DNA of 64,000 nt from positions 63,550,101 through 63,614,100 of the forward strand of contig JAVHZZ010000011.1 of NCBI GenBank assembly GCA_036250195.1. Reading direction: 5' to 3'. The notes under the pieces were generated by a model. That model searched no databases. It was not told the DNA's origin and worked only from the letters and a program-made list of their open reading frames with translations. The DNA comes from Mixophyes australis (lineage: Eukaryota > Chordata > Amphibia > Anura > Limnodynastidae). Made by a program: the position numbers and the translations under genes. Position 1 is the stretch's first letter. Every line of letters starts with the position of its first letter. Shown here one piece after another: positions 1 to 64,000 of this stretch.

Positions 1-3000
1 ACTGTGAATCTGGATCTGAATAATTAAAACACAGCTGTTGTGATTTGTTTCTAATTATTTTGCTATACACACAGAGTAGTCTGCTGGCAACATTCTAATT
101 TGCCCACTGAAGAAGTTACTATATGATAACAAAATGCATTAGATATAATTTGATGCAGTTAATTTTAAAAGTGCAAAGGACTGTAAAAAAAACAAAAAAA
201 CTCTGTGAACTTCATATGAAAACAGGTGTAAAGATCCCAGCAACTAACAGATAGGGAGACCTAAGGCATTTGTCATTTTGCCAAGGCTAATTAGTCCGGA
301 CTGCTATAACTCTGGTGCACTAAGTTTTGTGGTTTATTCTGTGGTTGCTTGGAATTGCTGCTCCTCAAAGCATTTTTCTATGCTCTTAGATTTTGCCTAC
401 AATTGAATCACTAGTTTGGAATCTGTGGTTCCTATAATTCCTGCATTTACATCTGGGATCCAACTTTGGTGATGTTGTGGAGCTTTGTTTTTTCTAAAAG
501 GTACAGGTATTCTTAATACTGGAGCTAGTTTGAGTTTTGGAGTCCAGCCTCTTATAGGATAGCTGCTTGATTATTGGATCTGGTGTTAAGTGCCTAAACA
601 TTTTTTTCCCCTTGTTTTTATCTGTCAATTAAAGCAATATACAATTTGCATTTTTAGGTTCACAATTTAGAATGTAGTTGTCCTTTAAAATGTATCTGTC
701 AGCAGGGGGAGCATTGTCTTTTTTCATTTTTTAATTTTAATGTGTTCACTACCTACACCCCTCTATTTGCCCGGGAGATACCAAATGTAGTGTAGTACTG
801 TCTAAGCGAGTTAGCAGCAAGCTGAGCTGCCCTCCCTTTCTCTGACCAACCTCCTTCACATATGTCAAGTCTCCAAGCATACAATTCTGTGCATGTGCAC
901 TGTACTCACAGTGCATTCAGAAGTCTTTGAGCATTCTAGCTGTGATGTATGGGAAGGTGTCAGCCAAATAGTATAATTACAAAAACATGCCCCCTCTTGC
1001 TGACAGATTCCCTTTAAGTTAGTGTTATTGTTATTTATGGACATATATGCTCCAAGATTGAAGATACTATCATGGGAATTCTGAAAATTAATTGTCATGT
1101 AATCTAGCCTATTATGTGTCTTTGCAGTCATATTTAGTTTTTGTAATGTCATTACATTACATAATGAACAGTCATTGTTAAAGGATATGAGCAGAAACGC
1201 AGCTACTAGTCATTCACACCAGTCAGACAGTAACTGTGAGTCATACCGTAGGTTGTTGTAGGCTAGCAGTGAGCAGAGTAATCCATGTGAGCAAGGAACT
1301 GGGTTATTGAACACTGCTGCAAGGTCAGTAGATTGCCTTACACTGCCCTATCACTACTCACAAAGAGACCACATGGCCTTTGCCCTTTGCTTAAAATAAC
1401 TAAATTGTAGGTTTAGCATTCCAGAATTGTTTGCTGTAGTTTGTCAGTACTTTTCTCTTCAAAAATCCACAGACTTCACTGCAGGTAAGAGGCCATTTAA
1501 GCTGCATTATTTAAAGATATATGTTTTTTAAAAAATATTATTAAATGAGATCTTCAAGAACCACAAAATACACAGAGAGTAAAATATATTCTTGTGTTTC
1601 CAATGTTTCCTGGATGGAATGGATCTGGCAATCCATATATAGCACCCAGTGAGGAATTACAAGGAAGTGTATCAGACAACATTAACCAGCAACCATGATG
1701 CTATGGACTTGTATTTAATGTAGATTATTGTTTTTAGGGTATAATTACCCAATAACTATTGGTATTGTGTTGCCAACTGTTAATTCCCATGGTCAGGTTT
1801 TAAAGATTTGCTACTGGAACTTTTTTGTCCCTGAAATGTTTCTGTTTTTCAATGTTGATCAACTGCACAATAACATTCCTATATTTCTCCATATTAAATA
1901 CAATTCTTACCATCTATGCTTAGCCTTTAGGTCTATTTAAAATGCAACAAAGTATGCCATTATCTACATGGCATGATGAGAATTGTAGTGCTCCAAGGTC
2001 CGTCATGTTAGTATCACGTGTAACCTGCATGACTGCCACTGGTTATAAAAAGATATCCTTGGAATATATTTTTAAAAAGCTGGCAACTATGGTTTATTGT
2101 GCGACCTTACATGTTTTACCCTCGGCCACTATAATGCTACACAACAACAACAACATATAGTTTAGAGGTTTAAGGGTATAGTTCTACCTTTCTGTACTAT
2201 AAAACAATATATTAGTTCTCCTCTGCTTGTCACTTCCAGATACTGTGTTTTGATAAAGGGAGACATCACTTTACTTTAACTCTCTATATGTATGACTACA
2301 TAACAGAATTTTCTCCATTTCAACTTTTACTGCAGCATACAAAAGTTTCATTATCAAGTATATGTTACAATTTGTATTTCTTTTATAGGCAGATTAGGTA
2401 CAATTATATACATCATTAGTGCATACCTATTTTTAAAAATATTATATCTACTTCAAGTTTTTAAGCACAGTATTTCAAATGACAAAAAAGTGCTGCATTT
2501 CTAAATAGTAATATCAGTACAATATGTATTATTTATTGTAGGCAGAGATCATTATTAATAATTTCTAAGTACCACTAAGAATAAGAAAAGCTTATGTGTA
2601 TGTTACCCATTATGATTCTGCTGATAATATGTAAAACATCTGTACTTAGATAGGACATGTACTAGGTGCAAAATAAATTATAAACCAGAGTCATGAATAC
2701 AAGTATCTACAGACAGAAAAAAACAGGTTGTCAACTGTCAACCCAAAAATTAAAGTTGTAGCATACTAACTACCACCTCTAAAAACTGAAGATATTTAAA
2801 AGACAACTCCAGTTAAAATAGCAGAACTGTGTGAGCTCCTAAATTACTGTTCTCATCAACAAAAAGTAACAGTTTATAGCAGAAGTTGAATTGACAGAGT
2901 AACAGTTCTGTCCATGCAGCATCTGTGTAAGAAATGAATACAACGGACACTGAATTTCAATTGTTCCAGCTATCCACCTGGAAACAGGAATTGTTGAAGT

Positions 3001-3308
3001 TCCAGGGCAGGTGAATTCTCAAGAAATGCAGATGTCCTTGCATGGGACCCCCACGGCTTTGCTAGTTGGGAAGGGAGAGGATGTCAACTTTAAAAAGATT
3101 AGTTTAAAGTAAATAAATAAATCACTATTAGCTTGAATTCTCCTAAAAAGATAAAACTGGGATTGTGGAGAATACTCACTAATCCAACTAAATGATACTG
3201 CATCCAGCCTCATTTTTTTGGACTGACTGATAAGAGAGAATAATAGTGTGCATTCAGGTGCATAGCAAATGTAAATACATTCTGTGAGGAAAGCAAAAGT
3301 TTAATAAA
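1..3308. other. AT-rich stretch without an identified gene
   Basis: I see no exon with convincing family similarity, no RNA gene and no clear repeat boundary here. The short open frames on either strand are of chance length for AT-rich DNA. The segment lies upstream of the CpG-rich island at 8.4 kb and is best treated as intergenic. Confidence 0.5.
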
Positions 3309-4217
3309 CACAGATCAACCACAAGATTAAAACCACTGACAAGTAAAGTGAATAACATTGATTATCTTTTTACAATGACACCTGTCAAGGGGTGGGATAC
3401 ATTAGGCAGCAAGTGAACAGTCAGTTCTTGAAGTTGATGTGTTGGAAGCTGCAACAATGGGTAAGCGTAAGGATCTGACCAAAATGTGATAGCTAGACAA
3501 CTGGGTCAAAGCATTTCCAAAACAACAGGTCTTGTGAGGTGTTCCAGGTATGGAGTGGTTAAGACCCACCAAAAGTGATCCAAGGAATTACAACTGGTGA
3601 ATCAGCAAAAGGGTCATGGGCACCCAAGGCTCACTGATGCGTGCAAAGAGTGAAGGACAGGTGCGTGGACGGCCGATGCATGTGTGCCATTTACCTGGGG
3701 AAGAGATGGCACCAAGTTGCACTATGGGAAGAAGGCAAGCCAGCAGAGGAAGTGATGCTCGGGGCAACGTTCTGCTTGGAAACCTTGGATCTTGGCACAT
3801 ACCATCTACCTAAACATTGTTGCAGATCAAGTACACCCCTTCATGGCAACGGTATACCCTGAAGGCAGTGGCCTCTGTCAGCAGAATAATACACTCTGCC
3901 ACACAGCAAAAACATGTTCAGTAATGATTTGAGGAACATGACACAGAGTTCAAGGTGTTGACTTGGCCTCCAAATTCCCCGGATCTCAATCCAATCGAGC
4001 ATCTGTGGGATGTGCTCGAACAATAAGTCAGAGCCATGGAGGCACCACCTCACAACTTATAGGGCCAAAAAGGATCTGCTGTTAACGTCTTGGTGCCAGA
4101 TACTACAGGACACCTTCAGAGGTCTTGTGGAGTCCATGCCTCAACGGAACAGAGCTGTTTTGGTGGCACGAGGGGCACCTACACAATATTGGATTTAATG
4201 TTGTGGCTGACCAGTGT
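3309..4217 (+). mobile_element. Degenerate Tc1-like DNA transposon (transposase fossil)
   Basis: An approximately 0.9-kb element has matching inverted ends: AACCACAAGATTAAAACC near 3318-3335 against the complement of TTAATGTTGTGGCTGACCAG near 4195-4214. Between them is a broken Tc1-type transposase on the + strand. The best-preserved part, around 3960-4020, reads WPPNSPDLNPIEHLWDVLE (19 residues), the segment around the second catalytic aspartate and the glutamate region of Tc1/mariner DDE transposases. The frame is interrupted by stops and indels, so no functional enzyme is made. Upstream parts near 3440-3500 resemble the N-terminal DNA-binding region, again with stops. The family assignment rests on the DDE segment and the end repeats. 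Confidence 0.8.
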
Positions 4218-4755
4218 ATACTTGTGAAAGTTAAAGGTGGTCATACACATGGCCAAGCAGCATAAGTCACTTTCCAGTTTGGCCACACACCTGTGCTAAA
4301 AGTAATCCTGTCACTCAGGCATGAATGACAAGATCCTAACTTCGGTCTGATGATTACTTCACATATTGTCAGAGAGGGGTAATTGTAAAACTGCATTTTC
4401 CACCAGTCCCAATCTCAACATATAAAACATTCCGGTCAGATATCTGCAGTGTCATTGCTCACAGTCCTGACTTCAAATACCAAAAGGGCTCTGAAGGCAG
4501 ATGCTGCAGTTTTTTGGTGCATCTGGGAACAGAATTTCCTTCTGCGTGCATAGTTCTTAATGCTCTACTGATCACTATTTTGAGATCCATCCACTCACCC
4601 TTCACTGTATGTGAACACAGTGCGGGACAATACACAGCAGGTGGCTGTACAACTACATCTAAGTATGTATCCTAATGGTAGACATTTTATATAAGGCGAC
4701 TCAAACTTTTATGTTATATCCAAGAAAAAATTGAATTTCAAGCTAATTAAGACAT

Positions 4756-4980
4756 TGGGGCATATTCAAATCTCTGCGGAAACGCTGAAAATCTCGCGGC
4801 CCGCGCATGATTACTGTTATTACGGTAATCGTGCGCGGAAAAACAGTTAATACGGTAATTTACTCGCTGGATTTCAGCTCGCAGCTCCCTGAGCCGTGAG
4901 CTGAAATCCAGCTACATATTACCATATTAACTGTACTAGTTTTTCCGCAGTGCAGAAAACTAACAATTGAATATGCCCCA
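4756..4980. mobile_element. Small MITE with 14-bp inverted ends
   Basis: The element begins TGGGGCATATTCAA (4756-4769) and ends with its exact complement TTGAATATGCCCCA (4967-4980). The interior holds further partly palindromic, GC-rich sequence. At 225 bp with no coding capacity it fits a non-autonomous DNA transposon. The superfamily is not determined. Confidence 0.75.
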
Positions 4981-7900
4981 TAGAGTTTGTCACTCAACTT
5001 TATTGACTAGACTTACTCTTTAATTTGGATCTTATGAGCATAATGTTTGCCAAATGTGTCCACTCCAATTAAAGCTTATTTAAACAGATACATAAATGAA
5101 TTATGTGCAGAGGGAATGATCCTTTAGACTCCATACCCTGCAATTTGTAATGTATGTCAGAAGGAAAACTATCTACTTTCCACTTTTATGCTAGATAAAA
5201 GTCGCTGCACAAATTTACAGTACAGTACAGTGCCACTGTATGTTTTCTAAGCCAAGGTTTACCATTTGCTGCATCTGCTTTCCCAATATGTATAAACCCA
5301 TATGTGAAAACACGTAATATGATAAGTACCAAATATATAAAGTATATACAAACCAAGTGCAACGATAGCCACTTTCCTATGCAATATTTCCCATGCTTTC
5401 AAATAATATGAAAAGAACATGTCCAGCTTTACCCTAAAAGAAACATTTTAATGAATTGATAAATATTTTACAGAAATATTGACGAAATAGTCGGTGCTCA
5501 CAATTCTAAGTGAATTATTTATTAATTTGCAGAGTTTACAACATTACAAACGGAGCTTTCTTTCATGCTGCCTTGAGAAAACACCATTGGAGGTGTGATG
5601 CAACGGTTGGCTAAGGAGCATATATTATCTTGATCACTCTGGTTGCCATACTGTAAATTATGCAATGGAATAAGGATTCCCTTTTATACTTAGACTGGTG
5701 GTTACCCTTTTTTCTTCTTCTTTTTAAATTCCCTAAGAATGAATACTTGTGAGGATTACCAGTAATTGTAGAGGGTGCATATATAACAGTGCAACACAGC
5801 ATGTAATAATAGTATTACATTTGCCATCATTTCACCAATCCAGTTAATCAACATAGAGTTTACCATCTTAACACATTGCTCTTTCTCGCCCAGGGCACTA
5901 AAATTTATAGTTACGGCTCTGCTTGTTTTTCTGCCGGATCTCTTGCTCCAGCTAGAGGGCTAGTCTAAGTCCTGATCAGTAGTGATGACAATCTTGTATG
6001 CATGCTAGAACATGTGTTTGCAATCAGGAGCAACTTTAAAAATGTATTTTCTATGTTAAGTACACATTAAGAACACCCCAATAAGTGTATTTCATGGGAT
6101 GGGGGGGGGGGGGGGGGGGGGTATTAAAAAAAACCAAAAACATCTTGTTTTGTTTTTTTACTGTTTTATCCCTAATGCCTATATTATTAATAGGTGACAT
6201 TCATTTCATATTTTTTTCTTTTTTCTGTGCGTTCTTTTGTTCTTTTGTGAATTTATAATCCACATAGGTATTGGACGTATCATGCAGTGTCCGTTCCTTG
6301 TTGAATTTGGAAGTACACAAAGACGATTTACATGCGTTTTCAAACAAACGCTGGTTGCGCTCAGAATGCGCGCCTTGATGAATCTGGTTAAGGGTCTTAC
6401 TCATTAAACATAATTTAAAAAACCACAGACCCAGCAGTGTAAATACCATCTGCCCATAATTTTCTGCAAATATTCCCAATGCTGGAGTCTGCATGTCAAA
6501 ATGATGCAAAAGGTGCAAAAAAAAAAGAATCAATGGATGGAAAGGGAACATTTATGGGTCTGTCCTCTGGATTGTGGAAGACCTTAAGAGCCTTCTTCAC
6601 CTGCGAAAGAACTGTCTTTTTACCAGTTCCCGGTGGGGGTGGAAACCAGGCCTTGGCCTATTCTTTCAATGGTGCATTTCTAGATATATTTCTGACAATA
6701 TAAAAAAAAAAAAAATACTACAATTTTGAAATTTTGAAAACGACCTATGTAATTACGACACTCTTATTTATTTTTTTGCGATATAAATGAAGTTTACCAG
6801 AGCAGTATTTGAGGAGAAAACAAGAAAAGTTGAAATTACTGAAGGGGTGATCCTAAAATGATGGTAGGTTGGACTTTTAAGTGATGTTTTAATGGTTTTT
6901 GCCACGTACATTTCAAGATGGACCCATAAAAGGTAATGCATAGCATTGTTACAGGTGCAGTTCCAATATCCGGAACATGGGTGTGGTCCTTGTTATGTGC
7001 GAAGCGGAAAATTAGATGCATTTCTGCATTTTTAATAAATGAGCATTATTGTTGGTATGGAAGGTATTAAAAGTTGCACAACTATGAATGTAAATGAAGG
7101 AACTGACATTCCACCTAATTCTTCAATGAATATTGAAATATTCAGTAAATATATTTTACAGCTGAAACAACTGGCTGTCTGTAATTGTGATGGAGCTGTT
7201 ATTTTGTTTTTGTAGAAGTGTTGTAACTTTCCAGAAATATGAACACACGTGTTTATTAAACAAAGAAAACCTTACAACAAGTCTTTTACTTTGTACCAAA
7301 CAGATGCATTCTTTTTTTGGACAATAGAAGGCTAAGGCTAAATCAGGAAATAGATGCAACATTCTTTATGAAACAATATTTCTTACATTACTTGGAGCAA
7401 ACAAAATAAATAGTTTTACTTAACAAATTATTTGCAGCTTAAAGCCAACCTGCTCTCCCAACCTGGGAATTGCTTTTATATGGGTTCTGCATATCAGGAT
7501 GCAGAGCTCAAAGGCTTGATATAATAAGATAGTGACATTAACAATAAAGTAAAAAGGACAAAATATTAAGCAAACCAACATACTGAAAACAGTCTTTATT
7601 TTCCATTGAAAGTTCCACATTTCACCCCTTTATTTTCTAGCCTGCTTGCTTGTGAGCTTAATGCGACTGCTTTAACATTTTAAGTGGCAACCTAAAAATG
7701 CAGTATGAGGTCATTAAGAGTAATGGGTTTCCTTACAGGTGACAGTGTGGTGTGTACATTGTACGTCAGAGGGAGCAAAGCTGCAGTCACTAATGTCATG
7801 TTTGGGATTCTGCTATGACTAGCAAAATGACGAGGCCTGGTTACAAACCAAACTAGAAGAATACAATGTAACGGAACAAAGTACTTCCAATAGAAACAGT

Positions 7901-8380
7901 CATTGTCATTAAACCACTGGCTACGTTATCTACAAATCATTATCCAGTCACATGAAATATATTTCGTAATTAAATCAAGAACATCTGATTCAATTTCTAT
8001 TTCACCATCATCAGTTTAGAAACAGATGTTTTATGGACACAGTCCAGCATCAGATGAGTGTATATTATACATATCTCATATTGAATAATTGCATCGTATT
8101 ACCTGCATGGCACTGTAGCTACCTGCATATGCTAAATGCATTATACACATACATTAGCATTTGAAATGATTGGCTAGCAAGCAGAATGCAGAATGAATTT
8201 CCGTTATATAATCATCATCAGCCAGAGATTGCAGAGAAATAGCATGTTTACCTGTTCACTGCACAGGATCCTGCCTCTGGGTAGTCTGTTAATTAACTTT
8301 CTCCGCAATAAAAGAATAAAAAAACAGATCTGCCGGCTCAGATTGGGACTTAGAACTTCTGCAATGCTAGTATGTCATTA
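4981..8380. other. Mostly unassigned AT-rich sequence
   Basis: No exon is recognised. The stretch contains a run of about 20 G at 6101-6121, several A/T runs, and an unrecognised possible protein fossil on the minus strand, listed separately. The remainder shows no supported feature. Confidence 0.4.
6201..6690 (-). pseudogene. Unrecognised protein-like fossil, possibly transposon-derived
   Basis: On the minus strand an open frame at 6201-6551 plus adjoining sequence up to about 6690 has a non-random composition (a proline-rich start, then a segment with the words LLHHFDMQTPALGIF, then a lysine/glutamate-rich tail). An A-rich run near 6521 (plus strand) disturbs the frame. I do not recognise the family. 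It could be an accessory protein of a DNA transposon or a chance open frame. No function is proposed. Confidence 0.25.
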
Positions 8381-8399
8381 CGTCTAGCTATGAGTGGAG

Positions 8400-9010
8400 A
8401 TAGGGCAGGGGGACTGCACTGCTGGTGCTTCTACTTCTCTGCCCCGTGGCCGGCGCAGCCCCTTGTGGCAATGAAAGACATCTACGTTACAGGCCGAAGT
8501 TGCAGCTCCCGTTACTAGGGAGCCATGAATTCCCCGGCAGGGGGGCGGGACAAACCCATACTGACAAATTAAGAGGCAGAGTGTGTGCAGTGCGAGAGGA
8601 CGGACGTGACTAACAGCCAATAGGAATGTGGAAAGTGACACGGGATTGCGGCATAAGAAAGGTGACAGTGTTTTTGCAGCGGTGGGCTGGGCTTCACAAG
8701 GCGCCGTTGCACGTTGACGGGAGGTGGACGGCGGAACGCAGCTGGAATTGGACACTGAGGTTTTTCCGGCAACCGACATCTTGCTGTTAACGAGTGTAAT
8801 GAGGTAAAGTGATTGTCACCATTGAGGAGGGGCGGGCTCTGTCATGTGTGTAGGTGACAGGTGTTCAGTACCACAGTGGGAAGGCGTTGGGAAAGAAGCC
8901 AATAGTAGCGCTACTGTCTCACGCCCCCTGGAACAGCAGGGAATAATAAGCCCCACCCACTCACATAGACTCCGAGCAAGTCGTGACGTTGATGTAGGAG
9001 GCATGTTGGA
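8400..9010 (+). promoter_or_regulatory. CpG-rich promoter-like island with a 5' splice donor (candidate mpv17l promoter)
   Basis: A local GC- and CpG-rich patch stands out from AT-rich flanks. It contains GC boxes (GGGGCGGG at 8542-8549 and near 8829), a CCAAT box at 8617-8621, and a YY1-like initiator (CCGACATCTTG around 8774). The likely first exon runs from roughly 8700 to 8803, where AATGAG|GTAAAGT gives a good donor. No long coding frame is present, so the exon would be 5'UTR. The nearest + strand gene downstream is mpv17l, 17.6 kb away. Possible acceptors before its start codon are the tract ending at 26203 and the one ending at 26385. Assignment to mpv17l is inference. A promoter for an unseen non-coding RNA is possible. 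Confidence 0.5.
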
Positions 9011-9719
9011 ATTCTGGTGGGCGTGGCCTGGGAGTTATGAATGGGGCATTGTTTAGGTTGGAGAGAGGTATAATACCATCATTGTGTACTGGACACTCAG
9101 GCAGATTCCAGAGTGTTGAAGTGGGCTGCACACGTCATGTACAGTAATTATAGGTGGCATGAGTGGCGTAGATAAGGTATTCTGGTGCTAGGTCAAAGTC
9201 AACGAAAAACAAGCAGTCCTGAACCAGTGAAGCATCTGGGAGTCACGGCTATAACCAGTAGTCAAGTCACTCCTAACTACAGTGTGTACCAGTGGTGGGC
9301 AACAGGTGGCCTTGTGAGCCTTCACCTGGCACAGCCAGCTCCTTCCTGCTTTATGGTCAGATTTGTTTGTTATAGCTTGTAACACCTATTTAAAATCCAT
9401 GCTGACATGTTATTACAGATGGGCGTCTCTGAATAAATGTATTATATTAACTTACTAATGATATTAAGGGTAATGTGGCCCTTTTGAAGGTTGAAAGACT
9501 GCACCATGCCAAAGTGAACCAGGTTGCCCATCAATGTTCTGTACTCAGTGACAATAATAATACTATTCTCTTTAATAGAATACAATCATTAGATGGTTCA
9601 GATGTGGAATAATAATGTATAAAGCAATAGTGGTAGAGTTATCACAAAATAATTACAGACAACAGTGTTATATGTATTGCAACTGCACATATCTTGACAA
9701 AAGTATACAAGTGGTGTAA

Positions 9720-10153
9720 TAAAGCTGGGTACACACTACAGAAATTTTGACCGACTTTTTATGCCAAACGATTTTACATGCGATTGATGGTCCGATCGCT
9801 CGGTCCATGGACTGCATACACACTAGCCTTGTTTAGGACAATAAAGGGAAGAGCGGACGTCCCTTTAGCGACTTTTTACAGCCATGTTGTCGTGAGCAAT
9901 GACTGTAATTTCGTACTCACTGTTATGGATCGTTTATGGAGCGGAAGTTTATACACACTACACAGCGGAAACGAGATTGGAACGAAAATATTAAACGGTA
10001 CGACCAACCAAATGAGGCGATAATCATCCATTTGGGCAGACTTTTGACCATCGTGTCACTGCACACACTGATCCGACTTTTGAACGAGCGGTCGTATGTC
10101 GGCTGTTTGAGCCGATTATTGGACGAAAACAGTGTAGTGTGTACCCAGCTTAA
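9720..10153. mobile_element. MITE, copy 1 of a 430-bp family
   Basis: The ends are complementary: AAAGCTGGGTACACACTACA on the left and GTGTAGTGTGTACCCAGCTT on the right. The sequence between them is strongly similar throughout to 53311-53731. A TTAA follows the right end in both copies and a similar word precedes the left, which would suit a TTAA-targeting (piggyBac-like) element, but this is not certain. No protein is encoded. Confidence 0.75.
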
Positions 10154-11138
10154 GATCTTTACATTGAAGACACATTAGCACCTGGGATCTATTTACCTAA
10201 AGTAGCTGCAGTACATGCAGCAGGAAAAACAACTGCATGTAACAGCGCCACCTAGGAGAATATAGAAATGGGCAATAAATAAAGATCACCATCTTTAAAT
10301 CACAATTAATGGGGTGCGTTGGTTGGAGGACTAACCATGTGATTGATATTCAAAGCCCCTTAATTCCAGAAATTTTCAACTGGGACTCTCCTAGAGGGCA
10401 TAGCATATTCCTCCCCGCAAAATGAACTGACTTTCTATGGATGCTCATTAGGTGCTGGTAATTGTGTGTTGTACTGTACTTTCAATGAGATGCCCTTTAC
10501 TCTTTATAAATGTGCTTTATGGGCAGGGTAAGACTGGGCCCACTGCCCAGTCTTACCCTTAGGTGGGGTGGTTACCTTAGGCTGGGTCACTGGGCCAGTT
10601 GAATTTTTTTTCTTTAAAATGTTCCTAATTGGCTGTTGTGTCGAGTCTTGCCCATTGGGCTAAAATTTGTCAGACCTCCCCTGTTTATGGGAAAGATAAA
10701 TGAAGAGAGCTGTGAGCTGAAGACAAATGTTGGAAAAAAGAAACAGACATGATGCAGAAGGACAGGGGGAAAATGGAAAAGACATCCTTGTCTCTGTATA
10801 TCCTTGTACAGAGATGAGGCAGCGGGCAGAAGGGGTGGAGAGATGAGGGAACACAAACAGTGGAAATGAGAAATGGATGGAAGCTAAGTAGGTGCAGCAC
10901 ACACTATGTGTGTTGGTTGTTTTTACGGTTAGTGGCAATTTTGTGTATTTAGCCAGATAGGAGTCTGGTGCAGGAAATCTTCAGCTATGATACTGACATA
11001 TTTCTGAATCCACCATTTAGGGTGGGCCATCGTAGCTGATTGATGGGCTACTCAGTTATCCCTATCCCCAGGCAAAACAGTGCTATAAAATCGTGCTAAA
11101 ACTCAGTTTTTGCTGTTATTAATTGTGCTTTCTCTTTT

Positions 11139-11766
11139 AGGGGCACATTTATCAAAACTCGCAAAATATGAAAAATAGTTTTCAATCCTTATCACATTGC
11201 TAAGGATTGAACTATTTCTCATATTTATTAAGTTCTGAATAACTGCTGTTCCTGTGAAGTGGAAAACATACTTACCATTTAATCTTCGTTCCCGAAGCAG
11301 CATGCGATGAACAGGGCTCCTCTTCTAACTCCAGTGCGCATGCGCCGAGTGAAACCCTCGGGCATGCGCACAGACATCTCTGCTCTCGCTCTGCAACTAT
11401 AGTTGAAGAGAGCGAGCGGTGAGTGACAGGGAGGGATCATGTGATCCCTCCACACATGCGCTGTTCAGCTCTGCTCTTCAGAGCACAACTGACAGCCCTG
11501 AAACTTTTCATTTATGATAATGTACGCCAGCTTGAGTTGGGGTACATTAACATGTTTGAAAAGTTAATTACATTTATTGTTAAATAGCGTTACTGAGCAC
11601 TCCCCATACATTGTTATGGGGAGTGCTCAGTAAAACGATAGGAGATGCAAAGCAGCAGATATCTATGATATCTGCTGCGATGCTACTATCATAAATAGCA
11701 AATTAGTGTTTAATAACAGTTTTCGGGGATTTTACAGGGGGGAAACCTTTGATAAATAGGCCCCTT
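11139..11766. mobile_element. Foldback MITE with strong internal hairpins
   Basis: The left end (AGGGGCACATTTATCAAA) and right end (TTTGATAAATAGGCCCCT) are near-perfect inverted repeats. Inside are a perfect 18-bp hairpin (arms 11591-11608 and 11615-11632) and a 12-bp hairpin with a 3-base loop (11652-11663 and 11667-11678). The middle is GC-rich with NRF1-like GCGCATGCGC words. No coding frame. Confidence 0.75.
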
Positions 11767-12379
11767 AGTCTGAGACACATTTCCAGTCAGACTCTCAATC
11801 CTGCAAAAGTTGGCACAGATTGGTTTCCCATGGGCGGTTTCAAAATAAGATGTGAGTGTGCATGAATGCGCTCAGTGACCAAATAGGTGTTTATTAGTGA
11901 TGGACAACCTATTAGGGCCTCGTATGCTGCTCTCTAATATTGAGAAAGGCCACACATTACTTTTAATTTTGATAATAAGATGCTACTGTACATTAATTCA
12001 AAGAAAGAGGCACCAAGTAACAACATATCACCAGACATTCTAATGTAAGATGAACACGTGTTATAAGCTATAACAAATAAATCCAACAATTATATGTGGT
12101 CAGATTTTCCACCAGCTTTTCAAAGCTAGGTGTAAACTGGAACAGACACAAAGCAATTGAGCAGTGAGATTTCCATGCATTAACTTGTTTTATTTAATAT
12201 GCACCATAATAGAGAATACCTGCTTTCGTGTAAGTGGAACCAAAGATAGACAATAACATTACATCACGTCGATACATAAAAGAGCTTGTCTAAAAATTCT
12301 TTACCTTGCGTTAATGAAAAAGCATTAATCACACACCTCTTCTCTGGGAAAGAAGGTAGGTGGCCATCTGGTGCAGACT

Positions 12380-14080
12380 TCATCCATCTCCTCCTCTGAT
12401 CTCAGATATGCTGCTGGTGCTGAATGACCTCCTTATGTTGGGCAGAAGAGGTTACATGATCTGGTAGTTCACTGCTCTGGACAAAGAATAAGTTTAGTCT
12501 TCTTCTCTATTTCATGACCTGACAAGATTCAACTTCTGTTTTAACAACCCTTAGAGTAAAGAACCTCCTCCTATGCTGATGGTGAAACCTTTTCTTCTGT
12601 TCACAAATGATGACCCCTTGTCCTCTGTGTGGTTCTTTATTGGTATGAAAAGTTTATTAAAGTATTTTTATTGACCTCATATATATTTATACATATTCAT
12701 TAGGTGACATCTAAGACACTTTCTTTCCAAAGTAACCAAACTAAGTTTTTCTAAACTCCCTTTATAATTGAACCTCTTCATTCCTGTCATTAATGAGATG
12801 GCCACCTCTGAACTCTCTTAAATTCTCCTTTGTCCTACTTGCATTGAGCTATCAATGTAAAGTCTAGAAGATGTAATGTAATTGGTGGCTTATATAATAG
12901 TGAAACAAAGTGCATCACATGGATGTATCTTCTTTTTTTCATGCCATGATTTGTCTCACTGTTAGGTGCTTTGTGCTGCTACTCGGCTTTCTGTCATCTA
13001 GTATTGCTAGTCTTTTTTCCATCTAGTGTTTTCCTCAATTGTGTTCTATTTAATGTGTACTTAACCAAGTATTAGCAGAGCCTAGGTGCATAACCCATAC
13101 TTGCCAACTTTCTTTAGGTGGCCTCCTGGAGATCCAGGAGACAGGGTATGAAGGGAGGGTGGAAGGGGGGAGGACACGGCAAATTGCGTCATTTTGGCCC
13201 CACCCCAGTGACAAATCTGTAATTTTGTCGCAGGACGGGGCCAAAATGATGCAATTCACAGCAAATCTCATAATTTTGGCTACCGATTTGCAAGATGTGG
13301 GAGAAAGACTTGCCTGGTCTCCCGGAAGTCCAGGAGACCTACCCGGAATTCGGGAGTCTCCCGGACATTCCAGTACAGTGGGCAAGTATGGTATAATCCT
13401 ACATTTATTTACATTCACTTGTACGTGCCAATTTCATTTATATGTCCCATTTACCACTACTTTTTGTCTTTTATCCTATGAGTTTTATCCAACCAGTTCT
13501 TCACTCATGTACATACTTCAACTAGATCTAGTATTCTAATCTTGGGTACCTGGCTGTTAGGTGGAAACATATTGAATGACTTTGCATAATACAAATATAG
13601 CACATAAATTGTATTCAATTATATAATTATATTTGATAGGCATGCACTGCTAATGACACATATATACTCCCACCCACATCACTCTGAAGTGCTTTTATTT
13701 GAAAATAATGAAATAATGCTGACAATATGTTATCACGTTCTTTTCTACAAGGTTTTTCATAATTATAGCCATCAGAATTTACCTGTATCTGAAGTCAGGC
13801 TCATAGGTCTATAATTTAAGTTTGTTCTCCTTTTAAAGATTGGTACCACTTACTCTTTCAGCCAATCTTTCGGCACTGACCCTGATATAAGAAATAGTGA
13901 TCTATCGGTTACTGGATATAGTTCCTTTATCGGTCTTAATCTTGGCTAGGGATGACTGTACCTCATTCTTTATTAGGCAAGTAACATTTTCCTCCTCTTT
14001 GAAAAACCATATTTCAAGGTTCAGCTTTCTCTTTATTTTCTAATTATTTCTCCTAGTTTTTCATTTAGTTGCTTGATATT
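12380..14080 (-). mobile_element. CR1-like LINE fragment, interrupted
   Basis: Read on the minus strand, 13780-13860 contains VVPIFK and, in another frame, NYRPMSLTS. These are the start of the reverse transcriptase domain of CR1/L2-type LINEs (family pattern VxPIFKKG...NYRPISLTS). Further along the minus strand, 12450-12850 matches the kind of sequence I know from CR1 3' regions. The two parts are separated by unassigned sequence and a hAT-type MITE at 13096-13390. Frameshifts and stops make it non-functional. Confidence 0.6.
13096..13390. mobile_element. hAT-type MITE (CATACTTGCC family), copy 1
   Basis: The element starts CATACTTGCCAACTTTC and ends GGGCAAGTATG. Flanking 8-bp words GCATAACC and GTATAATC look like a decayed target duplication. 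The interior has the words CTCCCGGA and CCAAAATGA shared with copies at 27273, 31682 and 41416. It lies inside the CR1 fragment, so it inserted after it. Confidence 0.8.
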
Positions 14081-14329
14081 ATCCGTTTTCTTTTTTTTTT
14101 TTTTTATATGTTTGTGTACTTGAAAAATGTCTTTCTGGGCCTGATTCATTAACAAACACAAAAGGAGCTTAATGTGAATTTTTTTTAAAACGTACATACA
14201 TTGGGCATATGCACGTCCGTATTCAACAAGGAGCGGATATGAAGATACATCTGTTGATGAATACAGGTCTAGGTCCGCTCTGCTCTAACAATCAAGACAC
14301 TGCAATCTTTACTTCTATCTTATTTACCT

Positions 14330-15240
14330 TATAGCATAGCAGCTGTCCATCAAGCCTATTTAAGGCACATTTGGGTGTGGCTCACAAGCCAGCCATTGCT
14401 AGATGTAAACCCCTATATCTGGGAGGTGGGTGCATCTGATTTTAATTGCATTTTAATGGTGTTTGAAGGATATAGGTCAGTGTAGGACCTGCATATAATG
14501 AGGTGCCCTTAACGCTGGGATGCAGGCTTAAATGTTTTGATCAAAATATGAACTAATACCTCAAGTTTGCATTATGCTAGATACACATAGATATGCAGTG
14601 TTAAGGATAAGTACTGACAACTGTCTTTTTGTTTTGTGTACATATATCATCATTTATTTATATAGCGCCACTAATTCTGCAGCGCTGTAGAGAGAACTTG
14701 CTCACATCAGTCCCTGGCCCAATGGAGGTTACAGTCTAAATTCCGTAACACACACAGACTATTGTTAATTTGATAGCACCCAATTAACCAACTAGTATGT
14801 TTTTGGAGTGTAGGAGGAACCTGGAGCACCCGCACAAAGACGGTAAGAACATACAAACTTCACACAGGTACGGCCATAGTCAGGAATTGAACTCATGACC
14901 CAGTGCTGTAAGGCAGAAGTGCTAACCACTAAGCCACCTGCATGGGCATTTTTATTGCTATGCAGCTGGTGCCATATACAATATGGGATATACCGAGCGT
15001 AGGCTTATTTTTTCTCTGGTTTTGTTTCAAAATATTACCTTATTTTCATAGCAGCTGTCCATCAAGCCTATTTAAGGCACATTTGGGTGTGGCTCATAAG
15101 CCAGCCCTTGCTAGATGAAAACCCCTTAACCTTAGTGAGGTCTTCTGATTTTAACTGCATTTCAATGGTGTTTAAAGCATATAGTTTGGTGTAAGACCTG
15201 CATATGATGAGGTACATTATATGCAGTCTACCAGCTTCAA
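14330..15240. repeat. Pair of ~190-bp direct repeats
   Basis: The segment from about 14333 to 14530 recurs from about 15049 to 15240 with modest divergence, sharing blocks such as AGCAGCTGTCCATCAAGCCT and ACCTGCATAT. Each copy is followed by a minus-strand SINE, giving two repeat-plus-SINE units in tandem. The spacer between repeat and SINE is not clearly conserved, so either a decayed tandem duplication or independent SINE insertions would explain it. Confidence 0.65.
14648..14945 (-). mobile_element. tRNA-derived SINE with L2-type tail, copy 1
   Basis: On the minus strand the head has pol III box A-like (TTAGTGGTTAGCA) and box B-like (GAGTTCAATTCC) motifs. A body follows, then the tail word TGGCGCTATATAAATAAATG with ATG repeats. 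The tail matches the 3' end of the L2 LINE at 29.4-30.8 kb, which fits mobilisation of the SINE by L2. Compared with the copy at 15.4 kb there are several indels. Confidence 0.8.
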
Positions 15241-15399
15241 ATGTTCTCTAAGCTGTACTTCTAAAACTCATTTTTGTAGCTCCAGATGTATGGAAAGTAT
15301 TTTGAATACTGTCCTTTGCCTATTCCTTCATTCCTATTCTGCTATCAAATTTTCAATAATTGATAATTTGATAGCAGACCAGTCTTCTGTCAAATCACC

Positions 15400-15735
15400 A
15401 TCATCACCATTTATTTATATAGCGCCACTGATTCCGCAGCACTGTACAGAGAACTCACTCACAACAGTCCCCGCCCCATTGGAGCTAACAGTCTAAATGC
15501 CCTAACATACATACACAGACAGAGAGAAATACTAGGGTCAATTTTGATAACAGCCAATTAACCTACTAGTATGTTTTTGGAGTGTGGGAGGAAACCGGAG
15601 CACCCGGAGGAAACCCACGCAAACACGGGGAGAACATACAAACTCCACACAGATAAGGTCATGGTCGGGAATTGAACTCATGACCCCAGCGCTGTGAGGC
15701 AGAAGTGCTAACCACTTAGCGACCTTGCTGCCCGC
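15400..15735 (-). mobile_element. tRNA-derived SINE with L2-type tail, copy 2
   Basis: This is the most complete of the three SINE copies, with a tRNA-like head at 15680-15735 and the L2-like tail at 15400-15440 (both read on the minus strand). Just upstream of its tail, 15341-15378 forms a hairpin (TGCTATCAAATT / AATTTGATAGCA). Confidence 0.85.
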
Positions 15736-15739
15736 AAAT

Positions 15740-17650
15740 ACCGTGTCAAACTTAAAGGGATGCTACATTGCTCTGAGATCTCTGAGACATAGACTGATGA
15801 AATGAAGATAGAATCACATATGGCTAAAATATGGGTAATGAGAAGGCACAACACAGTAAATAAATTATTGTTCCACCGCCCTATACATTTAATGACACTC
15901 ACAGTAACTGACAACACACAAGCAGTGGAGAGAATGTGTCCACAGCCTTTTATTTAATTCCATTTTCCTGAACCTAAAATTCAACATTGAAAATATTACC
16001 AGTCAAGGTCTCTACCATCTATCGCTTATAAAATCACACTGCTCTTAAATTTGTCTCATCGTACGTACGTACGTACGTACGTACGTACCTCATGACATGA
16101 GTGAACTGTTTTGCTGTTTTTCCCCCTGTAGTGAACATAGAGAAATAAGGCCTAATCATAACTGCAGTGTAAATATGGTATATCAAATGAATCCACTGAT
16201 AAATTGAGCTACTAAGGTGTGAAGTCAGAGGGTCTTGTGGTGTGCTTACTTGGTGGCCCTGCCAGCTTCTATGTTAAAATATAACAGCACCACTTTCAGG
16301 GGAAGCTGAGCGGCTTCAACAGCCCCTGGGGTGAGCTACATCCTGAAATAGGAGAGTTTTTTGACACCTAACAACGCCGTACACAGCTTGTGGTCTTACA
16401 CAAGAAGACCACGTGATGATTTGCTGTATCTTATATAGACAAATATAATTCAGTTTCCAAAATGCAACTTACAGTCAATATAATTAGTGATCAACCCTAT
16501 ATTCATAAATAGCATGACGAGGCAGCCCCCACTTCAAATAAAACTGTCTGCCAGGCAGCGAAGGTGAGGAAATCCGTTTTGGCTCAGCTGATCCATTAGA
16601 CCTATGCTGTTTGGTATCTATAACTTCGTAAATTTATGTTGCATTTATTAATAATATAATTGGGTCAGTGTCGCACTCCCAGGAAAATTATGTTACATTT
16701 TAGCACTGGGACTTAAAACAGATTAATTGTGGTTGCAAAATGTGTCCCAGGACCCCTGTTGAGACCACATCCCAGTAGGAGGGGGAAGGTGGAAAAAAGT
16801 ATCTTTAAAAAGGTGAGAACATTGACAAGAAAGGGTCAGTCTTTTGGAAGTCAAGTATCATTGATAAGCTGTCCATCTTCAAGCCAGTTTCCTTTGGTGC
16901 AGAGTATACCATTGTCTGTAAGTTATACTCTGAATTTTACCCCTTTATTTTACATGTTTTGCTATGTATGTCGTGTCCATTGTTTATTAATTGGTTTTTT
17001 TTTTATAACCTGTAAGCATTGTACTTTTTATATATTAAATCCAAAATTTAATTAGTGATGTCCTTATTGCTCTAAACTAATTCATTGCCGGTCTAGAAGA
17101 GAAAGATTGCTTGGCTGGGTTAACCCTTTAGATACCAGCATGTGAAGTGTTAACTATTTTAGCTTCCAAAGCACAGAGTGGGCGTAAATGAGTAATTAAG
17201 TCATAGGTTTGCTACGGGCCTTATACGTAGCTGGTGGTAATTGCGGAGAGGTGTGGAAGCGTGTGTCTGTGTTGGGAAAGGGAGCAGCTAAATCTGTAGT
17301 TTAAGAGAGAGGGGAGTACGAGGTTTAGGTTGGAAACCTGTGTGTTCCCTTACAGTCACAAGTGTGCAGAGTGCGGTTTGTGACAGGCAAAGGTGGTCAG
17401 GAGCTGTATCTGGATAATAATGAGGTGATATATTGTTTGACTGTGAATATATGATAAGATAATAAATAAGGGAGTGGCTAAACTTGGCTATACCTGACAC
17501 TTTTTTTTAAATATATGGTGTACTTGTCATCCAAGTTAGCTCCTTGTGGATAGGCAATCGGCCTAAAAGAACTATACGCCATAAAATATCCGCGCTTCTC
17601 CTTTAAGTGTTTCCCTGCTGCTTGAATAATATGTGTATTACAAACACATC
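15740..17650. other. No gene seen; one tetranucleotide repeat
   Basis: No exon or classifiable element is recognised in this stretch other than the (GTAC)n run at 16061-16087. Open frames near 16729-17055 and 17288-17723 have no family-like composition. Confidence 0.4.
16061..16087. repeat. (GTAC)n microsatellite
   Basis: About seven uninterrupted GTAC units. Because GTAC is its own complement, the tract is a perfect palindrome at every register. Confidence 0.95.
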
Positions 17651-17659
17651 TAGTAGTCA

Positions 17660-18145
17660 GTCTCAAAGTATAAGCGCACGGGACACTGAGGTAAAAATAA
17701 AGTAAAACAAAAACTATGCACACATGTTATATCGTCTAAAAACACATATTATAAACATGTTTATGCTCCTTTGATGTGTTTATATATGGCACTCAGCGGT
17801 AGAAATGAAGAAGTTCTTACCCTATTCTTTCCCTGAGTATTTCTTGCACTTAGTCTTCCTGGTTGTTTCCGGCTGTATTGCCCGTGAAAGGAGCTCCTCA
17901 GGGGGATAAATTCCTCACTACTCACTCAACATTCACTTGGTGCATCCTCCTCTGACCGGAGAGAAAGAATAGGGTAAGAACTTCTACTACATGTCTACTG
18001 CCGAGTGCCATATATAAACACATCAAAGGAGCACAAACATGTTTTTTATTGTGTGTTTTTGATCATATAACATGTGTGATTAGTTTTTCTTTTACTTTAT
18101 TTTTACCACAGTGTCCTGTACACTTATACTTTGGGATTGACTAAT
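17660..18145. mobile_element. Foldback element with ~185-bp inverted arms
   Basis: The left arm (about 17660-17845) is repeated in inverted orientation at about 17960-18145. Shared blocks include TGATGTGTTTATATATGGCA with its complement, and ACCCTATTCTTTC with GAAAGAATAGGGT. The loop is about 115 bp. No coding sequence. The arms differ by small indels, so the copy is not recent. Confidence 0.75.
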
Positions 18146-18716
18146 GGGCCTAAAACACCCATTTACCTTTTTCCAATTGATCGATCATTGACCTTCTTAT
18201 AGCAATAGCTAACTGCTTTCCACTAAACCTAATATAACATTTTCAGTACTGCTGGCATAATATTAAGTCTGCTATCAGAGGATACCATTCTCCTTACATT
18301 AAGAGAAAAACTGTACTGCACTATGTACTGGCTACGAATAAATAAAATATTGTGAACCAAAACAATTATCGCAAAACCTTAATCAACAAAAAAACAGTAA
18401 TGTTTCTTAAGAAATATTCAATTTTAAAAATAAATAAAAGATGTATTCAATACACATGAGCAAAGAGTTTAAAGCAGAGCGTATAAGTAAGTTACAATGT
18501 AGCCGTTTTGGAACTCTTGTGGAGCATAAATAGCAGATGAAAAAGTTAATTAAGATGGCTTGCTGAACGATGTTATAATGCATTTATATGCTCGGAGGAA
18601 CATCGGCCCGTGAAAATGTGAGGAAATGGTCTCACCCTAGATACATATTATCTCCGATCCCAATGTCCCACTAGCTGCAGATTTCAGGAGTCCATAAGAA
18701 ATATCCAGAGCCTGTC

Positions 18717-18893
18717 GTTTAAAAGTAAATTAGAGTTGTTCCACGGCATCAGCAGAAAGTGCTTTTAGCACAGAAACGCGTCAAGACATTTGTTCTTTTA
18801 TACACAGAGCTTAATAACCACTCAGATCACATTGGAACTTTATTGGAACCATACAACACTGCGGAGCTGTGGAACAACTCTGATTTACTTTTA
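18717..18893. mobile_element. Short foldback element with GAAACGCGTC core
   Basis: Inverted arms at 18717-18747 and 18864-18893 (AGAGTTGTTCCAC against GTGGAACAACTCT) enclose about 115 bp. Inside, a perfect stem (GTGC...GCAC, 18759-18771) is followed by AGAAACGCGTC, a word that recalls decayed hammerhead-ribozyme regions of Penelope-type elements. That link is speculative. Confidence 0.55.
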
Positions 18894-18899
18894 GACAGT

Positions 18900-21380
18900 A
18901 GGATCTTGATAGCCCTCTGAGCAGATTAAACAATAGTGTTAGGAACAGCAGATAATTGTTGCTGCAGTTTTGATGTCAGCCTGAGATTGATCATATGAAC
19001 TCCTCTCACCTGCAGCTTAATCTGATACCAGCCCTGATTGGCTACTACTGCTTTAAATACTTGAATCATTGCCGGTAACAGCGTACACACGCTTGCTTCT
19101 CTGTGTTCTTGTTCCTGAAAATATTCTGCTCCTGTCGGATGCTCGGTTTTGACCTGTGACCTACTGATTGTTTCCTACTACTCCACACTGCCAAGCTGTT
19201 ATTCTGGTGGAGGTTGGTAATACATCCTTCTGCAACTCAGTATATCTGCTCAACCTGCTCCACATGCATCCTGCATCCATGTTCCCATAGAGAACTCTAC
19301 TCTGCATCTTGCTACCAAGTCCTCTGTGGTGTTCCTTCATTGAGGTACATTATTACTACTCGAGATTGAATCCTGGGGACAAGCGAGTACCGGCAAATAT
19401 ATCTGGTTCCATGGGATAGGGGGTTGCTAAAGGTGAAGTTCTTCTCTGCAACAGGTTCTGATAACTCAACCAGTAGTCGGATTTCTGGCAAATCAACCCC
19501 AACACAGTATTTATTGACAGCACTAACACACACTATATTACTACATTTGAATTATGTGGTTAAAATTCTTATAAGTTTGAAAACAGCTAAATTGAGTGAC
19601 TATATCTGTCAGTTTATGGCTAGTATTATAATCTTCCTCTGGTAGTGTCATCCAATTAAAGCACCATCATCAGATGTCAGTCTGAATGTGTAGCATAAAG
19701 GTGTCTCTTTTGCAGTATAAGTAAACTGTGCTTGGCTAGATGTTGTGCATCACTCATAAATGACAAATGCATACAAACAATTAGCAAATTAAGCACAGCA
19801 GATTGAGCGCACATAAATGTACTTCTATCAGTGCTTTCACATACCTCCACATGTCTGATCCTGTCCAACCCAATAGAGATGCACTTTCATAATGCTGCCA
19901 TTAACTATCTCTATTGAATGTATGACAGAATTATTTGCGCATCAGCAAGTAATTTTTTATTTCTAGTTATATTATGTATGATAGCTTCACAACAGGAGAA
20001 AACTACATTAATAATGGCGCCACTGAAACATCACTTGTAAAAATATATCTTAACTTGAGAGAGAAACTTAGGAAAGGAAAGGAACTTATTGGTGAGTAGG
20101 AGATATTATTGCTTGATTTTTTTTTTTTAGGTTAAAATAATCCCTCAAGTATTTTATATGAAGGCAGAGATCTGTTGACTGCTATTACTGTTTTAGCTGT
20201 CATTGCACCATTGATTCAGTCATAAATCTAGATAACATTTTTGTTGCGTTTACAATCTTTAACCTTCTCTCATGTAAAATTTGCTGTCAAAATAAATGCA
20301 TGTGAATGGGAATTGGTGTTAAGCTGTAAAAATGTCCCTTTAAATGGAACATACACGTTTAACTGCAGCAGTGGCTAAGTACAAAAATCCCACTCTCTCC
20401 TTGCTACCAGAAGGGTTTCACAAAGCAGTGATAACTGGAATGCTGGTGTAGCCTCTTCCCTCGCAGCATAACCATCCTCCTTAAGTAATTTTAGAGAGAA
20501 TCGTGAAAAACAACTTTTTTCACACTCACCCATCACACACTCATACAAAGGTCCAAACAAATTTATATAAAACTTGCATCAAAACCCCGGCTTCGTCTAA
20601 CCCAATTTTTAACACTGCATTTTATTTTACAATTCTGGCATATTGTTATGATACTCATAATCCCTTGGTGTTAAAATATTAAAATGTTGAGCCACAAATT
20701 AAAGTGATTCTTTATTGAAAGTTTCCTTGAAAATTTTTTGAAAACCTTTTTTCTTGTATTTATTGAAGATTGACATTGAAACGTTATGGACAATTACCTA
20801 GCAATGGTATATAGCAGCTTAACACCACCAGTCACAACAAGCTCTTCTTTGCTTGTGTGGATTATGTCCATGTAATTCATACTATAAAATGAAGTTTAAT
20901 TATAATTACATAGCCTTTGAAATTGTGAAACCAGCTTACATCTCTAGTGGTTTTCAGTGAAAATATTTGTTTTTGGCGTGTCATCTGGCAGGTAATCTTC
21001 TCCCTGTGTTTATTGACTCTTGTTGCTTACGGGTAATAAACGCAGTACAAATATTTTCAGAGAGAGAACTCTGAGAGAAATGATGAAACTTGTTGAATTG
21101 TTCACATGATTTGTACCGTAGTACTGTATTTACAGCACTGCCCTACGCATTGTGTATAAATATGACCTAATTAGTGCACCCTATATGCTCAACCCTCTCC
21201 ATCACCACCGACACCATTATTTGTACCGGGAAAAATATATGATTGTAAAGACCAGTTAGCAAAAACAGAAAACCAAAAAGAAAAATGTAATGAAATTAGC
21301 ATAAAACTAGTTACATTCTGCCCCATGAACATTGCTAGTCTGTGTTAGGGCTAACAGCAAATGTCATAAGCTTGTAGAAC
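18900..21380. other. Unassigned, mostly repeat-like sequence
   Basis: No exon is recognised. Around 19030-19420 the wording resembles frog LTR 3' regions (TTCTTGTTCC, GACCTGTGACC), but I could not define ends. The rest shows nothing I can support. Confidence 0.35.
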
Positions 21381-21384
21381 ACGC

Positions 21385-22030
21385 ATAAGAGGTCTTCACC
21401 TATAGGCGTAGACCTGAACACGCTCACAGGTACTCAGGTGCCCCCTGGTCTTAAACTCAGAGTAGTACAAGCTTACAGTATATATATTTACCGTAGTGCA
21501 GGTGAGGGCCTGATGGCAGAAGATAGCATAGTCCAGAACAGGCCAAGGTCAAAGGACAAAAGCAGGGAGCAGAGTGAGGTCCAGGCAGGGGTCAGAACCG
21601 GCAGAACAACAGAATATCCAGAGAACAGGCAGAGGTCAGGGTCACGAGCAATTCAACAGAGTCCAGTAAGCAAGCCAAGGGTCATACACAGAAGAGTCAA
21701 TCCAGAGAATACAGGTGTAGAGAACAGAGCAGGTCAGCAGCCAGGAACTGAGCGCTATAACCGGCAGGGAGGCCAAGCCCTCCTTGCCTTAAATACAAGC
21801 AAGAGCCATTAGAACCTGGAGGGGCACAGAAGGACAATCAGCCCCAACTGGAGACTAATTGCTCCTATATTGCGCATGCGCCCAGCTGGCCGGGTCGCGG
21901 CGGTATGTGCAGAGCACCCTGGCTGTCACCATGATCGGAAGTGACGCTCCGGGCGTCATGACGATGGCCGGGATGCGTCTGAGAGGCCAGATCGAGTCGC
22001 GGCGGATCGCTCGTAACGCTCTGTGCCTAG
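21385..22030 (-). mobile_element. Gypsy-type solo LTR candidate, family A copy 1
   Basis: Similar in order and wording to 56195-56770, with shared segments such as GGTCTTCACCTATAG, GCTATAACCGGCAGGGAGGC-like and CCAAGGTCA. Read on the minus strand both have a TATA-type stretch after a GC-rich start and a T/C-rich region with repeated CCTGACC/TTGGCTT words, as in frog gypsy LTRs. No internal region or primer-binding site is seen, hence a solo LTR. Ends are approximate. Confidence 0.55.
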
Positions 22031-22129
22031 TATTCCTGCATTGTAAATACAGAGCCCAACTTTATAATTGCCAACATTTTACCATCCCCACCATGTCTTA
22101 TTTGCTGTGTTTGATAATAGTGGATATTT

Positions 22130-24842
22130 CACTTGCACCTACAGTTGGGGGACATCGCACACTGTGGGGGTATAGAGGTCGCTGTGTGGAGTAAGGCACT
22201 AAAAGTCTGTATAGCCTGCTCCCTCTCATCTGTGCCTCCACGGGCTATCAAAAACAGTTTTTTTTTAATAGTCTATGGTGTATGGCACATTTTTAGTTTA
22301 CTCTTTTTTATTTAATTTTTTCTTTCTTAGTTTAGGAGTTTTTTAGGGTTTTTTCAGCGGCAATCAATAGCTGAACGCTGCGGTATGCAGTTAGGGAGAA
22401 CACTTATAGCGCTTTAGGGTCACACCCCCTAACGATTGCCGAATCCTGGTTAAAGGGTCACCTAGCACCGAATGGTCATCTAGGACCCATCCATTGCCAG
22501 GGCAGCGTTGCAGACCACCCTGGGGTCCATGGCTGCAGCAACTGGTCTCCCAGTCTGAAGTGTCTTAGCTGATCATGAGAAAAACTGGAAATTACATTAG
22601 TGGTGGATGCTAAGGTAGCAGGGGCACATCATTGGTGAGGGGCTGTCTCACTGATTGCAGCCCTCACCTGGTTGTATCACTCTGTGGGCAGATTTCTAGA
22701 GCGCCGCTTTTACATAGGAGGACATGGGTTAGGACACGCCCCAGTTGTTTTCCCAGCATTCGGGCTCCTTAGTTGCCATCTTCTGCTTGTGATGTGCGCA
22801 GAGATTTCCCTGGGGAGAGAGAGCCAGTTAGATATCTGCTGTCAGTTTACATATTTCTGTGTGTTTGAGATCGTTGATATATATATAGTGTTAAATATAT
22901 TATATAGAGTCAATTACACCCGCTTACATACTGTAAATTGGGGTTGAGATTTTCCCACGCTGTTATGGGAAAACCCCTTATACTATAAATAGACCTCGCA
23001 GCTGAGCTAAGTTCATTGCGTATCGGAGCTTGTACACTGTACAAGCCGTTTAGCGGCTTCTCATCTTTTTTTATTTTTTAACCAAGCATGTTCCGGAGTG
23101 AAATACAAATGTGAGGCCCCTCCTGGGCTGAAGATAAGAAGACTGCAATCAACAATGGGGCCCTCCTGGCCAAAATTTATTTATGGACTTTACAAGCAGG
23201 GTCTTTGGAATTATAAATTTATTTATGGACATGGTTTTCAAGTCGGGACTTTTTAATTACACATTTACTTATGGACATGGTTTTCAAGCAAGGACTTTGG
23301 AATTATAAATTGGGACATGGTTTACGAGCATTTTTGGATTAAAAGCTGCTGACGAAAGAAGAAGAAATCTGATTGGTAAGTATTTTGGGGTTTTCTTATT
23401 GTTAATAAATATATGTGGTATTAATGAGGGTGTTTACTGTATTTATTGGGGTTTTATTATTTTTATTAAATGTATGTGGTTTTAAAGAGGGTGTTGTGGT
23501 TTTGTAAACATTTTGTTTTGTCAAACTATTGGTCTCAGCCAGCCATGGGTGTCAGGGCATGTTGGCACTTGTGGATCTCCAAGTGCCAGCATGCATCTCA
23601 CTGACTGTGCCCCGCTGCCTAGCAACGGAACGCTCTTCCTGGTTCCGGGTAGCTACGCTGTGCCCGCATGTGCAGAGCATCTCATTCCGTCGCTTAGCGA
23701 CTAGAGACTCTCTTCCTGCTTTGCGATTGGTTGCTTTTTGACCCCCGAAAACCGCTGCACAAATCAAGGAGTACTTCCCTCTATTTAAACCTCCTTCTGG
23801 CTGTATTTGGCGCCAGAGTATTGGTTCACCAGCTCCAGCCTTTTGTTCCTGTTCCAGTATTGTGTTTTGGCTCTGACCTTTGGCTTGATCTCCGGACTAC
23901 TCTCTTGTGTTATCTCTGGTACCATTCTCGTCTGTTTGGTTCTGACCTCTAGCTTCCCTCTGACCATTCTTTGCATTATCCTTGGGTACTTCGCTCCTGT
24001 TTGGCTTCTGACCCGCACCGTTCGACTATACCTGTTCCACATTACTGCACTGGTGACTAACTTGGAGAACCGCAACCTGCGTACCTCACGCAGCCAAGTC
24101 CATACCTCCTTGCGGGGGACCCTGGTGAATACCAGGGGTGAGTTAGACTCTGTGCCTCCTTGTTTAGTTGTGTCAATACCCGTCGGCAGCTCCTCCTGCA
24201 GTCCTACCGCGACACAAACTACAGCTAGATGGATTAAGGACACAATCAGTCAGGCTTATGTTTCTGAGGGATCTCCAGTTCCTGAAGGTCTTAATGCTCA
24301 TGCTACCAGATCGGTCAGTGCCTCCTGGGCAGTGTGGCAGGGGGCCACAGTCGAGCAGTTGTGCTGGGCGGCTACCTGGTCTTCTGTCCAAACATTTGCA
24401 AAATTCTATAGATTCCATGTCTTTGCTTCCAAAGACACAAGGTTTTGCCGTAAAGTTCTAAGGGCCGGTGATTCTGAGCATTCCCACCCATAAGGGCAGC
24501 TTTGGGACCACCCCACGGTGAGCAGTGTCCCACAACTGTAGGTGCAAGTGAAAATGGGATTTTTGTACTTGCCGTAAAATCTCTTTTTCTTAACACAGTT
24601 GGGGGACACTGCGCTCCCATCCTTTGTTCTGACAGTTTTGTTGTTTGTTCTGTTGGTTGTGTACGCCCTCTCTTGTGGCTTTGTTAGTTAAATAAACTGA
24701 TTTTGATAGCTGGAAGGGGCATAGAGGGGAGGGGAGCAGGCTAGACAGACTTTTAGTGCCTTACTCCACACAGCGCCCTCTATACCCCATGGTGAGCATT
24801 ATGTTAAGTGAAAGAGATTTTACGGTAAGTACAAAAATCCAA
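22130..24842 (+). mobile_element. DIRS-like retroelement remnant with tyrosine-recombinase fragment
   Basis: A left end at 22136-22230 (ACAGTTGGGGGACATC, then TATAGAGG and GTGTGGAGTAAGGCACT) recurs inverted at 24735-24800. An internal piece at 24557-24606 is inverted at 24787-24842. This split, inverted end structure is that of DIRS elements. At about 24295-24420 the + strand reads HATRSVSASWAVWQGATVEQ and then LCWAATWSSVQTFAKFYRF, resembling the C-terminal HxxR region of DIRS tyrosine recombinases. Reverse transcriptase and most of the rest are missing. An LTR-like element (about 23550-24176) sits inside. Confidence 0.65.
23550..24176 (+). mobile_element. Gypsy-type solo LTR candidate, family B copy 1 (inside DIRS remnant)
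   Basis: It begins TGTCAGGGCATG and has a TATA-like TATTTAAACC at about 23782. A T/C-rich region with recurrent TCTGACC words follows, and then CCTTGCGGGGGACCCTGGTG near 24108 and GTGAGTTAGACTC. The last part matches, in inverse orientation, segments at 62.5-62.65 kb and 47.57-47.7 kb. The open frame through it (23807-24493) is a chance frame in the LTR running into the DIRS fragment. The right end is approximate. Confidence 0.55.
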
Positions 24843-25750
24843 TTTTTGCATTGTAAATACTCATTTTCAATAATTAAATTCTAATTCCTAATGAATAGAG
24901 GGGGGAAGGGGGGCTCATTGCGCAAATCTTGAAAGCCTATGACAATTCCTGGGGATTAGGACAGTTGGTGACTATGAATTTGAGCGTGATAGATGAAAAG
25001 AAAATATTAGAAGAAAAAGGAAACAAAATACTGTAAATGCAGTATCATATTAATGATATGTAGACATTCAAAAGACAAATGAGAGACCTTGTATACCTTT
25101 TTTTCTTTATTATTTTCTTGAATCCAGTTTCACACAATCACTACACATTAACAAAGATGTGTCACAAAAAACCCCTAAAGAACTAGACATTTGTGTTGGC
25201 TTATTTGTAACAACATGAGAAGTTGGGAACCACTCCATTACAGAAAACATTACTTATTTAGAAAATAAACATTCTCCAGGTATGGTAATATTCCTTTGTA
25301 CGGTGTGATCACAATGTTACAGTGATGCTCTAGGTTTGGGAATATTCCTTTGTATGTTATAATCACAATGTTACAGGGATGCTCTGGGTTTGGGAGCTGT
25401 TATCAGGGATTGGACAGGCAACTGGAACCCCTCTTATCAGGTGTAGACTTTAATTTTGTTCCATCCTAAAATCAGGGACAAATTGGAAGCAGGACTTGTC
25501 ACTAATGCCTGTTGAGCGCGTTTCAGTTAATGTTAATATACGGTATATTCAAAATTAGTATTTACAGATATAACAAGTTTATATTAATATTATTATGTTG
25601 CTTTCCAGTGGCAATGTCATATGTGGGTGTGTAGTAAGTTCATCATGACTTCAGATGCTGTGATGTGTATATACTGTATGCAATGTACAGTACTTTGAAA
25701 TTGTATTCCTATGTTGCATTAGGCAAACATCTGTACTTGTTCCTTTAGTT

Positions 25751-25898
25751 CAGGCCTGTCCAACCTGCGGCCCTCCAGATGTTGTGAAACTACAAGTCCC
25801 AGCATGCCCTTCCACCTATCAACAGGTTGTCTACTGACAAAGCATGCTGGGGCTTGTAGTTTCACAACACCTGGAGGGCCGCAGGTTGGACAGGCCTG
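25751..25898. mobile_element. hAT MITE with perfect 8-bp target duplication
   Basis: A 148-bp foldback element starting CAGGCCTGTCCAACCTGCGG and ending with its inverse, arms about 57 bp each. Both flanks carry CTTTAGTT (25743-25750 and 25899-25906). An exact 8-bp duplication is diagnostic of hAT-superfamily insertion. Confidence 0.93.
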
Positions 25899-26391
25899 CT
25901 TTAGTTTATGCTTTAAATTCAAATGCAGTATTTCCACAGGATATGAATGATTTGGCCGATTATGAACACTTTAAAACCACATGATTAATCTTGTATAGGG
26001 TATACAAAGAAGTTATTTCACAACACTATACATTGACATAAAGTAACACACATGGGTGGTATGTTTTAATCTTATTATTGTTTTAGTCTTTTTTAGGACT
26101 GAAGAAAACTTTGAATTTAAATACAGAAGAACAATACACAGCATTTTCAAGATCTTAAAAGACCACTGATGTGTCATTCACCTGTTTTTTTTTTTTTATT
26201 AAGGCATAAGTATGGAAGTAAAAAAAATTATATTCCTTTAATATTCACATTCAAAATAAGCTGCAAAATTGTTCATAAAAAGAACAAGCAATTGAAATTG
26301 GAAATTGACAGGGAGCAATTGTCACTATTGCTTGGAACTCTTAAGTTTTTGTGATTTGCAATATTTCTGTTTATTTTTCTGTGAGCCAAAA

Positions 26392-31270
<4,879 letters not shown>

Positions 31271-31463
31271 TGAACTGATCTGATTTTTGTTGCAGCTGGA
31301 CACAAATATCTATTATTTCTCAGACCTATTTTGGTGTCTCTTGATTGTCAGATATGTGATATGTTTCGGAAACTACCTCATTTGACATTACATTTGACAT
31401 TCTAGGTCAGGTAAAAAAAAAAATTGGTTCTGCACCACTGTGATGCTGAGCAGGTGTTTGTAT

Positions 31464-31503
31464 TCAGTGGCGCTATATAAATAAATGATGATGATGATGA
31501 TGT
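31464..31503 (+). repeat. L2/SINE tail fragment with ATG repeats
   Basis: Contains GTGGCGCTATATAAATAAATG followed by a (GAT)n run. This is the 3' tail shared by the L2 LINE and the SINEs here, without a recognisable body. A similar stub is at about 41176-41205. Confidence 0.8.
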
Positions 31504-31681
31504 ATTTATGTTAATGGTGCTACTAGCTGGCACACTTTTTAATTTTGAGCGTTTTAAGAATACTGTAATTTTATGACCAGAAAATCATTAACAATTAGCA
31601 TGATGTGATAGTGAATGGGGTTTGCCATCTTCTGTCACACTAACGCAATTCTTCTGTGTTGTTCTCTAGTCGCTTTAATGT

Positions 31682-31972
31682 CATACTTGCCAACTCTCCC
31701 GGAACGTCCGGGAGACTCCCGCATTTTGCGAGAGTCTCTCAGACTCCCGGGAGAGTGTGGCAATTTCCCTTCACTAGGAAGTGGGCAGAATTCGGTTTAA
31801 ATGCCGCGATTCACCCGGAATTAGCCCAGCCCCCGCTGTAAAATGATGCAATTTGCGTCATTACGTCACGGAGGCGGGGCCAAAATGAGGCAATTTCGGC
31901 GCCCCGCCCCCTGCACGCCCACGTCTCAGCCGGCATCTCCCGAAAGAAGAAAAACAAATGTTGGCAAGTATG
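31682..31972. mobile_element. hAT-type MITE (CATACTTGCC family), copy 3, in mpv17l 3'UTR
   Basis: The ends CATACTTGCCAACTCTCCC and TGTTGGCAAGTATG are flanked by identical TTTAATGT at 31674-31681 and 31973-31980. The exact 8-bp duplication assigns the family to hAT. The left half contains self-complementary CTCCCGGGAG-type words. Confidence 0.93.
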
Positions 31973-32814
31973 TTTAATGTTGCACTCACAAAGTGTATCA
32001 TCTCTGTAGAACACCATGGTTTCCTGGTCAAAAAGTCTCAGCATTCTAAATACTACTGTCTGACACTGCCCTTAAGGTTGTCTTTTGGGAACAAATAGTG
32101 AAGCGTTAATAACCATGATTGTCTATACACTGAAATATGAATTCATTGTGCATTATGTTTTACAGCTATTTTGTGGACAATGTATGCATAAAACATTCAA
32201 TTATTTTTTTATGAAAAAAGACTAGAAAACCTATTAAAAAACAGAATTGTTCATTTTGCTGTGTGTTCAATATGTTTATATTACACTAGGGTGTTTTGTG
32301 GAACTGAGATAGTTCACCTGTTTAACTCTACTTATATTACCATTGGTACTCATAAATTGACAACTATAAATTGTTTTATCAGATCATTGTTTGAAGTTCT
32401 TATAGTGGTTGAAGACCATGGAAGTCTTTTGAAAGCTTCATCAACCATTGTAGGCTGCTAGTTTTGTACTTTAATTCTGATTCACATGAATTCTTTGACA
32501 AATGTTTATTCATATGTTTATTGTGACAACTACTGTACAATATGTTTTTAAATGTTGTTAATAAAGTTCAATACAACTGGACAATGTGCTGAATCATCTG
32601 CTGCTGAAAATAATAAAATAAAGACGTCCCTCTTAACTGTCCCGATTTTGGTGGGATCGTCCCGAATAGCGGAGCCCAAAGGCTGAGGGAATTGCACGTT
32701 AATAGCTAGAACTCTGCCTTAAAATGGATGACTGGGACATAGTTTGTGCAGTTAGGAGACTGGGCTTGTTTGTCCTGATGTATGAATGCTGTAAGGTATG
32801 CAAATACTATAGTC

Positions 32815-33359
32815 CGGTGGTTCCCAAACTGTGCGCCACGGCACCCCTGCGCTGTCACTGGGGTGCCGCGGGCCAGCCATAGAAAAAAGAAAGAAAACAG
32901 ATTGGTAAGTTTCTGTTTTCTTTCTTTTTTCTATGGCTGGCGCGGGGCAGAGTGAGAGGGATCGTGGCAGAGGAGGGGGACAGAGGGCAGAGGAGGGGGA
33001 CAGCGTGACAGAGAGCAGAGGAGGGGGACAAAGTGACAGAGGGCAGAGGGGGCAACGTGAGAGAGGGCAGTGTGTCTGGATGCAGAGGGGGCAGTGTGCC
33101 TGGTTGCAGAGGGGGCAGTGTGCCTGGTTGCAGAGGGGGCAGTGTGCCTGGATGCAGAGAGGGCAGAGTGTCTGGATGCAGAGGGGCATTTTTGCATACA
33201 ACTAAATAAGTATTTCTGTCGTGACCTAAATACTTATTACAATTTTTTGACCCAACTACTTCTAAAACAGGACTGCTCAGAAATTATTTTGGAGGGATGC
33301 CTTGAAAAAATTTGGAGACTCTAAGGGTGCCGCGAACTGCAAAAGTTTGAGAACCACTG
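32815..33359. mobile_element. hAT MITE carrying a 24-bp G-rich minisatellite
   Basis: The ends CGGTGGTTCCCAAACT and AGTTTGAGAACCACTG are inverted, with flanking CTATAGTC (32807-32814) and CTGTAGTC (33360-33367) as an 8-bp duplication with one change. Inside is an inverted pair around 32877-32938, a purine-rich GAGGGGGACAGAG stretch, and five copies of a 24-bp unit (33066-33186). Long open frames on both strands here come from the repeats. Confidence 0.88.
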
Positions 33360-33947
33360 CTGTAGTCAATAAATAAGGCTGATGTATTCTAGTGGGCATA
33401 GCAGCGGTATTATCAGAGGTGGAAGAATGAGAAGGAGCCTGGGACACAAACTTGCACACTGAGGTTAAAAAGGGGGTGCAATTTTGTATAGAAAACAAGA
33501 TTGGGAAAACCCACAATGCTCTCTGCTGATTCAATGCAGTTCCCCCAGGACCAACTCTATTACTTCAGTGGACTGTCAGAACAGATTATACTGCAGTTTC
33601 CTTGTTCTGCATAGGATTTGACGAAAAGAAGAGGCCAGGCTCTAGAAGGACTGTAGGTATGAGTGTGCCAGGAATGAGGAGGGGATTCTGAGTCTTCCTG
33701 CTTATGAGGCCCCTGATCACTTCTTATTCATGCAACAACTTGTCCCATTTCAACTGCAGTGGACTAAGTGTCAAATAAAAATAGCACTGGGATCTGTGCA
33801 AAATGGCTTTTAGTGAAAGTTGTGCAGTTTGGCTGGCAACGGGGTCTCTGCAACTCCTTCTAGCAATGTGTCATGCTAAAGGGGTTAATGTCATGAGTAA
33901 TGTGGCCTCATTTAAAGACAGAGCAGTATGGTACAAAGGGATTTAAG

Positions 33948-34270
33948 TCTGAGTCATTAAGGAGAGTAAAGAATGCAAAAGGAGTAACTTTGCACCTGGG
34001 CAAAAACATGTTGCATTGGAGGGGGAGGTAAATGTAAAATGTGGCGACAGATTTATAGTTGGGGTAGGGCATGTCCTAGATCAACTTTAAATTTCAGTGT
34101 AAAAATAAAGCTATCAAGTATTTGTGTGCTAGATGGAAACACAGCCAGTATTTAAACTTATGTGCAAAATAAGTAATTAATTTGCACTCCTTGCATTGTA
34201 ACATGGTTTATTCCCGGTGAACATATACTCCTTTTTTTTTTGTCTGACTTTCCTTAATGAATCAGGCCCT
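33948..34270. mobile_element. MITE of the GAGTCATTAAGGAGAG family, copy 1
   Basis: The left end CTGAGTCATTAAGGAGAGTA is mirrored at the right by TTTCCTTAATGAATCAGG. Copies at 45958-46272 (same strand) and 48977-49286 (opposite strand) share the interior, including CTAGATCAACTTTAAATTTC. No coding sequence. Confidence 0.8.
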
Positions 34271-34547
34271 AAATAGGCAGGAAGTATGTTAACACTCCTT
34301 CACTGCACATCCCTCCCCCTTTCCACCTAGTGTAGAGAGTAGTAAGTGTAAAATGCATCTTTGCCTACATAGGGACTTACACTTACGCATTTTTCGGGCA
34401 CAGTAGGGAAATGCGTACTTTCTGAAAGTAAAATGGACTAGCGTCCAACTCTGGAAGTACAGTGTCATTGTTATTTAATCTGTGTATTTAAGCACTTTAG
34501 TTACAGTTACTAAAGCTATATTAATTCAAATTAAGCTATATTAATTA

Positions 34548-35478
34548 GAGATGGGCGGGCTCGGTTCCCCGAGATCCGAACCCTCCCGAACTTCGCCTAT
34601 CCGAGTACCAAGCCGAGCAGGCTCTGTACTCTCCCACCCATTCGGATTCGAAATTGAGGCAAAAACGTCATCGTGACGTCGTTGGATCTCAGAGCTCGGT
34701 TCTCGCGATATTTGAAATGCATAAATACCCGCCTCCACAGCAATCCATCGCCATTTGATAGAGGGAGAGAGCAGAGTTAGGTCACAGGCTGTATTAGAGC
34801 AGGGACAGAGCAATTATTGTATACCTTATTCTTTCAATTAGTATTGAAATTCTGCTAGCAATTCTTCTAGCAATTGTTAGAGCAGGATAGAGGAGGCATT
34901 TTTTTAATATTTTGCACTACAAGTGCTTTGGGGTGTCTCATATTCCCCGGTGTGTGAAACAACAATTTTTCTGGCTGCAAAAAGTCATTTCTAGCAGCAC
35001 TATCTATTAAATATTTTGCACTACAAGTGCTTTGGGGTGTCCCATATTCCCCAATGTGAAACAACAATTTTTCTGGCTGCATAAAGTCTTATCTAGCAGC
35101 ACTATCTATTGAATATTTTGCACTACAAGTGCTTTGGGCTCATTAAAATGGATTCAAAGCAGTCCACATATGAGCAGGATCAGCAAGCAGGTGCTGCCAC
35201 CAGTCCTGATGGTAGTCTTCCCTGTACGTCATCTGGTAAAGCCTATGTAAAAGTACATAGTCTTTTTAAATCAGGGAAATAAACACACCCCAAAAAAAAT
35301 AATTATACTTATAAGTATAAGTGTAGGGTGCAATCTACCCCAAATAGGAAAGGGACTTGGGGCATTTCTATATCACGCACAGTCTTGAAAGGCTGCTGTT
35401 TTGTCAATTTCACGATAAGGGTAGGTTGTCATACACAGACAGACACCAAACTGCCTATGCAGTTATATTGACTTTTAC
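34548..35478 (+). mobile_element. Frog repeat with CTCGGTTCCCC head and tandem 105-bp units (left part)
   Basis: It starts near GAGATGGGCGGGCTCGGTTC. A similar head recurs at 59020-59150. From 34900 to 35145 there are two and a bit copies of a 105-bp unit (TTTTGCACTACAAGTGCTTT). A short frame beginning at 35150 (43 codons) may be the start of a transposon protein, but I do not recognise it. The element seems to resume after the Penelope insertion, with ~85-bp tandem units at 37430-37830 that share the phrase CAGACACCAAACT with 35440. Confidence 0.55.
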
Positions 35479-36620
35479 TTGCAACCACTAGTTGTCCAAC
35501 AACGGAGCTACTTGAGAGACACTGGCCACCTCTTAGAGGCCCTTAAACATATACAGTGGGAAAATGACTTCCTAGTCCTTACATGTGATGTAGTTTCCCT
35601 CTACACCATTATCGACCATAAGGTGGGCTGTGAACACACTAGGTTGGTTTTAGATAAATTATCAGACCTTCCCCCAGATCAGATAGACTTCCTGATTGAC
35701 AGCATATCCTTTGTACTTCATCACAACTACTTCTGGACCAGTGGGAACTACTACAGACAGGTTTGCGGGACTCCTATGGGCGCAAAGTTTGCGCTAAGTT
35801 ACACAAACCTGTTTGTAGCCCACTGGGAGGAATCATACATCTTCAACAACAACCCTTTTCGTGATAATGTCCATCTATGGCTGACGTATATATATAGATG
35901 ACGTATTTTGTATTTGGAAGGGAGACCAATCATTCCTCCAATACATCAACGATAACAAATTAAATATGGCATTTACCCACCACGCTAGCGCCACTAAAGT
36001 AGAATTTCTTGATCTCGAAATTTATATTGATAATGGCCAGATAGCTACCAAGAATTTTTTCAAAAATATAGACTGTAATTCCTACATCCATACATCCAGT
36101 AGTCATCACCCTAATTGGTTAAAAAACATCCCAAAGGGTCAATACACTAGACTGAGACGTAACTGTACACACATGGCACAGTTTGATGAGCAGGTCCTCA
36201 ACCTAAAAGAGAGATTCCTAAAGAAAAAATATAGACCAGAGGACATAGAGTCTGCCTACAATCAAGTCAGGAACTTGAATAGGGATACCCTTCTTGAAAG
36301 AAAGACATCACCAGCTAACCAGAACCCAAGCAATAAACCCATTCTTCCCTTTGTCACCAAATACAGTAAAGATGCAAAGAAAGTTGAACATATTTTCAAA
36401 AAACATTGGAATATTCTGCTGGGAGACAAAGATCTAAGAAATATCCTACCCCCGAAACCACAATTTGTTTACAGAAAATCAGACAATCTAAAAACCCAAC
36501 TCGTAAGCAGTACTATTGCCCCAGAAAAGAAGGGAGGAGATACCTGGCTTAATGAGAATAAAAAGGATTTTACACAGAACATTTATTGTGATATCAATAT
36601 TATTTCAACATCTTATTCCG
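35479..36620 (+). mobile_element. 5'-truncated, frameshifted Penelope-like retroelement (RT)
   Basis: The first frame (to 35901) has CDVVSLYT and CGTPMGAKFALSYTNLFVAH. The next frame carries YIDDVFCIW from 35891 and continues to 36727 (with VEFLDLEIYIDNGQIATKNF). These are the A, B and C reverse transcriptase motifs of Penelope-like elements. The frame change falls in a short TA repeat (35887-35896), probably a slippage indel. Sequence before 35479 belongs to the host repeat, so the element is cut at its 5' side. The GIY-YIG endonuclease expected after the RT is absent. Confidence 0.85.
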
Positions 36621-36785
36621 ACTCTGCGGCGCTCCAGTACTTCTTCCTCAAGCGCGCATGCGCGAAAAACCGGCCCTTTAATTCCCCACACTTCCGGTGG
36701 GTTCGCCTTGCGCGAGGTACAGATTAGGAGGACAAGTTAAAGAACTGGACACCCGGAGGATGGACTCCCGGATAGGGTAAGTGCA
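36620..36785 (+). promoter_or_regulatory. GC-rich promoter-like patch ending in a splice donor
   Basis: Directly after the Penelope RT the base composition jumps. An NRF1-like site (CGCGCATGCGCG, about 36653-36664), an ETS site (ACTTCCGG, about 36689) and a strong donor GGATAGG|GTAAGT near 36777 lie within 160 bp. It may be the terminal repeat of the Penelope element. Because it is on the same strand and only 1.3 kb before the IZUMO-domain start codon, it could also serve that gene. Both readings are inference. Confidence 0.35.
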
Positions 36786-37429
36786 CTGCTCTCGTCCTAC
36801 ACCACATATCTCCTAGCCGCAATTCCGGATACCGTCTAACGGCTTTCACTTCACTATTTGCTGGTCCGGTTCAGGGACTCACAGACAAGCGCCATACAGA
36901 CTCTTCCGATTTCAGCTTTTGAAAACGTGACTATTTGTTTCCTAGGCCTTATTAACCCTCTATGGGAACTTTTCATTCTTACCTCTGAGTTACCGTCCTT
37001 ATCTGGATTCCTCTACCGCACATCTTGTTTTACAAGTACATCTATTGCACACTGTATCCAGGTATTATTATTTCCACTCTCTGATTTAAGTTCCACTTGG
37101 GCTTACAGTAATTGTCTTTTGACTCCTCATTGTTCATATCCAATTTAGGTACTCAGCCGGCTGGCTTGAACACTAGGAGCTATCCACTGCCAACATTAGA
37201 CGTTTGGCTACAAGACCGTGCCATTTTTACAGCAACCCTGTTTGTTTGCACCTCTACAGCTTATCTATGATGAGTGAGTGTACCTAGTTATTATACCTGC
37301 AATAAATACAAGTACGCCGGCTGGCCTACTTGCTGCAAGATAATTTGTCTTCTGTACCTTTGTTGCTAGATCTCCCCTCCGCCTCCATCCACCCCCCCCC
37401 CCCTGCGCCGGGGTATTGACTACTAGACA

Positions 37430-37960
37430 CCAAACTACCTTTGTCCATTTCGTTTTATATTGTTCAGTCCATGCGGGCTGCTTTTTTTCTATTTAACTAC
37501 AAGTGGAGCAGGGGGGGGTCATAGACAGCCACCAAACTACCTTGGTCCATTTCGTTTTATATTGTACAGTCTATGCCGGCTGAATTGTTTTCTATTTAAG
37601 TACAAGTGGAGGGGGGTGGGAAGGCTGATGCAGACAGAACCCAAACTGTCTTTGTCCATTTCTATTTATATTGTAGTCTATAACGGCTGAATAGTTTTCT
37701 ATTTTACTACTTGTGGAGAGGGAGTCTGATGCAGACAGATACCAAACTTCTTTTGTCCATTTCTATTTAACGTACAGTCAATGTAGGCTGATTTTTTTTC
37801 TATTTAACTACAAGTGTAGGGTGTAATATACACCCAAAGACGATGGCTGCATTGACAATAGGCATAGATGGAGAGGAAACCAAAACCAAAACACAAAGGT
37901 AATCCAGATCCAAAACCAAAACCAAAACACGGGGGTCAGTGACCATATTAATACATATAT
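37430..37960. repeat. ~85-bp tandem repeat, right part of the interrupted repeat
   Basis: Four to five diverged units of the pattern ACCAAACT...TTGTCCATTTC...TTTTCTATTTAACTACAAGTG follow each other, then an A/C-rich end (AACCAAAACCAAAACAC). Phrases match the sequence just before the Penelope insertion (35310-35470). Confidence 0.7.
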
Positions 37961-38115
37961 ATGCAATATATATAATTAACCACGACATACAGACTAGATT
38001 ACAGAAAAGTAATATGTCACACACCTGTAGAACATTATGATGTCACAAAGTAGATTCTAAACCATGCTATAGAATGTCATATAGCAGAAACCTCATCTCT
38101 CTAAGTCATGGCATT

Positions 38116-38335
38116 ATGTATACCATCATTCTTTATGCAAGTATTATTAATGTGGTTTCTTGCTGTTTCCAGTGTAACTCAAAAGTAACAGGTATATTTT
38201 CCAAAATCAGAAAAGAAGCTTTACCTAACCGGTTCAGAGACAGCAGGCTTCGGAACCGGTGTGAGAAACTGGTGAAGGGTATGGAGAGTAATTTTTTCAA
38301 AGACTATGCTGCAAATCATTTCACAGGCCTTATTG
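38116..38335 (+). CDS. IZUMO-domain gene exon 1 (signal peptide, CxxC, helix 1)
   Basis: ATG at 38116 gives a compact signal peptide. The in-frame ATG at 38074 would add 14 polar residues (MSYSRNLISLSHGI) and is less likely. Donor ATTG|GTATGT, phase 1. It encodes CFQC and a charged helix with RFRDSRLRNRCEKLVKGMES. 5'UTR and promoter are undefined. Confidence 0.82.
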
Positions 38336-41300
38336 GTATGTACAATTAAATGTGACTATTATTAATAATACTTTGTTTTTTTGTTTCACATGTTTAATAT
38401 TGTATAAAAAAAGAATTACAAATTTGGTTATATCATTCCTTTGTTAGGATATGGTAAAAAATTGTGTTTACAGAATGCCTGTACTAGACATTATTGTACA
38501 GTATATCAAAGCCTGCATGTTACCGAGCTAAATATTATACTTGATATGACAGATGCCACTTGTCCTTTCCCTTGTTATCCTTTAAAAGCAGCTTAAAATT
38601 TTAGTAAAGGTGCTTGTGTACCTGATTATTTAAGAAACTCCGTCCACCCCAGAGTGAACAGGTCAGTCAACCTGTTCAGTGATCTCTATGAACTGAGTAT
38701 ATCTGTGTTCACCATGAGCTGAATTAATTGATTTTAAAATCATTCATGACCTGATTCATTGCTGCACGTAAATGGCAATACATGGTGTATATTGTGTAAA
38801 ATAGCACCGCGCATGCCCAGAAACAAACCATATGCCAGAGAACGCAGCAACGTTCAATTCATCTTCGAGCGCAAAGGACCCTTACTATAGCCTATGATTT
38901 CAGGAGTGGAGCGTTGAGGGGACTGGACATATGCATGTACACAATGTATAGTAAGCGAGTGCCAAGCTTTGGGTATCTGAAAGGTACTTGTTTTTCAGTC
39001 GTATCATTTGCAGCAGCTCCAGGTCTGGTGTTAGTGCCAAGTGATGCATGCTATAACATGTGTTTGCAACCAGGAGCAACTATAAAAATGCATTTTATGT
39101 ACAGTACAATACAATACTGATAAATGTATTTCATGGATGGGGGGGATATTGTTTTTGTTTTACAGACATATCTTTACGTTTGCTCCTTATTGAATACGGA
39201 CATGCATATGCCTGATTTACGTTAGTTTTCCGTGCCTTTGTGAATCAGGCCCTCAATGTTCAATTACTCAGTTAAGAGGATTTTTTTCATTGTAATCTTT
39301 TGCTAATATCCTAAGCTTAACTACAGTAAATTACACTGGAATCTGTGGAATAACTATCGTTATAGAACAATGATGTATTCACGTTTAACAAAGGACCTCT
39401 CCCATTACCCCCATTTGGTTTACGTTATAAAGGATTATCACAGTATTAAGTACGAGAGTATTAAGTTTTTGTGCATGGGTATTTCCATGTTTGAGGATAA
39501 TATGTAATAGATCTGAACATGCACTTCACCGGAGCGCAGAACTCTACTTACTAAAGAGCAGTCACATTACATAATAGTGGACTTATAAAGGTTATACTTA
39601 CTTGCTTTTTAACATAGCAAATCCCGTGCTCAACCACAATGTATTTTTGTTTCAAAAGTTGCACGATTAATAAGGTATCCCTCCTTAATCATTAAACATA
39701 ACCAGCAACTAAAGCATGCACTCATTGTCTTGTGTTCAGAAGGTGGTTAATCATTACTTCTAAGAATGACAGCATGTGAATACGTCTACAAATGATGATT
39801 GCAATTAGTGGAAGGACCTCTTAGAAGGTGATGTAATAAATGTCCAGATCATATAAATAATGAAATAATGCAATTGACAATATATCCTATTCTCCAAAGT
39901 TGTAACTTTCCTACTTTAATATAAATTCTTGCTTGACTTTTAATGTATCAGTCCTGAAAATGTACCCAAATGTCAAAATAAAGAGTCCTAACTTCAAAGA
40001 TACTGATGTTTCATAATCCTGTATACTTGTTCTGATTATGTGATGATCCAAATGATGAATAATCCTTCTGTTTTAATATATATTCATTTAATGTGGTAAT
40101 ATATGGCAACACGGAGCAGATTTCAGATTCTAGGTGTATGTAATAGTCTTAAGGTATTGGTTGTACATTACTTGTATTAAAGGGTCACTATCATTTTCTT
40201 ATTTTATAAATTGATTTATATGATTTATGAACAAATTCAATGGTGCAATGGTGCAAAAGGATCTAATTTTAGTGAAAATGTCCTTTTATTGTAATAACTG
40301 TTTTTTTAACTTTCTGTGAGCAGTCCTTAACTGACCGCCCCTCCCTCAATTACAAAATCATTTATTGATTTTATAAGCATGACCTCCTCTTCCACCCACA
40401 AATTGTTTAGGCAGCACCAGCCATGTTTACCCTAATACTAAGGGTGACTAGCAGTGAGGTTCCCCCTGTTATAATGATAATCAGCTCACAGACTGATCAG
40501 CACAGGGCTGGTACCCGGACGTTGCTGGTCCTGATCTAAGCGGTGAGGGTCTGGCCCATGTATGATCTGGCACCCCAGAACAAAACCTAACTGTCCCTAT
40601 GGCCCTTGCCTACTGGACAAATAATGCATTAGAACTCTGTTCATAATGCTGAGAAGGCATGTTAGAAATGAACAAAATACGAACACTCCCAATATACTTT
40701 GTTGAAAAAATCTTTATTTAAAAAAAAAAGAAAAGAAAAAGAAATAATCTATTCTTGATTCTGTGCAGCCCAGCACTGACAGGGTTATTCACCCAACTCC
40801 AAGGCAACCGTGTAAGAAAAGGCAGTGTTGTATGGAACAAAGGAAACCTCTCATTATAGTTGGACTATATATTCTAATATGTCTAATGTGATAGAGTTTG
40901 TAGTTCCACAGCACATGGAGCCAGCAGGTATAGGAATGCAGTAGTGCAGTCCAAAACATGAGTTTCTTAAGAGTGTTGGCATGTAACACCCTCTTGTGGC
41001 ATAAATGTGCGTGACGCCGAGAGTCTGAGCCAGCTCAATGCATGGCCTGGAGCTGGTACAATTTGCATCCAGCCTGTGACTGCAAACTGCCTGGCTAGCG
41101 AACAGACAGATGGAGGATGCTCCCGGCTGCTCCATTTGGTTTTACACATAAATCATGGCAAAAGTATATTATGATTGGCAGCGGCGCTATATAAATAATA
41201 TTAAGAGAAAAGTTTCCAATTGTCAACCTGCATGGTAATGATATGACGTTTCCTTGCAGCATTTGTGGTTTCTCTGATACACTGAAAGTCACTATGTGTT

Positions 41301-44300
41301 ATAGCTATGACCGCATTGGCCAGGGAATTAACTCTGGTAGATGCCTGTGCAGTGTGTTTGGGTGCCAATTATTTGTCTCCAGCCAGCAACTTAAAACATA
41401 AAATGATTTAACTCATACTTACCAACTTTTGGTTGGTGTGCTCTGGGGGATCTCGGGGGCAGATGGGCATGTAAGGGGGGGGGGCTCACCGAATTGCGCA
41501 ATTCAGCTCCACCCCCTAAGCAGGCAACATAATTAAAAAAAAAAAAAGCAAAGGAAAGAGGGTGCTCCGTGGTACTGATACAGGCAATTTCAGTATCAAA
41601 ATGATATATTACTCTGTCTGATTAAACTAGCTGCTTCCAATGGACATTCTACTGCAATGTCTCGAGAAGAAGTAAACCAAATTATTGATGGAAGCGCTGG
41701 TATGTCAGTCTTTAATAGCTGATGTATTACTAACATATAACATACACAATTGAGATGAAAAAACTTATATGAGTATTATCAAGAGTAAAAATTAAATATA
41801 AAATAAATTGTAAAGATAAAAAATTCAAATATGTGCAGACCGGAATAGAGCCACCTGCTAGTATTGTATTCTGAATGATATTCTGATATAGACCTTGTTA
41901 TTCAGGTATCATTGTGTTTCAGAGGGAAAGGATAATTGTTCCCAAAGGGAAATTGAATATAGCAAGTTCCAACTTGTAAAGTGATGGTGTAAAGTCCTGG
42001 GTGGACTAGATATACAGGAACAGAGGTCTGTTCAGCTCTCCTATAGATAGGATATAGTCCACTTTATAGTCTGAGGAAACCGCCACCTAGGGTCGGAGAA
42101 ATGCGTTAGTTGACGTGACACATCCGGTTACTAGCGCTACCTGTATACAAACCGAAATCTATGTGAAGGAATAGGATGGAGATCGTTTATGCAATCCCTG
42201 CATCTACAGCTTAAGATAAGTGATTATTTGTTCCGTATGTGCACACACCAGCAAAAAACATTCCACGTTTTTACTATATTGGCACAGCAATAAACGGCTG
42301 TTCGACGGTGGACAGAACACCAGGATACAACAGGACTAAAACCAGCCTGGCTTCTCTACAACATCCACTATATAAAGTAATTTGTGAACTATCACTTAAA
42401 GTGGATTATATCCTATCTATAGGAGAGCTGAACAGACCTATGTTCCTTTATATCTAGTCCACCCAGGACTTTACATCATCACTTTACAAGTTGGTACTTG
42501 CTGTATTTATTCTCCTTTGGGAACAATTATCCTTTCCTTCTGAAATACAATGATACCTGAATAACAAGATCTATATCAGAATATCATTCATAATACAATA
42601 GTAGCAGGTGGCTCTATTCCAGTTCTGCATATATTGCAATTTTAATTTTTTATCTTTACAATTTATTCTATATTTAATTTTTACTCTTGATAATACTCTA
42701 TATGAGTTTTTTTCATCCCAATTGTTTATGTTATGTGTTAATAATACATCAGTTATTAAAGGCTGACATACCAGTGCTTCCATCAATAATTTGGTTTACT
42801 TCTTCTTGAGACATTGCAGTAGAATGTCCATTGGAAGCAGCTAGTTTAGAGTCAGAGTTATATATCATTTTGATACTGAAATTGACTGTATCAGTACCAC
42901 AGAGCACTCTCTTTCCTTTGCTTTTTTTATCTATCACTTTTTAACTGTCACTTTAAGTGATAGTTCACAAATTACTTTTTATAGTGGATGTTGTAGAGAT
43001 GCCAGACTGGTATTAGTCCTGTTGTATCCTGGTGTTCTGTCCACTGTCGAATTTTACCCTATTCCAACAGGGTGCAGGTCCATGATGATGCGATAATCAT
43101 GTCACTAAGCCCCGCCCCCACCATGTTAACTAAGGAAGGATGCTTAATGCGGGAGGTTGCCCAGCTCTCCCAGGAGTCTGGGAAGACTCACAGAAATTCG
43201 AGAGTCTCCTCAGAACTCTCTGTGACCTCTGTACTGGGCTGAGTGCAGAGCATCTCTCCAGTCCTACCTCCTGCAAGACTCACAGCTCTTGCCAACTGTA
43301 GGTTTCTACTCAGCCGCATGAGCCTCACCTGGGCTGTATCCTGGTTCTGCAGACAGATGTGTAACCATACATTTTCAATCCTGTGGGGGAGGATCCTATA
43401 TTCCCAGACCTGAACAGGTGTCCGACCAGCGCCACCTAGCTTGTAACAGCCACATAACAGGGGCAAATGAGGGATTCCTTAGAGAGGGGTTTCCAAATGC
43501 TAGGCTTCAGGGGAAAAGCAAACAAAATAGATGCAATATTAATGATAAAAATAGAAAAGTACAATGTATATAAATGTAGTAATGCATATTAAATAAAGAA
43601 AATAAGGCATAAAGTAAGTTGTACATAAAAAACACACATTAATATTAATCTTCTTTAACTAAATTATTCTTGACCATCTTACCAAAATAATGTAATACCT
43701 TGTAAAGTAATACAGCAATAAAGTAATACTTCCAATTGAGTAAAAAAACAATTACAATTAGTGTTACATTTACTCACTTAGTGCAGAATATCACAAGTAA
43801 CATAATTTTAGTGTATTTTCCTTTTTCTCTAAAGTCACAGAAACTAGAGTGAAAAGTGAGAAAAAAACACAGTGGTCATTTTGTTGAAGCCAAAGTTCAT
43901 TACAGGCAGAGTCCCACAAATAATGGGTTTTATACTAAATGCTATTATAGTTGTTTCTTAGTGCAAACACGAGGAGGAGGTTCTAGAAGCCATTTCCTTC
44001 TTCTAAACCACAGGGTCATCTCTACCTATTGTCTCATGTCTGTCTACTGTCTCTCTTCTTCATATGTCCTTGTCATGTATTTTGCTACATTCCCTACAGT
44101 TTATCACCCACGCTTATTTATGCCTAGCATACCTAGGTGTAATGATGTCCATGTATTTGTGATTTTGCTCACTGTACTAGTTATGTTTTACCTGTTATAT
44201 TGTATGTTGAATGAAATGTTGTTAAATATAAGTACCAATAAACAATATTCAACTATTATGGGTCCCCCAGGGGTGTTTCTCCCATAAGATGAATTGAGAA

Positions 44301-47300
44301 TCAAAATCAAGCACAGCAAATGTATCACCTGCAATAATTAATTATAATATATATATATTTTTTTATTATAATGGAAAGGCAGGTCCTGCAATCAGCACAA
44401 TGTTAGCTATTGTAATCCTAATACAGTAATTGTAATAAGAAGCAAGTGATTGGTGGTGTATCACCCTGGTCTTATTTTTGCAAATATTACCAGATGACCA
44501 GAGCTTGTCAGTATGTGTGTGTTTGGGTGGAAGGGCTGACACAAGTGCAGGCTTAGGCTAGGTACACACTGGAGCGTTTTCATCCAATAATCGGGCATAT
44601 TAGCCGACATACGACAATTCAGTTGGAAGTCGGGTTAGTGTGTATAGTAACACTATGGTAGAACATTGTTCCAAAGTGTCGATTGGCAGCTCATTTGGTT
44701 GATCACACTGTTTAATATTTTCCAACCAATCACTGATCATGTAGTGTGTATGCACTCATGCTCACGATCTCCATAAAGTTTACAGAGTTGTGTTCTTTTC
44801 AGCCAATGCTAGCGATGAATGTCCAAGTGAATAAATGTAGAGAGTGCTGTAGAGGGAATAATTAATTTGTTCGTTCTGAGACAGAATGTTTTGTTTCAGA
44901 GTCACAGAAGTAACAAAATTCATTAGGACATGTGCATAGCCATAACAAAGCATTTTAATCAGTGTGACAATGTGACAAGAATGAATGAATATTGTGCTGT
45001 AATTCTCTGAAGACTAGAGGACCAGATGCAGGACCAGATGAAGAGCAGAGATCTGAAGGTAAATCGTGTCAGTGTGTATGCATGAATTGCCAGACTGATC
45101 GGACCTTCATTCATAGGTACAACCGTTTGAGATAACACGTCGGCCGAACCTAGCCATAGACAACAGAAGGGGTAAGCCCAAAAATTGGTGAAGGGATGAG
45201 TAATTATTTTTAACTGGAGCCACCTTTTATTTTTCTCCCTCCTTCTCGCTCATACGTTTTTAGCAGCCTACTTGAAGTGGGAGATAAACACAACACAGTA
45301 AATAAATAAAAAAGTGAGCAATTTTTGTAAAAAAATTGGTAATATTGGCATTTCATGTATTACAGTGACAGATTCACTTTCATATTTTCTAATGTTAAAA
45401 TAATGTTTATCAGCATAAAATCTAAATAAGCTGGGATAATTACAAGACCTTATGAACTACTTTGACAATGCTATGATATTAATCTGATTTTTCACTGTCA
45501 TCCACAGAAACATATCAGTTCAACACACTGGCGCAAAAGCTGCAGAAAGAGGCACAATATTATTTAAATGCCAAAGAAAAAGGTATGCATTTTGTCATAA
45601 TATTTGCTTGCTAGTCACAATATTTCAGACTGTGGCTATGTTGACACGATTCAGCTTTAAGGGCAAATGTTCACCTTCAGCATAATTACTAACTGTTGGC
45701 AATAGTTGGACTGATATTAATTAGAATATATACATAAGTGATACCAAACTGAAACATTCATGTATAAAAATGACTCATTGTAACCAAAATTTCCATAAGC
45801 AGTTATTTGTAATTTCCTGTTTGGTTTAATTTCAAACAATTGTTTGTGCTCAGGCACTGTTGAAATCTATAGTAATAGCACATGGCAACTTTGCCTCCAC
45901 TGACCTCTACTTAGAATTGCATTGGCGAATTTTGCATGTAGTACTTTTTCACCACTGTGGGCCTGATGAATTTAGGAAAGTAAAGCAAAAAAATGAGTAA
46001 CTTTGCACCTTGGCAAAACCATGTTACTTTGGAAAAGGAGGTAAACTTAAAATGTGATGGCAGATTTATAGTTGGAATACGGCATGTCCTAGATCAACTT
46101 TAAATTTCAGTGTACAAATAAGCTATTAAGTATGTGTGTGCTACATGAAAAAAACAGCAAGTATTTTCCTTATGTGCAAAATAATAAACTAATTTGCACC
46201 CCTTGCATTGTAACATGTCCAGGAGAAAACATACTCTTTTTTTGCCATACTTTCCTTAATGAATCAGGCCCTGTTTGTTTTATTTCTTGAAATGCTCACT
46301 ATATAGCTTGCGTTCACTCAGCATGGGGCTTTACTCAGTGATTATAGACACCGGGCCTGAGTCACAAGAATTTAACCATTTACTTTGGAAACTTGCCCTC
46401 CCTCTAGTCTATGTTTTACACAGGTCTAGGGGTTGGTAGACAAGCCCCCAGGCCCATAAGCTAATCCAGACTGACCTCCGTATTTGTCAGTGAGCGACAG
46501 CCAGGACACTTCAAGGGCTTTGTTACAGGGTCCAGTGACCCATCCAAGTTCAATTCGGTGTTATAAGGTTGGGAACCAGTTTCTAGGGACACAGCCTGGT
46601 AGCGTCGGCATCCGGACCTCCCTGATATTCCCGAAAGGAAACACCCATTCCGAGTTCATTAGAACCCTTCCAGAACTTCTGGAACTTTTATACTTTTATT
46701 TATCTTCTCAGTTACACACAGAAAACAGGGGAGAGAGGTTTGGTGCTCGTTGTGCCCTGTTTTTCTATTTTTGTGGGATGTCGGTTACAGCTTTTGACTT
46801 CTGGTGTGTGAGTCCATACACAGTCATGATAATGCATAGAACAATTTGGAATCACCATGTAAAAATCATGAGGTTCTCAATTTGGTGATTAAATGCTTGA
46901 CAGGTGGCAACTCTATTTATTACAAGTTGGTAGGGTCAGGGAGAATTGAAAAGGTCTGCAAAAATCAACAAGTAAGGGCTGAAAAAAAACAAGTAATAAA
47001 AAAATAAGCAAAAATCAAATTATAATTGACAGTGAAACATGACATTGAAGATGAAGAACAGCTTGGGATTGTAAGTCAAAGTAAGGCAATGCAACACATC
47101 TATACATGTGGGCTAACAATTGTCAAAAAAAAACTGGAGCAATGCTCTGAACAAAGGTATAAATAAGCAGAGTAACAAATAACATGTGACATCTGCTGGA
47201 GTTATAGCAGGTTGCAGAATTCCAGACCAAATAGGCGGCATGGCAAAATGTAGGAATTCTGGTTTAAGTAGCTGCTGCCACCTACTGGAGACATAGCAGA

Positions 47301-50300
47301 ATGAAAATGATTTTCTAGAATGTACTACAACAGAGGTGTTTAAACTCCGTTCACAAAGGCTAATCACAGTTCATGTTTTCAGGATGTCCTTAATCATACA
47401 CAGGTGAGTTAATTTATCTGGCTGGGTCAGTAATTATCCCACCTGTTTCTAAAGACAGAAATCCAGAAAACATGACCTGTTGGTAGCCCTTGAGGCATGA
47501 GTTAGGACACCTCTGTACTAGAATGTTAGTATCACGTTAGCATTAAGACTTTTCAGATCCTTTGCGATCTGTGTGGTTTAGTACTGCCTACCATGGAGAT
47601 GCGGAATCTAATGGGGTGAAGGTATTCACCAGGGACCCCGCAAGGAGGTTTGGTCTTAGCTGCTTCAGCTCCACAGGTCGCAGTTCCCCAGGCAGGCACC
47701 ATGTGAGACCAGTGGATGGGCAAAGCACCTAGGTGCTGGGAGAAGCGGTGGTGACCCCCAGGTGAGCTTGCCGGACCCTAGCAGGCCAGTCTGTGGGTCG
47801 TTACGTGACAGATAGCTAGAATCTGATTGGTTGCTATGGGCAACACTTGCACTTTTCCTTCTTAGAAGGTTTAGTAAATCTACCCCTGAAACTTTTATAT
47901 GGCCTCTTCTTCCCAACCTCCATAGATAGAAAGCCTAATGTCCTTATGAGTCAGGGTAATATTAAGCTATTATGCCCTTTATTAAAGTGTCTCTCAAAAC
48001 GGGAATAACTTTGTCTGAAATTATTAACGACTGGATAGTAGCCATCTCGGTTCTACACAACTCAATCCCCGAAATGAGGGAATAGACAAACTTGAAAAGC
48101 ATAATTTCCAGAATGAGCCACATCACATCATTACCAGGTCCCCTGCAGCAAGAACAGTGCTAGAGGTACAATTAGCATTCAGCTTTATTTTTGGAACTGC
48201 CATCGAGTTGTCAGGTCTTTTGTATTTCTACCAACGCAGACTATGATGCCTTATATATGTTGGATCAGGGCAGATATCCTGAGCTTTGTTCCCTGGTAAC
48301 CTCAGCTGACCCTTTGTGCATAAACTATGCACTTGATTATTGCCATTTTATTCATGTCACTCTGGCAAAAAAGGAGCAATATTCGATTTGCAATGGAAAG
48401 TGGCCTTTTCCATAATGTACAGCTTTTGTTTCTTGAATTGGGAACTTTCTTGCCAAGGTTGCAGGTAATCAAGAATTAGCACTGTCTGGTATTGTGTTGT
48501 AGGTTTTACTTAGCCTATGATAAATTACTGTCAATTTTTTGGGTGGGATATGGGGAATTGTACTTGTTGGATGACTTGTCAGCAATTGGTGGGACAAATT
48601 TTCTTGATACAGCTTTGCCAGCCATTTGCAATGTTGTTTCATGCAGCACATTTGCCCTTTTATGCCCCTAAAAGATTTAGGTTATTGCATTATTGTAAAC
48701 TTTTATCCTCATCTGACCAACTTTGTGGGTGGGATGAAAGTTTATCCTCATCATCCCAACAGTCAATAAACTTGATATACATTATAATAATGACTTCAAA
48801 TAAAGCAGATGGACAGATTGCCTAAAGATGGGGACAAAAAATAGGTTTTAAAAAATTTGCCTATTGAGATAACAATGTATTGCATGGGCATTTGTACTTT
48901 AAACAGCAAAATGGCACTAAAGATACGTATATAAAAAAATATGTTTTTTTTCACAATTCAGTGCATTCTAAAGACTAAGGAGTCATTAAGGAGAGTAAAG
49001 CAAAAAAACAGGAGTAAATTTCATCCTGGGCAAACCATGTTACAATGCAAGGGCAGCACATGTGTTTATTATTTTGCACATAAAGAAAATACAGTATTTT
49101 TTGTCATGTAGCACACAATACTTGAGAGCTTTATTTTTACACCGAAATCTAAACTTGATCTAGGACTTGATCTATAAATCTGTCCCCAGATATTAAATGT
49201 ACCTCCCCCTCCATTGCAACATGGTTTTGCCAAGGTGCAAAGTTACTCATTTTGTTTGCTTTGCTCTCCTTAATGACTCAGGGCCTACAGGAGTTGAGAT
49301 ACCAATGCATTATCTAGGTGTTGTATCCTTAAATAGCAAATGGCACTAATGACAAGTGCAGAAAAAAATAGAGGTTGTGCACAAGTGCGTGGTAAAAATC
49401 ATACCAGTTGATATAGCAAACAATGTAGTGCCCAGGTATTTAATAAAGAAAATAAGAGAGGAAGATGGTGTCAAGATTTGGTCAGTTTGCACAGTGGAGA
49501 AAACCCCTACACAAATCTATTTGACTCCAATAAAAAAGAAATTAGATTAACTAAATAGTATGTAAAGTAATAGAACAAACAAACAAAAAAGCCAAATCAA
49601 GCAATGCTGCTGTTCAGCAAGTGCACGTAGAACAGAAGTGAAGATTAAAGTAGTAACAGGTCAGGACAGCCACAAATGGTAATATTCACAGATTTTTCCC
49701 CTAGAACAATCCAGGAGAAATGAGTGCCAGGGTGAGCTTAATATATATAAGACAAACTTTTATAAGACATGCTTATTAAACATGTGAGATTTTGTTCCAT
49801 AGTGATTGTTTTACTTTTGTTACATACACTGTGATTGGCCTGATCCTCCAGATGATGTCATTTATTCATTGCATTTTGGTCAAATCTTTATTTATTAATT
49901 ATTTATTTTTTTTCATTCTTCATTTATTTTATTTCTCATTTTAATTAAAAATTTTACTTTTACATGTTTTTAGTTTTTCTCATGTCTGCAGCAAAACATC
50001 TCAGCCTGAGTTTCCATTTATAACAATACATTAAACAGGCAGGAAGTGTTTAAAGTTGTTTCTAACAAATGTATTGTGAACTGGAGATATCAGCTGACAT
50101 GTATCAACTGAGTTTCAACAGATACTAGTTCAAAAAATAGTAGTCAGAGCTGTCCCTCCCTTCCCTATTTACCATTGCAGAACACAGGAAACTACTACAG
50201 TTTTTGCTACGTTGCTACAATGTTGCAGCTTTTTGCAAAACAACAATATTAACTCCAACTATAGCAGAGAAGCTAATATGTTTAAATGTTGTTTGCCATG

Positions 50301-53300
50301 TGTTAGCAAGAGAACATCAAAGACAGTGTATGTTGGATCAATGTATTCAATAGACATAGATATGTACAATGTATTAGTGTTACCTGACAACTTCAAATAG
50401 CAATTAGTATTCACATATTAATAATCTATTAGTTTGCAGGAATAGATGATTCTAAAGAAATCAAGGGCCTAAGAAGGATTCCAAACCCTCTGTACTCATA
50501 GAGAACAATAGGCACATGTAAATGTAAGAAGCCTAATCCAGGGAGATGCCAGAATTGCCAAATGGTGGCAAGAAGGATTTTTTTTCTCATTTTAAGGGAA
50601 AAATTGAATTATGCTTGTGTTTCCTTCTTTGTATCAGCAGAGGTATTTCTGCATGAAGGTTTGAAATCAATAGACATAAATGTAATAATTTTTAGCCTAA
50701 ACCATTTAAGTATACAATTTTAAAGGAGTTCCAGCAGACCATCAACCCATGTGGCTAAGTAACAAATCATTTGCTAAATGGCTAAATATTGAATATATAT
50801 TTGTATATATTAATGTATAAAGATGTACTGTTGGTCATTGTACATGTACAGTTTCTTAGAACATAACAACTTGAGCAAACCAGCAAGAAACACTAACTAT
50901 TAAATTCAGTAGGGTTGCCATCAGAAGGCTTTGGGTTTCCTATAACCTGATAAACAGGGGCCAGTCTTGTGGATAGTATACAATGCAGATTCCAGTGCAG
51001 GTGCCTAATGTACAGTTCTCTTCCTTGAGCTGACAGTAAAAAGCGGAGAAACCCATTGGGGTGACAATTACACCATACAAAGTCATATTTGCTTAAAAGT
51101 ATGTAAAACTGTTTTACAAACTGTCAGCAAAAAAATAGAAACCTGAACCATATCAGATGTCAAGTATAATGTGCTGAGCCATATCTGGTGCCACAAATAA
51201 TACTGAGCTAGAGCAGGTGCCAAATGTACAAAACTGAGCCGTATCTGGACCCAAGAACAAACAGTTGAACAATACTGACTGCAGCTGCTAATGAAAACTC
51301 TCCTGCCAGCTGTCAGCCTGACCATGGGTGTAACTACTGGAGTGCAGGAGTAGCATCTGCTATTAGGCTCATTAGTTGAGGAGGTTTGATGTAGCTGATC
51401 TCACCTATTGCACTAGTTAAATACTAGGAGCTAGTGAAAGAGAGAGTTCTCACAGTCAACAGTAGTCAGCGATTACATTTGGCTGTTTTTTTACATCAGA
51501 TATGGCTGAGTTTTTTTAAATTTGGCACCACTGGTCCCCCTCTATTATCTCCTCTGACTGTTGCACTCAGGACCGGATTAAGGGGATGGAGGCCCTGGGC
51601 TAAGGTAGCCTCCATTTCCCCGTGAGCCGCATCCCCCCCCCCCCGGAGCGCTTACCTGCTTCCGTTCCTCTGTCACTCCCGGTAGTGCTCCCGCGGCGCG
51701 CAGTAATATCCTTACTGAGGAGATTATTGCGCGCCGCGGAAGCACTACAGTGAGAGGAGGCAGCTAACAGCATAACATTTGCTGTTAGTTGCCTGCCATT
51801 CTCAAGCTGACAGTCAAAGCCGGGGGCGGAGATGCCCCCAACCCAATGAATGTCGACTGTCCCCCCCAGATGCCTGAGGCCCCTGGGCTTTAGCCCAGTC
51901 AGCCCTGGCTGCACTCATAGGAGAAAGCATGGTGTCAGTGATCAACATGGAGCTTATTTAGCATTATAGAGGGCTTCAAATTCTGCTGAATGGGGAAGGG
52001 AAGCAGTAAGGCGTAGAGCGGTGCAGAGAGGAGACTCTTGTCTGGCCAGCAATGGAAGTGAGGAGAGGGTCTTCCTTTATAGAAACTTTGTGGGCCTCTT
52101 CAAAATGTTTCTGCGCATCCACAAATATCTAGTGACACCCTGCGGAGCCGGTCAACAACCGGTTAAAGGCTGATATCTGGGAATAGAGGGGAAAAGGCAG
52201 GAAGAAGGTGTTTAATTACCAGGAGCAGTCTGCTAAATGGTTATAATAGCCCTGTCAGAAGTGGGGCATGGTGGTATAGACCTTAGGAACACAGAACACC
52301 CTTCCCCAGATCTCCTCTGTTGCATTGAAGTAGAGCCCCATAATTTATCATCATATTCACATTTGTTTATAAACATTTCTTTAAATATACATTTCTTAAC
52401 ATAATTATATTTCAACACAATGATAATCAGCTTGTTTAAATATGTAGCAAAGTACAAATATACATAGTGTTTATTAATCTACAGTTTATTTTCTTTTTCT
52501 TTTTCAGACCAAGAATATCTTGATTCATTGGTGACTTTAAGAAAAAAGACAACATTAGAATTAAAGCAGGCTCTTCAGGATTACCATGATAAAGGTACTA
52601 TACCCTACTAAAGATGAGAATATATGGGTAATATAAAAATAAATATTGAAAATGGCACAAAAAATAAAATAATTGTGTGTGCAATGCTTCAAAACACAAT
52701 GCTTAATTAAATAATTCATCCTCAAAGCAAACTCACTCTGATTACACTGTTGCTGGTCAAAATGGTTACACAAAGCAATGTAGGGTATATGGACATTGTA
52801 TCAGAGATGGAATTCCATATCACAACACAGTCAATAGCACATCAGCATAATAGTTAATTCCATTTATTATGAAGCAACGCTATCTATGTGCATTATTGTC
52901 ATCAAGTTAATAACTTAATAATTGAAAGTCTTGCTATTTTGTAAAAATAATATAATTCCCCGAACCAATCTACTTCCTTAGTGTTCCCTATTACGTGTTT
53001 CAAAGGAAAGATTCTACCTCCTCCTAAGATCCAGATCACTCTGAAACGTATAACAGGGAACACTGCTGTACTACAAAATACAGTATGTAAAACACTAAGG
53101 AGATAATAATGTACCCAGAATGCCAATTGAGTACTCTTACTACAGAATAAACATGAAATTAGCCTGCCACTAGAATTTCAGCATTTAAGAACCATCAAAG
53201 TCAGCTTTTTTGTGATCTGCGAAAAATAGCAGAAGAATTCTGCTCCTTCAACTACTTCGGTGCAGTGCATCCAGGTTTGCATAAGGCTTCATCTGCTATT

Positions 53301-56300
53301 GATCAATTCCTAAAGCTGGGTATACACTACAGAAATTTCAACCAACTTTTTATGCCGAGCTATTTTACATGCGATCGATGTTCCGATCGCTCGGTCCATG
53401 GACTGCATACACACTAGCCTTGTTTAGGATGATAAAGGAAAGAGCGGACGTCCCTTTAGTGACTTTTTACAGCCATGTTGTCGTGAGCAATGACTGTCAT
53501 TTCGTACTCACTGTTGTGTATCGGTCGGAAGTTTATACACACTACACAACGGAAACGAGATTGGAACGAAAATATTAAATGGTACGACCAACCAAATGAG
53601 GCGACAATCGTCCATTTGGGCAGACTTTCGACCATCGTGTCACTGCACACACTGACCCGACTTTTGAACGAGTGGTCGATTATTTCATCCCATTATTGGA
53701 TGAAAACTGTGTAGTGTGTACCCAGCTTAAGTACCTGTTGATTACCATGCCTATCTCAAAGTCAATAGGTCACTCTTAATGCTAACATCTTAACTGCAAG
53801 CTGTTAAAACATTGAAGTCAGCCTCAGACGCTGGTTCATATGCACCCTTCAAATTTTCATTTAGAGAAGAAGAGAGATACTCTATTCAGATGATATCTTT
53901 GTTCTGTATAATGTGCAAAAGAGAGACTGACCTGCCTCTAAACAATCTATCACCAAGTGGATTAAATCTGTGATCCATCAGACTTACACCAGTGCAAATC
54001 AACCTGTTCCGGTGCTTCTGCTGAACATCTGTGCAGGGCTGCCACATGGTCATCAATACACACTGTTTACCATATACTATAGGTTTGACACTTTTGCATC
54101 CAGAGATGCTTCTTTTGTTGCAAGGTTTTATGCACTGTAGCTTTGGGACATCCCCATTGTGACTCCTGTGGCCCCATAGGATGTGAGAGAAAATGTGATT
54201 ATATGTACGTACGTATGTAAAGTCTTTTTCTCCTAATCCATGGGGGACACTGGATGCCTTCCTTATTTCCCTTTTTGCGTTCTGCTTTCCTGTTCTTCAT
54301 GTATGGGTTCTATGTGTTATAGAACTTTTCTCCTCTCTCTCTCTCTATATTGGTTGTTTCACTAGATAGACTAATTTGAGTGCTTTGTTAATTAAATTGA
54401 AGATATTAGTCATTAGAAGTATAGAGAGGAGGTGCCTGCCATTATAGATTTATTTAAAGTGCCAGAGCTCCTCCTCACACAACTTAAATACCCCACAGGG
54501 ACTCCAGTGTCCCCCATGGACTAAGAGAAAATGGTTTTACATAAATACCAAACTAAAAATTTTTTCGCCCTTTTTGTGGCTGGCTATTCAAATCTGAGCC
54601 AATGAGCATATTTTCGGGATTTGATCTGGGGAGGTGGGGATTGTCAGCTTCTGACATGATTTGTCCCCTATGGGTAATCCACTCTTCCCAACCTTATGAC
54701 TTGCAAAGCCTTTGTCCTTTGGCTCCAACGTAATATCATTTTCTAAATGAATTAACCCTTGTGGGGTGCCTGTGCTACATTATGGACCTACAAATCCACC
54801 ATTTTTACCACTCTAGAGGGCTGCATATATCCACCACATTGCAATCCTTATGTTATTTCAATTCCACTTTCAATAAATTTATCTCTCCTCCAAACACAAT
54901 TAAATCCTTATTGGATGGGAACAAAAGATTGGGATGGATTTAGATCCAGAGTCCTGGGAATCTATCTGGCAGATTTTAACTAAATGTGTATCTTGATTTA
55001 AGAAATGCCTTCAAGCTTTCCAACAGGATCAATGCCTTCTTCCCTACCTACCCTAGTTTGTGCTGGAGAAATTGTATGCAAGTTGATTCCTTCTGACATA
55101 TGTGGTGGTCCTACCCCAAACGTCCATTGTAATGGTCCAAGATCAAAGCCCTTGTTTACTCAGTAACAGCTACTGTTACTCCTAGCTCGTCATAATACCT
55201 CCTGCTTTCTTTTATCAGTCCCTGCTACCGCCAAACACTCGTGCAAGATTATCCATCACATTATCATGGCCGCCAGATCCTAACTTTGCTGTTGTTGTCT
55301 CAACAATTAATCGGACAAAGCACATGGAATACATTATGTGAATTATTATTACTAGTACTATTATCTTAGTACCCTTTGGAACTTTGTGATCTACTTCACC
55401 TGAGTCTGGCAGCAGTCAATAGATTACTTTGATGCCATGCTTGAAGTTTGAAATCTCTGGAGCTTTTTAAACCCGGTCTAGGGCTTTTACCTTTTTTATT
55501 TATTTTTTTCAATTCCACTGTACTTATTTTTAGATCTTTGGCTGACTCTTTTTCTGCATTTGATCTGGAACTTCCCAACTCTTCTGGGATGGGGAGTTTT
55601 AGAGAGTTACACTTTGTGTCTCAACAAAGAATAACACAGCATCAGCTATAGAACTAGAACTTCAGATTAATTCAGTTTACTAGTTCTCTGATGTGGTTTG
55701 GTTATTGGGTACAGAAAAAGGATACACAACCTGAGGGAGAGGTAGTACCACTGTTTAAATCGGCGATGCAATCAATAGGATGGTGTAGAGGCAAGGTTTT
55801 AGCTTTTACAGACATCTGCAAATTTTGAACCAATGGAGGATTGGGGATCTGAGACTGCCAAAACAATAAATAGAATAGGCAATAATGAAAGACATAATTA
55901 ACTAAATCTGAATTTAATCTATCTAATCTGATTTTGGATTTCATTGTGTATTAAACACTGACACAAGACGCAGGTCATGTGGGACTTTTTACTGACATGC
56001 CTGTATCTCCAGTGGCAAACAGAAATATACAGATGTGGCATGTAAAAAAATTGTCTTTTAACACTGAAACAAAACTTCTGAAATTGCATTGCCCATGCAG
56101 CCAGATTTCTCCAAGCATAATATTAATGTTACACACCAAGCCATTAATAAGTTTGATGTTGTTACAGCAAACGGCTAGTGATATAAACGTCTAGAACAGG
56201 TTATAAGTGGTCTTCACCTATAGCAGCCACCTTTCCCATAGAGCTTGTTGCGCTCACAAGTACTTGGATGCCCCCAGATCTTAACTCTAAAGTAGTAGAA

Positions 56301-58807
56301 GTTTATATACAGTACCGTCACGTAGATATAGGAGGCAGCAACCGGAACAGAGGATGAAGTCAGGGTCAGTCCAATTTCAGGGGTTCGTGGCAAGTAAGAT
56401 AAACAGGAACAGGCTAGAGGTCAGGGCTGGTAGCAGACAAGGAGAGTCCAAATAGCAAAGCCAAGGTCAGGGGCAATCAGAGTTCAAGCAGGGTCCAGAA
56501 ACAAGCCAGGGTCACAACAGGAATCAATAATAAACAGGCATCCATAGCAATGTGAGGCACACAGAACGCTATAACTGGCAGGGAGGCTAAGCCCCCTCTG
56601 CCTTATATAGTGAAGGTGGCCAATCAGGAGTCTGGGGCATCAGCCCTATTCATTAGCCATAGAAGGCTGTATAATCAATTACGGCTTCTGCTCATGCGTC
56701 CAGCTGTCAAGCTGGCGGCGGTGTTTGGCAGAGTGTACTGGTGGCTGCCCCTGTGACAGCCGGGATAAAGGGGCTGAAGTGACGTCTGAGCTGTCAGGGA
56801 AACAACCGGGATGCGGCCTGATATACAGACAAATGACAAAGATTACCCTACTACAAAATCACCCTACTTTAGAAGGCAATTTGATGTGCTATATCTGTAT
56901 ATTATTTTTATACCAAGCATGCATTATTTGATTTGCTAAAAAATCTTCATATGTTCAGACATTATAAAGACAGTTGGAATAAGAAAATGTAATGATCCAG
57001 ATTTCACCCTTTTGTCACTACATAGGCGATATGGGATGTGCTACTTGCTTTTCATAATGAAGAGGGCGTAATCAAAATGTATTTTTTAAGTAAGGCAGTG
57101 AAATCTCTTTACTTACCATCTGAAATGCTCATGCCATGCTTTACATATCAACCATTCATGTTTGTATGTAGCATATGCTGTAATGTGCAGACACATATAA
57201 CTGGAGATAACAGAATTGGAGCTACTTTTATTAGTCCACTGCTTTGTTGGAAGTTCAGTAAAAGACACTTTTAGTTTTTCGTTTCAGTTTAAAGTCAGTG
57301 GTCTTATATCTATGGAAACATAGCACGTAGCAAAAACAACAGTAGGATACATGTCCTTATGGTGACAACGCATCTAATTGAAAAAAAATAAAATATGTAG
57401 ATCCCTATATCAACAAAATGTGATAAAAACAAGTCTGCTCTGTCTGTAATGATTAATAAGACATAATTGCTTTTCCAGAGAAGGAAAAAGTGACAAATGA
57501 TAATATCATAATAAAAAAAGCTGGAGTGATAACAATTTAAGCTCTATCATTTAGTTATATTTATCCCAAGAAAACAATAATAAAAAATTGATTATTGCTT
57601 AACAAGTAAACCATAAGAATAGAGATGCGTTTGAATAATTTTAATGTGATTTCTGCACAACTTCACAAGGACAATAATTCTAATTACTAACAAGAGAGGG
57701 AGATAGTCATGACCACAACCATTAACGCCATATTTTGATTTCTTTATATATTTGAGTATTAGAGATTTTTAGAAAATATATTTATATATACATTGGAAGT
57801 GCTAGAACAAATTCACAAGACTTTGATATAAATCAATTTAGGTCTCATTCTTGTCAATATATTATGCTACGGGGAAATAATTTTAAAATGGCCATTTTCA
57901 AACACAAAATATTAATTTGCCCATCCAATGTGTGAGAGACTGACGTCAGCACCAGAAATATTGGAGACACCAATCAAACAATGCAGAGAGCTTAAAAACA
58001 CAGGCGGAACTGGGTACTATAGCTGAACAGAGGTCAAGGCAGGTTACCCAGTGTTGTTTTTGTTTTATATTAAATGTCATCCAAATTCATCAAATAGAAG
58101 GCTCAAAGCAGGTTCCCTGGGTCAAAGTTCTGCCCAGCGTACACCAATGGGAAGTCCGACCAGGACCCTAACCCTCCTAAAACCTTTCCAGGATCCAATT
58201 GGAAAACTTTGCGTTGGTTTCATCCCATTCGGTGCCGGGGTGTTTGAATGCAGGCGACTGGAAGCCCCCTATAAGTGCACGCCTGGTGTGAGAGTGGTTC
58301 TGGTTTCTTCCAAGAGAGAGCGATTTGGCATTTCATGGTGCTAAGGAAAAAAATCTTTGTGGGGTTTTTCAGGTGATGATAGTGTATTAAGTACCAGGGC
58401 CGTAACTAGGGCTGTGCGACAGGGGCGACCGCCCAGGGCGCAACGCTGAAGGGGGTCAAAATTTAGGAATATTTTAGGTTAATTTGTTTAAAATTGAGGT
58501 CTAGGGGGGCGGCATTTGTCTTTCTTGCCCCAGGTGCTAGAATTCTAAGTTACTGCTCTGTTAAGTACTATCTGCTTGGGGGATACATGTAGGAGGACCG
58601 AGTGTGTAATCACTTACAGAGTACTCTGAACCTTTGTTCTGGCCCAGCATTTGGCACACATAACACTTACATGCTTCTCATGCTAATATGTTACATGTTA
58701 ATATTTATCTTTAAATTTTTTTCACCACTGCTTGCTAATTCTTAACACTAGACTACTATAATTATACTTTTTTTTATCTTTTGCAGCTTGCTCAGCAACT
58801 GAATGTG
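38116..58807 (+). CDS. IZUMO-domain (gamete-fusion family) protein, 5' part; continues past the window
   Basis: IZUMO-family proteins are secreted or membrane-anchored germ-cell proteins acting in sperm-egg adhesion or fusion. Four exons (38116-38335, 45508-45582, 52508-52594, 58787-58807) join in phase 1 to give 134 codons plus one base without a stop. Residues 1-15 are a hydrophobic signal peptide (MYTIILYASIINVVS). CFQC follows at 17-20, matching the N-terminal CxxC of the family. A helical, charged region of about 105 residues comes next, then CSATEC-G at 129-135, matching the hinge CxxxC-G motif. The spacing from the first to the third family cysteine is 112, against 113 in human IZUMO1 as I recall it. 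Odd points are CxxxxC instead of CxxxC and extra cysteines at 16 and about 50. The distal cysteines, any Ig domain and the membrane anchor must lie beyond 64000. Which IZUMO paralogue it is cannot be decided here. IZUMO1 and IZUMO3 look closest. Confidence 0.82.
38350..41400. other. IZUMO-domain gene intron 1, left part
   Basis: It contains a MITE-like element at about 38750-39253 with inverted CCTGATTCATTG / TGAATCAGGCC ends. Otherwise it is AT-rich sequence in which I recognise nothing. An A-rich tract lies at 40720-40745. Confidence 0.45.
41416..43215. mobile_element. CATACTTGCC-type MITE (copy 4) split by a large foldback insertion
   Basis: The left piece (ATACTTACCAACTTTTGG with a G-run, to about 41525) and the right piece (GCAGGTCCATGATGATGCG and CTCCCAGGAGTCTGGG, about 43068-43215) match the two halves of the hAT-type MITE seen at 27.3 and 31.7 kb. 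Between them lies the palindromic element below. The right terminus is decayed. Confidence 0.5.
41555..43050. mobile_element. Large palindromic (foldback) element, ~0.5-kb arms
   Basis: The segment 41555-42065 is repeated inverted at about 42405-42925 with small differences: GAAGTAAACCAAATTATTGA in the left arm, its complement on the right. A further inverted pair (about 42302-42400 and 42945-43050, with CAGAACACCAGGATACAACA) flanks the right arm. The loop (about 42066-42300) has CTGAGGA and GAAATGCGTT words suggestive of a decayed ribozyme. No coding frame. It lies in intron 1 of the IZUMO-domain gene. Confidence 0.8.
43220..44550. other. Intron 1 sequence without identified element
   Basis: A + strand open frame at 43856-44287 (143 codons) is long for AT-rich DNA and hydrophobic, but shows no family similarity I can name and ends near an AATAAA-like word. 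I treat it as an unassigned repeat or chance frame. Confidence 0.3.
44553..45157. mobile_element. MITE related to the GGGTACACACT family
   Basis: The left end TTAGGCTAGGTACACACTGG and the right end CGGCCGAACCTAGCC are partly inverted. The inner wording (CATCCAATAATCGG, GCCGACATACGAC) resembles the 9.7 and 53.3 kb MITEs. Its middle part may contain another insertion. Confidence 0.55.
45508..45582 (+). CDS. IZUMO-domain gene exon 2 (75 nt)
   Basis: Acceptor TCATCCACAG|AAAC, donor AAAAAG|GTATGC. Phase 1 on both sides. It encodes a helical segment ETYQFNTLAQKLQKEAQYYL and NAKEK. Confidence 0.8.
45958..46272. mobile_element. MITE of the GAGTCATTAAGGAGAG family, copy 2
   Basis: Similar throughout to 33948-34270 on the same strand. 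Ends GGGCCTGATGAATTTAGG and CCTTAATGAATCAGGCCC. Confidence 0.8.
46350..47320. other. Intron 2 sequence, unclassified
   Basis: The part at 46380-46900 is GC-richer than its surroundings and contains an open + frame (46484-46888), but I recognise neither a protein family nor element ends. It may be an old LTR or SINE. Confidence 0.3.
47331..47515. mobile_element. hAT MITE, 185 bp
   Basis: Ends CAGAGGTGTTTAAACTC and GAGTTAGGACACCTCTG are inverted. The flanks TACTACAA and TACTAGAA (one mismatch in 8) are the target duplication. Confidence 0.88.
47565..47800 (-). mobile_element. Truncated family-B LTR fragment
   Basis: On the minus strand CCTTGCGGGGTCCCTGGTGA and the sequence after it resemble the ends of the LTRs at 23.5-24.2 kb and 62.5-63.3 kb. 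Confidence 0.45.
48977..49286. mobile_element. MITE of the GAGTCATTAAGGAGAG family, copy 3 (inverted)
   Basis: The interior matches copies 1 and 2 in opposite orientation (GAAATCTAAACTTGATCTAG). Ends GGAGTCATTAAGGAGAG and CTCTCCTTAATGACTC. Confidence 0.8.
49290..51559. other. Intron 2 sequence, mostly unassigned
   Basis: A decayed ~30-bp tandem motif (CTGAGCCATATCTGG and variants, four units) lies at 51140-51260. I see nothing else that I can support. Confidence 0.35.
51568..51907. mobile_element. hAT MITE with a GC-rich hairpin
   Basis: Starts CAGGACCGGATTAAGGG and ends CAGTCAGCCCTG. The flanks GTTGCACT (51560-51567) and GCTGCACT (51908-51915) are an 8-bp duplication with one change. A long internal hairpin joins 51681-51710 with 51722-51748 (CCGCGGCGCGC / GCGCGCCGCGG). 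Confidence 0.85.
52508..52594 (+). CDS. IZUMO-domain gene exon 3 (87 nt)
   Basis: Acceptor CTTTTTCTTTTTCAG|ACC after a long pyrimidine tract, donor AAAG|GTACTA. Phase 1 on both sides. It encodes a helical segment DQEYLDSLVTLRKKTTLEL and KQALQDYHDK. Confidence 0.82.
52977..53068. repeat. Short imperfect inverted repeat
   Basis: AGTGTTCCCTATTACGTGTT at the left pairs with AACGTATAACAGGGAACACT at the right around a loop of about 40 bp. Probably a small foldback element. Confidence 0.6.
53311..53731. mobile_element. MITE, copy 2 of the 430-bp family
   Basis: Closely similar over its whole length to 9720-10153, in the same orientation, with the main difference a ~12-bp deletion. Ends TAAAGCTGGGTATACACTAC and GTGTAGTGTGTACCCAGCTT. 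Confidence 0.8.
53930..54545 (+). mobile_element. DIRS-like 3' end
   Basis: A broken recombinase C-terminus (WIKSVIHQTYTSANQPVPV, then ATWSS and YYRFDTFASRDASF in shifted frames) is followed by TCCTAATCCATGGGGGACAC (54231-54250) and its inverse at 54503-54525. This parallels the arrangement at 24.2-24.84 kb. The rest of the element is absent. Confidence 0.6.
54740..55460 (+). mobile_element. L1/Tx1-type LINE ORF2 C-terminal fossil
   Basis: Around 55065-55140 the + strand reads LCWRNCMQVDSF, then HMWWSYPK with a shift. This is the cysteine/histidine pattern (CWRC...H.WW.CP) near the end of L1-clade ORF2. Flanking parts fit a degraded LINE, ending before DLLHLSLAAVNRLL-like sequence near 55390. 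Stops and frameshifts throughout. Confidence 0.5.
56195..56770 (-). mobile_element. Gypsy-type solo LTR candidate, family A copy 2
   Basis: The minus strand starts near TGTCACAGGGGCAGCC (56741-56756), has a TATA-like CTATATAAGG near 56607, a T/C-rich TGACC-repeat region, and ends near GGTGAAGACCAC. It parallels 21385-22030. No internal region adjoins it. Confidence 0.6.
56840..58386. other. Intron 3 sequence, unassigned
   Basis: No exon or classifiable repeat is recognised. The open frame at 58051-58344 is of modest length and without family similarity. Confidence 0.35.
58395..58560. mobile_element. hAT MITE with perfect 8-bp duplication
   Basis: A 166-bp element starting CAGGGCCGTAACTAGGGC and ending CTAAGTTACTGCTCTG, flanked by identical TTAAGTAC (58387-58394 and 58561-58568). 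It lies about 230 bp upstream of the 21-nt exon of the IZUMO-domain gene. Confidence 0.92.
58787..58807 (+). CDS. IZUMO-domain gene exon 4 (21-nt micro-exon, hinge cysteines)
   Basis: Acceptor TTTTTTATCTTTTGCAG|CTT has a very long pyrimidine tract, and the donor TGTG|GTAAGT is a near-perfect U1 match. Phase 1 on both sides. It encodes ACSATEC, with the following G split over the next junction, matching the hinge motif that follows the helical bundle in IZUMO proteins. Confidence 0.75.
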
Positions 58808-59014
58808 GTAAGTCATTTTAAATCAAGGTTAGCCTCTAAGTGATATTTACATAAGATAATTTATTTACTCTTGGAAGGTGAACTGTATTGTCTTTGGTTT
58901 AAAAGTTGCATACTAAATACTGCTATATTTATGTGAAAGTTCATTCACTTTAATCAATAAGTAACCTGTACCGCTAGTAATGCTGCATGCGTTTTACTGC
59001 TTTTACAGAGTGCA

Positions 59015-59150
59015 TAACTAGAGATGCTCAGGCTCGGTTTTCTGAAAACCGAACCCACACGAAATTAGGGGATCTGAGTAGGCTCGCGAGCCGGCTCGGT
59101 ACTTTTGCGCATTCTCGGATCTGAATCGAGGCAAAACGTCATTGTTGCAT
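59015..59150. repeat. Copy of the CTCGGTT-head repeat
   Basis: TAGAGATGCTCAGGCTCGGT and following words (CCGAACCC, CGAGGCAAAACGTCAT) match the head of the repeat at 34548. The downstream 59150-59390 holds three diverged units around CAGAAACAGGGGTAGCAGTG. Confidence 0.65.
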
Positions 59151-59399
59151 TTCCAGGTCTAGTGGGTTTTGGATTCCATAAGTACCTCCCTCCCCAGGAG
59201 ATCCAGCACCATTGCTCAAACAGAAACAGGGGTAGCAGTGTTCTTGTCACTCTCCATTCTCCAGTGACATTGCTCAGTGCCATTACTCACACAAAAACAG
59301 GGGTAGCAGTGTTTTTGTCACTCTCCAGTCTCCAGTGCCATTGTTCATACAGAAACAGGAAGGGTAGCAGTGTTCTTGTCACTTGACAAAAATTGACTG

Positions 59400-60280
59400 G
59401 AAATTAATGTTATTGGGGTTAATAATAATAATCAGTGTGGATATAAAAATATTTATTAAAAACATATAAAATGCACTCATTAAACATATATAGACAGACC
59501 ACCTTCTATATGGGAATATCAATAATAAATCTATAGGTGCACCTACAGAAGATTATATAATTTAAATACGGTTACAGATGCTCCCTCTCGAGGTGTAATG
59601 ACCAATGTCTATTAATGAAATTGACTTCTTGTGGCAGTGCTCACGTAGATATAACTTTATAATATGCGTATAGCAATTCGCATAGATGTATGGTAATCAA
59701 AACTAATACGATCCAGAGGTAGCTAAACGGACTTCTGATTATTCCATGATCATAATATAGCATGCTTTGATTCCTCATACTCCAAGGCTGAAACTCCCAT
59801 CTAAGTGTAGTAGTAGTTCAACATGCAAATATAAACACTGTTGTACAGCAATAGAGACAGTGTAGCAGATATTCTAGTATGGAAATGGAGGCAGTCCACG
59901 GGTAATAATATGATATATTCTTACCAGAATCCTGAAGTAATTAGGATGTATCATCCAGTCTATGATTTAGCCGTCAGTATAAACAAGTTAGAAGCATGCT
60001 GCTATATTTACCCGGAATTTCCTATACATGTTGTATTAAGAATATTCTCGATACAGATTGTTTATTGTATATTGTTTGTTTATATAATTTTTTATTTTAT
60101 TTTATATTTTTTTATTTTTTTTTACTTGTGTATCTGCTTTATATTTTTGCTTATTATTATATTCGTAAAGAGATTTATTTCTAGTGGTTTACATTAGCTG
60201 GTTTACATATTCAGCTGCAGTATAAATATATATTTTATGAAGCATGCATTGGCTTTGTACCTGTGTCCCAAGATGGTCTT
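59400..60280. other. AT-rich sequence without identified feature
   Basis: I searched for the next IZUMO-domain exon (a hinge strand with CxxC) and found none. T-rich tracts at 60080-60150. Confidence 0.4.
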
Positions 60281-60283
60281 GGA

Positions 60284-61184
60284 CAGGGCTGCCATCAGAA
60301 ACTGTGGGGCCCAGTACTAATCAATCTGGCGGGTCCCCCCTCCTCCCTGGATCCAGTACTAATTAATCTGGCGGGGCCCCCATCCCCATACATGTGCACC
60401 CCTCCATCTTCGCCATACATGCGCCCCCTATCCCTCATCATAGTACATTCCCCCCCACTCCCTTATCACAGTAAATGTTCCCCTCCCCCAAAGTAAATAT
60501 CCCCCTCTCCCCCCTCCACAATTAAGGTCCCCCTCTCCCTCCCTTCCCCCTCCACAGATCAGGTCCCACTCTTCCCCCCTCCCTCCATCCACAGATAAGG
60601 TCCCCCTCTCTCCCCCCTCCCTCCACAGATAAGGTCCCCCTCTTCCCCCCTCCCTCCACAGATAAGGCCCTCCTCTTCCCCCCTCCCTCCCTCCTTCCCT
60701 CCGTAGATAAGGTCCCCCATTCCTCCCCTCCCTCCCTCCACAGATAAGGTCCCCCAGGCTCCCCCTGTCCCCCCCCTCCACAATTATGGTCCCCCAGGCT
60801 CTCCCTCCTCCCTCTACAGTTATGGTCCCCCAGGTCCCCCGAGCTCTCCCTCTCTCCCCCCTCCAAAAAAATAATATCTATTTTACTTACCTTCTTCTCC
60901 GCGATGCTGCAGCTCTGCCTCCCAGTCACTGATGCACTGGGAGTGCGGAACGCGGTGATGATGTCACGCCGGCCGCGCTCCCAGCTTATCAGAATATGGG
61001 TGGCAGAGCTGCAGCATCACGGAGAAAGTAAGAAAAAAAAGGGGAGGCATGGTCGGTGACTGTAGGGCCCGGACAGTCCAGGCAGACTAGGGGGCCTGAA
61101 CAGACCTCTCCCTCTGTCCAGGCCCCCTAGTCTGTCCGGGCCCCTCACAGCAGTACTGGCCGTACCCCTCTGATGGCGGCCCTG
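60284..61184. mobile_element. hAT MITE expanded by a pyrimidine-rich minisatellite
   Basis: Ends CAGGGCTGCCATCAGAAA and TCTGATGGCGGCCCTG are inverted, with GTCTTGGA and GTCTCGGA flanking (one mismatch in 8). From 60480 to 60870 a roughly 33-bp C/T-rich unit (ACAGATAAGGTCCCCCTCTT) recurs about ten times with length changes. Long glycine-rich open frames on the minus strand are a product of this repeat. Confidence 0.85.
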
Positions 61185-61487
61185 GTCTCGGAATATACCT
61201 CTGCTCACTAGAAGTGCACTAGTGTGTGAGAGGTAGAAAGTGGGCAAAGTGCAAACATCACTCCATCATGTATAACCGCCTACAACTTTAGATTCACGCC
61301 TTTCATTAAATAAATTGACAGTTTTTCTGTTAAAATAGTACTCAGTTTTGCCTCATTTATGGCTTAAATTAATTATTAAAGTGAAGGGACATCAGTATTG
61401 TTTTAATTATGTGAGACACTTTTGTGTGTTTAAAACTTTTACATTGGGCAAAGTGCGAATGAGATATGTACATCTCTGCCAAGAATC

Positions 61488-61805
61488 ATCATCACCATTT
61501 ATTTATATAGCGCCACCAATTCTGCAGCGCTGTACAGAGAACTGACTCACATCAGTCCCTGCCCCATTGGGGCTTACAGTCTAAATTCCCTAACACACAC
61601 ACACACACACACAGACTGGAGTCAATTTGTTAGCAGCCAATTAACCTACCAGTATGTTTTTGGAGTGTGGGAGGAACCAGAGCACCCAGAGGAAACCGAC
61701 ACAAACACGGGAAGAGCATACAAACTCCTCACAGATAAGGCCACGGTCGGGAATTTAACTCATGACCCCAGTGCTGTAAGGCAGATGTGCTAATGACTAA
61801 GTCAT
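61488..61805 (-). mobile_element. tRNA-derived SINE with L2-type tail, copy 3
   Basis: Same structure as the copies at 14.65 and 15.40 kb, with a (CA)n expansion at about 61591-61612 and a tail at 61488-61520. The box B region is slightly altered (GAGTTAAATTCCC on the minus strand). Confidence 0.85.
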
Positions 61806-61809
61806 CACA

Positions 61810-62490
61810 ATGATTGAATGAGACCAGATCTCTGGCAGCTGAGAGTGGAAATAGCAGTGTCATCCCTTAATCTCATTCCAGTAATTTCACTTTGAAATAT
61901 GAAATCTCATTTTTACACTGCTCCTCAAAACTAGGTGCACAGGTGTACCTATTCCTTAGTTTCCAAAGAATGCCCTCACCCCACCAAACCCCTCCCATTG
62001 ACAAGTACAAACATCTGCACCTGAACCAAAGCTGCCATCTTCCACTGCAAACCAATACACTTTAGTGGGAATCTAGATGTATTGCTCTGCACCTCTGCTG
62101 TTTTTCACTTCGTAATTAGAAAGAGTCAGTTAATTTGGACATTATGGGAAATTAAAGGTAGTCTAACTATGTCAGGATTCAAATAACACCAATCAGCCAG
62201 GAATAGTTCATAGCAACTAAATCAATACTTATTAAAACCTACCTAGGATACAGTCCAATAATAAAACATTAGTTAAAACGAAAATAGCAACCATTATTGT
62301 AGTATTGCAACCCGTTAGGAATAGATAATGTTATTATAATGTTGATAGAAACACAATCCAATAAAGCGGTATATTTCTCCTCAACAGATCAGTTGTGAAG
62401 GTATTAATTTTCTCTTAGTATATACATTACAGTGTTAGCTGAGCACAATCCTTTACCACAAATGTCCGTTCATTCAAGTTAAAAGATTCC
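61810..62490. other. Unassigned sequence
   Basis: Nothing recognised. No exon fits the missing 3' part of the IZUMO-domain gene. Confidence 0.4.
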
Positions 62491-63301
62491 TGTCACAGTA
62501 CGCTGGAATACTAGACCCCTGGCCTGCCAATACTAACACTCACCAGAGGCGCGGAGTCTAACGTGGCGGCTGGCCTTCACCAAGAACCCTCGCAAGGAGG
62601 TATGGACTTCGCGGCGGCCTCTACGCAGGTCGCGGTCCTCAGGGAGTGGGGTGAGACCCACGGAGTTCAGCGAGTTAGATATTGTGGATTGCAAAGATGA
62701 CTACTGGGATAGCGGGGAGCAGCGTGAGCTGAGATGGTCTGCGGTTTGCGGAGATGACCGCTGGGATAGCGGGGAGCAGCGTGAGCTGAGATGGTCTGCG
62801 GTTTGCAGAGATGACCGCTAGGATAGCGGGGAGCAGCGTGAGCAGAGATGGTCTGCGGTTTGCAGAGATGACCGCTGGGATAGCGGGGAGCAGCGTGAGC
62901 TGAGATGGTCTGCGGTTTGCAGAGATGACCGCTAGGATAGCGGGGAGCAGCGTGAGCAGAGATGGTCTGCGGTTTGCAGAGATGACCGCTGGGATAGCGG
63001 GGAGCAGCGTGAGTTGAGATGGTCTGTGGTTTCAAACAGCTGGAACAAAGGAAACGTCCACTCAAGCACACAAACTGAACCTAAGAACAGGCTCAGAGGA
63101 GAGGTGGAGGCTGCTTTAAATAGTGGAGGGAAAAACCCTCATCCAATAGGAAGCCAGGGAAGGTTTAAAGCAGAGATCGGGTCTGCGCATGAGCAGACCC
63201 GCATCCAAGATGGCGGCCATCGGCGGGAGTCGGACGAGAGCAGATGAGAGGTAAGTGAACCGGATCTCGGTCTGGAGACAGCGAGCACCCGGCGTCTGAC
63301 A
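62491..63301 (-). mobile_element. Solo LTR, family B copy 2
   Basis: Starts TGTCA and ends TGACA, with ATTCC and ATTGC flanks as a 5-bp target duplication (four of five match). On the minus strand it has a TATA-like CTATTTAAAGC (near 63115) and, after the tandem repeat, CCTTGCGAGGG and AGACTCCGCGCCTC as in the other family-B copies. The GC-rich U3-like part contains a YY1-like GGCCGCCATCTTGG near 63215. No internal region, so a solo LTR. Confidence 0.7.
62680..63035. repeat. 57-bp minisatellite inside the LTR, ~6 copies
   Basis: Units contain GATGACCGCTGGGATAGCGG and CAGCGTGAGCTGAGATGGTC. Inner copies alternate between two types (CTGGGAT with GAGCTGAG, CTAGGAT with GAGCAGAG), so the real period of recent expansion is 114 bp. 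The unit is 19 codons long, which explains a repetitive open frame on the minus strand (PQTISAHAAPRYPSGHLCK). Confidence 0.93.
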
Positions 63302-63420
63302 ATTGCACAGATGTTTGGGAAGATTTGATTTACCGACCGGTGGCCACCGTAAGATTTGGTAGTTTTTACCAATTGATCGGGTATCTGAAAAGATCCAAGC
63401 AGTGATCGGGTACATAAAAT

Positions 63421-63463
63421 TCCATCTCTCTCCCACTCTCTCTCTCTCTGTCTCTCTCTCTCT

Positions 63464-63550
<87 letters not shown>
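63421..63550. repeat. Compound (TC)n(TA)n(GA)n microsatellite
   Basis: TC/CT repeats at 63424-63467, TA repeats at about 63468-63518 and GA repeats at 63519-63550. The TC and GA flanks are complementary, so the whole tract is a large imperfect palindrome. Confidence 0.96.
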
Positions 63551-63552
<2 letters not shown>

Positions 63553-63559
63553 TTGTGAT

Positions 63560-64000
63560 ATACATAGTTGTATATTGTCATATACATAGTTGGTTCAGAA
63601 CCAATATGGCCTAATAATGGTACCAACTTGATAGCAATTCCCATGGTAAAATCACTACATGGAGTTATACGTGATTAAAATAACAAATTACTTAATGAAA
63701 CATATAAATCAAAATACATGCAAGTTCATGATTAAACAGAAATGCAACATTGTTGATATATATAGTATACATTACTATTAATATGTTTTTATTGATATAC
63801 CACTGACATATTCCGCAGCGCTGTACATTGAGGTAATAATCAGATGACACAAACAACTTACATACAATGACAACATCCTTGTCATAAACACAAGACGGAG
63901 ACTTTTTCAAGGGTGATGGAACAGAGAGTAATGTGGGGTTATATAGAGGAATCCTTGGTGACGTTTAATTGAATGAACGTACCTAAATACACTGATACAC
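63560..64000. other. AT-rich end of window
   Basis: Contains a SINE/L2 tail remnant near 63808-63828 (TTCCGCAGCGCTGTACATTG). No exon seen. Confidence 0.5.

Follow-up and report, generated by a model that had tools for sequence, protein, structure and literature searches.

A run of short open frames downstream of an mpv17l-like gene in the frog Mixophyes australis raises the question of which IZUMO gene is encoded there, and whether it stands at a conserved or at a moved locus. The stretch analysed (the window) comprises 64,000 nucleotides of a single contig (JAVHZZ010000011.1, positions 63,550,101 to 63,614,100; C11 in our numbering). The original prediction was of an IZUMO-domain gene in a frog-like genome, encoded by four separate short exons with matching splice sites and one common phase. 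All of this was borne out: the genome is that of a frog, every donor starts with GT, all three acceptors end in AG, and all junctions are in phase 1. These four exons, together with three more located beyond the window, are the following:

38116-38335, + strand: izumo2 exon 1, with the ATG, a signal peptide (by eye), CFQC as the first CXXC motif and the helix 1-2 region; donor gtatgt.
45508-45582, + strand: izumo2 exon 2, 75 nt, phase 1-1, helix 3 region.
52508-52594, + strand: izumo2 exon 3, 87 nt, phase 1-1, helix 4 region.
58787-58807, + strand: izumo2 exon 4, 21 nt, ACSATEC, with the first hinge cysteines.
77882-77962 (window numbering, outside the window): izumo2 exon 5, the distal cysteine exon, with CTMC as the second CXXC motif.
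95783-95906 (window numbering, outside the window): izumo2 exon 6, from tblastn of P0001.
102501-102561 (window numbering, outside the window): izumo2 exon 7, from tblastn of P0001.

Joined, exons 1 to 4 form an open frame of 134 residues that matched the IZUMO family profile (PF15005) with an E value of 7.2e-16 and 59.5 bits (cut-off 25), confirming the domain assignment. Exon 1 by itself matched at 6.1e-6 and aligns with the N-termini of other frog IZUMO2 proteins. The spacing claimed between the first and third family cysteines, 112 residues, was recovered exactly (C17 to C129). As a chance control for the very short exon 4, 21-base open exons of the form AG..GT[AG]AG were counted on the two strands of 52595-64000, which yielded five, only one of them with two cysteines (ACSATEC). 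Moreover, junctions 1/2, 2/3 and 3/4 are identical in the NCBI protein P0001 (99% identity over 78% of the query).

Exons 5 to 7 (G000:C11:63627982-63652661) were placed by tblastn with P0001 in the 80 kb downstream of the window, with borders set by script. The distal cysteine exon anticipated by the prediction is present and its frame is open. The seven coding exons give a 222-residue frame with no internal stop, which matched PF15005 over all 143 profile positions (1-143; E 3.7e-21, 76.7 bits against the cut-off of 25); at E 0.001, IZUMO was the sole Pfam domain, and no Ig domain was found. The protein reads, in order, as a signal peptide, CFQC, a helical region, ACSATEC, CTMC with more hinge cysteines, a short stalk, one hydrophobic helix near residues 185-205 and a short basic tail, the signal peptide and membrane helix being judged by eye. 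Both CXXC motifs of the IST superfamily are thus present, the N-terminal one (CFQC) within the window and the hinge one (CTMC) in exon 5, and the hinge cysteines are invariant across frog IZUMO2 alignments. The gene is intact, spans about 64 kb and is the sole copy found. When the protein was compared twice by sequence with solved structures, no IZUMO entry was among the matches listed.

Judging by sequence comparison, this frog gene is very probably izumo2, orthologous to mammalian IZUMO2, and the window contains exons 1 to 4 of its seven coding exons. Against provisional human sequences, the frog protein scored 315 with IZUMO2 and at most 67 with IZUMO1, IZUMO3, IZUMO4, SPACA6 and TMEM95; it is placed closest to IZUMO2 because of this difference and because NCBI names agree, P0001 being already named "izumo sperm-egg fusion protein 2 [Mixophyes fleayi]". 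Frog and mammalian IZUMO2 share a whole IZUMO domain, two CXXC motifs, a single membrane helix, the lack of an Ig domain and a length of about 220 residues, whereas only 68 of 196 aligned residues are identical between the frog protein and the provisional human sequence. Within the IST superfamily, SPACA6 and TMEM95 differ in that their scores against izumo2 (provisional sequences) fall within the range of shuffled sequences. By model, a four-helix bundle with a cysteine hinge would be common to frog izumo2 and IZUMO1; in passages of PMC4807442 and PMC11052572, however, IZUMO1 is described as carrying an Ig domain and binding JUNO, and the frog protein is without such a domain.

The public models differ from ours at the N-terminus. 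P0001 starts with MRKEAL and hence is without the signal peptide and first CXXC, both encoded within 38116-38205 of exon 1, so that exon 1 as read here adds to the public Mixophyes model a signal peptide and the defining CXXC. In a search for the origin of the MRKEAL start, no upstream ATG[AC]G directly followed by a GT[AG] donor was found between 20000 and 38206. In four other public models, each from a different frog (P0005, P0007, P0011 and P0014), annotated isoforms leave out the exon corresponding to izumo2 exon 2; the frame is kept, because both flanking introns are in phase 1.

Upstream of izumo2, the prediction of an mpv17l neighbour held in large part, since three of its exons were found on the same strand:

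26392-26698, + strand: mpv17l exon 1, ending in phase 1; a near-identical peptide forms the N-terminus of P0017.
26988-27058, + strand: mpv17l exon 2, read as a 24-letter peptide, start set by eye.
31070-31270, + strand: last mpv17l exon, with the stop; PF04117, E 7e-7.

Exon 1 alone gave no Pfam match, and we take it to be MPV17L-like by similarity. A short internal exon expected to carry a WP..Q motif was not found in 26700-31070, the interval separating exon 2 from the last exon. Also in this region are two retroelement-like frames:

29683-30848, - strand: retroelement-like frame.
35425-36724, + strand: retroelement-like frame.

One of them gave a partial reverse transcriptase match of 24.2 bits, below the curated cut-off of 29.6; the other gave no Pfam match and carries what we take to be a reverse-transcriptase-like motif. 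Towards the end of the window, at about 62670-63080, there is a minisatellite-like stretch whose frames repeat one peptide unit.

The two genes are joined in one public model, P0017 (Pseudophryne corroboree, NCBI izumo2-like isoform X1), in which the first exon of mpv17l is followed by izumo2 exons 2-7. The end of mpv17l exon 1 (26392-26698) and the start of izumo2 exon 2 (45508-45582) are phase-compatible in Mixophyes also. The join may reflect a real transcript, read-through or chimeric, or else a mistake in gene prediction; its product would have neither the signal peptide of izumo2 nor the first CXXC.

If frog IZUMO2 had been relocated to where mpv17l lies, mpv17l would be expected as its neighbour, and it is indeed directly upstream here and fused to it in the Pseudophryne model. 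Nevertheless, the wider surroundings resemble those of mammalian IZUMO2. A myosin heavy chain lies close by on the - strand of C11: tail exons were found at 63.331-63.360 Mb, and a motor exon on this strand at 63.392 Mb, which we assign to the same gene, precedes the start of izumo2 by about 196 kb. The encoded peptide matches MYH9, MYH10, MYH11 and MYH14 ahead of sarcomeric myosins, indicating a smooth/nonmuscle type. We read it as probably MYH14, although its sequence does not show this: in a single motor exon of 46 residues, identity is higher to MYH9 (41/46) and MYH10 (38/46) than to MYH14 (36/46), a point in favour of a move, and motor exons were not decisive for naming. EIF3D, presumably a neighbour of MYH9, matched in seven of eight rows on C8, at 33 Mb from the C8 myosin, and in the other on C9, and is therefore weakly helpful for naming the myosin. 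POLD1 lies on C11 at 80.89 Mb, 17 Mb from izumo2. This arrangement recalls the mouse, where Izumo2 is placed beside Myh14 in a passage of PMC4934852, and a cattle table row that lists IZUMO2, MYH14, KCNC3, NAPSA, NR1H2, POLD1 and two unnamed genes (PMC8624223, the row concerned).

A smooth/nonmuscle-type myosin heavy chain is common to the vicinity of IZUMO2 in this frog and in mammals; the neighbours in this frog also include mpv17l and izumo3. RRN3 and a bMERB gene, which we take to be markers of the mammalian MPV17L locus, lie on C7 near another myosin heavy chain, and no Mpv17-family match was found near them. For this reason the unusual neighbour seems to be mpv17l and not izumo2. With a smooth/nonmuscle-type myosin within about 200 kb and POLD1 on the same chromosome, the proposal that the locus of an old IZUMO has moved probably does not hold, and a relocation of izumo2 itself is unlikely.

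On the other side of izumo2 lies a second family member:

C11 ~63702200-63736200 (window numbering 152125-186078; loci L009-L013), - strand, outside the window: izumo3.

A PF15005 search over the 3.1 Gb genome gave no match at the default cut-off; relaxed to E 10, it returned six rows: one was exon 1 of the window, one an izumo3 exon, and the remaining four were regarded as chance matches. The one chance row inspected, a weak match on C12, appeared by eye to be a transposase-like remnant. The izumo3 match lies at C11:63735783-63736178 on the - strand, and five further exons were read on the same strand, down to exon 6; beyond exon 6, which starts at 152125, the last exon was not located. Its reading as a processed copy with stops was rejected, since the exon read on into its own intron. 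Exons 2 and 3 were chosen from candidates by similarity to a provisional human sequence and later agreed with the NCBI Mixophyes IZUMO3 model P0019, relative to which our query is one glycine short at the exon 5/6 junction; the N-terminus of P0019 also differs. The joined model matched IZUMO at E 5.4e-20, with a sub-threshold TMEM95 match (15 bits vs 27), and its NCBI relatives were named IZUMO3 in all three hits (Pseudophryne, Mixophyes and Eleutherodactylus).

izumo2 and izumo3 are convergent, and less than 50 kb separates exon 6 of izumo3 from the stop of izumo2. NCBI records of IZUMO2 and IZUMO3 share the longest contig size in Mixophyes and likewise in Pseudophryne, as expected for one chromosome. 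The genes belong to one family and have a similar exon plan, with the frog izumo3 copy on the opposite strand; they differ in sequence, the two frog proteins being 15% identical in alignment, and BLASTN of the izumo2 coding sequence against izumo3 locus L013 gave no match. They also differ in that the IZUMO3 sequences seen are without CXXC cysteines that izumo2 retains. Indeed, the N-terminal motif of izumo3 reads MLTC in this genome, with the first cysteine missing, and P0018 and P0020 (IZUMO3 of Pseudophryne and Eleutherodactylus) have SWTC where this genome reads CWTC. On these sequences, frog IZUMO3 may be in the course of losing a CXXC bridge, one of two.

In mammals, IZUMO2 and IZUMO3 lie apart in the genome. 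A passage of PMC4807442 describes Izumo2 and Izumo3 as adjacent on reptilian contigs. Because the genes are adjacent both in this frog and in reptiles, the gene order suggests that the pair predates the frog/amniote split.

The prediction had also suggested a lineage-specific or lost IZUMO member. A paralog of this kind is highly improbable: mpv17l, which we take not to neighbour IZUMO genes in mammals, speaks for it, yet the name IZUMO2 was given in ten of the ten frog species returned by NCBI (Mixophyes and nine others), the comparison with provisional human sequences favours IZUMO2 by far, and izumo3 adjoins it as reported for reptiles. A 2015 survey had Izumo2 and Izumo3 in mammals and reptiles only (PMC4807442), which would also fit a novel gene; a 2022 paper includes a statement that IZUMO proteins occur in amphibians (PMC9482655). 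izumo2 is already known as a gene, an annotated ortholog that is neither lost nor a new IZUMO. A pseudogene or chance assembly of open frames, to which the deviating exon 1 start of P0001 might point, is scarcely credible against a 222-residue frame open across seven exons, invariant hinge cysteines in frog alignments and an NCBI model with the same exons.

As the ortholog of IZUMO2, the gene would encode a type I sperm membrane protein, in which a four-helix bundle would be tied to a cysteine hinge via the two CXXC motifs, presumably through disulfide pairing. The product would most likely reside on the sperm head, in its acrosomal or its plasma membrane, where it could pair with the IZUMO3 encoded next door; the pair would organise a gamete-adhesion surface, with izumo2 not itself acting as the ligand of an egg receptor. 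Passages of PMC11052572 give a predicted heterodimer of the human IZUMO2 and IZUMO3 proteins and cite complexes of IZUMO1 with IZUMO2-4 in rodent sperm. Counting against such pairing, IZUMO3 appears to form homodimers only, according to a passage of PMC3432370. In PMC9482655, as far as the relevant passage goes, the functions of IZUMO2-4 in gamete fusion are described as not established, and IZUMO3 as acting in acrosome formation. On balance, the chances that izumo2 is a sperm-head membrane partner of IZUMO3 are about even. A broader picture is more tentative, and we lean somewhat against it: IZUMO2 and IZUMO3 as sperm proteins that interact and whose genes have been linked since ancient times, with frog IZUMO3 losing one of the two CXXC bridges that IZUMO2 keeps and mpv17l perhaps lending its promoter and exon 1 to a chimeric transcript.

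In titles and the beginnings of abstracts from the open-licence literature, no report was found of a frog izumo2-izumo3 pair or of an mpv17l-izumo2 transcript. The finding of izumo2 and izumo3 as neighbours in an amphibian is an addition to knowledge, moderately interesting as ancestral synteny, and, given the pairing predicted for the two human proteins, this linked gene pair is a good place to test the role of IZUMO2.
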